Below, piece by piece: positions 1-64,000 of a stretch of 64,000 bases of DNA. The stretch is from Candidatus Gastranaerophilales bacterium. Lineage in GTDB: Bacteria > Cyanobacteriota > Vampirovibrionia > Gastranaerophilales > Gastranaerophilaceae. The notes below the pieces were generated by a model. The model was given only the letters and a program-made list of their open reading frames with translations, was not told the DNA's origin and ran no database searches. The number at the start of each line of letters is the position of its first letter. Within the stretch, counting starts at the first letter, position 1. The stretch lies in NCBI GenBank assembly GCA_944323685.1, contig CALUTJ010000010.1, forward strand, positions 1 to 64,000. Direction: 5' to 3'. A program made the translations under genes and the position numbers.

Positions 1-70
1 ATGTGAACAATGTGACACTCCAAAAATTCGTTCACGTCGCTTTGCTCCTTATCACGAATTTTTCTCGGAC
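1..70 (-). repeat. Truncated copy of the ~177-bp dispersed repeat
   Basis: These bases match, in reverse orientation, the first 70 bases of the repeat seen in full at 4833-5008, 47918-48094, 49602-49777 and 51597-51773. The window edge cuts it. It carries the inner inverted repeat (arms AAAAATTCGT and ACGAATTTTT) around a loop containing the AAGGAGCAAAGC segment, and ends in the CTCGGAC terminus. It lies upstream of prfB. Confidence 0.85.
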
Positions 71-260
71 ATAATTTATTTAAGTACGATAATTATAATA
101 CAAACACATTAATATTTAATACAGTAGTCAAAAAGACTTTTTAAATTTTATTTTTTCTGCAAAAAAAATCAGCGGCGCAGCCGCAAAAAGAGCGTGCTGA
201 TGATATTGCAAGTTTTTGTAATATTTTACAGGACAGTGTTTATGATAAAATAATTTTACT

Positions 261-1371
261 ATGATTGATATTGAACAAAAACAAAAGTTAGAAGAATTGG
301 CTTTGAAAATAATCAAAGCGAAGGAGTGTCTTTGACCTGCCTGAATTAGAGCAACAGGTTAAAAAAATTGACACGGAGCTTCAAAGCGAAGATATTTGGA
401 CTAATCCTCAAAAAGCCTCAAAGCTTTCGCAGGAGCTTAACGAGTATAAAAGTACAATCGAACAGGCGCAAAACTGGGACAAAACCATTGAGGACTGTAA
501 TCTTCTTGTTGAACTTTACAATGAGACAGAAGATGAATCCTTGTGGGAAGAGCTGCAAAACGATATAGAAAAACTGGAAAAAGAGCTTAATGACTGGGAA
601 ATCAAAATGACCCTCTCCGGCGAATATGATTCTTACGACGCTATTTTGACGGTAAACGCGGGTGCAGGCGGAACCGATGCGCAGGATTGGGCGCAGATGC
701 TTTTGAGAATGTACACACGCTGGGCTGAATCAAAAGGCTGGAAGGTTGAACTGCTTGATAAATCAGACGGGGATGAAGCCGGTATAAAATCAGCAACTAT
801 AAAAGTCAGCGGAAAATTTGCCTTCGGGCTTGCTAAAGCCGAAAGAGGCGTACACAGGCTTGTCAGGATTTCTCCTTTTAACGCTAACGGAAAACGCCAG
901 ACGAGTTTTGCCTCGCTTGAGGTAAGTCCTGTTATAGAAGATTTTGAAAAAGTCATTACAATTCCGCCTGAAGATATTGAGGTTGACACAATGCGCTCCG
1001 GCGGTGCAGGCGGACAAAACGTAAACAAGGTTGAAACAGCGGTCAGAATACTGCACAAGCCTACGGGGATTGTTATAAAATGCCAGCAGCAGCGTTCACA
1101 GCTTCAAAACAAAGAAACAGCAATGCAGATGCTTGCCTCAAAACTTCTGGCAATAAGGCAGGCAGAACACGACAAAAAACTCGCCGAACTTAAAGGCGAA
1201 AATTTTGACATAAACTTTGGCTCACAAATACGCTCATACGTATTTCACCCGTATAAAATGGTCAAAGACCACCGCACGGGTTACGAAGTCGGCAATGTGG
1301 ACGCAGTTATGGACGGGGATATCGACGGATTTATTGATGCCTGTTTAAAGCAGCAAATTGTAAAAACTTAG
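261..1371 (+). CDS. prfB: Peptide chain release factor 2 (programmed +1 frameshift)
   Basis: Release factor 2 ends translation at UGA and UAA in the ribosomal A site. The gene reads in two frames. ATG at 261 opens 24 codons that stop at an in-frame TGA (333-335). Slipping +1 on CTT continues from GAC at 334 to TAG at 1371, giving about 369 residues, a normal RF2 length. The second frame carries the SPF tripeptide that selects RF2 stop codons and the catalytic GGQ (within [12 protein letters not shown]). An AAGGAG element sits three bases before the CTT TGA slip site, as in other bacterial prfB genes. This makes synthesis autoregulated: scarce RF2 favours the shift. Automatic ORF callers would start the gene too late. 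The end is 41 bases inside a possible convergent small ORF. Confidence 0.96.
321..336 (+). promoter_or_regulatory. prfB +1 frameshift site
   Basis: The site reads AAGGAG TGT CTT TGA C. A Shine-Dalgarno-like AAGGAG pairs with the ribosome three bases upstream of the slippery CTT codon, followed by the in-frame TGA that RF2 itself reads. The peptidyl-tRNA slips from CUU to UUU and decoding resumes at GAC. Spacing and sequence match the classic bacterial arrangement. Confidence 0.95.
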
Positions 1372-1570
1372 AGGGGCTGAATTTTCCGTCAAGATTCATC
1401 TGCACCTGCGCAAGAGTTTTTACGATATCTGCGTATTCCCTGCTGATTTTATCATATTGCGGTAATGAAATATTATTTCTTACTATCGGGGTTGTTACGT
1501 ACATGTCCTGCTGTACGTTCTGTTCGTTGGATTGCGGCAAACAATCCGTCTGATTGTACATATTTTCCAT
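1331..1570 (-). CDS. Possible small hypothetical protein (76-79 aa)
   Basis: An open frame converges on prfB and overlaps its last 41 bases. The product would be soluble and rich in Gln, Asn and Tyr, with no domain I recognise. ATG 1570 has no clear ribosome-binding site. A second in-frame ATG at 1561 is preceded by TGGAAAAT and is an equally good start. The composition looks protein-like rather than random, but there is no homology or motif support, so this could be spurious. Confidence 0.4.
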
Positions 1571-1671
1571 TTTTCACACTACTAAATTAATTTATTACTA
1601 CCTTGTATATATAAAAACATCTTTGTTAACAAAATTGCCCGCCGCATAATTTTTTTTTACAATTGAAACAT

Positions 1672-2646
1672 ATGTTTAATACAATGCATTTTCAGATACA
1701 ATACCTGCTCTGGCTGCAAAATCTGAGAGAAGTTACACACGGAATATTTGATAACTTTTTTATGTCCGCTACTTATTTTGGCGAATATATTATTCCGCTG
1801 AGCATTCTTGCCTTGATATACTGGGGAATAAACAAAAGGGCGGGGCGTTTTATTTTGTTTACCTACGGAATAACTCTCTGGGTAAACGTGTTTTTAAAAA
1901 TGACAGCCTGTATAAAACGTCCGTGGCTTATTGATTCGAGCATAAAGCCTGTTGAAAAGGCAATGCCTGCTGCTGACGGTTATTCTTTCCCCAGCGGACA
2001 CACAGCCGGAGCAATGGCTGTCTGGGGAAGTATTGCGTTTTTATGGTGGAAAAACAAAATTTTAAGATATGCCATGATTACTATAGTTCTTCTTGTTGCT
2101 TTTTCAAGAAATTATATAGGAGTTCATACTCCGCAGGATGTTATTGTATCAATTATTGCCGGAATATTAATTATACTCGGGGTTGATGTTGTAACAAAAA
2201 TAACGGACAAAAACAAAAACGCGGATATAATTTTTTTCGCCGTAATGATGTTTTTAACACTGCTGCTTTGTATTTACATACAAATAAAATGCAATATACA
2301 GATGCAAAATTACAACCCCCTGACGGATAACTTAAATCCTCTTGAAATGAAACACAGCGTTTATTCTAAAATATCTTTTATTATAGGAACTTTCTCGGGG
2401 TGGATTTTAGAAAAAAGATTCGTGGATTTTAAGATTCCCGAAAATGAGTTTGTTAAAAAAGCAATTTATCTGCCTGCCGGCATAATCTGTCTTTATGTTA
2501 TTTTAAGGTATTTAACAGGCTTTATACTTCCGTTTGTGCCGGAGCATATTGCTTATACGATTGTATGGTTTATTGCCTCAATGTTTATAACATTTTTGTA
2601 CCCTGTTGTAATAAAAATGATTTGCAGCAACAAGAAGCAAGATTAA
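1672..2646 (+). CDS. PAP2-superfamily membrane phosphatase
   Basis: A polytopic membrane protein of about 324 residues that should hydrolyse a lipid phosphate or diphosphate, such as phosphatidate or undecaprenyl diphosphate, at the membrane face. All three PAP2 motifs are visible, numbering from ATG 1672: K76...R83-P84 (KX6RP), PSGH at 107-110, and S145-R146 with H152 and D156 (SRxxxxxHxxxD). The catalytic histidines are therefore intact. Hydrophobic segments surround and follow the motifs, and the C-terminal third adds further membrane spans, making it longer than the minimal family. The start is uncertain: TTG 1663, ATG 1672 and ATG 1684 are in frame and none has a good ribosome-binding site. 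The substrate cannot be told from the sequence. Confidence 0.88.
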   Translation: MFNTMHFQIQYLLWLQNLREVTHGIFDNFFMSATYFGEYIIPLSILALIYWGINKRAGRFILFTYGITLWVNVFLKMTACIKRPWLIDSSIKPVEKAMPAADGYSFPSGHTAGAMAVWGSIAFLWWKNKILRYAMITIVLLVAFSRNYIGVHTPQDVIVSIIAGILIILGVDVVTKITDKNKNADIIFFAVMMFLTLLLCIYIQIKCNIQMQNYNPLTDNLNPLEMKHSVYSKISFIIGTFSGWILEKRFVDFKIPENEFVKKAIYLPAGIICLYVILRYLTGFILPFVPEHIAYTIVWFIASMFITFLYPVVIKMICSNKKQD

Positions 2647-2649
2647 ATT

Positions 2650-2705
2650 GTCCGAGAAAAATTCGTTCACGTCGCTTTGCTCCTTATCACGAATTTTTCT
2701 CGGAC
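2650..2705. repeat. 56-bp palindromic derivative of the dispersed repeat; likely bidirectional terminator
   Basis: Perfect 17-base arms (GTCCGAGAAAAATTCGT and its complement) flank a 22-base loop whose sequence is that of the dispersed repeat. Full-length copies have only the inner 10 bases of this inverted repeat; here the terminal GTCCGAG appears at both ends. It lies four bases after the PAP2 stop codon and 11 bases from the stop of the convergent HEAT-like gene, so it can fold in either transcript and plausibly terminates both. Confidence 0.75.
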
Positions 2706-2716
2706 ATTATATAAAA

Positions 2717-3433
2717 TCAATTCCAGCTTTTAGCATAGCGCAAAACATAATAATTGGTATCTTTAGACAATTCCTTACGGGCATTTTGTACAAATTCAAC
2801 GGACGAATCCAGATTGCTTAAAAGCATCGCCGTTTTTTCTCTGATTGTGTACTCTTTTATTTTTAAGCACTGTTCAATAACATTTTTAAGTCTGTCATCG
2901 CATTGCGGGCAAATGGCATTTAAGGCTTCCAGCCCCCAGTAAAGATTAAAGAGCTTTTTTGTGTACCAGTTGCTCCGTTTTAATTTTTCAAGCTCTTGAA
3001 AGATAACGTCAAACCTCTCATACAGTTTTGATAAAAAATAAGGTTTGTCATCAATCTGCGGCAGAATTTCCGCAACAAGCCTGCAAATATTAGGATTAAT
3101 GTCATTAACGGCTTTTAGCAGCACATCATAGGCGCCATGTGATTGAAAAAACTTTGAGTATTCATTATTTTTCATAAACTCATTGATTTTTTGGGCACAA
3201 GCTTCTCTTATAAGTCCGTGATGCTCTGTCAGGTGATTTATTATAAGTGTCGCCTCGTATAAATTTTTTATATCCTCAAGCTTTAAGATACAGATTTGTT
3301 TTTCTATATCTTTAGACGGGTCGGTATTTGAGTCGATTTCAAGCAGTGCAAAAATTTCTTCGCGGGTATATTGTTTTTCGCAAAGTTCGACTGCTTTTTC
3401 AATCTCTTTTAAAATTTGAACATCTTCACTCAT
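2717..3433 (-). CDS. HEAT-repeat-like helical protein
   Basis: A soluble protein of about 238 residues with no signal peptide or membrane segment. The sequence is made of amphipathic helices in pairs (for example around IREACAQKINEFM and NICRLVAEILPQI), which suggests an alpha-solenoid of the HEAT/ARM type used for protein binding. I see no catalytic motif. ATG 3433 is preferred; upstream TTG codons are in frame but less likely. It converges on the PAP2 gene with a long hairpin between the two stops. The exact family is unknown. Confidence 0.7.
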   Translation of the reverse strand: MSEDVQILKEIEKAVELCEKQYTREEIFALLEIDSNTDPSKDIEKQICILKLEDIKNLYEATLIINHLTEHHGLIREACAQKINEFMKNNEYSKFFQSHGAYDVLLKAVNDINPNICRLVAEILPQIDDKPYFLSKLYERFDVIFQELEKLKRSNWYTKKLFNLYWGLEALNAICPQCDDRLKNVIEQCLKIKEYTIREKTAMLLSNLDSSVEFVQNARKELSKDTNYYVLRYAKSWN

Positions 3434-3530
3434 AGTCAACAATATAACATAAGCGGCTCTTAAAAAAACTATTCAATACCAGTAAACTGCATAATGACAA
3501 AAGGCTTAACAAACAATAGAGGAAACAAAA

Positions 3531-3698
3531 GTGAGAGAAATTGTTGATTTGATGAAAGAAATTTTGATGTTAAAACCGGAAACAAACTACAGCATAGGAC
3601 TATCCGGCCTAAACAAACCGCAGCTTCAGCCCGTAAAAAAAGTACGTAAAAAAATAAAAAAAGAGATAAGGCTATCCGAACTTATGCGCCGTCATTAG
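3531..3698 (+). CDS. Small basic hypothetical protein (55 aa)
   Basis: GTG at 3531 is preceded by AGAGGAAACAAAA, a good ribosome-binding site at correct spacing, and opens 56 codons ending in TAG. The product starts with an acidic/hydrophobic helix (REIVDLMKEILMLK) and ends with a lysine/arginine-rich stretch (KKVRKKIKKEIRLSELMRRH), which might bind nucleic acid or an acidic partner. It lies alone between the divergent HEAT-like gene and the acyltransferase gene. I recognise no family. The ribosome-binding site and biased composition are the only support. Confidence 0.5.
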   Translation: MREIVDLMKEILMLKPETNYSIGLSGLNKPQLQPVKKVRKKIKKEIRLSELMRRH

Positions 3699-3752
3699 AA
3701 CATAAACTTTTTGGACGGGTGCAAAATTTTTTGTTTCATATAAAATTATTAT

Positions 3753-4409
3753 ATGTTCAAAAAAATAGACAAAAGATATCTGGTTAGTATTTTATCGTTT
3801 ATAGTGAAGTGGTTCTACGCTTTTGAGAGCCTTTTTTATAACTGTAAAAACATAAACTATCCTGAGGAAAAACCCGTAATTTTTGCACTGTGGCATGCAC
3901 ACCAGTGCGCTTTATATGCCAATGAAGACAGAGGCAGCCTGAATGTTATGATTTCAAAATCAAATGACGGTGATATTATTGCTGCCGCAACCGAGCACAT
4001 GGGCATAAGAGTTGTCAGAGGTTCATACAAAAGGGCAGGGGCTTCGGCATCGCTTGCTATGATAGAAAAACTTGAACAGGGTGAAAGTGCAGCAATCACA
4101 ATAGACGGCCCGAGAGGCCCTAAAGGTATTGTTAAAGACGGAGTTATTAATATAGCAAAGCTTACGCAGATTCCGATTGTCCCAATGACATGGTATTCTC
4201 CGTCAAAATGGCTGTTAAAATTTAACACCTGGGACGAATTTCGTTTTCCGTTTCTCGGGGTAAAAACAATTGCAGTTTACGGCGAACCTATTTATGTTCC
4301 GGCCGATTGTTCCAAAGAAGACGCAGAAATGTACAGACAAAAGGTGGAAACCGCGCTTAACGATTTGTACAGATACGCTCAGGACAACTTTGACGAGCTT
4401 GTTAAATAG
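3753..4409 (+). CDS. DUF374-type lysophospholipid acyltransferase family protein
   Basis: A 218-residue protein related to the glycerolipid and lipid A acyltransferase superfamily (DUF374, COG2121). Visible family signatures are WHAHQ at 47-51, holding the probable catalytic His48; KSNDGDII near 69-76; and the strongly conserved DGPRGPKG at 118-125. A hydrophobic N-terminal segment (about 10-30) should attach it to the inner membrane. The family is thought to acylate a membrane lipid, possibly during lipid A or lyso-lipid metabolism; the substrate is not known. Start ATG 3753. The 3' end overlaps the convergent YkgJ-type gene by 31 bases. Confidence 0.88.
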   Translation: MFKKIDKRYLVSILSFIVKWFYAFESLFYNCKNINYPEEKPVIFALWHAHQCALYANEDRGSLNVMISKSNDGDIIAAATEHMGIRVVRGSYKRAGASASLAMIEKLEQGESAAITIDGPRGPKGIVKDGVINIAKLTQIPIVPMTWYSPSKWLLKFNTWDEFRFPFLGVKTIAVYGEPIYVPADCSKEDAEMYRQKVETALNDLYRYAQDNFDELVK

Positions 4410-4786
4410 TCTTTAAAACTCTTTTTAACCACCCTGTAGCCGCAGCCTTCGTGCAGTTCCGCAGGGTAAGGAATTTTGGGCAGAGGATATCTTTTGCACA
4501 TAGCAAGACGTTTGTCATATACCGAGCAGAGCCCTTCTTTTGTGACGTATTTGCAGGCAAAAATGAGGTTTCCGTATTCGTCTTTGCCTTTTATATAAAA
4601 TCTTTTGTAGGCAGGGAAGAGAAACTGCATTATTTTAAACTCTTCAGGGGTGTATGTGTCATAGCTGTACATATAATTGCAGCATTTTCCGCATTTTTTG
4701 CAGCTGCCTGTTATTTCGTACTCGGTTTTTTCAGGTACAAAATAAGACATTATTTCCCAGTAAACAGATTTTATAAAGCCAAACAT
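4379..4786 (-). CDS. YkgJ-family cysteine-cluster protein
   Basis: A 135-residue protein with the zinc- or iron-binding cysteine layout of the YkgJ/UPF0153 family: C29, C32, C35-C36 (CKKCGKCC), C78, then CSVYDKRLAMCKRYP with C87 and C97, and C115. The family is widespread but biochemically poorly defined; a metal cluster is the usual inference. The N-terminus (residues 1-18) is moderately hydrophobic. It converges on and overlaps the acyltransferase gene by 31 bases. A full copy of the dispersed repeat lies just upstream of its start. Confidence 0.85.
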   Translation of the reverse strand: MFGFIKSVYWEIMSYFVPEKTEYEITGSCKKCGKCCNYMYSYDTYTPEEFKIMQFLFPAYKRFYIKGKDEYGNLIFACKYVTKEGLCSVYDKRLAMCKRYPLPKIPYPAELHEGCGYRVVKKSFKDYLTSSSKLS

Positions 4787-4832
4787 AAAGATATTTTAGC
4801 ATAATCCTCAATCTTTAGTCATACAAAGATTG

Positions 4833-5008
4833 GCCGAGAAAAATTCGTGATAAGGAGCAAAGCGACGTGAACGAATTTTTGGAGTGTCACCTTGTTCACA
4901 TAGTGAAGCCATTTTTCAGGCTTCACCACAGTTCAGCCGAAAAAGAAGGCAAAGGTGAGCAGTGACGGCTCGAAGGCTCGAGGTGGCAACTGCGACACTA
5001 GATTAGAA
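4833..5008 (+). repeat. Full copy of the ~177-bp dispersed repeat
   Basis: It begins GCCGAGAAAAATTCGTGATA (other copies begin GTCCGAG) and ends CACTAGATTAGA. Internal stems include AAAAATTCGT/ACGAATTTTT and GTGAAGCC/GGCTTCAC. It lies between the YkgJ-type start and the TolC-type stop. The ends are not inverted repeats of each other and there is no ORF of note, so this is not a conventional insertion sequence. Confidence 0.88.
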
Positions 5009-5039
5009 TTATGCGTTTTTTGATAAAACACAGTCAGCC

Positions 5040-6587
5040 TTATTTTTTACCGGTCTGCCGTTTTTTTTGCGGCTTAAAACAGCTGTTTAATTCCGAATCT
5101 TTGTACGGCGGATAGTATTGCATACCTTTGTAGTTAAGCAGTATGCTCTTCGGGCTTATAAGCCCTGTATCAAACAAAAGCTGCGCCTGTGCTTTGTTAT
5201 ATTCGATAATAGAGCGCAAAAGCTGCTGCCTTGCGCTTGTTTTTTCGGTTTGAGAAGTCAAAACATCAATAAACGTATTTTGCCCCACATCAAACCCTAT
5301 CAAAGAAAACTTCAACCCCTCATCAGCGGCTTTGACCTGAATTTTGTTGGAATCAATTTTTTCCAGCGCCGTTTTTGAACTGTAATACGACCCGACAATG
5401 CTTTCTTTTATCTGCCTTTCGAGGTTTGTCAGCTCAAAACCGGCTGTTTTTATTTTTGCAAGATCAGCATTTTTTTGTGTAAGCGTGCCAACTCCTAGCT
5501 TTTTGCCAAGAGGTACCTCAACATTCAAGCTGAAAGTTCTGTTAGAACTCAGACTTGCCGCAGTAGTGCCTACACGGGCAAACTCAAAGCTAAGATTTAT
5601 GTTAGGAGCAAAATCCGTATAATTTTTGTTTTTGAGATTAACAAGCGAGCGTATCTGCGCGCGTTTTGTCTGCACATCTTCTCTTGCCTTTAGTGCAACG
5701 TTATACAGACAATCAATGCTGTTTTTCTTTTGAACGAGTTCTCTCGGTGCAACCGCGTGTTCAAAAGGATAAAGAGTCAGTGTAACATTGATTCCCATTA
5801 TATTGGCAAGCTGAGCCTGCTTTAGCCTCAAATCATTCAAAGCACTGATAAACTGCTGTTTTGCATCTGCAAATTGCGCCTCTGCCCTTAAAATATCATA
5901 TTTTGAACCTATACCTATCTGGTATCTTGCCTGCATAAGTTTTAGCTGCTCCTGCCGGTCGCGCATGTTTGAGATAAGCACTTCTATATTGAGTTTTGCT
6001 TCTAAAAGGTCATAATAATAAAGCGCTGTTTTTAACAAAAGTTCGCTCTGTGTATATTTTAAATTGTGCTTTTGAGCCTTATAAAGGTTGTTTGTGCTTG
6101 CAATATCAAAGAGCATACTCCCGTTTCCGACAATCGGGTAGTTAAACATAACTCCGCTGTATACGGGATTCTGGTCAACAACACGCGGCAAAATATCCCC
6201 GACAAGGAACTCTCCGTGTACTGATTGTATCTGATAACGGTAGTAAACATCCGGCAAAAGCTGAGACAGTGCGTTGTAATAAGCCCACTTGGCCTCATTT
6301 TTCTGTGCATCAGCAATCTTTATATCATAATTATTCTTAAGCGCCGTGTATATGCACCCTTCTAAATCCACTGGCAGCAAGGTTATGTTAAGCCCCTGTT
6401 TTATTTGATTATCAAGATTTATTTGTGTTGATTTGTCAAAAGCTCCGTAACCCTCTTTTAATGAGTTCAAAAAATTGTCGTCGTGATAATCCCATATCAT
6501 TCCGGAGTCACCGGCACAAAAAGCAGGAACAGCAAAAAAATAATGTATTAAAATAATCAGCACAATAAATTTTATTAATGCCCTCAT
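5040..6587 (-). CDS. TolC-family outer-membrane efflux/secretion channel protein
   Basis: From ATG 6587 this gives 515 residues with an N-terminal signal peptide (MRALIKFIVLII... to about AFC-AGD), followed by two similar halves rich in long heptad-patterned helices and short beta segments, as in TolC/outer-membrane efflux proteins (residues about 80-480). Such proteins trimerise into a channel across the outer membrane and periplasm and pair with inner-membrane pumps; no pump gene is adjacent. ATG 6587 is chosen because the signal peptide starts there and a G-rich ribosome-binding site (GGGGCGCAG) precedes it; upstream in-frame ATGs lack one. The C-terminus ends with a basic tail (KPQKKRQTGKK). 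Confidence 0.9.
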   Translation of the reverse strand: MRALIKFIVLIILIHYFFAVPAFCAGDSGMIWDYHDDNFLNSLKEGYGAFDKSTQINLDNQIKQGLNITLLPVDLEGCIYTALKNNYDIKIADAQKNEAKWAYYNALSQLLPDVYYRYQIQSVHGEFLVGDILPRVVDQNPVYSGVMFNYPIVGNGSMLFDIASTNNLYKAQKHNLKYTQSELLLKTALYYYDLLEAKLNIEVLISNMRDRQEQLKLMQARYQIGIGSKYDILRAEAQFADAKQQFISALNDLRLKQAQLANIMGINVTLTLYPFEHAVAPRELVQKKNSIDCLYNVALKAREDVQTKRAQIRSLVNLKNKNYTDFAPNINLSFEFARVGTTAASLSSNRTFSLNVEVPLGKKLGVGTLTQKNADLAKIKTAGFELTNLERQIKESIVGSYYSSKTALEKIDSNKIQVKAADEGLKFSLIGFDVGQNTFIDVLTSQTEKTSARQQLLRSIIEYNKAQAQLLFDTGLISPKSILLNYKGMQYYPPYKDSELNSCFKPQKKRQTGKK

Positions 6588-6904
6588 CTGCGCCCCGTTT
6601 TTAAATACGAAATGCCTGTACATATGAAAAAGCATATTTAAAAATGTTAAAAATTCTTATATCCTACCGGCTATTTTTTTTATTATATTGTCGAAGTTTT
6701 TGCGACTGTGTGATTTTCCACACAGTCAACTGCTGCTGATAATGACTATACAGCAGGCTGGCAGCGGGTATCCGGCTTAGCTCCTTATTCAAACGATACC
6801 CTGTCTTTTGTTTCGCAGGCGTGAACATTTCTCTGCCCGAGACATAGGCATATTTACCGGCCTTACACATCAGAGTAAGGTTCTTATCCGGCAAATTTTA
6901 TTAT
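6588..6904. other. 317-bp gap with four successive stem-loops and a doubtful 76-codon ORF
   Basis: Four hairpins lie in a row: 6704-6727 (GACTGTGTG arms, 6-base loop), 6733-6756 (CTGCTG/CAGCAG), 6766-6801 (GGGTATC/GATACCC) and 6861-6880 (CCTTAC/GTAAGG). An open frame on the minus strand (6664-6894, TTG start) spans the same bases but has no ribosome-binding site or recognisable product. A structured RNA or tolC leader is possible; I do not recognise a known riboswitch or ncRNA class. Confidence 0.4.
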
Positions 6905-8425
6905 CTATGACATATTTGCGTTTTTAGATCTCATTGATTTGTTCAAATACACACCGCATGCCGCTACCGTAGCAACCGCGAGGGCAACAACCACATTCTT
7001 TTTATTAAACAGAGCAGCCTTGCTGAATGATTGTCGTTTGACCTTTTCGCCCAGATTTTCTCCGGCTGTTTCAAGAACCTGCTGTGTTTTTTGTTCAATT
7101 TTGTCAAATACTTTTTTAACAATATCATCTTTATCGGCAAGAACAGCGCCTTTATATACGTCATTGTTTAACACTTCTTTAAACCCGTCCAGACGCTGCA
7201 TCATTGTTTCAAAGTACGTTTTTTCCGCTCCAATTGAGGTCTGAGCATATTCGCGTGTTTGATTAACCAGTTTGTTAAAATAATCAAACGCTCCGGTATT
7301 TGCCCCCTGATAGTCATTCATCAACCATTTAAGCTGAATTTTTCCAAGCTCGGTGCGCATAACTTTTTCATTCGGAGATGCAAACACGGTTTTAAACATT
7401 TTTTCGGTTTCAAGTGCATTATTTTTCTTTTGAACCTGAGCGGTGTCAGATGGCGACATATCCATATTTTCCAAAAATTCAACCATTTTTGCATGGTAGT
7501 TTTGAGATTTTGCTTTGAGATAATCAACCAAAAGCGTTTTTGGCTCCTGTGTTCTGTCGTGCTTTATGTAGTCATAAATCGTTCTGAATTCAAAATTAGA
7601 TGCATTTGATTTTATCTTCAAATGAGGGTTATCCGAATAATTTTTTACGTCATAAACCGGCGAATTATCATAAAATACGGCTCTGAATTTGTCTTTTAGC
7701 GGAGAATCTATATTACGCCCTTCTTTTATAAAGTTTTCGTCAACCTGCTCGGAAGCGATGTAACTGCCGTTATTTTTTAAAATACTAAAAGAGCCGAAAT
7801 CGATAAATTTTGCCCTGCCGTCATTTGAAATAATTATATTTCCGCTTTGCAAATCGCTGTGGACAACACCGTGAATGTCCATTGAAAAAGTTTTGTCCGT
7901 AATATCAGCAAGTTGCTTCGGCGTCAATTTGGTTTCAAACGGGTGCTTGCCTTCAAGATGTTCAAGCACAAGATAGTGTTTGTTATGTTTGTGGATTAAA
8001 TCAACAGGCCTCACCGCAATTTCAGGGTTAATCACCTGTATTCTTTTCAGAATCTGGTACTCTTTAATATTATTATTTCCGGCAATATCTGCCATTGGCC
8101 CGAGGTCTTTGGGATTAGGGGCTTTAAGCCCGAATTGTTCATTCAGCTTAAAATATTCGCTTTGAAACCCCTTTCCGTTTGCGCTTACCTGATTTGAATT
8201 AATCCTGTCAATAAGACTTTCAGCACCGGCTCTGTCATAAGAACCTTTAAACGAAACCGGTTTAGCCTTAAAATAATTTGTTTGTGTTTTTACAAAAACA
8301 TCACGTCCCGCAGCGGACGTATTACCCAAGAATGAAGTACCCCATGCCGACTGTTGATAATGTCGTGATTGGCGGACATTACCGTAATTTTGCACCGGCA
8401 ATACGGATATAGATGCAGCTCTCAT
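6905..8425 (-). CDS. Protein-kinase-like protein with C-terminal membrane anchor and SFKG motif
   Basis: From ATG 8425 (preceded by AAGGGG) the product has about 506 residues. The kinase catalytic loop HSDLQSGN (H189, D191, N196) and a metal-binding DFG (209-211) are clear, with a LVLEHLEG hinge-like strand before them, so it probably transfers phosphate. The N-lobe is short and its ATP-anchoring lysine is not certain. It resembles small or atypical kinases more than classic Ser/Thr kinases. The N-terminal 60 residues are low in structure and end in VSFKGSY, a motif shared with other proteins in this window. The C-terminal half is helical, and a single hydrophobic segment (about 478-494) followed by basic residues suggests a tail anchor. 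The substrate is unknown. Confidence 0.7.
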   Translation of the reverse strand: MRAASISVLPVQNYGNVRQSRHYQQSAWGTSFLGNTSAAGRDVFVKTQTNYFKAKPVSFKGSYDRAGAESLIDRINSNQVSANGKGFQSEYFKLNEQFGLKAPNPKDLGPMADIAGNNNIKEYQILKRIQVINPEIAVRPVDLIHKHNKHYLVLEHLEGKHPFETKLTPKQLADITDKTFSMDIHGVVHSDLQSGNIIISNDGRAKFIDFGSFSILKNNGSYIASEQVDENFIKEGRNIDSPLKDKFRAVFYDNSPVYDVKNYSDNPHLKIKSNASNFEFRTIYDYIKHDRTQEPKTLLVDYLKAKSQNYHAKMVEFLENMDMSPSDTAQVQKKNNALETEKMFKTVFASPNEKVMRTELGKIQLKWLMNDYQGANTGAFDYFNKLVNQTREYAQTSIGAEKTYFETMMQRLDGFKEVLNNDVYKGAVLADKDDIVKKVFDKIEQKTQQVLETAGENLGEKVKRQSFSKAALFNKKNVVVALAVATVAACGVYLNKSMRSKNANMS

Positions 8426-8572
8426 ATGTCCAAGTCCCCTTATGTTGTTTTTATTATAGAACAAATTGTTATTTTTGTGTATTACTCTTGTAACATTTTG
8501 TAAAACTAACACGATTAATTCTTTTAATCAGTTATCTTTTTTTTTATTATCAGAAAAAGTATTGAGGTTTAT

Positions 8573-9853
8573 GTGTTTATTAATCCGATAAAATATAATA
8601 CAATCCCCGCATCTAATTTATCCTTCAAAGCCGGAAAAACATCAGTGTATACAGACTTTGACAGAACATACACTCCTTTTTCGCACGTTGAGATGTGCGC
8701 TGATTACACCCTGCCTGAAGGCAGCGAAAAAAGATTTTTATTCAACGAGTATTTTCAAAAAATAAAAGACTTTTCTGATATTGCAAAAGGTAAAGTTTTG
8801 TTAACAATTACCACCGGCAGAAATGTATCCGAATACAAATATGTTGAACAAAAGCTCAAAGACAAACACCTCAACTACTTTTCACCCGATGCTGTTATCA
8901 CAAAAGACGGCGGAGACCGTTTTGTAAAACAGGATAACAAATGGTGCAAAGATTCTCAAAAAACAGAAGCGATAAAAGCATCAACGAACGGCTGGGACGC
9001 TTTAAAAATTAAAATCGCAATAAAAGACATAATAAGACAGGAGTTTAAAAACCCCGTTTTTATAGAATCTCCGGTCAACAGAACAAAAGACGATTACGGT
9101 GCTATTTCGCTTGAAGAACAGTTTGACAAACTGTCGGATAAAGACAAAGAAAACTATGTTTCCTTTACAAAAGACGAGGACAACTCGATAGAAATCGCGT
9201 TTTCAAACAAAATTCCGTCTGCCAAAATCAAAGAAAAAATAGAAGACTACCTCAAAAAAAATAATATCAATGCCGTGGTAAAACACTACCCGCAGGATTT
9301 TAACGGTTTTTGCCCGCAGTTTAAAAACGGCGAAAAGATAATACTCCCCGGCGACAGAATGTTTATAAAGCCGGCGCCGGAGGGAAAACAGATTTCAAAA
9401 CTTTATGACGTCAAGGACGCCCTCAAAAAAGTCATAACCGGCAGCACAGACGATTTGATAATTGCAGCGGGGGATGAAAGCAACGACGAAGAAATGCTAA
9501 ATCCGCTTAATTATCTTGATTTATACGGCATAAACATCGATAAAAACAAACCCGTATCCGAAATACTAAAGGACGAAAATGTTCTTGAGGCTTTAGGAAA
9601 AATGCCTTTTGCCGCAATTATTGTCGGCAGCAGCAAAAAGCTTGACCACCTGAGAGAAATGGATAAAATGCTCAGAGAAAAAGGCATAAACAAAATCATA
9701 TGCATACCGGATTCCCTTGATAAAAACAACGGATTTGTGGAAGCAATAAAAACAGCAATGTACGATTATGCGGAAAAAAACCCGTTATACTCTTATGAAA
9801 TGGGTATGGATTTATATACCTCGCTTATGGACGGAGGTTCTATATGGTCTTAG
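8573..9853 (+). CDS. HAD-superfamily phosphatase, sucrose-phosphatase-like (IIB)
   Basis: A 426-residue protein with the HAD motifs of small-molecule phosphatases: motif I DFDRT (D28 nucleophile, D30 acid/base), motif II threonine in TITTGRN, and motif IV GDESND (D301, D305). The cap is large, as in Cof/sucrose-phosphatase relatives, so a sugar phosphate is a reasonable but unproven substrate. The first 20 residues carry NLSFKA, the same short motif as in neighbouring proteins. GTG 8573 follows TTGAGG at suitable spacing. The last codons overlap the radical SAM gene, making this the first gene of a tight operon running to 15900. Confidence 0.82.
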   Translation: MFINPIKYNTIPASNLSFKAGKTSVYTDFDRTYTPFSHVEMCADYTLPEGSEKRFLFNEYFQKIKDFSDIAKGKVLLTITTGRNVSEYKYVEQKLKDKHLNYFSPDAVITKDGGDRFVKQDNKWCKDSQKTEAIKASTNGWDALKIKIAIKDIIRQEFKNPVFIESPVNRTKDDYGAISLEEQFDKLSDKDKENYVSFTKDEDNSIEIAFSNKIPSAKIKEKIEDYLKKNNINAVVKHYPQDFNGFCPQFKNGEKIILPGDRMFIKPAPEGKQISKLYDVKDALKKVITGSTDDLIIAAGDESNDEEMLNPLNYLDLYGINIDKNKPVSEILKDENVLEALGKMPFAAIIVGSSKKLDHLREMDKMLREKGINKIICIPDSLDKNNGFVEAIKTAMYDYAEKNPLYSYEMGMDLYTSLMDGGSIWS

Positions 9854-11109
9854 AACTTCCTTTTGAAATGGAATTTATCTTAAGCCTCACATACCGCTGC
9901 AACCTCAATTGCTCTATGTGCACGCAGTACGGTGACGGGTTTAAACAAAATGCCCCGCAGGATATGACACTTGAACAATGGGAAAACTTCTTTGAATCTG
10001 TATCCGATGTAAACCCCAAACCCAAAATGCTTTTAATGGGCGGAGAGCCATTGTTGTACAAAGATTTTGAAAGACTGTTTGAACTCACGCAAAAGCACGG
10101 GTTTAACGTACAGATAGTTACAAACGGCGTACTTTTAGACAAATACTTAGCACAAATTGCAAAAACCGATACAACAATAACCATAAGCCTTGACGGATTA
10201 GAACACACTCACGACACAATAAGAAACAAACCTGGTACGTTTAAAAAGGTTATGCAAAACATTGACAAAATAGAAGCGTACCAAAAACAGGGAAGCAAAA
10301 TTAAACTTTGCATAAACTGCGTTATGCTGCCCGATAACGTTGACGAACTGTCGGAATTTCTGGAATTTATCCAGAAAAAAAACATACACACGCTGACATT
10401 CCAGCATTTACAGTTTTCTTCTCAAGAATTAAATAAACACACAAACACTCAATGGCAGCAGCGATTAAACAAACCGTATGCAGGGGGGCTTATACCGCCC
10501 AAGCAGTACAAAATTGACAAACAATACGTCAATAAGCTTGCTGCCGCCATTGAGAAACTTAAAGATGTCTGCAAAACAACAGCGTACGTCTTCCCCGCAC
10601 TGGAGGACGAGGAAATCGAAAACTATTATCTTGACAAAGACCTTGACACAATCCGTGCAGGGCGCATCTGCACAACCCCGTGGGTCAATCCGACAATCCA
10701 CTCCAACGGTGATGTTTCAAACTGTATAGGCAACATTATCGGCAACATAAACAGAGAAGACTTCTGGGCAATATGGAACAACGAAAAAGCAAACAATTTA
10801 AGACACGCGCTTTGTAAATACGGCAAATTTACGCTCTGCGCAAAATGCTGTAATTTTTACAAAGGCAACTTTATATATGCCCCAAATACGCTGCTGACTG
10901 TAAACAACAAACTGCTCAGCCTTCCTGATGAAATAAATTACATAAAATCATCAAAAAACGGGGTATTTATTCTGGACAAATACAGAGATAAAACCATAAA
11001 CAACGCCACACCGGTTATACCTTTAGAAACTTTTACCCCTGCATCTGTTCAAAAACTCAAAAATACAGAAACAATCATCGCAATGTTTAGCGAACTAAAA
11101 GGAGCTTAA
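9844..11109 (+). CDS. Radical SAM protein with SPASM domain
   Basis: A 421-residue radical SAM enzyme. The AdoMet-cluster motif CNLNCSMC (C19, C23, C26), GGEP (66-69) and TISLDG show an intact N-terminal core. The C-terminal part has C276, C294, C324, C332 and C335/C336, a SPASM-type layout for auxiliary iron-sulfur clusters. SPASM enzymes usually modify peptides or proteins, or mature partner enzymes, so a protein substrate encoded nearby is possible; the coiled-coil gene begins two bases after this stop. The start is preceded by GGAGG and overlaps the HAD gene by ten bases. A degenerate paralogue ends the same operon (14950-15900). Confidence 0.88.
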   Translation: MVLELPFEMEFILSLTYRCNLNCSMCTQYGDGFKQNAPQDMTLEQWENFFESVSDVNPKPKMLLMGGEPLLYKDFERLFELTQKHGFNVQIVTNGVLLDKYLAQIAKTDTTITISLDGLEHTHDTIRNKPGTFKKVMQNIDKIEAYQKQGSKIKLCINCVMLPDNVDELSEFLEFIQKKNIHTLTFQHLQFSSQELNKHTNTQWQQRLNKPYAGGLIPPKQYKIDKQYVNKLAAAIEKLKDVCKTTAYVFPALEDEEIENYYLDKDLDTIRAGRICTTPWVNPTIHSNGDVSNCIGNIIGNINREDFWAIWNNEKANNLRHALCKYGKFTLCAKCCNFYKGNFIYAPNTLLTVNNKLLSLPDEINYIKSSKNGVFILDKYRDKTINNATPVIPLETFTPASVQKLKNTETIIAMFSELKGA

Positions 11110-11110
11110 T

Positions 11111-12466
11111 ATGAAAATAAGTAAAATTTCTCCACAAACCGTAAAAAGAACAAGAGCCGGCTTTCCGCAAAGAGAGCAGGATTTAACCAGCTTCGGCACA
11201 AACGAAGAAAATAAACAACCGCAAGCACCCGAAAGCAAAAACGCTTCCGACGCAATAAAAAGCAACTTTCTCTCGGGTATTTCCTTTAAAGGTCAGACCC
11301 AAAACATAATACGCAAAACTCTCGGTACCGCCGGTGTTGTGGCAATAGGCAGAGAACCCGGCTACAGCGATACACGTTCCGTAGAAGAACAAATCGGAAG
11401 CACCCCGATGAGCTATGCCAATTCATCAATAGAAAAAACAAATAACGACTACACGACAAACAGGGTATACTTTGCCGACCCTGAAGAAGTAGTTAACACT
11501 CAGACAAAACGCGACCACGACTACATTGTGTACGACAACCGCCCGAAATATCCGCGGCTTGAAAATGTCAGAGAAAATTACTTCAACGAAGAACGCAATG
11601 CAAACAACTACGGACAGGACTTTAAAACAATCGCGGAATACTATTACCGAAGGGAACTTGCAGACAAAAGAGAACTGCAAAAACTGCTTGACGAAAAAGC
11701 CGGATTCCAGCACGAATACGATATTTCAGCACAATACAAAAACGAGCTTGACAATAAAGTAAACGAATATCCCTGGGAACCGCAGGATTTAAAAAGAGAC
11801 AAAGAAAAAGCAGACTACTTCTACAGCAAAAACTCCGAACGCTACGAGCAGTTGAACCAAAAAATCGGGTATTACTCGGACAGAATCAACGACTCAAAAA
11901 CGCAGCAGAAAAAAGCCATAGAAGCCTTTAAAATCTTTGACGAAGTTGGATTAATGTTTATGGACAGAGATAACGCAAGAAACCAGATTCAATTCAAACG
12001 CTGGGTAATGAAAGACTCTGAAGCAGCAATTATAAAAAACAACAAGATTTTAAAAGATTTCAGAAAACAAAAAGAGGATTTGGAAAAACAAATAAAAGTA
12101 GCTCAGGAATGGAAAGACCTGAACGAAGAAAAAGCAAACGCACCGGAAGGCGACTACAGCCGCTACGATTATTACACGGCGCATCAAAAACGTCAGGAAG
12201 AAATTGCCGAAAGAGATGAGGCCAAAGCTGAATGCGAAAGAGTTAACAAAAAGCTGTTGATTTTAAATGACAGATTAAATAAAGTAAAATTAAATATCGC
12301 ACAGGGTGAAAAATCCAACAACGAACACCAGCAGCTTATAGACAGATACAGAAAAGTTCTGCCCGAGCTTGAGGCAAGCTTTAAATGCAAGTCTGAAGAA
12401 ATAAAAAAATTCTATCCTAAGATGGAAGAATTTTACCGTAACAACGTAGAAGAATGGCAATACTAA
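11111..12466 (+). CDS. Coiled-coil protein with N-terminal SFKG motif
   Basis: A 451-residue protein without known domains. Residues 1-60 are polar and low-complexity, ending in GISFKGQT (57-61), the motif also seen in the kinase-like, HAD and (loosely) isomerase proteins. Residues about 175-440 are nearly continuous charged helix with heptad spacing, predicted to be coiled coil. No signal peptide is evident. It sits between the radical SAM gene (two-base gap) and the GH13-like gene (13-base overlap), so it is surely co-expressed. It could be a scaffold or a substrate of the adjacent radical SAM enzyme; that is only inference. Confidence 0.78.
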   Translation: MKISKISPQTVKRTRAGFPQREQDLTSFGTNEENKQPQAPESKNASDAIKSNFLSGISFKGQTQNIIRKTLGTAGVVAIGREPGYSDTRSVEEQIGSTPMSYANSSIEKTNNDYTTNRVYFADPEEVVNTQTKRDHDYIVYDNRPKYPRLENVRENYFNEERNANNYGQDFKTIAEYYYRRELADKRELQKLLDEKAGFQHEYDISAQYKNELDNKVNEYPWEPQDLKRDKEKADYFYSKNSERYEQLNQKIGYYSDRINDSKTQQKKAIEAFKIFDEVGLMFMDRDNARNQIQFKRWVMKDSEAAIIKNNKILKDFRKQKEDLEKQIKVAQEWKDLNEEKANAPEGDYSRYDYYTAHQKRQEEIAERDEAKAECERVNKKLLILNDRLNKVKLNIAQGEKSNNEHQQLIDRYRKVLPELEASFKCKSEEIKKFYPKMEEFYRNNVEEWQY

Positions 12467-14316
12467 ATAAATACAAATTTTATGAACTTACTCCGAAAGA
12501 TTGTTTGAACCTGTCGTTTGAACAATCTTTCGCAATGTTAAAAGACCTGCTCGGGGAAACTTGTCTGAAAGATGCTCTGGATATATCAAAGCCGTATCCT
12601 TCACCTCTTAAAAACACAAAAGATACAAACTGGTGCAAAACAGTAAAAATCATCGGCATAAACCCGAGGCTGACAAAAACCTTCCTCGGGATTGTCCAAT
12701 ATGCAATGACTTTTCCAGAAAGAGGTATCCACCTTATGCCGTTATGGACTACAGGTGATAAAGGCAGCCTTTATGTGCAAACCTCATGGCGGCTCAATGA
12801 CGAGTTTATAGACCCCGATTTAAAAAACCTCGGCTACGACACAGCGGAAAAACAGCTCAAACTTGTTATAAACCTTTTGCACGCAATGGGAAAAATTGTC
12901 GGGTTTGATGCACTGCCGCATGTTGACAATTTTTCGGAAATCACATTGCTAAACCCGCGATTTTTTGAATGGGCTAAACTTAACAAACAAAAGACTTCTC
13001 AGCTTTTTTACCCCGAAGTTGACTACAACACGATTTATAAAGATGTGGAAAAAGTTATAATTTCTACCCTCAACGCACCGGAAAATCTCTTTGAACTTCC
13101 GGAAGAAGAGAGAGAAAAAATTGTTTTTGCGCCAAACTCCGACAGGACTCAGGTAAGAATAAAACTTATGAAAAAGATAAGAGCCGCAGGGCTGTGGCCT
13201 TTGCCGGTTACTGAGCACGCTCCTATGCGTCCTGTGATTTTTCAAAGGATAAAAAAATCGGGTTCAGACTACTGGGCGGAATTTGAGGTAAAAGACCGAG
13301 CAAAAGCAGCAAAAATAATAGGCTGTATCACGCCTTACAAATGGTACAAAACTGATAAAGACGGCTGCATCGTAAAAAACGGCGTTGAACAAGAGGTATG
13401 GGATTACTTTTCGGATAAAATATTTGATTTTCAAAAAGAATATAACTTTGATTTTTTAAGGGCGGATATGGCGCACAACCAGATATCACATTCCCACAAC
13501 GGCAAGGAAAAAGACGAAACCGAAAAGCAGGAGATGTGGGCTTATTTAAAAGACAAAATTAACGTACAAAAGCCTTATTTCGGTATTTTAAGCGAGGCAT
13601 TTTTTAACACATACTACATTAACGGCATCGCCGATATGGTCAACAAAAAAGCCGATATCGTGCTCGGCAATATGAATTTTCAATACCTTAACAAGGAATA
13701 CATTGACACCATAGATGATTTTTTAAACCCGTTTAGAAAAAACTTCCCGTTTTACCCGTGCGTATGTATTTTTTCCAATGACGGAGATTTAAAAGAGCAC
13801 TCAAAATATTTTCAATCGGAAGAAGCCAACGAAATAAGATTCTTTATATCAATGTTTTTAAACCTGCCTTCTTATATGGGAATGGGTTATGAAACCAAAA
13901 GCCTCAAACCCGGGAAGCCGGCGGAGTTTTCTAACGAATATGTAAAACACCAATCAAAGCCTTATCTATTCGGTACAAACGCTACGCTGTTTGAGCAGAT
14001 AACGCTTATGCGAAAGCTCTATGAAAAATACAAAAATACCATAGACACATCAACGCTGAAACTTTTAGAAACAGACAACCCGTCGTGTCTTGCGTGGTGT
14101 TACCTGAAAAATGGCAGAGCAAAGCTTTTGTTTGCAGTAAATTTAAACCCCAAAAAACAAACCGTAAATATAAAAAGTCCGCTGCTGACGGACAGAGCAG
14201 AGTTCGTTTACACAAATTCAAAATACGATGAGATAACAACGGACATTGAAAACGGAAGCTTAGCAATCGAAAATATTTATATCGGAGAATGTGCGGTGTA
14301 TGAATTTGAACAGTAA
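12454..14316 (+). CDS. GH13-like (alpha-amylase family) enzyme
   Basis: A 620-residue protein with a degenerate but readable GH13 barrel: region I VGFDALPHVDN (about 149-159), region II FDFLRADMAH with R336 and probable nucleophile D338, region III ILSEAFF with probable acid/base E381, and region IV FSNDGD (N442-D443) in place of the usual HD. The catalytic Asp/Glu pair is therefore kept while the flanking consensus is unusual, so it may act on an atypical alpha-glucoside or be a transferase. The C-terminal about 90 residues look like the family's beta domain. No signal peptide is seen, suggesting a cytoplasmic role in storage polysaccharide or sugar phosphates with the upstream HAD phosphatase. 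It overlaps both neighbours. Confidence 0.78.
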   Translation: MAILNKYKFYELTPKDCLNLSFEQSFAMLKDLLGETCLKDALDISKPYPSPLKNTKDTNWCKTVKIIGINPRLTKTFLGIVQYAMTFPERGIHLMPLWTTGDKGSLYVQTSWRLNDEFIDPDLKNLGYDTAEKQLKLVINLLHAMGKIVGFDALPHVDNFSEITLLNPRFFEWAKLNKQKTSQLFYPEVDYNTIYKDVEKVIISTLNAPENLFELPEEEREKIVFAPNSDRTQVRIKLMKKIRAAGLWPLPVTEHAPMRPVIFQRIKKSGSDYWAEFEVKDRAKAAKIIGCITPYKWYKTDKDGCIVKNGVEQEVWDYFSDKIFDFQKEYNFDFLRADMAHNQISHSHNGKEKDETEKQEMWAYLKDKINVQKPYFGILSEAFFNTYYINGIADMVNKKADIVLGNMNFQYLNKEYIDTIDDFLNPFRKNFPFYPCVCIFSNDGDLKEHSKYFQSEEANEIRFFISMFLNLPSYMGMGYETKSLKPGKPAEFSNEYVKHQSKPYLFGTNATLFEQITLMRKLYEKYKNTIDTSTLKLLETDNPSCLAWCYLKNGRAKLLFAVNLNPKKQTVNIKSPLLTDRAEFVYTNSKYDEITTDIENGSLAIENIYIGECAVYEFEQ

Positions 14317-14953
14317 AACAACAAACAGCCACATAACCGAAAATATAATATGGTCATTTCTTGATGACAGAAAAGAAATATTTTCAAAAATTTATCACTC
14401 AAACAAATGGTACAGCGAAGAAAGCCGCTCGGGCAAAGGCTCGGAGCTTGCAGCTACGCAAGAAATAAGAAAACATTTACCAGTGATTTTTAGCAAATAC
14501 GATATCAAGACCATTACAGACGCCCCGTGCGGTGATTTCCACTGGCAAAAATTTTTAAATTACAATTTTGAAAGCTACACAGGCATAGATATTGTCGAAG
14601 ATTTGATAAAATACTGCAATGCCAACTATGCCAATCAAAAAACAAAGTTTTATACGGCGGATATTTTAGATTACAAATTCCAAAAAACAGACGCGATTTT
14701 ATGCCGCGATTGTTTTATCCATTTGCCTTTAAGAGATATATCCCGCGCATTAAAAACAATGAAACACTCGTGCACAAAATATCTGTTAACAACAAACTAT
14801 CCGCATGTACAAAACAATAGCGAGGTTTTAACAGGACAATTCAGAAAAATAAACTTAATGAAACCTCCTTTTAACTTTCCAAAACCATTAACAGAAATTT
14901 TTGAAGACAAAGAAAAAACGCTTGCGCTCTGGGAGTTCGACAAAATATTATGA
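14300..14953 (+). CDS. Class I SAM-dependent methyltransferase
   Basis: About 217 residues. Motif I is TDAPCGDFHW, followed by YTGIDIVEDLI (acidic residue for the AdoMet ribose), TADILDY and AILCRDCFIHLP, a Rossmann-fold methyltransferase order. The substrate is unknown. Two starts are possible: GTG 14291, three bases after GGAG, and ATG 14300, twelve bases after it; I prefer ATG. The gene overlaps the GH13-like gene and shares an ATGA stop/start with the next gene, so translation is probably coupled. Confidence 0.83.
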   Translation: MNLNSKTTNSHITENIIWSFLDDRKEIFSKIYHSNKWYSEESRSGKGSELAATQEIRKHLPVIFSKYDIKTITDAPCGDFHWQKFLNYNFESYTGIDIVEDLIKYCNANYANQKTKFYTADILDYKFQKTDAILCRDCFIHLPLRDISRALKTMKHSCTKYLLTTNYPHVQNNSEVLTGQFRKINLMKPPFNFPKPLTEIFEDKEKTLALWEFDKIL

Positions 14954-15900
14954 TACACCTGCCTTTCGAATTGGAATTTGATATAAGTATTGATAAAGGT
15001 TTTACCCAGCAAAACAAATGGCTGACAAACCTTATACAAGAACTGAACGAAACAGAGCCGAAACCGCGGCTGAACTTTTTTGTAAATGCGGCTGACTTTA
15101 ATAATTTTTACACCGAAAACCGCAGGATTTTAGAAGAATATACAAACAAAAAATTTTATACAGAGCTTACTCAAACCGCTCAAATACAGGAGCTAAAATC
15201 CATACAAAAAATTTATCCGGATTTTTTGTGCACAATAAAAACAACAGCTTTTAAAAACCTGTATGAAGTTTTAAAGCACCTCGGCGATTGCGGCATAGAC
15301 AGGGTATTACTTTTTCACGACTCAAAATGCGGCAAAAACTTTTTTGAAGAATTTATACCAGAACTGTCAAAATGCAAAAACACACCGCCTGTTAAAAATC
15401 TGTATCTGCTGCCGTATATGGAAGACAGAGAGATGAGTAATTTTTACACAAAAAACGATAAAAACAGAAAATATCTAACCTGCGCAGCGTTATGGATTAA
15501 CCCGATTATAAAAAATAACGGAGAGCTGTATTGCTGCGACAAAAATTATGCGGGCAATCTGAACGATAAAAGCTTTTTTGAGTTGTGGAACAGCGAAAAA
15601 ACTGCCGGCCTGCGCAATCGTCTTATACAGGAAAAGCAGCTTCCGCAATGCAGCAGCTGCCGGTATTTTTACAAAAACGCTCTGTTTATTGCAGATAACA
15701 CGGCTTTTGAATACAAAGGCAACCTCTTTAAATTCCCCTCCGCACTAAACTTTATAAAATCATGCCCGGGGCTGGCTTTGTGCGGTCACAAGACAGACAA
15801 AAACACTTACGAAGTGCTGCCGGTTGAAATCTTTAACGCCGATGACCTAAACAACCTCATAAATACATCAGATGAAAAATTGTTGTTTATTTTAGAATAA
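14950..15900 (+). CDS. Radical SAM/SPASM paralogue lacking the AdoMet cluster cysteines
   Basis: A 316-residue relative of the 9844-11109 enzyme. Its start, LPFELEFDISI, aligns with LPFEMEFILSL there, but the three cluster cysteines are replaced by F18, N22 and L25, and the GGEP strand reads FVNAAD. The C-terminal half is well conserved (WINPIIKNNGELYCCD; C178, C195, C196, C234, C237; FFELWNSEK), so the SPASM-type metal region remains. It also lacks about 100 residues of the core. It should not cleave AdoMet. It could be a substrate-recognition or partner subunit for the intact enzyme in the same operon. It ends nine bases inside the convergent PHP-helicase gene. Confidence 0.8.
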   Translation: MIHLPFELEFDISIDKGFTQQNKWLTNLIQELNETEPKPRLNFFVNAADFNNFYTENRRILEEYTNKKFYTELTQTAQIQELKSIQKIYPDFLCTIKTTAFKNLYEVLKHLGDCGIDRVLLFHDSKCGKNFFEEFIPELSKCKNTPPVKNLYLLPYMEDREMSNFYTKNDKNRKYLTCAALWINPIIKNNGELYCCDKNYAGNLNDKSFFELWNSEKTAGLRNRLIQEKQLPQCSSCRYFYKNALFIADNTAFEYKGNLFKFPSALNFIKSCPGLALCGHKTDKNTYEVLPVEIFNADDLNNLINTSDEKLLFILE

Positions 15901-18807
15901 ACTAAGCTGGCTTACAGGCTCTTTTTCTTTTCTTTCACGCTCATATTTGGAAAGAGTCAAAAGATTTTCTTCAATTCTTGCAAGAAACGGAGATATCTCA
16001 AAATTTTCAGTTTTTCCAAACCAGTGCCTTTTTAAAGCCCTGCACAAAAACAGACGCTGCTTTGCTCTTGTCATACCGACATACAAAAGACGCCTTTCTT
16101 CTTCGATTTCTTCCGCTGTTTGTGCTTTGTACAAAGGAATAATCCCGTTTTCCAAACCTACAATAAATACATTTTTAAACTCGAGACCTTTTGACGAATG
16201 CAGCGTCATAAGAGCAATCCTGTCAGCTCTTTCATCTAAAGTATCTGATTCTTTAATCAGCGACACTTCGTGAATAAAATCTTTGCGAATGGTATATGTA
16301 TTTGACAAATTAAAAAGATATTTAAAAATATAATCCTCTATTTTGTCTTTAAATTTGTCAAAATTAGTCTCAAGTTGATTTAAAACCGGCATAGAGTCAT
16401 CAAGGCTTTTTAAAAGGTCTCGCACAGGCTTTTTTGCACACAATAAATCATCCGAGAGTTTTACAAACGGCATACCCGAGCGGGCTAAAGCTTCTTCTAA
16501 ATCGTGAACCTGAGAAGATGTACGGTACAAAACCGCAAAATCACCGAAGGAATAACTCTCCTTCTGTCCGTCAGAACGGTCGGAATCAAAAGAGAAAAAG
16601 CTGTTTCCGCCTATGAGGTTTTCTATTGTACTTACAACAAACTCTGCCTCTGCTTTGCTGCTTGGCGCCGTATGGATTGTTATTTTATCAAGTTCAAATT
16701 TATTTTGCGCGGTTATGTTAAAGCAATCTATCATCTGGTTAGATGCGTTAACTATGTACATTGATGAGCGGTAGTTGTTTTTGAGGTTTATAATCTTCGC
16801 CTCAGGATAATCCTGTTTAAAATTATTAAAGAATCTTGCGCTGCCGCCTCTGAATCCGTAAATAGACTGATTGGGGTCGCCTATTGCAAAGATATTACCG
16901 TCATATGGCACAAGATTTTTTATCAATTTATATTGATTTTCGTCAATATCCTGATACTCGTCAACCGATACGTATTTAAAACGCGATTGATACTGCTGTT
17001 TTATTTGCGGATAATCTTCAAACAGCTTAACGGTTTTTGTTATTAAATCATCAAATTCTATCGCATTTTCCGGCAATTCTTTATAAAGTTCTTTTTCCTG
17101 CTCGCTTATCACATAAAAATCTTTATCCAGACCGGCTTTTTCAAAATGTTCTTTTAAAACCTCAAGTCCGAAAGAGTGAAAAGTATGTATGCTTATTGTT
17201 AAGCAGTCATCCCCAATAAGGATATTAAGCCGCTCTCTCATTTCCTGCGCAGCTTTGCGCGTAAAAGTTATGGCAAGAATGTTTTGAGGCTCAAAGATAT
17301 TGTTGTTTATTATATGAGCTATACGATGTGTAAGCACGGTTGTTTTGCCGGAGCCGGGGCCTGCTGTTATAAGAATCTGTTTGCTTTTACTTTCAACGGC
17401 CGCTCTCTGATACTCATCAAGAGAAGAGTGTTTTATTTCTTTAGACAGCTTTGGAGTATTTTTATTTATTTCATATTCTTTTGCAGCCGCTACAGGTTTC
17501 TTTGCTGTTTTTTGAGGTGAGCTTTTTGGAATATTTATATCAAGTTTTAAGTTTGCAAAGTTTTTTTTTACAACTTCATCCGGTTCAAAGAGTTTTATAA
17601 CACCGTATTCTCCGTCATAGCCGGCCTGTTTTATTACTTTACCCTCTCTCAACCTTGAAAGTGCCGTAGCCAGCATCGGGGAATCTTTTTCTATTTTCTC
17701 AACGGGAGCGTCTTGCAAAATAAAAAGTTCGGGGCCGAATTTTTGTATAAGTCTTTCATACTCTGTTGTTACGGATTTGCTTTGTGCGCCGACCTGCAAT
17801 ATTTCGGCAATAATTTCCGCTAACGGGACAAGGCTAAATACTTTTCCTCCGGTTTCTGGTTTGAAATCTGATTTTAAATCACGGTCTGCAAGCTCCATTA
17901 CCCTGTTTAAAACGCCTATTGTCAATGGTTTGCCGCAGACAGGACAGATTCCTTTATATTTTTTTGTTTCGTCAGGGGTTAAGCACACTTCGCATTTTCT
18001 GTGCCCGTCCTCGTGGTATTTGCCTTCTTCGGGGAAAAATTCTACCGTGCCAACGTAGCCGTCTCCTGTTTTTAGTGCCTTCATCACGCTGAAATAATCC
18101 GGATTTGTGTCAAAAACAGTGGCTTCTCTTGCCAGTTTTGAGGGAGAATGTGCATCAGAGTTTGATACAAGACGGTATTTATCTAATTTTGAGACTTTCC
18201 AGTTCATCTCAGGGTCTGATGAAAGTCCTGTTTCTACGGCAAAAATATGTTCGGACAAATCACCGTAGCAGTCTTCTATAGAATCGAAACCGGATTTTGA
18301 CCCGAGAGCGGAAAACCACGGTGTCCAGATATGAGCAGGGATAATATAGCTGCCCTCGCCTGATTCTAAGGCAACTTCCAATAAATCACGCGAATCAAGA
18401 CCCAGTATTGGTCTGCCGTCAGAAACTATATTGCCGATAGCGCCGAGTTTGTTTCTGAAATTTTGTGCAGCTGCAATATCCGGTGCAAAAACTACGTGGT
18501 GGACTTTTCTTGTTTTATCCCATTTTTTGTAGATTGTAGAAATTTCAACCGACAAAAGGAACCTTACATTTGACCCCTGAGGGAACAGCTGTTTTTCTAT
18601 CTCGGGTTTGAGCTTAAACACGCCGTTATCAAGCGGAATAAGTTTTTCTTGAATTTCTTTAAACCATGCCGGATGGGTAAAGTCACCCGTTGATATCAAA
18701 GTCAGCCCTTTTTTATGCGCCCAGAGCGCAAGCTGTTCGAGATTGCAGTTTTTGCTTGTGGCTCTTGAGTATTTTGAATGGATATGTAAATCTGCATAAA
18801 AAAGCAT
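15892..18807 (-). CDS. Endonuclease-Q-like PHP domain fused to UvrD-type helicase
   Basis: A 971-residue fusion. Residues 1-260 form a PHP metallo-hydrolase domain (DLHIHSKYSRATSKN, GDFTHP at 41-46, E88, H104, H159, D218/H220) very like endonuclease Q, followed by the family's zinc-finger pair C272/C275 and C288/C291. EndoQ nicks DNA 5' of deaminated bases. Residues about 460-965 form an SF1 helicase: Walker A GPGSGKT (483-489), TFTRKAA, VDEYQDID, GDPNQSIYGFRGG, TLHSSKGLEF and RRLLYVGMTRAKQRL. This part is shorter than a full UvrD. The last five residues, QLSLF, match the beta-clamp-binding consensus. Together these suggest nick-and-unwind repair of deaminated DNA near replication. It starts 18 bases after the adhesin stop. 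Confidence 0.88.
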   Translation of the reverse strand: MLFYADLHIHSKYSRATSKNCNLEQLALWAHKKGLTLISTGDFTHPAWFKEIQEKLIPLDNGVFKLKPEIEKQLFPQGSNVRFLLSVEISTIYKKWDKTRKVHHVVFAPDIAAAQNFRNKLGAIGNIVSDGRPILGLDSRDLLEVALESGEGSYIIPAHIWTPWFSALGSKSGFDSIEDCYGDLSEHIFAVETGLSSDPEMNWKVSKLDKYRLVSNSDAHSPSKLAREATVFDTNPDYFSVMKALKTGDGYVGTVEFFPEEGKYHEDGHRKCEVCLTPDETKKYKGICPVCGKPLTIGVLNRVMELADRDLKSDFKPETGGKVFSLVPLAEIIAEILQVGAQSKSVTTEYERLIQKFGPELFILQDAPVEKIEKDSPMLATALSRLREGKVIKQAGYDGEYGVIKLFEPDEVVKKNFANLKLDINIPKSSPQKTAKKPVAAAKEYEINKNTPKLSKEIKHSSLDEYQRAAVESKSKQILITAGPGSGKTTVLTHRIAHIINNNIFEPQNILAITFTRKAAQEMRERLNILIGDDCLTISIHTFHSFGLEVLKEHFEKAGLDKDFYVISEQEKELYKELPENAIEFDDLITKTVKLFEDYPQIKQQYQSRFKYVSVDEYQDIDENQYKLIKNLVPYDGNIFAIGDPNQSIYGFRGGSARFFNNFKQDYPEAKIINLKNNYRSSMYIVNASNQMIDCFNITAQNKFELDKITIHTAPSSKAEAEFVVSTIENLIGGNSFFSFDSDRSDGQKESYSFGDFAVLYRTSSQVHDLEEALARSGMPFVKLSDDLLCAKKPVRDLLKSLDDSMPVLNQLETNFDKFKDKIEDYIFKYLFNLSNTYTIRKDFIHEVSLIKESDTLDERADRIALMTLHSSKGLEFKNVFIVGLENGIIPLYKAQTAEEIEEERRLLYVGMTRAKQRLFLCRALKRHWFGKTENFEISPFLARIEENLLTLSKYERERKEKEPVSQLSLF

Positions 18808-18825
18808 ATAAAGCAGCCTTTTATA

Positions 18826-21800
18826 TTATTTTTTCGACATCTGAGGCGACTGATCCTCTGCATCCGCCGTAAACATATTCATATAAAGAATTTTGTTTGC
18901 GGTGGCTTTATCCATGTTGATAAACTTCAAGCCTGCTCTGTCGTTGACTACACGGACAACTTCAACCTCCGGAGAAGCTTTTATGTTGTGGTAATCAAGG
19001 TCAATAACAAACCTTTCGCCTTTTTTGAGCGAACCGTCGTGGACTACGGCAATACCGCCTCTTGATATGTTTTCGATAGCTATAATGCGTTTGCGTTCTT
19101 GTTTTTTCTTTTTCTTATCAGCTATGTTTACATATCCGTCACCCTGTTTAACCGCAAATCTGATAGAATCACGTTTTGTCGGTTTGTAAGTTGACTTATC
19201 GATATCGGCAAAATCAGGTGTTGTCGTTGTTTTCTGAATTTTGTCATCTTTGTATGTTAAGCGGTAGAAGCTGTTTTCCGTTCTGGGCAGAAGTATAACT
19301 TCATACGGGTTGTAGTGTACGACAGGTGCTTTAGTTTCCAATGCAATGACATTGCCCATATTCAAAGCGAACGAGCCTGTTAATTTTGTATACAACTGAG
19401 AGGTTACAGGTATGCCAAAATTGTTGGTAATGTTTCTGTAATAATCGTTATCAACAATTGTCAGCCATCTGTACTCGTCGCTTATAAAGTGTCCGCCGCC
19501 TTGACCGCCAAGGTTGCCGTTTCTAAATTCGCCGTAGTTTGTTATAAAGGCATCGCTTATGTGCATATTAAGGTCTTTTGTATCCACATATGCGTTATCT
19601 GTATAGATTTTGGAAATCTCCATACCTCTGTTGTCTGTCGGAGCATTAGCACCGGAGTTGAGAGACAGAGTAACATCTTTTGCTTTGTAAACCGTATCTT
19701 TAAAACCAATCGGGTTGTTGAAGATTTCCACTGTTTCAATAACATCCTGAGGTTTGTAGTTTCTGTCTGATTCTTTTCCGCCGGCGTTAACTACATCGTC
19801 GGGAGAAACACCCTGAATGTCAAACACGAGTTTGCCGCCTTTGCCTACAGTGTTAAAGCCTGTTGCTTTGAGGTTTTTATCAGCGTCAGGGTTCATATAA
19901 TCATTTGCATACAATCTGCCTTCGGTTGCATCAAAGCCGTCAGGTCTTGCAACGTTAGATACAGGCGAGCTTGCAGCATCGTAAGCGTGAGCTATGATGT
20001 TATCGGCTCTTAAGGTTACATCAGCCGAGCCGTTGCTCTGACCTTTTATGTATGCGTTATAGATATTGAGTGTTGAGTTTGCATCGTTAGGGTTAACCCT
20101 TGTGTCAGGGTTTGTGTCAAGAACTCTTATATCAACGGTTTCAGGTGCAACCGAGGACATAAGTATGTTATCGTGCGGATACAATATATCATCCGTGTCG
20201 GCAAGGTTTGTGGATTTGCCAAGGTCATATATTGTCAGGTTTGCACCCTGTGAAACAATCTCAAGATGTTTGCCTGCCGTGAGTTCTCTGATTATAGCGT
20301 TACCGGTGAACTCAAGCCCCATGTTGCCGCGTTTTGTAATAAGCTGCCAGATATTATCATTTAATCCCATACCTTTAATGTAAAGGTCGTTTTCAGCCAT
20401 AGCGCTTATCGAGCCGTTTTCAAGCTGGTTATAAGTAAAGGCATTACCCTTTGTACCGAGATTATCGCTTGAAATCAACGAGATATTTCTGCCTTCAACA
20501 TTGGCTTTTGATTTGTCAGAAGCCGCATTGACAATGGAATATCCGTGGTAGTAGCTGTCGTCAGACGGTGTCGGTCTTGCGTCAGCCTGTTTCCAGTCAA
20601 CTGCTGTCAGCATAACATTTCCGTCAGAGGTTATATTATTGACTTTTAAGTCTGAATCTTTTGCCCTTATATTAACAAGCGCATTGCCGTTGTTGGTTGC
20701 TTTAGCATTAACAGTGCCGTTAACTTTCACGTTAATAGATTCTGTATAATCTCTTGTGGAAGCGTTTACACCAAAACCGGATTCTTTGCCGTTAAGAGCG
20801 TGGGTATCAGCACCGATATTGCCGCCTTCAACGTTCATTGACAGGTTTCCGCCTGCTGTAAGAAGCGTTTTGTAGGCTTTATCTTTGTTGCCTAAATCAT
20901 GGTTCTGGTTTTTATTTTGTGTGTCAGGGTCGACAACACCGTTTAAGATGTCGCCGTTTTTCTGGCTTATTATTATGTTTCCGTTTTGTGCGTTAACGTA
21001 GAAATCATTCTTACTGCCATATTCGCCGATTTCAATATCGGAGTTTTCGTTTGTGATTTCTATGTTTTGTTTTATTGCGTTAACAATACCTTCTATATCA
21101 AGCCCGATTTCTTTTGTACCGTAGTTTTTGATATAGATTGTACCGTCATCGTTTGTTACATTAGCGGTTGTAGCAATTTTTATTGCCGAGGTGTCAGAGG
21201 TATTGTTGTTGACAATATTTGTAACACCTTTGCCGTTGCGGACAGTGCCTGATATCAACATACCGTCAGCACCGTTATTTGTAACATCGGTCTGACCTGA
21301 TGTATTTGAAACAGTACCTGCTATTGTAAGACTGCTGTTTTCGTTTGTAACAAGCATATTGCCGTTATTGTTTGAGATAACAGCGGTTGTATCGATTAAA
21401 GCAGAGCCTGTGCCTTTATTATGGATATCAATATTTCCTTTGCCGTAATTGTTTATTGCTCCTGCAATAGTCATTGCACCGGCTGTGTCTTCATTCAATA
21501 TGTTTATATTGTTTGTTTGGGTTGTATAACCTTCGTTCAGCTTGATTGAGCTGCCATCTTTGAAGTTTATATTTCCTTTTTTGTTAGTAACATTGATATC
21601 ACCTTTAGCGGCAAGGATATTGCCTGAGGTTTCAATGCCTTTTGTACCGTTATTTATGAGATTGATATCAGCACCGTTGTTTTTAATCTCGCTTCCGGCA
21701 ACCGTTATAATACCGCCGTTAGCTGAATCGTTTGTAATAACAACATCTGCGCCTTCATTATTGATTTTTCCGGCAACAGTAATGCCTTCTGTACCGTTGT

Positions 21801-24800
21801 TTGTAACACTAACGCTGCCGGAGTTTTTAATCAAGCCTTGAATAATCACTCCGCCTTTATCAGTGAGTTTGTTAAGAACAACATCGCCTTTTGTATCAAT
21901 TGTCGGAACCTGATAATCGGAATCCTCCGAAGCCGTTCTGTTATTAATAACGAGATTTCCGTTAGTCTGTAACAGCAGACCGGCTTCATCTTCGGTTAAG
22001 TTACCGGAAGAAACAAGTCCGTTAACAATCAGGTCGCCTGTTTTGTTTTTAGATGTATCAACAGTGGTATTTCCGTCAGTTAATGTAGCATCAGCGGTAT
22101 TTTGCGGGTTTGCGCCAAAACCTACAGTTTTTTCTGTTTCAACAGTATATTCTCCGATTGCAATATACGGGAATTTGTCAATCTGATGTATTCCGAATTT
22201 TGTTTCTTCAATTATTTTTGTACCATATTCAGGCAACTCTGTGCTGCCGTTATAGGTTACAGCTCCTGCAATCTTGTTATTTTCAAGTCCGTTAACAACA
22301 AGGTTTGCACCGGTCCGGTTATCAATGTTAATTGCCCCGTAGCCGTCAGCGTATTTTATTGAAGAATTTTCCGATACGTAAAGCGCATCAGCATCGCTGC
22401 TTGTTGTTGTGAGGTTAATATTAGCCTCATCGGTAACTTTTACGCCGAAAAGTTCAACTGTATTTGTATCCGGGTCATAAATAGCTTTTATATTATTTTT
22501 GTCGTACATGTAATCAGACTGTTTTGTACCCTCAGAACTGTCTCTGCCCGATGCTAGTTTAACCAGCAGTCTGCCAGTTTCTACTTCTTTATACTGAACA
22601 TTGCCGTTTGCATCTTTAAGAGGTGTGGTGCCGTCTGCATCGGTAACAATAACTTTTTGAGTTTCATCAACAGCATTATCAAGCATATCCTGTGTAATTG
22701 TTATATTTTTGTCGGCTATGCCTGCCTGCATATTGCCTTCTACAGTGATTTTAGAAGCTGTTATGTTGATGTTTTTACCTGCAAAGAGTGTATCGCCTGC
22801 TTTTAGCACATACTCCTGACCTTTTGTATCTTGAGTAAAGCTGCCCTGAGCAACATTGACCTTCAAGGTATTAGCCACTATACCGTCATTTATTTCGATA
22901 TCACCGCTTTCGTTATACAGGTTGACATTGCCGACACCTGTGTTAATAGTGCCGTTAAATATTATGTTGCTTGGCAGTACGCCTATTGCAGTATTGTTAA
23001 CAGGGTCGTTTTGGTCATACCAGTTGTTGATTGTAATACCGCCCTCATTACCGGCAGTGCCTGTAGTTGAAATGGTTATTCCTTTATAAGGATTTTCCGA
23101 CACGGTTTTTCCATCCACAACAAAACTGCCTACACCGCCGGCAACAGTGAGATCACTGAATATCAGGTTATAGTTTGAGTAATTGTTAATCAACACATCG
23201 GCAAGACTCATAATAATTTCACCCGTGCCGGAAACTTCACTCTTGCCTTTGTTGGCCTGAATATTAATCGTACCGCTTGTTGCGTTGATATCTTTAAATA
23301 TGTAAGAACCGTTCTCAGCTTTGAATTCTCCGAGTCCGTTCTGTGCAATATTGTCTTTTCTTGCCTCGTTTTCTTTTATTTGATTTTTTATATCGTTCAA
23401 ATCATCGGCGATTGATGAAATTGTTTCATTTAATGTATTAGCACTATTTTCAGCCGCCGTAATTTCAGAAGAAACAGACTGCATATTATCGACATATTGA
23501 CTGTCATATATAATTTTTCCGTCTGTTGTAAGGAATCTTACTGTTTTGGTGCCTGAATCAGTCGTTATAGTAGCGGTTTGAGAATCAATTTTCATACCTT
23601 TTAACGAGGTTTTAATTGCGTCTGTGGTGTCTTCACCAAGGTTAAGCCCTTCTAAATACTTATCAAACGTGAGAGTTCCGACGCTTATTACGGAAGCTGA
23701 GTCGTCAGGTGTAACACTCACGGGAATATTGTTTTCATAATTTATCGTATAGCCTTCAAGATCGGCAAATTTGTAGTGACCGTTTTCCGTAATATAGTTT
23801 CCGTTTTCATCCACGGCATATTTAAGGATAACGTTATTGCCGTCAGCAGTGAAGCTGTATATCGGAAGATTAGTTTTATCATCCGCAGCCATTGTGTAGT
23901 AATCCAAAAGTTGATTAGCTACTGTTTCTGCATTTGCCACATTGTTATTTTCAAGCATTGTAACGATACTGTTTTTAAAATCGTTTTGCGAAATTTTGCC
24001 GGAATCTTCAACGTCTTGAATATATTCAGCCATTGCAAGCTGCAATTTAAGCGCATCGATTTGCTCAAGCAGAGATTCGTAATTAGCCGTATTGGTTTCA
24101 TTAATATTTTCAAGACGTTCTTTTTCCGAATTTAAGTCAATAAGCGCCTGTTCAATTTTGGCGATTTCATCTTTCGCTGCCTGAGAATCTTTACCGGCCT
24201 CAATAAGAGTGCTGTCTTGTTTCTCGTATAAGTTGTCCTGTATTGTACCGGTTGCATTGCCGTCTTTATCGATTGTAAGATGCATAGAGTTGTTCTTGCC
24301 GGCAATGAGTTTTCCGTCAACTTTTACTTTATTTGAGGATTCATTTTTTACGGAAGTATAACTGCCGTCATCATGTATTTTTATCCCAAAAAGGAGTCTG
24401 CTTACTCTGTCGTAAACAATTTTTGAAGAAAGTTTTTCTTCCCCTCTGTCAAACACAACGTTAATATCTTTTTGAGAGCTTATTACCCCATTATTTTTAA
24501 CATTCACATTATTATTTGTAGTGAAGTTAATACCACCATCCGCATCGCCCGTTGCAATTGCAGCTTCTACATACAAATCCGCAAGCTGGTAAAGGTCTTG
24601 TTTGGAATTGCCCATAAAGTTGATATTTACGCTTGTATCCTCGTTAACACCTGCTGTTTCGGATTGAGCAAACAATTCGCCGGCAACGTTCAAAGTGTTG
24701 TTAATAGTGAGGTTAACCTCGCTGTTAACTGACGGATTACCGGCAAAGTGGTGTGTGTCAACTTCCGCAATAGAGCTTAGCTCGTTAGATGAGTTCATAT

Positions 24801-27800
24801 TGATATCAACGTATTTGCCGCTGAGCAAACCGTCGTTTATGTTTATATTGTTATTAACTACTGCGGTTACAATAGAACTTGCGTTATTATTTGCGGTAAA
24901 GCCGCTTCCGTCAGAGGTAACTTTCTGTTTAAAGCCGGTTGTACCGCTTGTGATATCAAGGTCTAAATGATCTCCGGCACGTACATCGGTATCGCCGTTG
25001 ACATTGATGCTTGCACCGATTTCAAGGTCATTTTTAAGCTGAGCACCGTCTTTTACAACAAATCCGCCTGCGTCGTCAGTAACCTGCATTTCGCTCGGTG
25101 TTTTGGCGTTGTTCACAACGCTAAACAGAGCATCGCGATCTGTTTCGATTTTTGCGTTATTTAAGTTTAATTCGGAAGTCGCTTTAAGTGTATTTGACAA
25201 CTCACCGCCTTTGACTACAAACAATCCGTAGTTACCGCTTTCTTTAAACAGATGTGCTTTAGACAGAGTGTCTATATCTGCATCAAGCGAGCCGGCATTG
25301 ATAGAACCGTTAAAGTTAACAATATTTTTGGCTGTATCTTGAACGATATTTTTTGTTGCTCCGTAAGCAAGTGCAATAAGACCCGCTGAAAAGTCGCGCA
25401 CATAGGATTCTACAGTGCTTGTCATTGTGGAATCCACATCAACGGTTTCTGCATCTATTGTTGCAGATATTGTTGTTGTATTAGCATTGCCAATCTGGCT
25501 TGTTAAATTCATAGCCCCGAGACCGACAAGCCCTGCCCCTTTTGACGCTGCGTTTGATATTGCGGTTCTGTTAAGTGTAGAATCGATATCAAGAGTTTGA
25601 GCCTTTATTGTGCCTGCAATATTATTTGTAATTGCAGAATCTGAAGTTGTTACGATATTTAAGCCCGAGCCGCTTACAAAGCCTATGCTTGTGTTAGCTG
25701 ATTCATTTGTTGCTGTTGAATTATCAACAGTGCTGATAACAACATTCTTCGCCTGTCCGTTTGCGGCTTTATTTTGTATTGTGCCGTAGGTATTTATACC
25801 GGAAGTGCCTGTTGTTTTGGCTTCCAGATTAGTTACATCCAGCCCTGCAAGTGATATTGCCTTTGCGTTGTTTGTAATTTTTGCATTCCTGTTTATATCA
25901 ACTTTTAAATTTGTATTATTTGCATTTATATTGCCTGTATCAATTTTGGCGTTGCCGCCTGAAACAGCCTCAACCACAGTAGCATCGCCGCCGATGAGAG
26001 AAACCTCACCGCTGACCATAGAAGCAGAGGTTGTATTTGTGCTCGAAGCAAGCATATTAACATTGTTTGCGCTGAGTGTTGAGTCTTTTGTGTTGATATT
26101 TGTATGCCCGCCGGTTGAAGTCGAAACAACAAGTGCGTTTATATCAACAAGTCCAGCAGAAAAACTGTCTGAATCAATATTTGCTGTTCTATTAAGTTTT
26201 GATTTTAGATCAATGTTATTGTTTGCACTAACATTTCCACCAGTAACTTTTGCTGTAGCATTTCCGTTTGCGCGTGCATCAACAACTGTTACCCCTGCAC
26301 TATAAAATGCACCGGTAGCCTTTTTAGTATTAACAGTTGCGGTTATATTACCACCCTCATCAGAATCTTTTGCGGTACCGGCATTGATTTTTACGTTGTT
26401 TGCACTGATTTTTCCGCCAGTAATGCCGGAATTAAACGTTGCGTTTGATTCCGCCTTCTGATAGTTTCCTGTAGCAGAATACACACCTAAAGAACCAATA
26501 ACAACGTTATTTATTGTATTAATTCCGCCGGTTTGAGAGATGATGTTTAAATCATTTAACACGTCAACCGTAGAGTTGTTATCAAGAGAAATCAAAGCAT
26601 TAGAAACAGCCTGAGATACTGCAGTATTTACGACAGTTGAAACTCCGGCAAATTCAGCACTTGCACCATACAATTCCGATTCAAGTATGCTTGTGTTTGT
26701 TGCTTTTAAATTTAAGTTGTTTGCTTCAATATCAACATTATTTCCTGAAATCAAGGCATTTATGGCATTTTGTGTATTCGCAACAGCAATATTAAGGTTA
26801 ACACTCACCACTCCGCCGCTTGCTGATATTGCTTTAGATATAATACTATCATCAGACTCAGCCAGCACATTTATATCATTAGCTGATTTTACAGAAGCGT
26901 TCGCAATTTCTGCTGTTGTATTTGCTTTATTGTCAAAATAAGCAACATTACCGGCTATACTTACTCCGCCTACTGATGCAGCGACAGCATCTGTATTAGA
27001 CTTAACTTTAGAATTTGCTTTTACAGTAACATCGCCGTTATTTTGAGTAACGACATTACCGCCCGATATAGAGGCTGAAGTGTTGTATTTCATATCAGTA
27101 ACAAGTACGCCTACGCCTGCGGCTACTGTTCCTGCTGATGCAGTGGCGTTTGTAATATTCATTGTATCGGAGTCGTAGCCTTTTAGCGTATTATTTGCAC
27201 TGACTTTAACCCCGTCAGCACCTGTTGTATTAACGTTAGCGTTAATATCAGCCTGCGTTCCGCCTTTAACATCACCTTGTGTAAGGTCATAAGAGCCGGC
27301 TAAAGGCAGTGTTTGTCCGTCTTTTTCATAGGTTATGCCGTTGACAATTTCACCAAAATTCGTGTTTGCCTGTGTAATAGAATCATCAATACCGGCTTCT
27401 TTAAGGTTTTCATCCGATAAAGAAACTTTACCGCCGATTGAATTGACAAACACTGTACCTGCTATGCCTAAAGTGCCTGCTGCAGCTGCCGTGATACCGG
27501 CTTCATCAAGCCCTATGATTGAGTCTGATTTAACCTCTACGCTGTCTGCTTTAATTTGCCCCTTATCACTGCTTATCAGTTGAGATAAAACAGCGTTGTT
27601 AATTACGTTTACGTTAACATTAGCACCGCCTGCGCCAAAGCCTGATACGGTGGCAAGTCCGAGGTTGGTTTGCATTAATATTTCGTCTTTAGCTGCAACG
27701 CTTACTTTGCCTGAGGCCTTTATTGTTTTATCCTGAGCGTCAATGTAAGCTTTTGCAGTATTTTCAAGTACGTTAACGGTTGTATTAACGCCGCCGGCTG

Positions 27801-30800
27801 CCGTGCCTGATGCGCCGACACCGATATTATTGTTTAAAATATCCTGTTTGTTGTTTGCGCTAACACTCACTAAATCAGCATCAGTAACAGATGTGTTTGT
27901 AATATTTGCATTTAAATTATTTGTCAAAACAGACACAAGTGCGTTTACAGGAACAGCTGCGCCTACTCCGTTTACAGCAACTGTTGATGTGGAATTATCA
28001 ATATCAGAGGTTTGTGTCGCCGAAACGGTCACACTTCCCCCTTTGATTGAAGAATCGGCAATATAAGCGTTTACATTGTTTTTGATGACATTTATAATAC
28101 CGTTTGCATTAACAGCAGCCCCGAGACCGTTAACACCGGCAGAAACTAAAATGCCGTCTAAATCAAGGTTTGCGGTTGAAGCAACAGAGGTCGATATTGC
28201 ATTGGTAATCTCTGTTTTTAAAATATACGCATTCAGATCATTATCAAATACGTTAACACCCGCAAAGCCTGAAACGCTTGCGCCGACACCGCTGCCTGAT
28301 ACACCTAAAATTGCAGAGATAACATCGACATCAGAACCTGCATTTACTGTTGTCGCTGCATTAGCAATTGAACCGCCGTTGATATAGGCATTTGTGTTGT
28401 TTGTGAATACATTCACAATAGGAGCAAGGCTTACGGCTGCACCTGTACCCGCCACAGCACCTGCAGCAAGTACATCAGTTGTTTTAACTGTATTTTTAGC
28501 TGCAACGTTTACTTTAGCAGCATCAGTAATATCAGTATTTTCAACTTTTGCAGTTACTTCGTTAGAAATTGTATTTACGTTTGTAATGGCTGTAACAGCT
28601 GCTGTACCGGAAACTGCAGTTGTAAATATAATTGTATTCAAATTAAATATGTCATCAGCCGTAACATTTACCGAGCCTTTTTGTATATCGGAATTTGTAA
28701 CAGCTGCTATAGTTGAACCTGAATAAACGTTAGTTACACCGTTTACTCCTACGCCTGCTATACCTGCAACCGCAATACCAATAGCTGCGTCATAAGTGGT
28801 CATTGAAGAGTCAGCATCAACCGATAAACCATTTAGGGTTGAAATAGTTGAGTTATCAACATAAGCATTGACAGTGGTAGTTACTACATTTGCAATGAGC
28901 GTAGCACTAACACCTGCACTGCCGGCTGCACCTATCGTAATAACACCTACAAGAGGTATAAGATTTGAAATATCGTCAGAAGACACAGAGCCATTGTCTA
29001 TTAATGACTGCAATCCTGTGTTTTGGTCTTTGTGGTCGCCGTTAAAGCTATTGTTTGCAGAAATGGTTACACTGCCGTTATTTGATTTAACAGTTGTGTT
29101 TTCAATACCGGCGTTGACCTCGGACGCCATAACATTAGCTATAGCAACCGCACCTACTCCTGCTGCACCGGCTGCTGAGGTAACAAGCACATTGCCCTGG
29201 AAGTTCTGGTCATCATTCGCAGAAACATTCACATCACCGGTTGTATTAATATTTCCGGATTTTTGTCCGTCAGTACCGTCTTTTCCGACTGTAGAATTTA
29301 CTTTATTCGCAAGTACATTTGTAAAGACAGCACCGCCTACGGCAGCCGAACCTGCTGCTGATACTGCGATATTTAATGATTCAGAATCCATGGAATCTGC
29401 GGCAGCAACATTTAAACTTTTAGAATACATATTTACGCCGTTTCCGACATAAGCGTTTGTTGAGTTCACAATTACGTTGGAATTTATAGAACCTTTAACG
29501 GCTGCAGTGCCTGCTGCACCGACTATTGCCATTATTGATTTATAAGTTTGTTCGGAGTTTGCCTCTACATTAACATTGCCGACTCTTGATGTATCACTGC
29601 CGATTTGAGCACCACCAATTTGAGCACCATTTTTGATACCTGCGTCAACTGTGCTGACATTAACGTTAGAGAATATTGAACCGCCGACAGAGGCAGTACC
29701 GGCACCTGTTATATTACCTACAATTACAGCAGCATCTGTTTTGTTAGATGCCAATACATCAATCTTGCCGGCATCTTCAATAACAACGTTAGAGCCGATA
29801 TAGGAATCAACGTCATTTATAACGTTTTTGGATATCAATGAACCTGCAACGCCGGCTGTATTTCCGCCTGCAACACCGTATGTCATATCCCAGTTTTCAT
29901 ATGCACCATCCTTTGACATATCGTAATCACCGGTTATCTTGTCAACAAGCGCAGAAGCAGTAACAGAACCCGGAGTTTCTTCGCCGAAAATATTTTTGGC
30001 GGAAGCGTTAACTTTTATGTCGCCGCCTTTTGTAACGGTTGTGTTATCGATATGTGCGTCAACATTTTTTATATAAACATCTGCAAGTATTGAAGCCCCT
30101 ATACCTGCAGTTCCGCTTGTCGCAGCAAGAACACCGCCTCTGCTTCTTGATTTTGTATTATCGGAAGCAATAACGTCAATGCCGCCAGCTGATACCGTAG
30201 TAGATTTTTTATTATTTGTACCGTCGATTTTTGCGGTTGTAAAGTTTTGAACAACATTCACCCCGACGTTTGCCGCAGCGGCTGCTGAGCCTGATGCCGT
30301 AATTGCCGCTGCAGCAGGTATAGCGTCAATATTTCCGTCTGTTGTGGCTTTTACCGTCAATTTATCGGTTGAAGTCGTGTCAGAGTTTATTAATTGAGCA
30401 GTATTGCTGCTCAATAACGTATTGGACAATACGTTAGCACCGACAGCGAACTTTCCTTCGGAGGTTGCTGCAACCCCAACCGTAATACCTTCGATTGAAG
30501 TGTCATAATCTGAAATAATATCTAAAGTGCCGCTGTTTGTAATATAAGAATCCGAAACAGAAGCTGATATATTGTTTTGAATTACGTTAACAATACCGTT
30601 TGCGCTTATCGGAATACCTGCACCTGTTTGGATACCCATATTTGCGGCAAGGAACTGTAAATTTTCATTATTATCTGCGTTTACGTTAACATCTTTTGCC
30701 GTGATTGTTGAGTTGTTGGCAATGGAGGCGTTTACATTATTATTTATAACGCTGACAATTGCGCCTGCGCCAACACCCGCACCTTTTGAAGCACTGGAGA

Positions 30801-33800
30801 AGCTCAATGCTCCGGCAAGGTTTCTGTTATTAAAGTTATTGTTAGCCACAACATCAACGTCACCGGTTGAGTTGACGGTTGAGTTGTCGATTTGTGCATT
30901 GATTGTGTTATTGATTACATCCGTAGCCATTGCACCCGAGAAGCTGTAGCCGCTTGAAGCATCGGTTATAACGCTGCCGCCGACACCTACAGAGATTAAG
31001 TCCTCAGTTTTTTGAGTTTTATCCTTGTTTGCCGCAACGGAAACGGATTTTGTATTGTTAATTTCTGAATTTGTAATTTTAGCAGTTGTTTCTTTTGTAA
31101 TGAGGTTAAGGTTTCCGCCCATGCCTGCACCTACAGAGGTGTTGCCGGATTGAGCACCTGTTGCACCGGTTGAACCTGTCGAACCTGTTGAACCGGTAGA
31201 GCCGCCGGCACCCACGCCTGTTCCGGTTCCTGTTCCGCTGCTGCCTGTATTAACACTCATTCCGCCGGCGCCTTTGTAAGAGGTTGAGTGGTTTTCTGCG
31301 TTTACATCAACTGCTATAGTATCAGCTCCGCTTTCGTGTTTTACTTTTGCACCGTCGATTTGAGCGTTGACTTTGTTTTCTAAAATATCAGTGTTGAACG
31401 AACCGCCTGCCGAAACCTGCGTTGTTGTATCGTCCTGACTTGCTTTTGCTACGCCGACGCCGATTGCAACCTGAACGTTATCATTGTTTTCTTCTGCTTT
31501 GACATTTAATTTATTGTCGCTGCCTTTGAAGGTGATATCAGTACCTTTTAAAGAAGCTTTAGTTTCATTAATGTTCTCAACAAAGTTAACCGCAGCACCG
31601 GCACCGACAGTAGCCGCTTTGGCAATACCGCCGCCGATATTTAAAGATTTTGTTGTCTGGTTAGCTTCGACATTAACGTCTTTGCCTACGGTAATTTGTG
31701 CATTGCCGACTTCTGATGTAACGCTGGACTCGTTAAGCTGTACATTAACAGAACCTGCTGCCGCAACGGAAATGTTTTTTGACTGTCCGTTCTTGGAATT
31801 TAAATTATCAAGGTTTGCAGCTTCTTTACCTGTTGAACCCTGGAATTTAACGTCGTTTGTTGAATTTCCGTCAGAAGCCGTTAATTTATTTCCGTTTGCA
31901 TCTTTATAAACACCGTCCGCATCTGCTTTATAGCTATTACCGTTAACGTTAACATCGGGATTTGCATCAGAACCAACAGGAGCTTCGGTAGAGCCTAATT
32001 TACCGGACACCTTGTCAAAAAGCCCCGAAACTTTTGAGAACAGCGGGTTGCTTTCCGCAAGTTTGTTGCCGGCAAAGCTGCTGTCAGTATCTTTTTTATC
32101 CTCTTTCTTGCTGAGTTTAACACCGCCTGCGAAGGCACCGGCTATTGCCACATCAATTGATTGCGTATAAGAATCTGAAATTACGTTCAAATCCTTTGTA
32201 AGATTAACTACCGCACCATCTGCAATGCTTGCTTTGACATCTCTGTCAAACTGGCTTACGTTAACAGATGCACCGACAGCACCGCCTGATGAAGATGAAG
32301 ATGACGAACCCGACCCTTCAGAGCCTGAAACTTTTGCGCTTTCTGAGGCAATTGCACCGGCAATAAGTATATTAGATATGCCGTCTTTTATTGTTGATGC
32401 TTCGTTTAACACAAGCAAGCCCGTGTCTGAATCCACGCCCATATAATTGCTTATCTGAGGTGAAGTCAAATCAGGGTCTAAGCCGACTTCATAATCTTCG
32501 GCGTTCAAATCTTCAAACGGATTGCTTTCTTCATATACGGGGTCGCCGTATTCATCATAAACTATATTTCCGTCTTCATCTTTTTTAGGCACTGATTCAT
32601 GGAATAAATACCCTTCAGAGTTTTGTGCCGTAGCAAGCTGAGCTTCGCCTGCCTTAATATTCAAGGTAGAAGCATTGACCTTAGATGCGCCTAAAGAAGC
32701 CTCTGTTGCCCCTGTAACATTTTGAACCGTAACGCTTCCGGAAATTGCAACACCGTTGTTGCCGGTAGCTTTACTGCCGGTGACAACCGCAGTGAGAAAA
32801 TCCTGCTGGTTTGCAGCCTGAATATTAAGCTCGCCTTTTGTTTTATTCTGTGTGCTGCCTATAGCATTTTCGGTAACATTTATAACAGCACCGTCACCGA
32901 CCTGAGCACGTGCGTTGCTTTCTACACTTTCAACAACAACGTTGCCGCCCACACCGCTTTTTTTGCCTGACGCACCGTCAGTAAGTTTCCAGAGTTTTGC
33001 AACATCGCCGGCTGCATTGTATTGTACAACCTGATTTGCTGCGTTAACTATAACATCACCGGCGTTGATAACTGAATTGTCACCGATTCTGGCAACAGTG
33101 TTGTTTACAACATCGGAAACTATTACGGAAGCGGCAATACCGATACCGCTGCCTGCGGAAGATGTTGTTTCCGCCCAGTTGTTGAAGAAACCTTGCAGAC
33201 CGAGGTTATTTTTTATTCCTCCGTTTTTAATACCGAATTTTATATCGGAAATTTCAGACCCTATTTCGGCTGCAGGGTTTGTTAAACCTTGAAGCAAAAG
33301 TCTTATATCCCACTGGTCGCCTTTGCCAAGCTCAGCATTTACATTGCCTTTTATGTCTTCCGGCAAATCTTCAATATCTCCGGCAGCCTGAATTACATTC
33401 AATATCAAATCAAAGGTTGCGTTGTTTCTCGGAAGTTCCGTTGTTGCGTTAACGGACAATTTGTTATCAGCAGTAACGTTTGCGTGATTTTGGGCAGTAC
33501 CGTCCTCTATCACGGCAGTCGTATTGTTATTCTGATTGTTAACAATTACGGCAACACCGGGGTTCGGGATATAATCGCCGACTCCGCCTGAAGAACCTGA
33601 GCCGGAAGCCTTAGAATCTCCGTCTTTAACATGAGCTTTTGTAGTGTTAACTGTCAAATCAACCGTATTTGCATTAACAGAAACATTGTCGGCATGGATA
33701 TTTGCATTTGCTCCGATTTTTGCCGTTGTAGTAATGTTTGAGTCGTTAACAACAAGCGCAGTGCTCGCATTAGGCACTAAATCACTGACAGAACCCAGTA

Positions 33801-35778
33801 TATTAGTATCAATAACACCGCTCAGTTTATCTGCAATAAGGTTTAAGATTTTGAACTTAAACTTATCACCCATTCTAAGCTTTGGATCTTTAGGGTCAAC
33901 CGTAGCCTGAGAAGTGTTGGAGGCCATGTGCAGATTCTGTGCGTTTACGGACACATTGCCGTCACCGTTTGTATTTACGGTAGTATCAATCTTAGCAGTT
34001 GTGTTGATATTTGTGTCTTTTAATGTTACGGCAACCGCAATACCGCCGTTATCTTTACCGATGCTTGCAATAGAATTTATATTGCTCAAATCGCTCGATA
34101 CGTTAACAGCATCAACCTCTACGTTAGCAGCGTTAATAATTGCACCGCTGTTTACCAGTGCGCTTGTTTGCGCATCAAGCGTTGATTTTAATAATAACAC
34201 CTGAATTGTCGGTATGCCGGTGTATCCGCCGACAAGCTGACCTGCGGCAGAGGTAGGATTTTTTAATTTAATATTGTGTGAGTTTTGAGATTGTGCGTGA
34301 ATATTAACGTCATTTCCCGCTGTAATTTTCGCACCGTCATTTACATTTATTGTAGAAATCGTTTTAGAACCAAGTGTATAGTAATACTCCTGACCCGAGT
34401 CAATTACGGGGGTGTATCTTGTACCTGTTTTGATTGAAGTATTTGCAACTGCAAGAGAATTTATATTAACATCATTATCGGCAATAATATCTGCACCGCT
34501 GCCGATTACGACCTCCGCTTTTGCTCTGGCGCCTTCAAAATCAAAACCTTCACCGGTTACGGCACCTTCTATAATTTGCCCGATAGCAGAGCTGTATGCA
34601 CTGTCAAACAATGTTGTACCGTCTTTTTGTGCGATATAATCAGCCTTGCTTGTTGCACTGATATCAACATTATTTCCTTTTAAAACGGCATTGTTAATAT
34701 CTACTTTTGCAAAATTTGTGTCGTTGTGTGCATTCGGATTTGTTGCATCAGAAGGAATTGAGTCTCTGACATAAGTTTCTAAAGCACTTTGTACGTTTTC
34801 TGAAGTTATGCCCAAGTCCCGTAATTCTTTAGGCAAAAGGTTTGTATCAAGTACATTGCCGTATTCGTCCACAAGCGGACCGGATAGATTATTAAGAACA
34901 AACTCTTGACCTTTAATAATTAATTTATCGCCAAGTGTAGGAGCAACAACAGTTTTAATTGATTGAGCCTGAATAACGATATTTCCGTTAGCATCTTTTG
35001 TAAATCCCGTACCGCTTTGCACCTTATTGTTTACAAGTGCGTCAAATAACTTTCCGGCAGCCTCTGTTGTTGCAAGTCTTTCGTTTACCTTTTGTCCTGC
35101 GTTTGTTACGGCAGCGTTATCTACACCGGCAAGAATACCGGCTTTATTATCTGCTGTGTTACCGACCTTAACAGTTTGAGCAACAAGGTTTACGTCCCCT
35201 CTGGCAATGATTTTACCGTTAACAGTGATATCAGAGCCCATATCGGAAGCTTTTAAAACAGCAAGATTGTTTTCATGCGTATAACCTTCCGGCAAAGCAG
35301 AGCCTATTGCAGAATCTGTCATATATTTTAAATACGCCTGCTGTGTAGGCGCAATGGCAGTCAGAGAGCCTACATTTATAACACCTGATGCACCGACAGC
35401 CATGCCGTTTGGAGAAACAAATATGGCATGCCCGCCTATATCACCGTTTTTTAAAATCCCGTTTAAAACACCGTTGATAATAATTCTGTTATCAACGAGG
35501 TTTACAAATTTATCAACGGAAATATCTCCGTTTTTAAGTGCAAAAATAAGGTTGGCAACATCGCCTTTACCAAGTTCAAAGTTGCCGTAATGTTTGAAAC
35601 CAAAATCACCATTGGCAAAATCAGGATGTATATCAAAAGAACCGCTTTGTCCGTTAGCAACTCCTGAAATATTAGATTCGGCAAATGCCGGCAATATCAT
35701 GGTCTGCTGCATAAAAAACAAAGATGTTAATACAAATGCAACAAGTTTTTTTACACTCAAATTAAATTTTAAAAACAT
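18826..35778 (-). CDS. Giant TpsA-type filamentous adhesin (LktA-like, 5,650 aa) with C-terminal PilZ domain
   Basis: One uninterrupted frame of nearly 17 kb. Residues 1-34 are a long signal peptide ending LPAFA. The next about 250 residues are a haemagglutination-activity (TPS) domain (GHAIFVSPNGMAVGASGVINVG), which targets the protein to a TpsB pore. The bulk is beta-helical repeat of the Fusobacterium leukotoxin LktA style: 75-85-residue units built on NxVNAxI...SxI...VxVxAxN, then shorter 20-25-residue units near 4600-4950. Linker tracts occur at about 1150-1165 (Ser/Gly) and 1510-1545 (GSTG repeats); coiled coils at about 3850-3915 and 4093-4142. There is no autotransporter barrel. The last about 115 residues form a PilZ domain. 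AGGG precedes ATG 35778. The partner transporter is divergent at 35967. Confidence 0.93.
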   Translation of the reverse strand: MFLKFNLSVKKLVAFVLTSLFFMQQTMILPAFAESNISGVANGQSGSFDIHPDFANGDFGFKHYGNFELGKGDVANLIFALKNGDISVDKFVNLVDNRIIINGVLNGILKNGDIGGHAIFVSPNGMAVGASGVINVGSLTAIAPTQQAYLKYMTDSAIGSALPEGYTHENNLAVLKASDMGSDITVNGKIIARGDVNLVAQTVKVGNTADNKAGILAGVDNAAVTNAGQKVNERLATTEAAGKLFDALVNNKVQSGTGFTKDANGNIVIQAQSIKTVVAPTLGDKLIIKGQEFVLNNLSGPLVDEYGNVLDTNLLPKELRDLGITSENVQSALETYVRDSIPSDATNPNAHNDTNFAKVDINNAVLKGNNVDISATSKADYIAQKDGTTLFDSAYSSAIGQIIEGAVTGEGFDFEGARAKAEVVIGSGADIIADNDVNINSLAVANTSIKTGTRYTPVIDSGQEYYYTLGSKTISTINVNDGAKITAGNDVNIHAQSQNSHNIKLKNPTSAAGQLVGGYTGIPTIQVLLLKSTLDAQTSALVNSGAIINAANVEVDAVNVSSDLSNINSIASIGKDNGGIAVAVTLKDTNINTTAKIDTTVNTNGDGNVSVNAQNLHMASNTSQATVDPKDPKLRMGDKFKFKILNLIADKLSGVIDTNILGSVSDLVPNASTALVVNDSNITTTAKIGANANIHADNVSVNANTVDLTVNTTKAHVKDGDSKASGSGSSGGVGDYIPNPGVAVIVNNQNNNTTAVIEDGTAQNHANVTADNKLSVNATTELPRNNATFDLILNVIQAAGDIEDLPEDIKGNVNAELGKGDQWDIRLLLQGLTNPAAEIGSEISDIKFGIKNGGIKNNLGLQGFFNNWAETTSSAGSGIGIAASVIVSDVVNNTVARIGDNSVINAGDVIVNAANQVVQYNAAGDVAKLWKLTDGASGKKSGVGGNVVVESVESNARAQVGDGAVINVTENAIGSTQNKTKGELNIQAANQQDFLTAVVTGSKATGNNGVAISGSVTVQNVTGATEASLGASKVNASTLNIKAGEAQLATAQNSEGYLFHESVPKKDEDGNIVYDEYGDPVYEESNPFEDLNAEDYEVGLDPDLTSPQISNYMGVDSDTGLLVLNEASTIKDGISNILIAGAIASESAKVSGSEGSGSSSSSSSGGAVGASVNVSQFDRDVKASIADGAVVNLTKDLNVISDSYTQSIDVAIAGAFAGGVKLSKKEDKKDTDSSFAGNKLAESNPLFSKVSGLFDKVSGKLGSTEAPVGSDANPDVNVNGNSYKADADGVYKDANGNKLTASDGNSTNDVKFQGSTGKEAANLDNLNSKNGQSKNISVAAAGSVNVQLNESSVTSEVGNAQITVGKDVNVEANQTTKSLNIGGGIAKAATVGAGAAVNFVENINETKASLKGTDITFKGSDNKLNVKAEENNDNVQVAIGVGVAKASQDDTTTQVSAGGSFNTDILENKVNAQIDGAKVKHESGADTIAVDVNAENHSTSYKGAGGMSVNTGSSGTGTGTGVGAGGSTGSTGSTGSTGATGAQSGNTSVGAGMGGNLNLITKETTAKITNSEINNTKSVSVAANKDKTQKTEDLISVGVGGSVITDASSGYSFSGAMATDVINNTINAQIDNSTVNSTGDVDVVANNNFNNRNLAGALSFSSASKGAGVGAGAIVSVINNNVNASIANNSTITAKDVNVNADNNENLQFLAANMGIQTGAGIPISANGIVNVIQNNISASVSDSYITNSGTLDIISDYDTSIEGITVGVAATSEGKFAVGANVLSNTLLSSNTAQLINSDTTSTDKLTVKATTDGNIDAIPAAAAITASGSAAAAANVGVNVVQNFTTAKIDGTNNKKSTTVSAGGIDVIASDNTKSRSRGGVLAATSGTAGIGASILADVYIKNVDAHIDNTTVTKGGDIKVNASAKNIFGEETPGSVTASALVDKITGDYDMSKDGAYENWDMTYGVAGGNTAGVAGSLISKNVINDVDSYIGSNVVIEDAGKIDVLASNKTDAAVIVGNITGAGTASVGGSIFSNVNVSTVDAGIKNGAQIGGAQIGSDTSRVGNVNVEANSEQTYKSIMAIVGAAGTAAVKGSINSNVIVNSTNAYVGNGVNMYSKSLNVAAADSMDSESLNIAVSAAGSAAVGGAVFTNVLANKVNSTVGKDGTDGQKSGNINTTGDVNVSANDDQNFQGNVLVTSAAGAAGVGAVAIANVMASEVNAGIENTTVKSNNGSVTISANNSFNGDHKDQNTGLQSLIDNGSVSSDDISNLIPLVGVITIGAAGSAGVSATLIANVVTTTVNAYVDNSTISTLNGLSVDADSSMTTYDAAIGIAVAGIAGVGVNGVTNVYSGSTIAAVTNSDIQKGSVNVTADDIFNLNTIIFTTAVSGTAAVTAITNVNTISNEVTAKVENTDITDAAKVNVAAKNTVKTTDVLAAGAVAGTGAAVSLAPIVNVFTNNTNAYINGGSIANAATTVNAGSDVDVISAILGVSGSGVGASVSGFAGVNVFDNDLNAYILKTEITNAISTSVASTANLDLDGILVSAGVNGLGAAVNANGIINVIKNNVNAYIADSSIKGGSVTVSATQTSDIDNSTSTVAVNGVGAAVPVNALVSVLTNNLNANITNTSVTDADLVSVSANNKQDILNNNIGVGASGTAAGGVNTTVNVLENTAKAYIDAQDKTIKASGKVSVAAKDEILMQTNLGLATVSGFGAGGANVNVNVINNAVLSQLISSDKGQIKADSVEVKSDSIIGLDEAGITAAAAGTLGIAGTVFVNSIGGKVSLSDENLKEAGIDDSITQANTNFGEIVNGITYEKDGQTLPLAGSYDLTQGDVKGGTQADINANVNTTGADGVKVSANNTLKGYDSDTMNITNATASAGTVAAGVGVLVTDMKYNTSASISGGNVVTQNNGDVTVKANSKVKSNTDAVAASVGGVSIAGNVAYFDNKANTTAEIANASVKSANDINVLAESDDSIISKAISASGGVVSVNLNIAVANTQNAINALISGNNVDIEANNLNLKATNTSILESELYGASAEFAGVSTVVNTAVSQAVSNALISLDNNSTVDVLNDLNIISQTGGINTINNVVIGSLGVYSATGNYQKAESNATFNSGITGGKISANNVKINAGTAKDSDEGGNITATVNTKKATGAFYSAGVTVVDARANGNATAKVTGGNVSANNNIDLKSKLNRTANIDSDSFSAGLVDINALVVSTSTGGHTNINTKDSTLSANNVNMLASSTNTTSASMVSGEVSLIGGDATVVEAVSGGNAKIDTGNINANNTNLKVDINRNAKITNNAKAISLAGLDVTNLEAKTTGTSGINTYGTIQNKAANGQAKNVVISTVDNSTATNESANTSIGFVSGSGLNIVTTSDSAITNNIAGTIKAQTLDIDSTLNRTAISNAASKGAGLVGLGAMNLTSQIGNANTTTISATIDAETVDVDSTMTSTVESYVRDFSAGLIALAYGATKNIVQDTAKNIVNFNGSINAGSLDADIDTLSKAHLFKESGNYGLFVVKGGELSNTLKATSELNLNNAKIETDRDALFSVVNNAKTPSEMQVTDDAGGFVVKDGAQLKNDLEIGASINVNGDTDVRAGDHLDLDITSGTTGFKQKVTSDGSGFTANNNASSIVTAVVNNNININDGLLSGKYVDINMNSSNELSSIAEVDTHHFAGNPSVNSEVNLTINNTLNVAGELFAQSETAGVNEDTSVNINFMGNSKQDLYQLADLYVEAAIATGDADGGINFTTNNNVNVKNNGVISSQKDINVVFDRGEEKLSSKIVYDRVSRLLFGIKIHDDGSYTSVKNESSNKVKVDGKLIAGKNNSMHLTIDKDGNATGTIQDNLYEKQDSTLIEAGKDSQAAKDEIAKIEQALIDLNSEKERLENINETNTANYESLLEQIDALKLQLAMAEYIQDVEDSGKISQNDFKNSIVTMLENNNVANAETVANQLLDYYTMAADDKTNLPIYSFTADGNNVILKYAVDENGNYITENGHYKFADLEGYTINYENNIPVSVTPDDSASVISVGTLTFDKYLEGLNLGEDTTDAIKTSLKGMKIDSQTATITTDSGTKTVRFLTTDGKIIYDSQYVDNMQSVSSEITAAENSANTLNETISSIADDLNDIKNQIKENEARKDNIAQNGLGEFKAENGSYIFKDINATSGTINIQANKGKSEVSGTGEIIMSLADVLINNYSNYNLIFSDLTVAGGVGSFVVDGKTVSENPYKGITISTTGTAGNEGGITINNWYDQNDPVNNTAIGVLPSNIIFNGTINTGVGNVNLYNESGDIEINDGIVANTLKVNVAQGSFTQDTKGQEYVLKAGDTLFAGKNINITASKITVEGNMQAGIADKNITITQDMLDNAVDETQKVIVTDADGTTPLKDANGNVQYKEVETGRLLVKLASGRDSSEGTKQSDYMYDKNNIKAIYDPDTNTVELFGVKVTDEANINLTTTSSDADALYVSENSSIKYADGYGAINIDNRTGANLVVNGLENNKIAGAVTYNGSTELPEYGTKIIEETKFGIHQIDKFPYIAIGEYTVETEKTVGFGANPQNTADATLTDGNTTVDTSKNKTGDLIVNGLVSSGNLTEDEAGLLLQTNGNLVINNRTASEDSDYQVPTIDTKGDVVLNKLTDKGGVIIQGLIKNSGSVSVTNNGTEGITVAGKINNEGADVVITNDSANGGIITVAGSEIKNNGADINLINNGTKGIETSGNILAAKGDINVTNKKGNINFKDGSSIKLNEGYTTQTNNINILNEDTAGAMTIAGAINNYGKGNIDIHNKGTGSALIDTTAVISNNNGNMLVTNENSSLTIAGTVSNTSGQTDVTNNGADGMLISGTVRNGKGVTNIVNNNTSDTSAIKIATTANVTNDDGTIYIKNYGTKEIGLDIEGIVNAIKQNIEITNENSDIEIGEYGSKNDFYVNAQNGNIIISQKNGDILNGVVDPDTQNKNQNHDLGNKDKAYKTLLTAGGNLSMNVEGGNIGADTHALNGKESGFGVNASTRDYTESINVKVNGTVNAKATNNGNALVNIRAKDSDLKVNNITSDGNVMLTAVDWKQADARPTPSDDSYYHGYSIVNAASDKSKANVEGRNISLISSDNLGTKGNAFTYNQLENGSISAMAENDLYIKGMGLNDNIWQLITKRGNMGLEFTGNAIIRELTAGKHLEIVSQGANLTIYDLGKSTNLADTDDILYPHDNILMSSVAPETVDIRVLDTNPDTRVNPNDANSTLNIYNAYIKGQSNGSADVTLRADNIIAHAYDAASSPVSNVARPDGFDATEGRLYANDYMNPDADKNLKATGFNTVGKGGKLVFDIQGVSPDDVVNAGGKESDRNYKPQDVIETVEIFNNPIGFKDTVYKAKDVTLSLNSGANAPTDNRGMEISKIYTDNAYVDTKDLNMHISDAFITNYGEFRNGNLGGQGGGHFISDEYRWLTIVDNDYYRNITNNFGIPVTSQLYTKLTGSFALNMGNVIALETKAPVVHYNPYEVILLPRTENSFYRLTYKDDKIQKTTTTPDFADIDKSTYKPTKRDSIRFAVKQGDGYVNIADKKKKKQERKRIIAIENISRGGIAVVHDGSLKKGERFVIDLDYHNIKASPEVEVVRVVNDRAGLKFINMDKATANKILYMNMFTADAEDQSPQMSKK
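18829..19173 (-). other. PilZ domain at the adhesin C-terminus
   Basis: Residues 5536-5650 of the adhesin carry RDSIR (RxxxR, 5536-5540) and NISRGG (N5570, S5572, G5575; [D/N]xSxxG), the two c-di-GMP-contacting motifs, with strands between and after them and the usual closing RAGLKFINMD followed by a helix. The spacing fits PilZ, allowing a lysine-rich insert (KKKKKQERKR) between the motifs. The frame is continuous with the adhesin and the start of the next gene lies outside it. Confidence 0.82.
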
Positions 35779-35841
35779 ACAAATTCCCTATTCTTACGGT
35801 ATTTTACCAGTTTAAAATAAGGGTATTTGTTTTTCATTATT

Positions 35842-35860
35842 TTGTGACAAAGTGTCACAA
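35842..35860. promoter_or_regulatory. 19-bp palindrome between adhesin and tpsB genes (candidate operator)
   Basis: TTGTGACA-AAG-TGTCACAA is a perfect 8-base-arm inverted repeat in the 188-bp divergent intergenic region. The 17-base core TGTGA-N7-TCACA fits a TGTNA-N7-TNACA pattern (as in TnrA/GlnR boxes) and resembles CRP/FNR sites but with a seven- rather than six-base spacer. On the plus strand TTGTGA lies 18 bases before TATAAA (35866-35871), so it may overlap a -35 for tpsB. The T-run after it would also allow an attenuator hairpin. A dimeric regulator of both genes is the simplest reading. Confidence 0.5.
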
Positions 35861-35966
35861 TTTTTTATAAAATCGTTACATATGATACAAAATATTTTAT
35901 TTCATGTAAAAATAAAATTTATATAAGTTTTATAAATTTTATAAGAAGCGGGTTGAAAAAGATTTA

Positions 35967-38042
35967 ATGAAAAAAACAAAAGCAAGGCAAATACTACTTT
36001 TAGCAGCCGTAATATTGTTTGCTCAAAGCAGCTGTTTTGCCGACCCGATTGGCGGTTTTAATCCGTCGGATATTCCGACCAATATGAATTACGGCGGGAT
36101 AATCAACAGCCACGACATGATGATGCTGAAAGAAAAACAAAGGCTGCAAGATGAAGCCAAAGATTTTCAAAACTTTCAGGACAGAAAACAAGGCAAACAT
36201 AAAAAAGATGAAGTTATAAAAGACGAAACAGGCAGCGGCGAAAAAATTTACGACGCGGAAACTTCTCAAAAATTAAAAGAACAACAAGAGCTTTTAAAAA
36301 AAGAGCAGCAAAAAAAGAAAAAAAGATTCGGTTTTTTCAAACGCAAATCCAAAGATAATCAGGAAGAACAGATACAGGAACAATCAACCGGCAACGCCGC
36401 AGAAGATTCTGCGACGCAGGATGACAGCAAAAAAAAAATTATAGAAAAGACGGATACAACTACTACTATTAAAGCCAAAACAGAAAAAACAAATGTTCAA
36501 GACGGCAAAGTTTTTATTAAAGCGGTAGGTGTAACTAACTCTCAAATTCTCTCAGATGCAGAGATTCAGGCTATTACGGATTCTGTTATCGGGCAGTATG
36601 TTTCTTTTGAGGATTTAGAAAAACTTGTTCAGGATTTTAACTACGCATACGCAGAAAAGGGTTATGTAACGGCACGAGCATTTTTGCCGCCTCAGACAAT
36701 TCAAGACGGAGTTGTAAGGATAAACCTTGTTGAAGGGCTTGTTGGCGAAGTCAGCGTTGAAAACGCAAAATGGACATCCGAAAACTACGTAAAAAAAAGA
36801 ATTTCCGCTAAAAAAGGCGATATCTTTCAGATAGTCGAACTCGAGCAGGACATATTAAAATTTAACAAATACAATAACGGAATAAAATTAAAAGCAAACC
36901 TTGTAAAAGGTGAAAAAATCGGGACAACAGACATTAAACTTCAGGCTGACGAAAAATTTCCGTTCCGTGTTACAGCCTTGATGGATAACGCCGGCAGAAA
37001 GACTATCGGCGAGTTAAGAGGCGGTTTAATGGCGCAGGCTGACAGCTTGTTTAAACAGCGTGACAGGTTGACTATCGGTTCTTACGCAAGCAGACACTCT
37101 GTTACACCGTTTGCGGATTACAACATTCCTGTCAACAAATACGACGGCAGAGTCGGATTCCTGTTCTCCTCAAGCTATGCGCAGATAGGCGAGGGGCCTT
37201 ATAAAATATTTGATATTGAGAGCCGTTCTTATAACTACTCTTTATACTACACCCATCCGTTAATCAGAAAACCTAATTTTGAATTAAACGGATATGTCGG
37301 GGCAAACTACAAACAGGCCGCAACATCTTTTGGCGGTTACACGCTAAACACCGATAAAATAGCAAGTGTAGAAGCAGCATTAAACGCAAGATTAGATACC
37401 AAAAAAGGTATCTGGTATTTGAATCAGGGTGTATATCAGGCGTTCCCGTTATTTGACAAAGACATAAAATACTTTAAATACACAGGTAGTTTAATCAGGC
37501 TGCACGATTTTGGTCACGGCATTGTCGGACAGTTGAGAGGTATGTATCAATTCTCGCCTGAAGATGTTATGCCTTACATTGACCAGTTTCAGGCAGGCGG
37601 TCTGGCAACAGTCAGAGGCTATTCCGAAGGTCTTTTAATAGGACGTTCGGGTTATATCATCAGCTCTGAACTTTTGTTCCCGATTGCGCCTCAAAAAATT
37701 ACAATCAAACGCAAAAACGAAAAAAGACAAATACCTTTTATCGGCAGCTATGTTAAAGCACTTGCATTTGTTGACCACGCCGGTGTTTACCCGTTCAAAG
37801 GCGAAGGCCCCGGTGCCAGAAGCTATACACAGGCGGATTATATGCTCAGTATGGGTTTAGGTTTAAGGATATCTCTTCCCGGCGATGCTACAGCCAGATT
37901 GTACTGGGGCTGTCCGCTTATGCATAACCCCAATGAGGTCTATTACAGAAACCCGAGATTCAGTTTTGAAATTTCGCTTTCTCCTGACATCGACAAAATT
38001 TTGAAATACAGAAAAACTTTAAGAAACAAAGAAACCCTCTAA
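35967..38042 (+). CDS. TpsB/ShlB-family outer-membrane transporter
   Basis: A 691-residue outer-membrane pore for the divergently encoded adhesin. Residues 1-25 are a signal peptide (to SCFA-DP). A charged, Lys/Glu/Gln-rich segment follows (about 45-175, including KKEQQKKKKRFGFFKRKSK), which ordinary TpsB proteins lack. POTRA-type repeats come next (VFIKAVGVTNSQILSDAEI, YAEKGYVTARAFLPPQTIQDG), then a ShlB/FhaC beta-barrel with the signature VRGY (in TVRGYSEG). The C-terminal barrel strands include FSFEISLSPDID. The POTRA region should bind the adhesin TPS domain in the periplasm. The start ATG has only a weak ribosome-binding site. Confidence 0.92.
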   Translation: MKKTKARQILLLAAVILFAQSSCFADPIGGFNPSDIPTNMNYGGIINSHDMMMLKEKQRLQDEAKDFQNFQDRKQGKHKKDEVIKDETGSGEKIYDAETSQKLKEQQELLKKEQQKKKKRFGFFKRKSKDNQEEQIQEQSTGNAAEDSATQDDSKKKIIEKTDTTTTIKAKTEKTNVQDGKVFIKAVGVTNSQILSDAEIQAITDSVIGQYVSFEDLEKLVQDFNYAYAEKGYVTARAFLPPQTIQDGVVRINLVEGLVGEVSVENAKWTSENYVKKRISAKKGDIFQIVELEQDILKFNKYNNGIKLKANLVKGEKIGTTDIKLQADEKFPFRVTALMDNAGRKTIGELRGGLMAQADSLFKQRDRLTIGSYASRHSVTPFADYNIPVNKYDGRVGFLFSSSYAQIGEGPYKIFDIESRSYNYSLYYTHPLIRKPNFELNGYVGANYKQAATSFGGYTLNTDKIASVEAALNARLDTKKGIWYLNQGVYQAFPLFDKDIKYFKYTGSLIRLHDFGHGIVGQLRGMYQFSPEDVMPYIDQFQAGGLATVRGYSEGLLIGRSGYIISSELLFPIAPQKITIKRKNEKRQIPFIGSYVKALAFVDHAGVYPFKGEGPGARSYTQADYMLSMGLGLRISLPGDATARLYWGCPLMHNPNEVYYRNPRFSFEISLSPDIDKILKYRKTLRNKETL

Positions 38043-38244
38043 AACCTTGGTTTAATACTATTCTCGTCTTTTAAGAAGAAAGACTTTACAGAAGTGTATA
38101 TTACCTTAGGAACTAAACAGCAAGTTTATAGCTCTTTAGAGCTTTACGCATGTTAACAAAACTTAACAAATCGTGTCCCAAAAAGCAATTATTGAAAGAG
38201 TATATACTTTATATAGATAAGAGAGTATAAACCAGAGGATAAAA

Positions 38245-39420
38245 ATGAGCGTCGGCAACAGCAATGTACAAATAACAACTACAGAAAACGGCTGGATATT
38301 TTCAAAAGGCAACGGGGATAAAAAAACAGAAATCCAATTCGTTGATGAAAATAAAAACGGAACAATTGACAGTAATGATAAAAAAATCGTTATATCATTA
38401 GGCGCCGGCGATTTTACGATTGAAGAATTTAATGCTGCCAAAGAATCTATAGCAGAAAAACTTTCTGCAACTAAAAAAGAAGAAACGGTCGGCGACTGGT
38501 ACAATAGAAAAGCAACCGAAGAACAGGAAGAAGCAAGAGCTGAAGCCTTCGAAAGACAACAGCAATTGCGTAAACGCCAGCAGCTTGAACTTTATAACCA
38601 ACAACTTGATAACAACGGCAAAAAAGGCAACTTCTGGAACAAAGCCGCTATGTTTTTAGGCGCGCTTTGCGGATTTGGCGGAGGATTTTTCTCCAACGGT
38701 TGGTCTTACAACAGCGGAAGCCTTAATGATTGGAACGTAAGATTGTTCTCAACAGGAGTTAACGGTCTTTATAACACAAGCAGCCTTTTAAACGCTTCTT
38801 ACGGAAACTACAATAATGCAGCAAACTTCAACTACGGTTTGGGCGGCAACGGAATGTTTGACGCAGGATTTTTCAACCAGATGGCAGCTGCACAATCTGA
38901 TTATATGCAGCAGCGTCAACAACAGTTTGACGAATCAATGAAAGCAGTAACCCAAGCGCAGGAAAAATCTAAAGCTGAAGCAGAAGCAAAAGCAACGGCT
39001 CAATTGGCAAAAAGTCTTTACGATGAATACACCGCTGAAGACAAAAAGAACGCAATATCGCAGGACAACTTAAATAAATTAAAAGAAATTTATTCAAATG
39101 TAAAAGAAGATAGTGAATATACGGCAGAAGAAAAGGCAATACTTACAAAAATAAAAGCTTACCCGCAGATACCGTATGACGCAGTCGATGATAACGGAAG
39201 CAACCAAAACGGCAAATTCAGCGCAAAAGTAGCAAAAGCAGTTAACGATTTGCTCACTGAATACAACGGATGCGCTACACCCGAAGCAAAAGTTAACGTT
39301 ATGTCAAAAGCAAACTATGATAAACTTCAAAATATTATTACTGATGCACAAAGCGGCAAACTTACAGAAGCAGTATTAAAAGAACTTGATCAAATATTAA
39401 AAAATCCGAAAGGTGAATAA
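38245..39420 (+). CDS. Hypothetical protein with EF-hand-like loop and coiled coil
   Basis: A 391-residue protein of unknown family. Near its N-terminus DENKNGTIDSND (about residues 34-45) matches a calcium-binding EF-hand/dockerin loop. Residues about 90-125 are charged helix. A glycine/aromatic stretch with a hydrophobic core (AAMFLGALCGFGGGFF, about 135-150) may contact membrane. It is followed by an Asn/Tyr/Gly-rich segment, a Gln/Ala-rich helix, and a helical C-terminus. No signal peptide is present. AGAGGATAAAA gives a good ribosome-binding site and a strong terminator follows directly. It lies 200 bases after the adhesin transporter but has its own leader, so a link to the secretion system is uncertain. 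Confidence 0.75.
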   Translation: MSVGNSNVQITTTENGWIFSKGNGDKKTEIQFVDENKNGTIDSNDKKIVISLGAGDFTIEEFNAAKESIAEKLSATKKEETVGDWYNRKATEEQEEARAEAFERQQQLRKRQQLELYNQQLDNNGKKGNFWNKAAMFLGALCGFGGGFFSNGWSYNSGSLNDWNVRLFSTGVNGLYNTSSLLNASYGNYNNAANFNYGLGGNGMFDAGFFNQMAAAQSDYMQQRQQQFDESMKAVTQAQEKSKAEAEAKATAQLAKSLYDEYTAEDKKNAISQDNLNKLKEIYSNVKEDSEYTAEEKAILTKIKAYPQIPYDAVDDNGSNQNGKFSAKVAKAVNDLLTEYNGCATPEAKVNVMSKANYDKLQNIITDAQSGKLTEAVLKELDQILKNPKGE

Positions 39421-39451
39421 AAAAGCCCGAAATTAATTCGGGCTTTTTTTT
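39421..39451 (+). terminator. Rho-independent terminator
   Basis: An 11-base stem (AAAAGCCCGAA / TTCGGGCTTTT) with loop ATTAA is followed by a run of T. It starts at the base after the stop of the EF-hand-loop gene, and its A-rich flank could serve the convergent small cysteine gene too. Confidence 0.93.
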
Positions 39452-39456
39452 GAAAA

Positions 39457-39633
39457 CTATTTTTTTGCCATTTGTGTTTGTTTTTGTTTTATATCTAAAG
39501 CCGCGTTATGTGCAAGCAGATATACAGAACAAGTTTTGTAATTTTTCAAATACCAGGCGCATTTTTCTTGTGCACAAACTATTTCTACACTTTGACCTGC
39601 ACTCATTAAAGGGCAAATAGGAATCAATGCCAT
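39457..39633 (-). CDS. Small cysteine-containing protein (58 aa)
   Basis: ATG 39633 is preceded by GGAGATATAAAT. The 58 residues contain C7, C20, C25 and C35 in the order CPLMSAG...VCAQEKCAWY...C, suggesting a small zinc- or iron-binding knuckle similar to tiny cysteine proteins common in anaerobes. It lies 19 bases downstream of the NfnA/PyrK-like flavoprotein gene on the same strand, so it is probably the last gene of the transcript that includes the atp cluster, ending at the terminator at 39421-39451. Function unknown. Confidence 0.6.
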   Translation of the reverse strand: MALIPICPLMSAGQSVEIVCAQEKCAWYLKNYKTCSVYLLAHNAALDIKQKQTQMAKK

Positions 39634-39652
39634 ATTTATATCTCCAATTCTA

Positions 39653-40498
39653 TTATTTTAGTGCCTCTGCTTGTTTGAACAAGTTGCAGTTTTCACTGCG
39701 TTTTTTCTCATAATCTTTATAAATTCTTGTACGGTTAATAACTTCATCAAAGTCAATCTGGTGTGCGTCAAAATCAGGGCCGTCAACACAGGCAAATTTA
39801 ACCTCTCCGCCGACAGTAACACGACATGCACCGCACATACCGGTACCATCAACCATAATCGGGTTCATGCTGGCTTCTGTTTTGATACCTTTATCACGGG
39901 TTAAATCAGCAACTGCTCTCATCATTGGCATTGGGCCTACTGCAATTGCATAATCAACATTTTCTTTTGCCATAATGTCAGACATAACACCGGTAACAAA
40001 ACCTTTTGTCCCTAAAGATCCGTCATCTGTTGTAATAAACAATTCAGAGCAGGCATCTTTCATTTTATTCTGCCAGAAAATTAAATCTTTTGTTCTGGCG
40101 CCCATTATCATATAAACTTTGTTGCCAGCTTCTTTAAAAGCTTTTGCAATCAAATAGCAGGGAGCTGCACCATAACCGCCGGCAAGACAAACTACCGTGC
40201 CGTATTTTTCTATATGGGTAGGCTGTCCCAAAGGGCCTACGATATCAACAAGCTCATCACCGACATTCAAAGTTGCCAGCTGTTTTGTTGTATAACCGAC
40301 TGCCATAAACACAATCGTAAGCGCGCCTGATTCTCTGTCATAATCGGCAATTGTCAGAGGAATTCTTTCTCCGTCATTTGAAACTCTTAAAATGATAAAC
40401 TGTCCTGCTTGAGCGTTTTTTGTAATATAAGGAGCATGAATAGTCAATTCATACTGGTTAGGACATAATTCTTTTTTGCTTAAAATTTTATAACCCAT
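39653..40498 (-). CDS. NfnA/PyrK-like FAD/[2Fe-2S] NAD(P)H oxidoreductase subunit
   Basis: About 281 residues from ATG 40498 (MGYKILSKKELCP, the usual family start, preceded by GTGGGAAAAC); an upstream ATG 40534 would add 12 residues. It has an FAD-binding fold (GQFIILR...RIPLTIADYD), an NAD(P)-binding fold (CLAGGYGAAPCYLI) and a C-terminal [2Fe-2S] ligand set (MCGACRVTV...FACVDGP). The family forms the electron-transfer subunit of dihydroorotate dehydrogenase, sulfide dehydrogenase or the NADH-dependent ferredoxin:NADP oxidoreductase. The usual partner (glutamate synthase small-subunit-like NfnB) is not adjacent. It follows the ATP synthase gamma gene by 66 bases on the same strand. Confidence 0.88.
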   Translation of the reverse strand: MGYKILSKKELCPNQYELTIHAPYITKNAQAGQFIILRVSNDGERIPLTIADYDRESGALTIVFMAVGYTTKQLATLNVGDELVDIVGPLGQPTHIEKYGTVVCLAGGYGAAPCYLIAKAFKEAGNKVYMIMGARTKDLIFWQNKMKDACSELFITTDDGSLGTKGFVTGVMSDIMAKENVDYAIAVGPMPMMRAVADLTRDKGIKTEASMNPIMVDGTGMCGACRVTVGGEVKFACVDGPDFDAHQIDFDEVINRTRIYKDYEKKRSENCNLFKQAEALK

Positions 40499-40564
40499 TT
40501 TGTTTTCCCACTTACTAATTTCGTCTAGTGTCATTTTATATCAATTAAACAATACGGTCAAAGA

Positions 40565-41506
40565 TTATTTTTTCAAAGCATCGGCACCTGACACAACTTC
40601 AAGTATTTCGTTTGTAATAGCGGCCTGTCTCGCTTTATTATAATCAATTGAAAGCACTCTTATCATTTCTTCAGCATTATTTGTTGCGGCAGACATTGCA
40701 GTCATTCTTGCCGCAAGCTCGCTTGCTACAGCCTCAAGCAGTGCCTGATAAATAATGTTTGTTATAAACATCGGTACAATCTTTTGCAAAATAGTATCCG
40801 TATCAGGTTCAAAAGCCATAAGAGGGTCTATTGATGAACCGGTTTCTTCCCCGTCATCTCCCAGCGCCTTTTTCACATCATCAGCCGGTAAAATTTTCCA
40901 GTCCTCTACCTTATAAGACATCATGTTTTTAAAACGCGTTGTAACAATTTCGATACTGTCGATTTCACCTTTAACAAAAGAATCTGCCATATCTTCCGCT
41001 ATAACAAGAGCATTTGAAGAATTAGGCTCCTGCGAAATTTTTGTATAAGTATTAACAATATCAAAACCAGCGTTTTGCGCACGTCTTTTTAAGACACTTG
41101 TGCCTTTAAGACCGACTATAAACAGCTTAACGCCGATGCCTTTTGATTTGTATTCTTCGATTTTTTTAAGAACAAATCTCACTACGTTTGCGTTGTAAGC
41201 GCCCGCAAGACCTCTGTTAGATGTAATAACAAGAATTCCCGCGTTTTTTTGCTCTCTTTTCTGCATTAAAACAGGATAGTTATCAATTGAACGTTCTATC
41301 TTCAAACCAGCTGAGCTGAAGCCTTCAACAGAAGAAAGAACTTTTACAAACGCTTCACCTAACGCTTTAGAAAACGGTCTGGATGAAATAACTTTATTCT
41401 GCGAGCGTTTTACCTTGGCAGCAGCAACCATTTTCATTGCTTTGGTAATTTTTTGAGTATTTTTGATACTGTTTATTCTTGCTTTAATATCTAATAAATT
41501 TGGCAT
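40565..41506 (-). CDS. atpG: F-type ATP synthase gamma subunit
   Basis: A 313-residue central-stalk subunit that rotates inside the alpha3beta3 head. The N-terminal helix (IKARINSIKNTQKITKAMKM) and C-terminal helix (ASELAARMTAMSAATNNA, NKARQAAITNEILEVVSGA) match the family. It is longer than the E. coli protein because residues about 207-228 hold an acidic insert (DDVKKALGDDGEETGSS) at the position of the larger cyanobacterial/chloroplast regulatory insert; it has no cysteine pair, so no thiol switch is expected. It is last of the seven atp genes here. Named by E. coli convention (atpC in cyanobacteria). Confidence 0.97.
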   Translation of the reverse strand: MPNLLDIKARINSIKNTQKITKAMKMVAAAKVKRSQNKVISSRPFSKALGEAFVKVLSSVEGFSSAGLKIERSIDNYPVLMQKREQKNAGILVITSNRGLAGAYNANVVRFVLKKIEEYKSKGIGVKLFIVGLKGTSVLKRRAQNAGFDIVNTYTKISQEPNSSNALVIAEDMADSFVKGEIDSIEIVTTRFKNMMSYKVEDWKILPADDVKKALGDDGEETGSSIDPLMAFEPDTDTILQKIVPMFITNIIYQALLEAVASELAARMTAMSAATNNAEEMIRVLSIDYNKARQAAITNEILEVVSGADALKK

Positions 41507-41571
41507 TGCACTACTTTCCGTGTATTTATATTTCGGGGTGCTTTAGCGCAAACACCCCGAATCAATATAAC

Positions 41572-43089
41572 TTAAGAGAACAAAGATGACTTGAAGGTTT
41601 CAAGATTTTTCTTCAATTCAGCTTTGTCGTTGTCATCCAATGCAGCACCCGTGTTGAGCTTTTCAACAAGTGCAGACATATTTGCTTCAAAATATTCAAA
41701 CCATTCTTTTTTGAATTTTTGAATTTTTGAATTGTCTATATCATCAAGTATGCCTTCGTTAGCTGCAAACAGTATGCTGACCTGTTTTGCAACACTCAAA
41801 GGTGAATACTGCGGCTGTTTTAAAACTTCCGTCAGCTTTTGACCTCTTAAAAGCTGATCCTGTGTAGCCTTATCAAGGTCAGATGCAAATTGAGCAAACG
41901 CTTCCAATTCTCTAAACTGAGCAAGGTCAAGTCTTAACTTACCGCCTACCTGTTTTGTAGCTTTTGTTTGAGCTGCACCGCCTACACGTGATACAGAGAT
42001 ACCGGCGTTCATTGCCGGTCTTATACCGGAGTTAAACAGACCTGTTTCTAAGAATATCTGACCGTCGGTAATTGAAATTACGTTAGTCGGAATGTAGGCT
42101 GAAACGTCGCCTGCCTGAGTTTCAATGATAGGAAGCGCGGTAATCGAGCCGCCGCCTAATTTATCGTTCAATTTGCAGGCTCTTTCAAGCAGTCTTGAGT
42201 GCAGGTAGAATACATCACCCGGATAGGCTTCACGTCCCGGCGGGCGTCTTAAAAGCAAACTCATTGCACGATATGCCTGAGCATGTTTTGTAAGGTCATC
42301 ATACACAATCAAAACATCTCTGCCCTGTTCCATAAACTCTTCCGCAATAGCAACACCGGCAAACGGTGCAATGAATTGCAGCGGAGCAGACTCGTCAGCA
42401 GTAGCGGAAACAATGATTGTATAATCCATTGCTCCGAAATCTTCCAGTTTTTTAGCTAACTGGGCGACCGTAGAAGTTTTCTGTCCGATTGCAACATAAA
42501 CACAGATTACATTCTGGCCTTTCTGGTTAATGATTGTATCAATAGCAATCGCGGTTTTTCCTGTCTGTCTGTCACCGATAATCAACTCACGCTGGCCTCT
42601 TCCGATAGGAGTAAGAGCATCAATTGCCGTCAAACCTGTTTGCAAAGGCTGGTGTACTGATTTTCTCGAAACAATACCCGGAGCAACTCTTTCTACCGGT
42701 CTTGTTTTTTCGTAATGAATATCGCCTTTACCGTCAACCGGACGTCCGGTCGGGCTTACGATTCTGCCTATAAGGCCGTCGCCTACGGGAACAGAAGCGA
42801 TTCTTCCCGTGGTTTTAACAGTCATACCTTCTTTGATGTGTTGATACTCACCGAGAATAACAACACCGACATTGTCTTCTTCAAGGTTCAGCGTAATACC
42901 TAGTGTACCTTTGCCGTCTTCAAACTCAACAAGCTCGTTTGACATTGCATTGCGCAAGCCGTACACACGGGCAATACCGTCGCCGACTTCTAATACAGAG
43001 CCGATATTTGAAACCTCCATCTCTGAAGAATAATTTTCAATTTTGGCTTTGATTATAGAAGTAATTTCTTCCGGTCTAATTGTTGCCAT
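41572..43089 (-). CDS. atpA: F-type ATP synthase alpha subunit
   Basis: A 505-residue non-catalytic nucleotide-binding subunit of the F1 head. Walker A is GDRQTGKT (172-179), and [15 protein letters not shown] and the SISDGQIFLE-like strand ([14 protein letters not shown]) are typical. Length is normal. It lies between delta and gamma in the cyanobacterial order. The catalytic beta subunit gene is not within this window. Confidence 0.98.
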
Positions 43090-43147
43090 GTTACTTTCCT
43101 TTATAGTTTGTACTAAATTTTACACTTTTGTTAATCGTTTAGCGATT

Positions 43148-43705
43148 TTATCTCAGTATTTTTTTGAACCCCTCTATTTTTGCAGCCATAGAGCCGTCTA
43201 TCGTCTTATCCTGAATTTTTAAAATAAGACCTGCAATAATATCGGGATTTATATCAAAAACAAACTTCACAGCTTTATGCAGCTTGTTTTCCAGTCTTTC
43301 TTTTAAACTTTGTTTTAAATCTCCGTCAATTTCGACAGCCGAAACAACACCGACTTTAACAATGTTTTTAGCTTCATCCATCGATTCTTCATAACAATAT
43401 TTAATTGTTTCCAGAAGATTAAGTCTGCTTTTTTCTGTAAGAATAAACATAAGACTTAATGTCGACGGCTGTATTCTGCCCTGAAAGACAGACTTTATCA
43501 TATCCTTTTTTTCCGCAAAAGGAATAACGGGATGCATCAAAAAATCCCTCATTTTGGTTACCATATCAAGTGATTCGGAAACCGTTGTTAAGTCTGTAAA
43601 AACCTCGTCTATTTCGCCTCTGTCTTTTGCTACAGCAATGATAGCATCAGAGTATCTTTTTGCCAGTGGTAATAATTTATTATCTATTTTTAATTTTTGT
43701 CCCAT
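43148..43705 (-). CDS. atpH: F-type ATP synthase delta subunit
   Basis: A 185-residue peripheral-stalk subunit (OSCP family) linking b subunits to the F1 head. The helical N-terminal domain (LAKRYSDAIIAVAKDRGEIDEVF) and the conserved C-terminal ending (INPDIIAGLILKIQDKTIDGSMAAKIEGFKKIL) are clear. It starts 16 bases after the b subunit gene. Confidence 0.96.
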   Translation of the reverse strand: MGQKLKIDNKLLPLAKRYSDAIIAVAKDRGEIDEVFTDLTTVSESLDMVTKMRDFLMHPVIPFAEKKDMIKSVFQGRIQPSTLSLMFILTEKSRLNLLETIKYCYEESMDEAKNIVKVGVVSAVEIDGDLKQSLKERLENKLHKAVKFVFDINPDIIAGLILKIQDKTIDGSMAAKIEGFKKILR

Positions 43706-43721
43706 TACTATATCCGCTTAT

Positions 43722-44225
43722 CTATACATCAATTTTGTCTATACTGTTGATAAAGTCTTCTATGTACTTTCTGTGAAGCTCTTTATCTTTGTCCAGAGCA
43801 GTTTTTATCTGCCTCTGGGCAATTTCAATTGAAGAGGAAGAAACACTTTTCAGCAATTCGCCCTGAACCTGTTTTTCTTCGGAATCGACCTGTTTTTGTA
43901 CATTTTGTCTAATCAACTCCACTGATTTATCAAGTTCTTCTTTTGTTTTTTGCTCAATTGTGTTTGCCGTATCTTGAGCTTTTTTAACAATCGCTTGAGT
44001 TTCGGCTTCTACATTGCCCAGTGATTCTTTTACCGACTCAAATTCTTTTATTGCATCAGCTTTTAAAGTATCTGACTCTTCCACTTTCTTTTGAATGGAA
44101 GCTCTCATGTCCTCTATTTTTTGCATAACGTCAAGTTTGTATGCAATATAACCGAAAAGTGCAATCATGATTGCAAAGTTTATGACGTTAGAATGCAATA
44201 TATTGGCAAAACTAAAATCAAGCAT
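43722..44225 (-). CDS. atpF: F-type ATP synthase b subunit
   Basis: A 167-residue peripheral-stalk protein with one N-terminal membrane helix (VINFAIMIALFGYIAYKL) and a long charged helix to the end. Its start overlaps the b' stop by eight bases. Having b and b' as separate genes between c and delta is characteristic of cyanobacterial-type clusters. Confidence 0.93.
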   Translation of the reverse strand: MLDFSFANILHSNVINFAIMIALFGYIAYKLDVMQKIEDMRASIQKKVEESDTLKADAIKEFESVKESLGNVEAETQAIVKKAQDTANTIEQKTKEELDKSVELIRQNVQKQVDSEEKQVQGELLKSVSSSSIEIAQRQIKTALDKDKELHRKYIEDFINSIDKIDV

Positions 44226-44694
44226 TTTCCTTCATTACCTCTTCAACTTCCTGTTCGTTCAAAGGTTCAAAAGCAATACCCTCGCCCATAAGCTTTGTTG
44301 TCAGGCGATTTGCAATATCAGCAACATCAAATTTCATATTTGCAGCTGATTCTTGCTTTTGATGAACAAGATTTTGTTTTTCCGAACTAAAATAAGAAGC
44401 GGCAGTATTTTTAGCCTCATTCAATACTTTAGTTTTTTCTTCTTTAAGTGCATCTGTCTTTGCAGCAACTATATCACGGGATTTTCGCTGTGCATCGGCA
44501 ATTTGAGCATTTTTATCGGAAACGAGAGCCTCGGCTTTTTGATGGTGAGCCTGAGCTTCGTTTTTATTTGACTCAATATAGTTTCTTCTCTTTTCAATGA
44601 TATCCAGCACCGGCTGGTACAAGATTTTATTCATTATAAAAATGAAAACGAGAAAACTTATTGCTGATACTAATATGGTTGCATTAATTTCCAT
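44218..44694 (-). CDS. F-type ATP synthase b' subunit (second b-type subunit)
   Basis: A 158-residue protein with an N-terminal membrane helix (ILVSAISFLVFIFIMNKILYQP, a typical b/b' start) followed by a long coiled-coil helix rich in Ala, Lys, Glu and Gln. It is clearly different from the following b subunit, so the stalk is probably a b/b' heterodimer as in cyanobacteria. Its gene lies 54 bases after the c subunit gene. Confidence 0.93.
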   Translation of the reverse strand: MEINATILVSAISFLVFIFIMNKILYQPVLDIIEKRRNYIESNKNEAQAHHQKAEALVSDKNAQIADAQRKSRDIVAAKTDALKEEKTKVLNEAKNTAASYFSSEKQNLVHQKQESAANMKFDVADIANRLTTKLMGEGIAFEPLNEQEVEEVMKENA

Positions 44695-44748
44695 AAAATT
44701 GTCCTGTTCCGCGATATTTGTAAAGTCTTTCGTCTAATTAATGCTTTA

Positions 44749-44994
44749 TTAACCGAGTAATTGCAAAGCGATGAATAATGCATAGATAGCACAAGCTTCT
44801 GCAAGACCTGCACCGATAATGAAGTAAATCAATGCTTTACCTGCGATTTCAGGCTGTCTTGATACAGCGTCTAAAAGACCTTTTGTTGCAATACCCAAAC
44901 CTATTCCGGCACCGATTGCACCAAAACCGATTGCAATACCTGCACCCAATTTAGCCATTGATGCAACTTCTACTGCTACTTGTTCTACTGCCAT
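44749..44994 (-). CDS. atpE: F-type ATP synthase c subunit
   Basis: An 81-residue two-helix hairpin of the Fo rotor ring. The glycine-rich first helix (GAIGAGIGLGIATKG), polar loop RQPE (46-49) and ion-binding Glu66 in GLAEACAIY are visible. The Gln and Ser ligands of sodium-type rings are replaced by Leu and Ala, so proton coupling is predicted. AGGAGAAAATT precedes ATG 44994. Confidence 0.97.
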   Translation of the reverse strand: MAVEQVAVEVASMAKLGAGIAIGFGAIGAGIGLGIATKGLLDAVSRQPEIAGKALIYFIIGAGLAEACAIYALFIALQLLG

Positions 44995-45080
44995 AATTTT
45001 CTCCTTTTTTATTACTAATTCAATTTGTTAAATTCAAACTTGTTTGCCGGCTAAACCGAAATATCAGAAAAACCCTGCAA

Positions 45081-45767
45081 TTAATGTTCCTCTTCCTGCG
45101 CTGCCATTGCAATGTATGCAGTGGACAACAGCATAAACACAAGTGCCTGTACAAAAGCAACAAACACCTCAAAAAGCATAAAGGGTAACGGCAAAATATA
45201 TGCGCACAACCCTACAAAAGTTACAATCAGCAATTCGCCGGCAAGAATGTTGGCAAAAAGTCGTAATGCCAGTGAGAAAGGTCTTACAACCATCTCTAAA
45301 AGTTCAATCAACGCCATTATTATGCCGACAGCGCTGAATTCATGTAAAAAGTATTTTAGCCCTTTAGCACGTACACCCTGATAAACATAATAAATTAAGA
45401 CCATTATTGCCATTGCTGCTGTCATATTAATATCATTCGTCGGAGAAGCAAGCTCACCGGTTTTTAAATGATACAAACGCCACGGCAATTGTCCGAGAAG
45501 GTTCGCCGTTAAAATAAACAAAAACAATGTAGCAAGAAGCGGTATATGTTTGCGTCCGTTTTTGCCTATCATCGACTCGGTCAAACCGATAAAAGCTCCC
45601 ATTATTCCTTCAGCAACCGCCTGAAGTTTAGTAGGAATAACAGAGAGTTTTCTCGTTGCAAGAAATGAAACAACAATCAAAATCCCCATTGTAATCCACA
45701 TAGTAATAATGGTATCAAGGTTAAAACTGAACTGACCGAGATGCGCAATTAAGTGACCTTCTGACAT
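45081..45767 (-). CDS. atpB: F-type ATP synthase a subunit
   Basis: A 228-residue polytopic Fo stator protein that forms the proton half-channels. The essential arginine lies in LALRLFANILAGE (R169), and the conserved membrane helices follow. It is the first gene of the cluster; GAGGATATAGATA precedes ATG 45767 and a good promoter candidate lies at 45813-45841. No atpI-like gene precedes it. Confidence 0.97.
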   Translation of the reverse strand: MSEGHLIAHLGQFSFNLDTIITMWITMGILIVVSFLATRKLSVIPTKLQAVAEGIMGAFIGLTESMIGKNGRKHIPLLATLFLFILTANLLGQLPWRLYHLKTGELASPTNDINMTAAMAIMVLIYYVYQGVRAKGLKYFLHEFSAVGIIMALIELLEMVVRPFSLALRLFANILAGELLIVTFVGLCAYILPLPFMLFEVFVAFVQALVFMLLSTAYIAMAAQEEEH

Positions 45768-45812
45768 TATCTATATCCTCTATAAATAAATTAACCTTTC
45801 GGCTACTTATGT

Positions 45813-45841
45813 AATATATCACGATTGTAATTCAAATTCAA
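45813..45841 (-). promoter_or_regulatory. Candidate sigma-70 promoter of the atp cluster
   Basis: On the minus strand TTGAAT (45841-45836), 17 bases, then TATATT (45818-45813), about 46 bases before the atpB start and inside the short gap after the acetyltransferase-like gene. Match and spacing are good; there is no experimental support. Confidence 0.5.
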
Positions 45842-45852
45842 ACAGAAAAAAT

Positions 45853-46299
45853 TTATCTTTTTATATATTTAATAAATTTTGCCGGATTACCGGCTACAAT
45901 GCTGTTGGCTTCCACATCTTTTAAAACAACAGAACCAGCCCCTATAACAGAATTATCACCTATCGTCACGCCGCCAATGATTACACTGTTTGCATAAATA
46001 GTAACATTATTACCGATTACTGGTACATCTGACTTTATTTTTTCATTATACTTTCCCTTGCCTATTGTTACATTTTGATAAATAGTGCAGTTTTTGCCGA
46101 TAGTTGCAAACTGGTTTATAACAATACCCACAGGATGAGGGAAATAGGTATTTTGTTCTTTTATACGTTCAAAACGAGGAATGCAGCACGAGTCTTCAAT
46201 CTGGTTGACAAGCGGATATTGAAAGGTCAACTTTATTCCAAAAAGCTTTAGAATTATATGAGCATTTTCTTTGTAAAAGGCAAATAAATTTTTTAGCAT
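45853..46299 (-). CDS. Serine-acetyltransferase-like hexapeptide-repeat acyltransferase
   Basis: A 148-residue left-handed beta-helix acyltransferase. HPVGIVINQFATIGKNCTIYQNVTIG and the C-terminal NSVIGAGSVVLKDVEANSIVAGNPAK match serine O-acetyltransferase and related sugar O-acetyltransferases; the catalytic-type His is in HPVGIVI. It lacks the long N-terminal helical domain of full CysE. Its first residues (FAFYKENAHIILKLFGIKLTF) loosely resemble the IFSxKN...LGIK module of the glycosyltransferases at 52-63 kb, so a polysaccharide-acetylating role is also possible. It is divergent from the XRE regulator. Confidence 0.8.
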   Translation of the reverse strand: MLKNLFAFYKENAHIILKLFGIKLTFQYPLVNQIEDSCCIPRFERIKEQNTYFPHPVGIVINQFATIGKNCTIYQNVTIGKGKYNEKIKSDVPVIGNNVTIYANSVIIGGVTIGDNSVIGAGSVVLKDVEANSIVAGNPAKFIKYIKR

Positions 46300-46403
46300 A
46301 AATCTTTTTCTGTAATCTTATTAAAGCTAAATGATAGTGATATATGATTTTAACAAGCAAGGTTTTGAATAAATTATATCTTATTAAGATTATTTTTTCA
46401 ATA

Positions 46404-46413
46404 GAACTAGTTC
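46404..46413. promoter_or_regulatory. 10-bp palindrome upstream of the XRE gene
   Basis: GAACTAGTTC is a perfect palindrome about 50 bases before the regulator start, inside the 164-bp divergent gap. It could be an operator for the regulator itself. It is short and occurs once, so support is slight. Confidence 0.25.
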
Positions 46414-46463
46414 CAACAAAATCTTTATTTAAAAATTTTTAAAGATTATTCTTATATTAATTT

Positions 46464-46781
46464 ATGGGAACAGTAGCTAAAAAACTCGGTTTAAGAATAA
46501 AAGAACTGCGTGAAAACAGAAAACTCACGCAATTTATGCTTGCGGAAACAATAAATATGGAGCCTACAAATCTTTCCAAAATAGAAAGAGGAGTACAAAT
46601 CCCAAAAGAAGAAAGCCTTATCAAAATTGCAGAAGCATTAAACGTACAAATAAAAGATTTATTTGATTATGAGCATTTTGAAGATAAAAGTGTTCTGATA
46701 ACAAAAATTATTGAGATATTAAAAAATTCCGACCCTAAAACAGTTAAAAATATTTATAAAATTTTAATAAATATTCAATAA
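46464..46781 (+). CDS. XRE-family helix-turn-helix transcriptional regulator
   Basis: A 105-residue protein. Residues about 8-63 are a Cro/C1-type HTH (LRIKELRENRKLTQFMLAE...NLSKIERGVQIPKEESLIKIA), followed by a short helical tail probably used for dimerisation. It is transcribed away from the acetyltransferase-like gene and ends in a strong terminator. No phage genes are nearby, so it may be a chromosomal regulator; targets are unknown. Confidence 0.88.
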   Translation: MGTVAKKLGLRIKELRENRKLTQFMLAETINMEPTNLSKIERGVQIPKEESLIKIAEALNVQIKDLFDYEHFEDKSVLITKIIEILKNSDPKTVKNIYKILINIQ

Positions 46782-46808
46782 AAAAATCCCGACTACTCGG
46801 GATTTTTT
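46781..46808. terminator. Bidirectional rho-independent terminator
   Basis: Twelve-base arms (AAAAAATCCCGA / TCGGGATTTTTT) with a CTAC loop sit between the convergent XRE gene and rpmB. A and T runs on both sides allow termination in either direction. Confidence 0.92.
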
Positions 46809-46829
46809 ATCAAACTAATTCAAAAGCAA

Positions 46830-47021
46830 TTACACAGCTCTGTGGACTTTGCCTGCTCTGATGCAGGAAGTGCAAACATCTATTCTTTGAACAGTGCCGT
46901 TGTTGTTAACTTTTACAGATTGAAGGTTGACTTCCTGTCTGTGCACATGTTGTTTATTAGAAAAAGATCTTTTAGCTGCTTTAAGCTTTGTCTTTCCGCA
47001 TATTGCGCATTGTTTTGCCAT
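46830..47021 (-). CDS. rpmB: 50S ribosomal protein L28
   Basis: A 63-residue basic protein of the large ribosomal subunit. The start MAKQCAICGKTK and the later VNLQSVKV...IDVCTSCIRAGKVHRAV are typical. It keeps both cysteine pairs (C5/C8 and C50/C53), so it is the zinc-binding form. It is single and faces a terminator. Confidence 0.96.
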   Translation of the reverse strand: MAKQCAICGKTKLKAAKRSFSNKQHVHRQEVNLQSVKVNNNGTVQRIDVCTSCIRAGKVHRAV

Positions 47022-47116
47022 TTTTATATTCCTTTCAAAGATTAGTTTCTTATTTTACACTACTTTAAACATACTCGGATATCAAGTAGGGGCAGAAAAA
47101 AACTTAACAAAATTAA

Positions 47117-47827
47117 CTAAGAGATTAAATCCTTCATATCTTTAACGGCTTTTTCCAAACCGTCAAACACGGCATGAGCAATGATATTGTGTCCGATGTT
47201 AAGCTCAATAAGCTGCGGGATGGATTTCATCCTGTGAACATTTTCATAAGTCAGCCCGTGACCTGCGTTAACCTTAAGCCCGAGTCTTTGAGCAAGCTCA
47301 GCAGCTTCTTTAAGGTTATCAAACTCAAGTTCTTCATTTTCTCTGCCAAAAGCCTCGGAATATCTGCCGGTATGCAGTTCAATAAACTGGGCGCCTGTTT
47401 TAGAGGCAGCCTGAACCTGATTTTTATCCGGATCAATAAACAAACTTACAACAATCCCAGCGTCAACCAGAGGTTTTACAAAATCACTGACAAACTCCAC
47501 TCTGGAAGCAACATCAAGACCGCCTTCCGTTGTCACTTCTTCTCTTTTTTCAGGCACAAGGCAGACATTTTGAGGAAGAACATCGAGCGCTATTTTTTGC
47601 ATTTCGTCAGTCAAAGCCATTTCAAGATTTAATCTCGTTTTAAGAATTTTCTTTAATTCATAAACATCGTTATCTCTTGTGTGGCGTCTGTCTTCCCTCA
47701 AATGCACGGTGATTCCGTCCGCGCCGGCTTTTTCACAAACAAGCGCCGCCTGAATCAGATTCGGCTCCAGTCCGCCGCGTGCGTTTCTTAAAGTTGCAAT
47801 ATGATCAATATTTACACCTAATAACAT
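47117..47827 (-). CDS. pdxJ: Pyridoxine 5'-phosphate synthase
   Basis: A 236-residue TIM-barrel enzyme that condenses 1-deoxy-xylulose 5-phosphate with 3-amino-2-oxopropyl phosphate to give pyridoxine 5'-phosphate, the last ring-forming step of DXP-dependent vitamin B6 synthesis. Signatures are GVNIDHIATLRNARGG, GITVHLREDRRH and the C-terminal HGLTYENV and ELNIGHNIIAHAVF. Length is normal. Other B6 genes are not adjacent. A copy of the dispersed repeat lies upstream. Confidence 0.97.
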   Translation of the reverse strand: MLLGVNIDHIATLRNARGGLEPNLIQAALVCEKAGADGITVHLREDRRHTRDNDVYELKKILKTRLNLEMALTDEMQKIALDVLPQNVCLVPEKREEVTTEGGLDVASRVEFVSDFVKPLVDAGIVVSLFIDPDKNQVQAASKTGAQFIELHTGRYSEAFGRENEELEFDNLKEAAELAQRLGLKVNAGHGLTYENVHRMKSIPQLIELNIGHNIIAHAVFDGLEKAVKDMKDLIS

Positions 47828-47917
47828 TTGTTAAATCCTCAGTTTGTTTCGACACGCTTAGTATACTCCAAAATGTGCATAAAATTAAGCAATTTTTATT
47901 AAGATTATATTAAGTTT

Positions 47918-48094
47918 GTCCGAGAAAAATTCGTGATAAGGAGCAAAGCAACGTGAACGAATTTTTGGAGTGTCACATTGTTCACATAGTGAAGCCATTT
48001 TTCAGGCTTCACCACAGTTCAGCCGAAAAAGAAGGTAAAGGTGAGCAGTGACGGCTCAAAGGCTCGAGGCGGCAACTGCGGCACTAGATTAGAT
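47918..48094 (+). repeat. Full copy of the ~177-bp dispersed repeat
   Basis: It begins GTCCGAGAAAAATTCGTGAT and ends CACTAGATTAGA, nearly identical to the copy at 4833-5008. It lies between pdxJ and the isomerase gene, in opposite orientation to the copy on the isomerase gene's other side (49602-49777). Confidence 0.9.
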
Positions 48095-48123
48095 TACACA
48101 GACCACAGCCGCTCCGGCATAAA

Positions 48124-49539
48124 TTAAGAATTTAATATTTTATTAACTTCTTTCTTATATATATTTACATGCGGCTGCAGCACTTCGGGCAAAGCATGTG
48201 TGATATCCGGTTTATTGTTTGCATTTTGAAGTGATCTGAGAAACATGCCGGTGTAAATTGTTTCAAAGTGCTTAAGTTCAACAAACTCGGCAATTGCTTC
48301 CGGAGATAGTTCTTTCAATTGCAGAAGGGAAACCGGATGGCGTTCTTTATATGCAGTCAAACTTCCGTTCAAAAGCGCATTATAAGCTTTGTAGCCAGCG
48401 GTGTTGTTGTTTTTTACCGCGTTAAAAGTATAGAAAGAATTTATATTACCCTCATCAAGATCACTTTCGGTGGAATTATGCAAAAATGCAGGGCCGATTA
48501 AATCACCCGAAGCTTTATAAAGTGATTTATGGGATTCTTTTTTAAGCTGTGTATTCCAAAGAGCTGCTCCTTCAAACCTGTCGCCAAAATAGTAATCATA
48601 CTGGTTTGTTTTCCCTGAAATTACACACCGGGTATTAAAAGCAGCCCTTTGCAATGCCGGATTTGAATTTATATCCGGATTAAGGAAGTTTTTTTGCGCT
48701 TTTATCGAAGAGGACAAAAGTTTTTTCATATCTTCTTTAGGCAAACCGCAATAAGCCAGCGCCACGAGGGTATGATCATCAAAAGCGCCGAATCTTCCGC
48801 CGCAGCCGTCGTGAATAATTCCGCATTTATAGCCTTTTTCGTTGGCAAGTTTGCGTAATTTGCTTTTATTCTCATCTTTATCGGTTATACAGACATAATT
48901 TTTAAAATCGTCTCCCAGCACTTTACGCACGTATTCAAAATCACAAGAAGGCTCCAGTGTTGTACCCGATTTTGACGCAACCATTACCGCTGCATTGGAT
49001 TTGTCGCCGAGTTTTTTCAAAAAGGCTTCTTCATCCTCGGGGGTCACAGATGACAAAAAAACAGCTTTATCCAAAAGTCCGAACAAAGACAGCATGTTTT
49101 CTATCGTATGTTTAGAACCGCCTATCCCTATTATACCGAGCTTGCCGGTTTCTTTTCCCTCATTATTTTTTAAAGAATCAGCAAGCGAATAAATCTCATC
49201 CACCCTTTTTAACTGTGTTTGCGGCAGCTCTTCTATCCAGCTGAGTTCCTGATTGGGTTCGTGTTCTCTTGTTTGTAACTCAATTGCCGCCTGTTGCGCA
49301 AGTTTTGCATACTTTTGAAGCATCTGCGCAAAAGTTTCTTCGGGGATATTAAAGTAACTTATTTGCAAATTTTGCGGTTTGCTTATGTTATTCATATAAG
49401 CAACCAGTGTCGGAACGGGAACGGCAGCATGGTTTTCTGCGGAAACCGGACGGTCTGCTTTTGATTCTTCCAAGGAGGATTTGAATACAGGCCCTCGATT
49501 ATTTTTATTAAAAGAAATACTCGTCAACTGATTTATCAT
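48124..49539 (-). CDS. pgi: Divergent glucose-6-phosphate isomerase
   Basis: A 471-residue enzyme expected to interconvert glucose 6-phosphate and fructose 6-phosphate. The SIS-type sugar-phosphate domains are visible: GIIGIGGSKHTIENMLSLFG near residue 142, VASKSGTTLEPSCDFEYVRK, and GGRFGAFDDHTLVALAYCGL, which corresponds to the conserved GGRFS region. KESHKSLYKASGDLIGPAFLHNSTES lies in the active-site region. The N-terminal about 55 residues are an unusual low-complexity extension (SISFNKNNRGPVFKSSLEES) that resembles the SFKG leaders of other proteins here. The gene is bracketed by inverted copies of the dispersed repeat. Confidence 0.82.
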   Translation of the reverse strand: MINQLTSISFNKNNRGPVFKSSLEESKADRPVSAENHAAVPVPTLVAYMNNISKPQNLQISYFNIPEETFAQMLQKYAKLAQQAAIELQTREHEPNQELSWIEELPQTQLKRVDEIYSLADSLKNNEGKETGKLGIIGIGGSKHTIENMLSLFGLLDKAVFLSSVTPEDEEAFLKKLGDKSNAAVMVASKSGTTLEPSCDFEYVRKVLGDDFKNYVCITDKDENKSKLRKLANEKGYKCGIIHDGCGGRFGAFDDHTLVALAYCGLPKEDMKKLLSSSIKAQKNFLNPDINSNPALQRAAFNTRCVISGKTNQYDYYFGDRFEGAALWNTQLKKESHKSLYKASGDLIGPAFLHNSTESDLDEGNINSFYTFNAVKNNNTAGYKAYNALLNGSLTAYKERHPVSLLQLKELSPEAIAEFVELKHFETIYTGMFLRSLQNANNKPDITHALPEVLQPHVNIYKKEVNKILNS

Positions 49540-49601
49540 ATTTTATTAATACCCGTAAAAAAAATTTTTTGCGCACAGGTATCAAAGAATTGCCGCTGAA
49601 T

Positions 49602-49777
49602 TCTAATCTAGTGTCGCAGTTGCCGCCTCGAGCCTTCGAGCCGTCACTGCTTACCTTTGCCTTCTTTTTCGGCTGAACTGTGGTGAAGCCTGAAAAATGG
49701 CTTCACTATGTGAACAATGGGACACTCCAAAAATTCGTTCACGTCGCTTTACTCCTTATCACGAATTTTTCTCGGAC
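49602..49777 (-). repeat. Full copy of the ~177-bp dispersed repeat (inverted)
   Basis: A reverse-oriented copy beginning (on the plus strand) TCTAATCTAGTGTCGCAGTT and ending TTTTTCTCGGAC. It lies between the isomerase start and the metW stop. It forms inverted pairs with both the copy at 47918 and the copy at 51597. Confidence 0.9.
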
Positions 49778-49780
49778 AAA

Positions 49781-50395
49781 TTATCTTTCTATGACAAACA
49801 GGGCTTCCTCGCACAAAAGGTTGGTTAAAACTTGATTAAACGGATTTTTACTTATTTTACCGCGCTTTATATAAACAGATTTTGTTATTTTTATATTTCT
49901 CTCTTTGCAAAACTCAAAAAAGTCCGCTACCGTCAACAGGTGGATATTAGGAGTATCATACCAGTGGAAGCTAAGCAGCCTGGACTTTGGCATTTTGCCT
50001 TTAAAAAACAGATAAAACCTCACACGCCAGTATCCGAAATTAGGAAAGCTTACCACTACTTTTTTACCTGAGCGCAGCATTTCATCTATTACATAATCAG
50101 GTTTTTCGGTTGTTTGAAGAGTTTGATTCAAAATAACATAGTCAAACTCTTTATCACCGAACTCTTTTAGACCTTCATCAATATCTCCCTGAACAATGGA
50201 AAGCCCTTTTTGAATACTTTCTATAACGTTATTTTGATTTATGTCGACCCCGAGACCGCTGCATTGCTTTTCTTCAACAAGCATTTTTAGTAAAGTACCG
50301 TTGCCGCAGCCCAAATCCAGAACCTTTGAGCCTTGTTCGATTATATTTGTAATAACGGTATAGTTTAAATGCAAAGAGTCTGACGCCTTACGCAT
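49781..50395 (-). CDS. metW: Methionine biosynthesis protein MetW
   Basis: A 204-residue class I methyltransferase-fold protein (VLDLGCGNGTLLKML, GVDINQNNV, DYVILNQTLQTTEKPD, FPNFGYWRVRFYLFFKGKMP) that matches MetW closely. MetW works with MetX in homoserine acylation in several bacteria. Its start overlaps the metX stop by eight bases, so the two are translationally coupled. Confidence 0.95.
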   Translation of the reverse strand: MRKASDSLHLNYTVITNIIEQGSKVLDLGCGNGTLLKMLVEEKQCSGLGVDINQNNVIESIQKGLSIVQGDIDEGLKEFGDKEFDYVILNQTLQTTEKPDYVIDEMLRSGKKVVVSFPNFGYWRVRFYLFFKGKMPKSRLLSFHWYDTPNIHLLTVADFFEFCKERNIKITKSVYIKRGKISKNPFNQVLTNLLCEEALFVIER

Positions 50396-51521
50396 TGTCT
50401 TCTCCTTTCGAAAGGAAACTTTTTACTATTTTTGTCTGAGTTTCAAACTCCAATAAAAACGCGTCATGCCCGCAGGGGGACTCTATCTCGCAAAAAGACA
50501 CATCTTTGCCTGCTTTTATAAGAGCCTGCACTATTTCTTTTGACTGTGATGTCGGAAAAAGCCAATCCGAAGTAAAAGACATAACAAGAAAACGTGAATT
50601 TGTTTTTTCGAAAGCAGCTTTTAAAGAACCATGTTTTTGTGCAAGGTCAAAATAATCAACTGCCTTTGTAATATACAGATAGCTGTTGGCATCGAATCTA
50701 TCCACAAACGTCTTACCCTGATGTTCAAGATAACTTTCCACCTGAAAATCTATGTTGAAATCAAAATTGGGTTTGTCGCTGTATTGAAAGCGTCTTCCGA
50801 ATTTTTTGTGCATTGCCTCTTCGCAAAGATATGTAATATGCCCGACCATACGGGCAATAGCAAGCCCTTTTTCCGGCTGTTTTTCTTCACCGTAATAATT
50901 ACCGTTGTTAAAGTAAGGGTCAGAAAGTATAGCGTTACGCCCGACCGCATTAAAAGCAATCCCCTGTGCATTCAGCCTGCTTGTAGAAGCAATTATTATC
51001 ACTGAATCAACCATATCGGCATTTGTTATAGACCATTCCAGCGCCTGCATTCCGCCCATAGAACCGCCCGCAACAATAAGCTTTTTTACGCCCAGAAACT
51101 CTACCAGCTTTTTTTGGACTTTAACCGCATCTTCAATCGTAATAACCGGAAAATCCAAAGCGTACGGCTTTTGAGTCTCAGGATTTATAGAACACGGGCC
51201 GGTAGTCCCCGAACAACCGCCGAGCATATTGGAAGAGATGACAAAATATTTATCCGTATCAAAAGCTTTTCCGGGGCCGACCATGTCATCCCACCAGCCG
51301 CGTTTTTTATCATTCTCATCGTGATAACCGGCAGCATGTGCGTCACCTGTCAAAGCGTGCAGCAGCAAAATTGCGTTATCTTTATCATCGTTCAGTGTGC
51401 CGTAAGTTTCGTAAGCAACCTGTATAGGGCCAAATTCTTTCCCTGACTCCAAAAGGATTTTGTCTTCTATATTAAAATATTTTGTCTGTGTTAAACCAAC
51501 TGAATTTGATGTTTTTGGCAC
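50388..51521 (-). CDS. metX: Homoserine O-acetyltransferase
   Basis: A 377-residue alpha/beta-hydrolase enzyme that acetylates (or succinylates) homoserine, the first committed step of methionine synthesis. The nucleophile elbow is GGSMGGMQALEW (S154); the triad Asp is in SFTSDWLFPTSQS and the His in CGHDAFLLE. HALTGDAHAAG and NMLGGCSGTTGP are typical of MetX. Acyl-donor specificity cannot be read safely. It is first in a metX-metW pair. Confidence 0.96.
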   Translation of the reverse strand: MPKTSNSVGLTQTKYFNIEDKILLESGKEFGPIQVAYETYGTLNDDKDNAILLLHALTGDAHAAGYHDENDKKRGWWDDMVGPGKAFDTDKYFVISSNMLGGCSGTTGPCSINPETQKPYALDFPVITIEDAVKVQKKLVEFLGVKKLIVAGGSMGGMQALEWSITNADMVDSVIIIASTSRLNAQGIAFNAVGRNAILSDPYFNNGNYYGEEKQPEKGLAIARMVGHITYLCEEAMHKKFGRRFQYSDKPNFDFNIDFQVESYLEHQGKTFVDRFDANSYLYITKAVDYFDLAQKHGSLKAAFEKTNSRFLVMSFTSDWLFPTSQSKEIVQALIKAGKDVSFCEIESPCGHDAFLLEFETQTKIVKSFLSKGEDNA

Positions 51522-51975
51522 TTATATTTCTCCGATATATTGATAATAATAACACGGCATGCTGTTTAACAGTTTAAAATTTACGGGCAAAAAATTGTCC
51601 GAGACAAATTCGTGATAAGGAGCAAAGCGATGTGAACGAATTTTTGGAGTGTCACATTGTTCACATAGTGAAGCCATTTTTCAGGCTTCACCACAGTTCA
51701 GCCGAAAAAGAAGGCAAAGGTGAGCAGTGACGGCTCGAAGGCACGAGGCGGCAACTGCGACACTAGATTAGATACAGAAGTTGCATTTTCCTTTTAACTT
51801 TTCTGAAATGTTACAAAAATGTATCACCAAATCAAACAAACACGGGTAATTTGAGCTTAATAAATGTTTATAAAAAAGAAAATATTTTTTGTGTTTGTTA
51901 TACAATCTCATGTATTGTAAACATACTTTTTTAATATTTAAGAATGTATGCAATACACAAACGGAGTGAGAGAAA
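51522..51975. other. 454-bp divergent intergenic region before the glycan cluster
   Basis: It lies between the divergent metX and first glycosyltransferase genes. It holds a full copy of the dispersed repeat (51597-51773), then about 200 very AT-rich bases that should contain the promoter of the glycan cluster. TACAAT and ATTGTA at about 51921-51940 form a small inverted repeat. I see no convincing gene. Confidence 0.6.
51597..51773 (+). repeat. Full copy of the ~177-bp dispersed repeat
   Basis: It begins GTCCGAGACAAATTCGTGAT and ends CACTAGATTAGA. One base change (GAGAAAAA to GAGACAAA) weakens its first hairpin. It lies between metX and the glycan cluster and is inverted relative to the copy on the far side of metW. 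Confidence 0.9.
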
Positions 51976-53043
51976 ATGCCTAAAATATCAGTAATTATGC
52001 CGACATACAAAGTCGAAAAATATTTCAGACAATGTATCGAAAGCGTTATCAACCAGACTTTAACTGATATTGAAATTATTCCCGTTGACGACGGTTCGCC
52101 TGACAATTGCGGTGCTATTATGGACGAATACGCGGCAAAAGACCCGCGAATAAAACCAATCCACCAGCCTAACGGCGGCTACGGCAAAGCTGTTAATGCA
52201 GGAATTGAAGCAGCAACAGGTGAATACATAGGCATTGTCGAAACAGACGACTTTATTGAGCCTGATATGTATGAAAAATTATACAATCAGGCAAAAAAGT
52301 TTGATGTAGATGTTTGCAAATGTGATTTTAACTACTATTTCGGCAACAACAAATACAAAAAATACGGAAAATTTTCTTTAGTTGCGCCGGAAGGTGAAGT
52401 TTTCACCATAAAAACAAACCCCAAAATTTTTGAATACCACGTTTCTATCTGGTCAGCCATATACAGACGCGAGTATTTAAACCAAAACAACATAAGGGTT
52501 ATTGAAACCAGAAGCGCAAGCTATCAGGATATGCCTTTTGCAGCAACAGTCTTTGCACAAGGTGCTGCTATAACGGTTTTACATGAGGCTTTAATCAACT
52601 ACAGAGCCGAAGAAGGTATGAACTCTTCCACAATCCGCACGGACGGATGGTTAAAACAAATGCCTGTTATGTGTATGGAAGCAATGAAAATATTTAAAGA
52701 AAACAACTGCTGGGAAGAAGTAAAATCCGTTGCATACAGGCAGTTTTATAATTGTTCGGTAAACATGTTTTTCCAAACAGAAACGCAATATCAAAAAGCT
52801 CACTTTGAGGAGCTGGTTAAATTGTTTGCTGACTTTGATAACAAATGCGCTTTTGGTTTTAAGAAAAAAGAACTTCGGGTAATCAATATGATACGGAAAA
52901 ATGATTTTAAACGTATGCGCAGATTCACCCAAAGATTTAAGTTCTTTTTAGCAATTAGAAAAGCCAGACAAAAATTTGTAAGTATAAGATGGAACAAGGA
53001 GGAAAAAGAAATACGTATATTCGGGAGAATTATACATGCCTAA
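51976..53043 (+). CDS. Family 2 glycosyltransferase
   Basis: A 355-residue GT-A glycosyltransferase. ISVIMPTYKVEKYFRQCIESV, VDDGSPDNCG and VETDDFIEPDM (the DxD-type metal site) are typical of family 2 enzymes that add one sugar from a nucleotide donor at the cytoplasmic membrane face. The C-terminal end, KEIRIFGRIIHA, is a short remnant-like match to the linker module of the following genes. GGAGTGAGAGAAA precedes ATG 51976. Base composition is closer to the housekeeping genes than to the next gene. It overlaps the next gene by eight bases. Confidence 0.9.
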   Translation: MPKISVIMPTYKVEKYFRQCIESVINQTLTDIEIIPVDDGSPDNCGAIMDEYAAKDPRIKPIHQPNGGYGKAVNAGIEAATGEYIGIVETDDFIEPDMYEKLYNQAKKFDVDVCKCDFNYYFGNNKYKKYGKFSLVAPEGEVFTIKTNPKIFEYHVSIWSAIYRREYLNQNNIRVIETRSASYQDMPFAATVFAQGAAITVLHEALINYRAEEGMNSSTIRTDGWLKQMPVMCMEAMKIFKENNCWEEVKSVAYRQFYNCSVNMFFQTETQYQKAHFEELVKLFADFDNKCAFGFKKKELRVINMIRKNDFKRMRRFTQRFKFFLAIRKARQKFVSIRWNKEEKEIRIFGRIIHA

Positions 53044-54988
53044 GGTGTCGGTTATTATACCTGTTTATAACGTGGAAGGATATCTACGACAGTGTCTTGA
53101 TAGTGTTATCAATCAATCTCTTAAAGACATAGAAATTATTTGTATTAATGACGGTTCCACAGATAATTCACTAAGTATTCTTGAAGAATATGCGCAAAAA
53201 GATTCAAGAATTATCATCATTAATCAAAAAAATCAAGGAGTCGCTGCGGCTAGAAATAAAGGGTTAGAAATTGCTCAAGGAGATTATATATGGTTTGTTG
53301 ACTCAGATGATTATGTTGAACAAAGTGGTCTAGAATACGTTTTAGAAGTGGCAAAAGAAAATAAAGCCGATATTATTTGTTTTGGAGTTAACGATATAAA
53401 TGATTCAACAATTACTCCAAGGTTCACAACGCAATATTTATCTAAATTCAATATATGCACTGAAGTTGAACTGAATATAAAAAAACATTTTTTAAATAAT
53501 ATATGGGACAAACTCTTTTTGAGAGAATTTTGCCAAAGTAATATTAAATTCCCTACTGGAATTCAAACAGCAGAGGATGGAATATTCAATTTATTATGTT
53601 TGTATAGAGAGCCCAAATATTTATTTATCAATAAAACACTATATAATTACAAAATTGATAGGCAAAACTCTGCAACAAACAATTCAAAAAATGTAATGAA
53701 CAATGATTTGACAGCATTCAAATATATAACTAGGTCTAATGAGTTTTTAACAACATCTGATAAATACAAAATCATTACAATAGAAAAATTTATTGATGGA
53801 ATATTATATTATTTTTATAAATATGAAAACCTGAAGTATGCCTTATTGTATGCAAAACAAATTAAAAAATATAAAGAATATCTTTTTAATAACATCGATA
53901 AAAAAATTTTTGATAAATGCAATAATATAGAAAAACTAAAAAAACTTACACTCACAAAAATAATTTTAAAACAAATATTTTCAATATCTAATAAAAACAA
54001 TAACGGCAATAAAATAAAATTACTAACTTTACTGGGGGTTAATTTTGTATTATCCCCCCCCAAAAAGAAAAAGAACAAAAAGAAAAAAAATCCAATCTTT
54101 CTATTCTTTAAAAACATAACATATTTAACACGATTTAACCTAAAAGAAATTAATCAAAAGCAAGAAACTCCACTTGATTTTGCAGTATTAAGCGAAATTG
54201 CATTATACAAGATGAAGTCCAAGCAAAATGCATTATTACTGCCAATTATAAAAAACAACTTTGAAACAATAGAAGAGTTAATCAATACAGAAAAAAGTAT
54301 TATTCGTTTTGGTGAAGGTGAATTTAAATTAATGGAAGGTTACAATATCGACTACCAATTTGGTAATGAAAAAATTGCCTCAATTTTAAAAGAAATTTTT
54401 TATGAAGATAACCCAAATTTAATGACCGGTACGATATGGGAATATTATGACTTTTCTATAGATTTAACATCTCATACAAAACAATACATTTATAACTGGA
54501 TACAGTCCGGTTGGTATCATAAAATTGAAAAATTTTATAATAAAACAAAAACATATTATTCCGCATTTATTTCTATGGTTTTTGCTGAATACGAAAAATA
54601 CGAATTTGAAAAACACTACGCTTTATTAAGAAAGATTTGGGATAACAAAAATATAACATTAGTAATAGGTGATAGGGTTTTAGATAATATTGAATTTTTT
54701 ATTTTTGATAACGCAAAAAATATAAATTACATATACGGACCAACACAAAACGCATATTCTCAAATAGACATATTAAGAGAAAAACTCAAACAATCCGATA
54801 AAAATGATATTTTTATTTTTGCTATTGGTCCTTGCGGCAAAATTTTAGCTTATGAAATGTACCAAGCTGGATACAGAGTCCTTGATTTAGGTCATTTAAT
54901 AAAAGACTATAATTTTTACCAAAAAGCCCAAAATATGAGTAAAGAAGCAATAGAAAAAGAAAGATTAAAATTCTTTTTACCTGACTAA
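53036..54988 (+). CDS. Bifunctional glycosyltransferase: family 2 plus GT-D (DUF1792-like) domain
   Basis: A 650-residue two-domain protein. Residues 1-300 are a family 2 domain (VSVIIPVYNVEGYLRQCLDS, INDGSTDNS, VDSDDYV). Residues about 311-345 are the shared linker (KQIFSISNKNN...LLTLLGVNF) followed by a lysine-rich patch (KKKKNKKKKN). Residues about 395-650 resemble the GT-D/DUF1792 fold, with IIRFGEGEF near 420 and GPTQNAYSQID near 565. Two sugar transfers by one polypeptide are likely. The gene is strikingly AT-rich compared with its neighbours, suggesting transfer. Confidence 0.85.
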   Translation: MPKVSVIIPVYNVEGYLRQCLDSVINQSLKDIEIICINDGSTDNSLSILEEYAQKDSRIIIINQKNQGVAAARNKGLEIAQGDYIWFVDSDDYVEQSGLEYVLEVAKENKADIICFGVNDINDSTITPRFTTQYLSKFNICTEVELNIKKHFLNNIWDKLFLREFCQSNIKFPTGIQTAEDGIFNLLCLYREPKYLFINKTLYNYKIDRQNSATNNSKNVMNNDLTAFKYITRSNEFLTTSDKYKIITIEKFIDGILYYFYKYENLKYALLYAKQIKKYKEYLFNNIDKKIFDKCNNIEKLKKLTLTKIILKQIFSISNKNNNGNKIKLLTLLGVNFVLSPPKKKKNKKKKNPIFLFFKNITYLTRFNLKEINQKQETPLDFAVLSEIALYKMKSKQNALLLPIIKNNFETIEELINTEKSIIRFGEGEFKLMEGYNIDYQFGNEKIASILKEIFYEDNPNLMTGTIWEYYDFSIDLTSHTKQYIYNWIQSGWYHKIEKFYNKTKTYYSAFISMVFAEYEKYEFEKHYALLRKIWDNKNITLVIGDRVLDNIEFFIFDNAKNINYIYGPTQNAYSQIDILREKLKQSDKNDIFIFAIGPCGKILAYEMYQAGYRVLDLGHLIKDYNFYQKAQNMSKEAIEKERLKFFLPD

Positions 54989-54999
54989 GAAAGGCCTTT

Positions 55000-56847
55000 A
55001 TGTTTATTTCTGTAATAATACCAGTATTTAATGTAGAAAAATATATTGAACAATGTATTGAGAGCGTAATAAATCAAACGCTCAATGATATTGAAATAAT
55101 TTGTGTTAATGATGGTTCTACAGACAAATCTTTAGAAATTTTGAAAAAATATCAACAAAAAGATGCACGAATAAAAGTATTTAATCAAGAAAATAAAGGA
55201 GCAGGAGCCGCCAGAAATAAGGGACTAGAAATAGCAAGAGGTGATTACATATACTTTCTTGACGGTGATGATTACATAGAACCATTTGCTTTAGAAAAGC
55301 TGTACACACAAATTACCCAAAATAATGCCGATATATGCTTGTGCAAGCATAAAACATTAGATAATACAACACAAACAATGCAAATTGAAGAAAATACTTT
55401 ACAAGTAGACTTATTTGCAACAAACAATATATCAAGAAAAACCGTTCCAGATCGAATTTTTCAATTATGTACACCTCAAATAGCACTAAAATTATACAAA
55501 AAATCATTCATAAAAAAATACGACTTAAACTTTCAGGAGCTAAAAACTTGTAATGATGTATATTTCAGCCTAGCTTCATTAGCTCTAGCTAAAAATATAA
55601 CCTATGTTAATGAACCATTACTTATATATCGAACTAATAGAAAGGACTCATTAACTATAACAAGAGGAAATAATTCTTTATGCATAATTAATGCTTTTAA
55701 CCAATTAAAGGATAAGCTAATACAAGAAAATGTTTTTAACATTGTTGAAAATTCTTTTTATTCAAGTGCACTTGGGGCATTTAAATACGAATTAAATTTA
55801 TGTAATCCAATACAAAAAAAAGAATTTTTATACAAAATACAGCTATTCCTTCCTGAAAAATATTATAAAATGCTGCAAACCAAAAAACAGTTAAAACCTT
55901 TACAAAAAATCTTTTCACTAACCAATCAAGACACGCACAAAGTGCTAACAGTCCTCGGGATTTCAATAAAATTTAAACGTAATCCAATATGTTTTATCAA
56001 ACATATTGACAAAAACAAACTTAAAAAACAGCTAAATATGTGTGAATACGGAATAACCACACAAAAGAGAACTCCGCAGCTCATTGTTTCTTTGACATCG
56101 TTTCCGCAGAGAATGTACGACATACATTTTTGCTTATATTCTCTGTTAAACCAATCATTAAAACCGGACAGGTTAATACTCCGGTTAGCAGAAGAAGAGT
56201 TTCCAAACAAAGAAAAAGACATACCAAACACTGTATTGTCCTTTCTTGAAAAAGGTCTTGAGATAAAATGGTGCAAAAACATTAAATCATATAAAAAGCT
56301 TATACCTGCACTAAAAGAATATCCTGACGCAATAACAGTAACAGCCGATGACGACATTTATTACCCTGTAGATTGGCTGGAGAAGTTATACCAATCTTAT
56401 CAAAAAAATCCTGAATACATTCATTGTCACAGGGCGCATAAAATACTGTTTGACACTAACAATACTATTATGCCTTATAAAAATTGGAAAAGTGAAACAA
56501 CAGAGCACTCACCATCTTTAAAAATTTTTTGTACGACCGGCGGCGGGGTATTATATCCGCCACAATGTTTATACAAAGATGTACTAAACGAAGAATTGTT
56601 TACAAAACTTGCACCGAATGCTGATGACATCTGGTTTTGGGCTATGGCAGTTTTGCAGGGGACAAAAATAAAAGTTGTTGATGACAACATAAAACAGCTC
56701 ACCTACATAAATCCCGAGCGTGAACTCGGATTAAATAACGAGATAACCCTGTGTTCCCAAAACTGCGGCAACGGACAAAACGATATTCAGCTTGCAAATG
56801 TTTTAAAACAGTATCCACAAATTATGGAGAGAATATTTCATGAGTGA
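55000..56847 (+). CDS. Bifunctional glycosyltransferase: family 2 plus second GT-A-like domain
   Basis: A 615-residue protein. Residues 1-290 are a family 2 domain (ISVIIPVFNVEKYIEQCIES, NDGSTDKS, LDGDDYIEP). Residues about 300-328 are the shared linker (KIFSLTNQDTHKVLTVLGIS). Residues about 358-615 form a second transferase (LIVSLTSFPQRMYDIHFCLYS, TADDDIYYP as metal site near 448, TTGGGVLYPP, NADDIWFW). The first domain is very AT-rich while the second returns to the local average, so the gene looks like a splice of two sources at the linker. It overlaps the next gene by eight bases. Confidence 0.87.
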   Translation: MFISVIIPVFNVEKYIEQCIESVINQTLNDIEIICVNDGSTDKSLEILKKYQQKDARIKVFNQENKGAGAARNKGLEIARGDYIYFLDGDDYIEPFALEKLYTQITQNNADICLCKHKTLDNTTQTMQIEENTLQVDLFATNNISRKTVPDRIFQLCTPQIALKLYKKSFIKKYDLNFQELKTCNDVYFSLASLALAKNITYVNEPLLIYRTNRKDSLTITRGNNSLCIINAFNQLKDKLIQENVFNIVENSFYSSALGAFKYELNLCNPIQKKEFLYKIQLFLPEKYYKMLQTKKQLKPLQKIFSLTNQDTHKVLTVLGISIKFKRNPICFIKHIDKNKLKKQLNMCEYGITTQKRTPQLIVSLTSFPQRMYDIHFCLYSLLNQSLKPDRLILRLAEEEFPNKEKDIPNTVLSFLEKGLEIKWCKNIKSYKKLIPALKEYPDAITVTADDDIYYPVDWLEKLYQSYQKNPEYIHCHRAHKILFDTNNTIMPYKNWKSETTEHSPSLKIFCTTGGGVLYPPQCLYKDVLNEELFTKLAPNADDIWFWAMAVLQGTKIKVVDDNIKQLTYINPERELGLNNEITLCSQNCGNGQNDIQLANVLKQYPQIMERIFHE

Positions 56848-57871
56848 TATAAAAGTTTCGATAATTATACCTGTTCATAATGCGGAGAAATATCTTAACA
56901 AATGTTTGGATTCAGTTATTAACCAAACACTACAAAATATTGAAATCATCTGTATTAACGATGATTCTACTGATAATTCATCTAAAATACTTGAATCATA
57001 TTCTAAAAAAGATAACAGAATAAAAATTATTAATACAAATTGCCACTGTTCCGGCGGAGCAAGGAACAAAGGATTGGCAATTGCTTCAGGTGAATACATT
57101 GGTTTCATTGATTCTGATGACTGGATTGATCTCGATTATTTTGAAAAGTTATATAATCTGGCACAAACTACAGGAACAGACATTGCTGCAACAAGCTCTG
57201 TAAACATAATACAAAACAACAAGCTTCTTTATAAAAAGGAGACAGGCGCTGATGCAACCCAAAACCCTGTTGATTCAATGATAAAAAAAGCAAAGGTTAT
57301 TACCACTACAGGAATATGCTGTAACAAAATTTATAAAACATCGATGTTAAAAAAATATAATATTCAATTTTTAGAAATTAACAACCCGTCAGAAGATAAT
57401 TATTTCAATATCTGTTCTATTATTGTTGCCAATAAATTAATGTTTTTAGACGACTCTGATTATTATTACAATTTTGTCCAGTCTTCCCAAACCAAAAGGC
57501 AAAAAACTCAAAAAGATTTTCAAATGACAACAGTCTACAAACAAATTATTGAAAAAATTTCTACTTTTGAACTTGATGAAGATATCAAACAAGACTGGAT
57601 AGGCATTGTAAAAAAACGCCTAGCAAACGATGTGCTTGTATATTGTGAAGAGATGAATAAATCATTACAAAAACAATTTTTAAAACATGTAGAAAATGAA
57701 TTTCCCGACATACAAACATACTTGCCTAAAAAAAATAAAACTAAAGAATTTATTCAACAAATATTTTCACTAAAAAATGAAAATATAAACAATCAATCAT
57801 ATAAATGTTTTAGGATATTCGGTATTAAATTTTTGTTCAAAAAGGAGAAAGTTAAATGCTGTCTATTATAA
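56840..57871 (+). CDS. Family 2 glycosyltransferase with C-terminal linker module
   Basis: A 343-residue family 2 enzyme (VSIIIPVHNAEKYLNKCLDS, INDDSTDNS, IDSDDWIDLDYF). It stops right after the shared module (QIFSLKNENINNQSYKCFRI, then FGIKFLFKK), with no second catalytic domain. It therefore looks like the front half of the two-domain architecture of its neighbours. It overlaps the next gene by 16 bases. Confidence 0.9.
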   Translation: MSDIKVSIIIPVHNAEKYLNKCLDSVINQTLQNIEIICINDDSTDNSSKILESYSKKDNRIKIINTNCHCSGGARNKGLAIASGEYIGFIDSDDWIDLDYFEKLYNLAQTTGTDIAATSSVNIIQNNKLLYKKETGADATQNPVDSMIKKAKVITTTGICCNKIYKTSMLKKYNIQFLEINNPSEDNYFNICSIIVANKLMFLDDSDYYYNFVQSSQTKRQKTQKDFQMTTVYKQIIEKISTFELDEDIKQDWIGIVKKRLANDVLVYCEEMNKSLQKQFLKHVENEFPDIQTYLPKKNKTKEFIQQIFSLKNENINNQSYKCFRIFGIKFLFKKEKVKCCLL

Positions 57872-59808
57872 TTCCAACATTACAAAAAAATACAGATATT
57901 TTATATAAATTACTTCAAGAACTAACAGAAGATAACACTATTGGAGAGGTAATAATTATAGACAACTCTTTAAAAGGTTTAAATTATACATCTGATAAAG
58001 TTAAAGTTATTTTGCCTAAAAAAAATTTATATGTTAATCAAGCTTGGAATCTTGGAATACAACATATTAAATATGAGTATTTTGGAATTCTTAATGATGA
58101 TATTTTGTTACCAAAAAACTATTGCTCACAAGTATACGAATTTTTAAAGGCAAATAATAATGCCGGTCTTATCGGCTTAGACTCTTCTTCCGTAGACCAT
58201 ATGCCAATTGAAAATTTTAGCAGCTATCCGCCAAATTCTCAGCTTGTATTCCACCCTATGGAAAACAAATTGTATACAATATGCTGGGGGTCAGCAATAT
58301 TCGGAAAAAAAGAAAATTATTATGAAATTCCAAAAAGTTTAAAAATATGGTGCGGAGATAATTATCTCTTAAAAAAGAATATTGACAACAAAAAAATTTG
58401 TTATGAAGTAAAAAATACCCAAATAAAACATGTGAAGTCTTTGACATGCAATAATCCAGTTTTTGACAAAATAAAACAGAAAGATATTGACAATTACGCA
58501 AAAATTGATAAGCAGTTTAAATCCCACAGTAGTTATAAAAAAAATAGTTTTATTCAAAAAATCTTTTCCATAAAAAATGAAGGGGAACGAAAAGTATTAA
58601 GAATACTAGGCTTTAAAATAAGTAAAAAGTATAAAAAATACCAATCTAAAAAATATAAACTCGCTTATGCAAATCAAATAATTGAAAATAACATAAAAAA
58701 AAGTGATTGTTTTGTGCCTCTCTCAAAAGAGCAGTATAACAATAGCAATGATACAAAATTAATTGCTTTTTACCTTCCACAATTTCACACATTTAAAGAA
58801 AACGAAGAGTGGCACGGCAAAGGTTTTACGGAATGGACTAATGTAACCAAAGCTATTCCTCAATTTACAGGTCATCATCAACCCCAATTGCCGATTGACG
58901 TCGGGTTTTATGATTTGTCGACAGACAAAATAATGTACCGCCAGATTGAATTAGCCAAACAATACGGTATATCAGGTTTTTGTTTCTATTACTACTGGTT
59001 TTCAGGCAAACGTTTGATGGAAAAACCAATTTTTAATTACCTGAATAATAAAGAGCTGAATCTTCCCTTTTGCCTTTGTTGGGCTAACGAAAATTGGTCG
59101 CGCAGATGGGATGGCGGAGATAGCGAAGTACTCATAGAACAAAAACTCCAAGACGGTGACGGAATAAAATTTATACATGACATAATGCCGTTTTTTAAAG
59201 ATGAAAGGTATATCAAAATAAACAACAAACCGGTACTTATTATCTACAGAGCACAGCTGTTTGATAGAGAGAAAATGCTTAAATTTATTGAAGAAATAAG
59301 AAACGGCGCCAAAGAAGCAGGATTTGACGACTTGTATTTAATGATGGCAAGAACATCGCCCACATATACCCCAAAAGATTTTGGTATTGATGCGGCTGTA
59401 GAATTTCCTCCGCTTTTAATTGACTCAAAACTTCCCTTGTATAAACCGCATACATATATCAATCCTAATTTTGCAGGCAGAATATTTGATATAAGCAATT
59501 TTATAAAAAATAAATCTTATATTTATGACACAGATTATACTCTTTATAAAGCAGTATTTCCAGGCTGGGATAATACAGCGCGTAAAGCTTACACAGGTGC
59601 CTGGGTATTTGAAACAGAGCCTGATTTATATAAAGACTGGCTAAAAGGCTGCATTGACTGGACAAAACAACACAACAAAGACACGGAACAATTTGTCTTT
59701 ATAAACGCGTGGAACGAATGGGCAGAAGGCGCTCACCTTGAACCCGATCAAAAATACGGTTATGCCTATCTTCAAGCAACCAAAGAAGCACTGGAGGAGA
59801 CAGTTTAA
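57856..59808 (+). CDS. Bifunctional glycosyltransferase: family 2-like plus WbsX domain
   Basis: A 650-residue protein. Residues 1-225 are a compact family 2-like domain (LSIIIPTLQKNTDILYKLLQ, IIDNSLKG, GILNDDILLP as metal site, CWGSAIFGKK). Residues about 230-265 are the linker (KIFSIKNEGERKVLRILGFK). Residues about 300-650 are a WbsX-type domain of O-antigen and rhamnan clusters (AFYLPQFHTFKENEEWHGKG, EWTNV, FCFYYYWFSGKRLM, CWANENWSRRWDG, INAWNEWAEGAHLEPD). AAGGAG precedes ATG 57856. The WbsX half is less AT-rich than the first half. Confidence 0.88.
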   Translation: MLSIIIPTLQKNTDILYKLLQELTEDNTIGEVIIIDNSLKGLNYTSDKVKVILPKKNLYVNQAWNLGIQHIKYEYFGILNDDILLPKNYCSQVYEFLKANNNAGLIGLDSSSVDHMPIENFSSYPPNSQLVFHPMENKLYTICWGSAIFGKKENYYEIPKSLKIWCGDNYLLKKNIDNKKICYEVKNTQIKHVKSLTCNNPVFDKIKQKDIDNYAKIDKQFKSHSSYKKNSFIQKIFSIKNEGERKVLRILGFKISKKYKKYQSKKYKLAYANQIIENNIKKSDCFVPLSKEQYNNSNDTKLIAFYLPQFHTFKENEEWHGKGFTEWTNVTKAIPQFTGHHQPQLPIDVGFYDLSTDKIMYRQIELAKQYGISGFCFYYYWFSGKRLMEKPIFNYLNNKELNLPFCLCWANENWSRRWDGGDSEVLIEQKLQDGDGIKFIHDIMPFFKDERYIKINNKPVLIIYRAQLFDREKMLKFIEEIRNGAKEAGFDDLYLMMARTSPTYTPKDFGIDAAVEFPPLLIDSKLPLYKPHTYINPNFAGRIFDISNFIKNKSYIYDTDYTLYKAVFPGWDNTARKAYTGAWVFETEPDLYKDWLKGCIDWTKQHNKDTEQFVFINAWNEWAEGAHLEPDQKYGYAYLQATKEALEETV

Positions 59809-62330
59809 TGAAATTGCTTGTTCATTTACATTTATATTATCAAAATCAAATAAATTATTTTATAAATAAACTCAAAAATATAAATCATTGTGAGTGGGAT
59901 TTATTCGTCACCTATTGTGAAGAAAATCCTGAAGTGAAAAATAAATTATTAAAGTTAAATCCAAATACAAAATTTATTAAAACAGAAAATATTGGATATG
60001 ACATTTTACCCTTCATAAAAGTGATTCAATCTGTCAACTTATCTGATTACGATTATATTTTAAAGTTACACACTAAAAACAAATACAAAAATTTTGTTAC
60101 TTATGCTTCATATAAAGCAAAAGGTTACGACTGGAGAAATGCACTAATTGAACCTTTAATCGGTTCAAAAAATATTTTTTTAAACAACTTATTATTGTTG
60201 AAAAAAACTGGCAACATCGGGCTTATATGTTCTAAAGATTATTTAATTGATATAAATAAATATTCTTTAAAAGAGGATTTAGAAAATCTTAAAAAAGTAA
60301 AACAAGCATTTAATATAAAAAGTCAATATCCTTATTTTGTTGCAGGTACAATGTTTCTTGCAAGAGCGTGTTGTTTTCAAAAGCTCGCTAATACAGCTAT
60401 TAAAGAAAACGATTTTTCCAATTATTCACAAACACGTGTAAGCGGCTCTTTCGCACATAGTTTCGAAAGACTATTTTGTCTTCTTGTTGAGGACAACGGT
60501 TTCAAAATTTATCCTGTTAAAAACAATTTTGCAAAAATCAAATCATACATAAAGTATTCATTATTTTCGAATATCTTATCACTCAAAAATGAATATAAAA
60601 ACAATCGGAAAATAAAACGATTGGTTTTATTGGGAATAAAACTGAACTTAACTCAATTCAAAAAAGATTTAAACATATCTCTTTACAAAATACAAAAACC
60701 GTTTAGAAAAGCAAAAACTGTTTGTTACACCTGCATAACAGGCAACTATGCACAATTATACAGCCACGATTATATAAACTACGGCTGGGATTATATTTGC
60801 TTTACAGATAACAAAAATCTTCTGAAGAAAAAACAAACAGGTATATGGCAAATACGTCCGCTTGTTTTTAATAAACTCGATAATACAAAAAACAACAGAT
60901 GGCACAAAATGCACCCGCATATATTATTCCCTGATTATGAACAAAGCCTGTATGTAGACGGCAATGTTAATATACTTACGCCTTATTACTCAAAATTGAT
61001 TGCACAAACAAAACTCAATATGCTATTACCCGAGCATTATCAAAACAATTGCGTATACAAAGAACTTGATTACATTGTTGAATTAAATAAAGAAACTAAA
61101 GAAAAAATTGACGTTTTGCGAAACAAATACAGACAGGAACAAATGCCTGAAAAACTGGGATTAACCGAAAACAACATAATTTTTAGAAAACACAAAGAAC
61201 CGCAAATCATAAAAATTATGGAAGAATGGTGGCAAATGGTCGAAAACTATTCCAAACGCGATCAGGCAAGCTTTATGTATGTAATATGGAAAAACGGCAT
61301 AGATATAAGTAAACATACCTTTCAAAATGCAAGATATGACTATAAAAACTGTGAATTACAAAAACAAAATTATCCAGTTATGGGCAAAAACATACTAATC
61401 ACAGGCGGGGCAGGTTTTATAGGTTCAACTCTGGCAGACAGATTGATTAAAGAAGCTAATAAAGTTGTTGTTATCGACAATTTTAACGACTACTATGACC
61501 CGCAAATAAAAGAAAACAACGTAAAAGACAATATTAATAATGAAAATTACAAATTATACAGAGGGGATATAGAAGACATAGATTTTGTAGAGAAAGTCTT
61601 TGAGGAAAACTCAATTGATATGGTTGTCCATATCGCAGCACGCGCAGGTGTAAGACCTTCTTTAGAAAATCCGCTTGCCTATACAAAAACCAATATCGAA
61701 GGTACAGTTAACATTTTAGAAGCAATGCGAAAACATTATGTTAAAAAAATAGTCTTTGCTTCTTCTAGCTCTGTTTATGGCAACTGCAAAGCAGAAAAAT
61801 TTTCAGAAGATTTAAAGGTGACAGAGCCTATCTCGCCTTATGCGGCTACAAAATCAGCGTGTGAGCAATTTTTATACACTTATTCAAAGCTTTATGATAT
61901 GCAGGCTTTGTGTTTAAGGTTTTTCACGGTCTTTGGTCCACGCCAGCGTCCTGACCTTGCGATAAGAAAATTTATCGAACTTATTGAACAGGATAAACCA
62001 ATACCCGTTTACGGCGACGGTACAACAATGAGAGATTACACATATATAGATGATATTGTTGAAGGAGTAATGTCTGCCTTAAATTACAATGCAACAAAAT
62101 ACGAAATTATAAACCTCGGCGGCGGTGCGCCCGTAACCTTAAACGGAATGATTGAAACCATTGAGAAGGTGCTGGGTAAAAAAGCAAAAATCGATAAACT
62201 CCCTATGCAGCCCGGGGACGTGGATAAAACAGTGAGTGACATAACAAAAGCAAAAAAACTTTTGGGCTACTGCCCGCAAACAACTTTTGAAGAAGGCATC
62301 AGAAAATTTGTAGAATGGAGAAAGAAATAA
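59808..62330 (+). CDS. Three-domain fusion: RgpF-like, DUF616-like and UDP-sugar epimerase
   Basis: An 840-residue protein. Residues 1-245 resemble the RgpF/rhamnan-synthesis family (ENIGYDILPFIKVI, YDYILKLHTKN, FVAGTMFLARA). Residues about 253-290 are the shared linker (ILSLKNEYKNNRKIKRLVLL). Residues about 303-520 look like a DUF616 transferase (YTCITGNYAQL, CFTDNKNLL, SLYVDGNVNI, RDQASFMYV). Residues 525-840 are a full-length extended SDR epimerase (GGAGFIG at 532-538, SSSSVYGN, SPYAATKSA with the catalytic Tyr and Lys, MRDYTYIDDIV), most like UDP-glucuronate/UDP-glucose 4-epimerase. An in-frame ATG opens the epimerase but has no ribosome-binding site. GGAGGAG precedes ATG 59808. Confidence 0.86.
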   Translation: MKLLVHLHLYYQNQINYFINKLKNINHCEWDLFVTYCEENPEVKNKLLKLNPNTKFIKTENIGYDILPFIKVIQSVNLSDYDYILKLHTKNKYKNFVTYASYKAKGYDWRNALIEPLIGSKNIFLNNLLLLKKTGNIGLICSKDYLIDINKYSLKEDLENLKKVKQAFNIKSQYPYFVAGTMFLARACCFQKLANTAIKENDFSNYSQTRVSGSFAHSFERLFCLLVEDNGFKIYPVKNNFAKIKSYIKYSLFSNILSLKNEYKNNRKIKRLVLLGIKLNLTQFKKDLNISLYKIQKPFRKAKTVCYTCITGNYAQLYSHDYINYGWDYICFTDNKNLLKKKQTGIWQIRPLVFNKLDNTKNNRWHKMHPHILFPDYEQSLYVDGNVNILTPYYSKLIAQTKLNMLLPEHYQNNCVYKELDYIVELNKETKEKIDVLRNKYRQEQMPEKLGLTENNIIFRKHKEPQIIKIMEEWWQMVENYSKRDQASFMYVIWKNGIDISKHTFQNARYDYKNCELQKQNYPVMGKNILITGGAGFIGSTLADRLIKEANKVVVIDNFNDYYDPQIKENNVKDNINNENYKLYRGDIEDIDFVEKVFEENSIDMVVHIAARAGVRPSLENPLAYTKTNIEGTVNILEAMRKHYVKKIVFASSSSVYGNCKAEKFSEDLKVTEPISPYAATKSACEQFLYTYSKLYDMQALCLRFFTVFGPRQRPDLAIRKFIELIEQDKPIPVYGDGTTMRDYTYIDDIVEGVMSALNYNATKYEIINLGGGAPVTLNGMIETIEKVLGKKAKIDKLPMQPGDVDKTVSDITKAKKLLGYCPQTTFEEGIRKFVEWRKK

Positions 62331-62416
62331 TGAAACGAAAAAGATACCCCCTGGGCAACAACATCTAAAAATATAACTGAATGGATAGCACTGTGAAAAC
62401 GCAAAAAGGAGAAAAT

Positions 62417-63142
62417 ATGAATATACTACAACAACTATTTTCCATTAAAAACGAATACATAAACAATAAAAAATACAAGTATATAACACTGTTTGGTATA
62501 AAAATAAAGAGCAGGGCAGAGCAGCCGCCTACCTTATTATACCATCTTGACAGATACAATGAAAGAAATAATTGGCCCAGATATGAACTCAGTCAGGAAC
62601 AAATACAAAATTGCAAACTTGTTGCAAATCGAACAAAACTTCTGGAACTTATGCCAAAAGAAGGCGTATTTGTTGAAATAGGAACAGCAAAAGGTGATTA
62701 CGCAAAACAAATACTTGAAATTTGCAAACCTAAAAAATTATATCTGATAGACTTTTGGGCTATGGGTAACGAAGACTGGGAACCATTTGTACGAGAAAGA
62801 TTTAAAAATGAAATTCAAAGCGGGCAAGTTGTGATATTAAAAGGTGACTCGATTGAAATGTTAAAAAAAATAGAAGATAAAAGTTTAGATTTTGCATACA
62901 TAGATGCATTTCACGACTATGAACATCCCAAAAATGAACTGAATACATTAAAAAATAAAATGAAAGATTCAGGATATATATGCGGACACGATTATACCAG
63001 GGTCGAAATTGTAGATTGCACACAATACGGAATAATTGAAGCAGTTAATGAATTTTTATACAAAAATGACCAATATGAACTTTGCTACTTAACTATGGAT
63101 CATCTGTTTATGAATCCATCTTACGCAATAAAAAAGATATAA
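62417..63142 (+). CDS. Class I SAM methyltransferase with N-terminal linker module
   Basis: A 241-residue protein from ATG 62417 (AAAGGAGAAAAT before it; an upstream in-frame start at 62381 is less likely). It opens with the shared module (QLFSIKNEYINNKKYKYITL, then FGIKIK). The methyltransferase part follows: VFVEIGTAKGDYAKQI (motif I), LYLIDFWAMG, LKGDSIEMLKKI, LDFAYIDAFHDYEHPKNEL and GGHDY-like CGHDYTRVE. It resembles the Methyltransf_24 group found in glycan clusters and could methylate a sugar of the polysaccharide. Confidence 0.85.
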   Translation: MNILQQLFSIKNEYINNKKYKYITLFGIKIKSRAEQPPTLLYHLDRYNERNNWPRYELSQEQIQNCKLVANRTKLLELMPKEGVFVEIGTAKGDYAKQILEICKPKKLYLIDFWAMGNEDWEPFVRERFKNEIQSGQVVILKGDSIEMLKKIEDKSLDFAYIDAFHDYEHPKNELNTLKNKMKDSGYICGHDYTRVEIVDCTQYGIIEAVNEFLYKNDQYELCYLTMDHLFMNPSYAIKKI

Positions 63143-63169
63143 ATAAAACAACAAGAAGGAAATATTAAT

Positions 63170-64000
63170 ATGCAAACAATAACAAGAATAAATTCAATAC
63201 AGAATGTTTTTGGGTACGATATTTTAGAAGAGATAAAAGATGTAATCGAAGATTGTTCAATGATGGCGGATTACGAAAGAGCATTTTTAAATGCTTTAAT
63301 AAGAAAAAATAAACCTCAAAAAATATTAGAACTTGGGGTTGCAAAAGGTGGTTCGTCAATTTTAATATTAAATGCAATCAAAGATATTGAAAATTCTCAC
63401 CTATACTCAATTGATTATTTAGAAAATTTGTACTGTGATAAAAGCAAAAAAACAGGTTATGTTGTTGAAGAAAGAATACCGCAATTAAGCCCCAAATGGA
63501 CATTATATACAGGGGGGTTAGCCTGCAAATTTATTGATAAAATTGGTACTGATATTGATTTTTGTTTAATAGATACGGTACATAGAAATCCCGGTGAGAT
63601 TTTAGATTTTTTAATGATTCTTCCATATTTAAAAGATGGAGCAATCGTTGTTTTTCATGATATTGCACTACACTTTATAACCAAGGTGGATATTATCGGT
63701 TGGACGAAAACATACCAAAAAACCAACACAAACGGTTTGTTAATGAGTGCAATTAAAGGTACAAAAATTTTACCCGAATATGTCACAACCCCATATCCTA
63801 ATATAGGCGCTATCGTTATTGACAAGAGCACAAGAGAACAAATCTGGGATGTATTCAATTTGTTGACGCAAAACTGGACATACACAATACCCGAAGAAGA
63901 AGTAAGTTTTATACAAAAACATTTTGAAAGATTTTATAACAATAGTTTAATTGAAATTTATAAAACTGCCATACAAATATATAACAAAGAAACTGATAAA
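63170..64000 (+). CDS. Class I SAM methyltransferase-like protein (3' end beyond the window)
   Basis: ATG 63170, preceded by AGAAGGAAATATTAAT, opens a frame with no stop in the remaining 277 codons. The product has LELGVAKGGSSILILNAI (AdoMet motif I), HLYSIDYLEN, DFCLIDTVHRNPGEILDFL and GAIVVFHDIALHF, the order of Methyltransf_24/CmcI-like enzymes. It lacks the linker module at its N-terminus. It follows the previous methyltransferase by 27 bases, so the cluster continues to the right. Confidence 0.83.
   Translation, partial: MQTITRINSIQNVFGYDILEEIKDVIEDCSMMADYERAFLNALIRKNKPQKILELGVAKGGSSILILNAIKDIENSHLYSIDYLENLYCDKSKKTGYVVEERIPQLSPKWTLYTGGLACKFIDKIGTDIDFCLIDTVHRNPGEILDFLMILPYLKDGAIVVFHDIALHFITKVDIIGWTKTYQKTNTNGLLMSAIKGTKILPEYVTTPYPNIGAIVIDKSTREQIWDVFNLLTQNWTYTIPEEEVSFIQKHFERFYNNSLIEIYKTAIQIYNKETDK

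What the first reader, a model, noticed from the sequence alone, without database searches (positions are those of the whole stretch)
59808..62330. Glycosyltransferase-glycosyltransferase-epimerase triple fusion
One 840-residue frame joins an RgpF-like domain, a DUF616-like transferase and a full-length UDP-sugar 4-epimerase. Fusing the enzyme that makes a UDP-sugar epimer to transferases could channel the donor. The epimerase begins at an in-frame ATG (61380), so separate translation of the epimerase is also possible although no ribosome-binding site is seen.
Basis: partly seen in the sequence, partly recalled or inferred. Interest (0 to 1): 0.55.

Follow-up and report, generated by a model that had tools for sequence, protein, structure and literature searches.

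The report
Fused sugar epimerase and two transferases
One capsule-type gene in a gut bacterium joins two sugar-adding enzymes to the enzyme that probably makes their sugar donor (UDP-galacturonic acid); relatives keep these as neighbouring separate genes, so the fusion suggests what a little-studied bacterial transferase family uses as its donor.

Summary
Window 59808-62330 (+) is one open 840-codon frame with one strong ribosome-binding site, at 59808. [quoted passage not shown] PF04765 is the GT116 family of the plant galacturonosyltransferase RGGAT1/MUCI70, so the best reading is that the epimerase makes UDP-GalA for the attached DUF616 domain. Relatives support the link: DUF616 lies 5' of this epimerase in 10 of 32 other family loci examined, a Brachyspira plasmid has RgpF-RgpF-DUF616-epimerase as four consecutive separate genes, and four family genomes carry a different, older RgpF-epimerase fusion. 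The DUF616-epimerase fusion was seen only here; a sense codon stands where two relatives have a stop. The epimerase is a 96%-identical island shared with a sister species, with unrelated DNA on both sides, so the fusion looks like a recent product of locus mosaicism. Separate translation of the epimerase is unlikely. Channelling, substrates and activity are untested.

The parts
59793..59799 (+). GGAGGAG ribosome-binding site of the fusion gene, inside the end of the upstream WbsX-type gene
   Evidence: sequence; duplex energy -9.3 kcal/mol
59808..62330 (+). 840-codon triple-fusion ORF
59811..60500 (+). RgpF-type domain (residues 2-231), matching the C-terminal half of PF05045
   Evidence: E 4e-25, 88.9 bits against cut-off 25
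60567..60656 (+). about 30-aa linker module between RgpF and DUF616 domains; one of 11 copies in the genome
60705..61367 (+). DUF616/TOD1_MUCI70 (GT116) domain, about residues 300-520; Pfam core 336-501
   Evidence: model with mean pLDDT 90.6; GT-A fold matches
61374..61376 (+). CCA (Pro) codon in the place where the DUF616 genes of L007 and L008 have a stop
   Evidence: same spacing to the epimerase start in L007/L008
61380..61382 (+). in-frame ATG proposed as separate epimerase start; no Shine-Dalgarno pairing, not the ancestral start position
61389..62330 (+). UDP-glucuronic acid 4-epimerase-type domain; 96.2% DNA identity to L009 over exactly this stretch, unrelated DNA on both sides

Best explanation
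The ORF makes one protein with three enzymatic parts: an RgpF-type glycosyltransferase, a DUF616/GT116 glycosyltransferase and a UDP-glucuronic acid 4-epimerase. UDP-glucose dehydrogenase, encoded 5.4 kb downstream, makes UDP-GlcA; the fused epimerase turns it into UDP-GalA; the DUF616 domain transfers GalA into the cell-surface polysaccharide made by this locus. The fusion arose in a mosaic capsule-type locus: the epimerase gene persists as a conserved block while neighbouring genes are exchanged, and here an RgpF-DUF616 gene was joined upstream with no stop, ribosome-binding site or native start left between them. Shown: the frame, the domains, the conserved active-site residues, the recurrent neighbourhood and the exchange boundaries. 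Inferred: substrates, donor coupling, and action as one polypeptide.
For: One frame, one ribosome-binding site. Best solved relatives of the epimerase: 5u4q, then BcUGAepi 6zl6. Aligned to BcUGAepi by hand, S653, S654, S655, Y678, T707 and R714 match the residues that papers assign to carboxylate binding and catalysis (passages), K682 is the Lys of YxxxK; in 41 other epimerases compared these positions are S 40, S 40, S 41, Y 41, T 39, R 41 and K 41. PF04765 = GT116, the family of the plant galacturonosyltransferase RGGAT1/MUCI70 (passages). DUF616 lies 5' of, or is fused to, the epimerase in 11 of 33 family places for which DNA was held, of 38 found (the window is one of the 11; G267 is only a 58-aa fragment; in G132 an RgpF domain lies between). 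From the other side, 10 of 30 DUF616 domains in 366 genomes sit there (matched by hand). Brachyspira plasmids: RgpF-RgpF-DUF616-epimerase as consecutive genes. UDP-glucose dehydrogenase at C10:67711. Window against L009 epimerase: 29 changes in synonymous and 7 in nonsynonymous codons, dN 0.0095, dS 0.163. All 32 columns invariant in 13 DUF616 sequences include the window's.
Against: No other genome searched has DUF616 and epimerase in one frame. The near-invariant C-terminal His of DUF616 (12 of 13) is Gln in the window, next to the junction. 20 of 30 DUF616 domains lie away from this epimerase. A second, unfused epimerase (72% identical) exists at C5 in the same genome, so the fused one need not be the only supply. 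The full-length model was too poor to judge the domain arrangement (mean pLDDT 56.8, pTM 0.37). No activity is measured.
Confidence: 0.6

Rival explanations
1. Neutral accident: recombination in a mosaic polysaccharide locus joined the genes; the domains work as they would apart and the fusion brings no channelling.
For: Fusion found in one genome; separate genes in all other DUF616-epimerase pairs held. The epimerase is a 96% island with unrelated DNA on both sides. A separate paralogue exists at C5.
Against: A different RgpF-epimerase fusion is kept over two genera (4 of 383 genomes, 63-69% identity between them and the query), so fusion of this epimerase to a transferase can persist. Coding sequence is conserved.
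Confidence: 0.3
2. The donor is another UDP-sugar: the epimerase acts on UDP-Glc or UDP-GlcNAc and the DUF616 domain is not a galacturonosyltransferase.
For: Several epimerase types share the fold; the best-scoring NCBIfam model is galE (206.6 bits). GT116 activity is reported for the plant enzyme only; the solved GT-A structures it resembles share 6-14% sequence identity and use various donors.
Against: The galE score is below its curated cut-off of 262.3. Active-site residues match UDP-GlcA 4-epimerases. UDP-glucose dehydrogenase is in the same locus.
Confidence: 0.15
3. The epimerase is also made separately from ATG 61380.
For: In-frame ATG at the domain start.
Against: No Shine-Dalgarno pairing (0 kcal/mol); most relatives have -2 to -8.8 at their starts, though one (L078) also has none. 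The ATG is not at the ancestral start.
Confidence: 0.07
4. Assembly error joined two genes.
For: Draft genome in 44 contigs; no reads to check; the junction occurs in no other genome seen.
Against: The site lies inside an 81.6-kb contig; the frame runs on with conserved codons on both sides, and the codon there differs from any stop by more than one base.
Confidence: 0.05

Closest known systems
UDP-glucuronic acid 4-epimerase (BcUGAepi, 6zl6; MoeE5, 6kv9)
   Same: Extended SDR family, YxxxK, S/T-S-S, Thr and Arg of the carboxylate site
   Different: Here the C-terminal part of an 840-aa protein; the solved ones are chains of about 310-350 residues
GT116 / DUF616 / TOD1_MUCI70 (plant RGGAT1 = MUCI70)
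   Same: PF04765 match over cut-off; predicted GT-A fold
   Different: Bacterial and fused to other enzymes; activity unknown
RgpF, rhamnan synthesis protein F (PF05045)
   Same: Residues 2-231 match the C-terminal half of the model
   Different: Only half of the model; joined to DUF616 and epimerase
RgpF-epimerase fusions of four family genomes (L079, L080, L081, L112)
   Same: Transferase domain N-terminal to the same epimerase family; a DUF616 gene next door in L079/L113 and L112
   Different: Other half of PF05045, no DUF616 in the protein, separate branch of the epimerase tree
Engineered galactosyltransferase-GalE fusions (recalled, no call)
   Same: Epimerase joined to a transferase so that the donor is made in place
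   Different: Man-made; UDP-Gal instead of UDP-GalA

Membership tests
UDP-glucuronic acid 4-epimerase | Extended SDR with TGxxGFIG nucleotide site and YxxxK | tested here: met
   Epimerase PF01370 E 4.4e-60; Y678 and K682, also present in 41 of 41 others
UDP-glucuronic acid 4-epimerase | Carboxylate-binding residues T126/S127/S128, T178, R185 of BcUGAepi | tested here: met
   S653/S654/S655, T707, R714 by alignment; T126 is Ser here, as in 40 of 41 other epimerases compared
UDP-glucuronic acid 4-epimerase | UDP-GlcA to UDP-GalA activity | not testable with these tools
   needs an assay
GalE, UDP-glucose 4-epimerase | Score over the curated TIGR01179 cut-off | tested here: not met
   206.6 bits against 262.3
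GT116 / DUF616 (PF04765) | Match over the Pfam gathering score | tested here: met
   47.3 bits against 21.4
GT116 / DUF616 (PF04765) | GT-A fold | tested here: met
   model mean pLDDT 90.6; glycogenin Z 13.0 (rmsd 3.1, 174 aligned), GT6 enzymes Z about 12.5 (rmsd about 3.9, about 198 aligned)
GT116 / DUF616 (PF04765) | Galacturonosyltransferase activity | not testable with these tools
   reported for the plant enzyme only
RgpF (PF05045) | Match over the gathering score | tested here: met
   88.9 bits against 25, first 260 residues
RgpF (PF05045) | Whole-length model covered | tested here: not met
   positions 271-502 of 503 only
Single-polypeptide fusion | Uninterrupted frame with one translation start | tested here: met
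   the protein product itself was not tested

The most novel reading that the evidence does not exclude
Bacteria hold a conserved, mobile module (two RgpF-type transferases, a GT116 galacturonosyltransferase and a UDP-GlcA 4-epimerase, with dTDP-rhamnose genes in the same genome) that builds a rhamnose-galacturonate glycan resembling the plant rhamnogalacturonan I backbone, and it has been fused at least twice into multi-enzyme synthases that make their own donor.
Probability: 0.15. Interest if true: 0.7.

Novelty: new variant of a known kind. Interest (0 to 1): 0.45.

Why it matters
I found no paper that gives a bacterial DUF616 protein a donor sugar. Repeated placement beside, and here fusion to, a UDP-GlcA 4-epimerase predicts UDP-GalA, which one expression experiment could test. 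The case also shows how mosaic capsule-type loci can create multi-enzyme proteins when genes upstream of a conserved sugar-nucleotide gene are swapped.

Tried and rejected
Full-length structure: alignment A1 mis-aligned the separate DUF616 and RgpF rows onto the epimerase, A3 mis-aligned the RgpF rows; A2 (6 rows) aligned but gave a poor model (mean pLDDT 56.8), so nothing is claimed about domain arrangement.

Alphaproteobacterial origin was considered because the named relatives L007 and L008 are so labelled; the alpha_tmRNA family was not found in the genome. The phylum sample has genomes of 5-9 Mb and one-contig genomes of about 1.7 Mb, which I read, as a guess, as Cyanobacteriota with a gut lineage such as Gastranaerophilales.

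Papers on epimerase-transferase fusion: 0 papers; 1, listing only, off topic; 3, listings only, off topic. A junction pattern found nothing in viral contigs. An earlier count said 11 of 30 DUF616 domains are next to the epimerase; the recount from the listed places is 10 of 30.

The linker copies were compared as possible recombination sites: within the genome they are only 50-71% alike as DNA, which does not support recent exchange among them, though one copy is 93% identical over 70 bases to a copy in the sister species.

Left out of counts: L011 was dropped from alignment A4; five of the 38 epimerase places (G272, G195, G331, G343, G363) had no DNA held and are not among the 33. G360 in the 33 has only 109 bases upstream, so it could hardly show a DUF616 gene.

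Full report
Observation. Window 59808-62330 (+) holds one open frame of 840 codons, inside an 81.6-kb contig of a 2.3-Mb genome. Its start overlaps the stop of the gene before it and is preceded by GGAGGAG (-9.3 kcal/mol with the usual anti-SD). Residues 2-231 match the C-terminal half of RgpF PF05045 (E 4e-25; not listed when the whole protein was scanned). Residues 336-501 match TOD1_MUCI70/DUF616, PF04765 (E 2.3e-12), and 529-771 the Epimerase family (E 4.4e-60).

Junction. In two alphaproteobacterial relatives, L007 and L008, DUF616 and epimerase are separate genes with a stop, three bases and the start codon, in the same phase. The window has the same spacing, with a Pro codon in the place of the stop. 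In eight family loci with separate DUF616 and epimerase genes the two are in another phase and mostly overlap or nearly touch. The window's ATG 61380 has no Shine-Dalgarno pairing; relatives mostly have -2 to -8.8 kcal/mol, one (L078) none (the script picked the nearest start codon, which for a few loci is not the likely one). The ATG also lies one or two codons before the start used by relatives. A separate epimerase product is therefore unlikely.

Origin. The epimerase DNA 61389-62330 is 96.2% identical to L009 (which I take to be the same record as G021 contig 27, both 25,270 bases). The match runs from near the start of the gene to its stop codon, with unrelated DNA on both sides. In L009 the gene follows a different, 944-aa transferase and is separate. 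The two loci also share a GT2 gene (84% DNA identity) and the UDP-glucose dehydrogenase region (94.7%), with largely different genes between. This looks like a mosaic surface-polysaccharide locus in which the epimerase and the dehydrogenase stay and the transferases change. Differences between the two epimerases are mostly silent: 29 in synonymous and 7 in nonsynonymous codons, dN 0.0095, dS 0.163.

What the epimerase does. The closest solved proteins are 5u4q (E 1.7e-73, labelled dTDP-glucose 4,6-dehydratase) and the UDP-GlcA 4-epimerase BcUGAepi, 6zl6 (5.6e-57; labelled 'Epimerase domain-containing protein', identified as BcUGAepi from recall). Papers read in passages (PMC7984243; PMC12338863) give Thr126, Ser127, Ser128 and Thr178 as carboxylate-binding, Tyr149 as catalytic base and Arg185 as holding the carboxylate of UDP-GalA. 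By the alignment these are S653, S654, S655, T707, Y678 and R714; they are nearly unchanged in 41 other epimerases. The galE model scores below its cut-off. The likely reaction is UDP-GlcA to UDP-GalA. The gene for UDP-glucose dehydrogenase, which makes UDP-GlcA, starts at C10:67711, past the window's end (named from recall of the family).

What DUF616 does. PF04765 is CAZy GT116; the plant member MUCI70/RGGAT1 has reported in vitro galacturonosyltransferase activity on RG-I (passages of PMC10576798; PMC11765706; PMC11062476; the original report was not read). A 13-row model has mean pLDDT 90.6 and matches GT-A enzymes: glycogenin Z 13.0, GT6 transferases about Z 12.5, the bacterial GT6 enzyme 4ayj with TM-score 0.60. 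The 32 columns invariant in 13 sequences include D384 and N386 of the window; the near-invariant C-terminal His is Gln in the window, next to the junction.

Neighbourhood. Of 38 epimerase places in 383 family genomes, DNA was held for 33; DUF616 lies 5' or is fused in 11 of the 33, the window included and one (G267) a 58-aa fragment; in G132 an RgpF domain lies between. Of 30 DUF616 domains in 27 of 366 genomes, 10 are in that position and 20 are not (matched by hand from the listed places). DUF616 is the C-terminal domain of larger transferases in several of these loci: DUF4422-GT8-DUF616 in L046 and GT2-DUF616 in L120 by Pfam, GT2-GT8-DUF616 in L117 by Pfam plus tblastn. On plasmids of Brachyspira hyodysenteriae (found) two RgpF genes, DUF616 and an epimerase follow each other as separate genes, and the plasmid also has rfbBADC; against the window they are 32% (RgpF1), 38% (DUF616) and 61% (epimerase) identical. 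The Klebsiella Kp13 capsule cluster also has a PF04765 gene with ugd, uge and rmlBADC (passages of PMC3438125; capsule composition predicted there, not measured).

Second fusion. Four of 383 genomes of the order sample (G132, G085, G023, G185; two genera) have an RgpF-epimerase fusion; the other three are 63-69% identical to that of G132 over nearly the whole length. Its RgpF part matches the other half of PF05045 and the second Brachyspira RgpF. A tree puts these epimerases on one branch (100/100) and the window with L009 (100/100); the bootstrap had not fully settled. So fusion of this epimerase to a transferase happened at least twice. In the phylum sample of 386 genomes the only listed frame with DUF616 and epimerase together is the window's; the list was cut at E about 3e-69.

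Verdict. A real, probably recent triple fusion in a mosaic locus, built from genes that are neighbours elsewhere. The strongest lesson is the prediction that bacterial DUF616/GT116 transferases use UDP-GalA. That the fusion helps by channelling is possible, not shown. A dTDP-sugar isomerase (RmlC family) is in the genome at C6:78195, so rhamnose supply is likely; that leaves open, but does not show, a rhamnose-galacturonate polymer.

Noticed in passing
53969-54058, 55903-55983, 57755-57847, 58555-58635, 60567-60656, 62429-62518; also C10:65122, C5:94375 and C3:129551-131697 outside the window: A module of about 30 residues (FS.KNE...LGIKIK type) recurs 11 times in the genome, between or at the ends of transferase, methyltransferase and other domains of polysaccharide-type genes. 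Three C3 copies were not used to build the profile. Function unknown; possibly a docking or membrane-contact tag.
   Followed up: partly
55908-55977: This 70-base stretch of the linker is 93% identical to a copy in a different gene of L009, with less similar DNA around it: possible site of domain exchange.
   Followed up: partly
62331-62416: Just after the epimerase stop lies what may be a broken remnant of a coding sequence; the next gene more likely starts at 62417, which has a good ribosome-binding site, than at 62381.
   Followed up: partly
53036-59808: Neighbouring genes are also multi-transferase proteins: GT2 with GT-D, GT2 with WbsX.
   Followed up: no
18826-35778 (-): A 5650-codon open frame.
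   Followed up: no
L016 84-3302 (C10:69084-72302): Genes that look like a CDP-glucose pathway (cytidylyltransferase, 4,6-dehydratase, aminotransferase-like) just past the locus (named from recall of the families).
   Followed up: no
L014 6481-7446 (C5): A separate paralogous epimerase, 72% identical, after a GT2 gene.
   Followed up: partly
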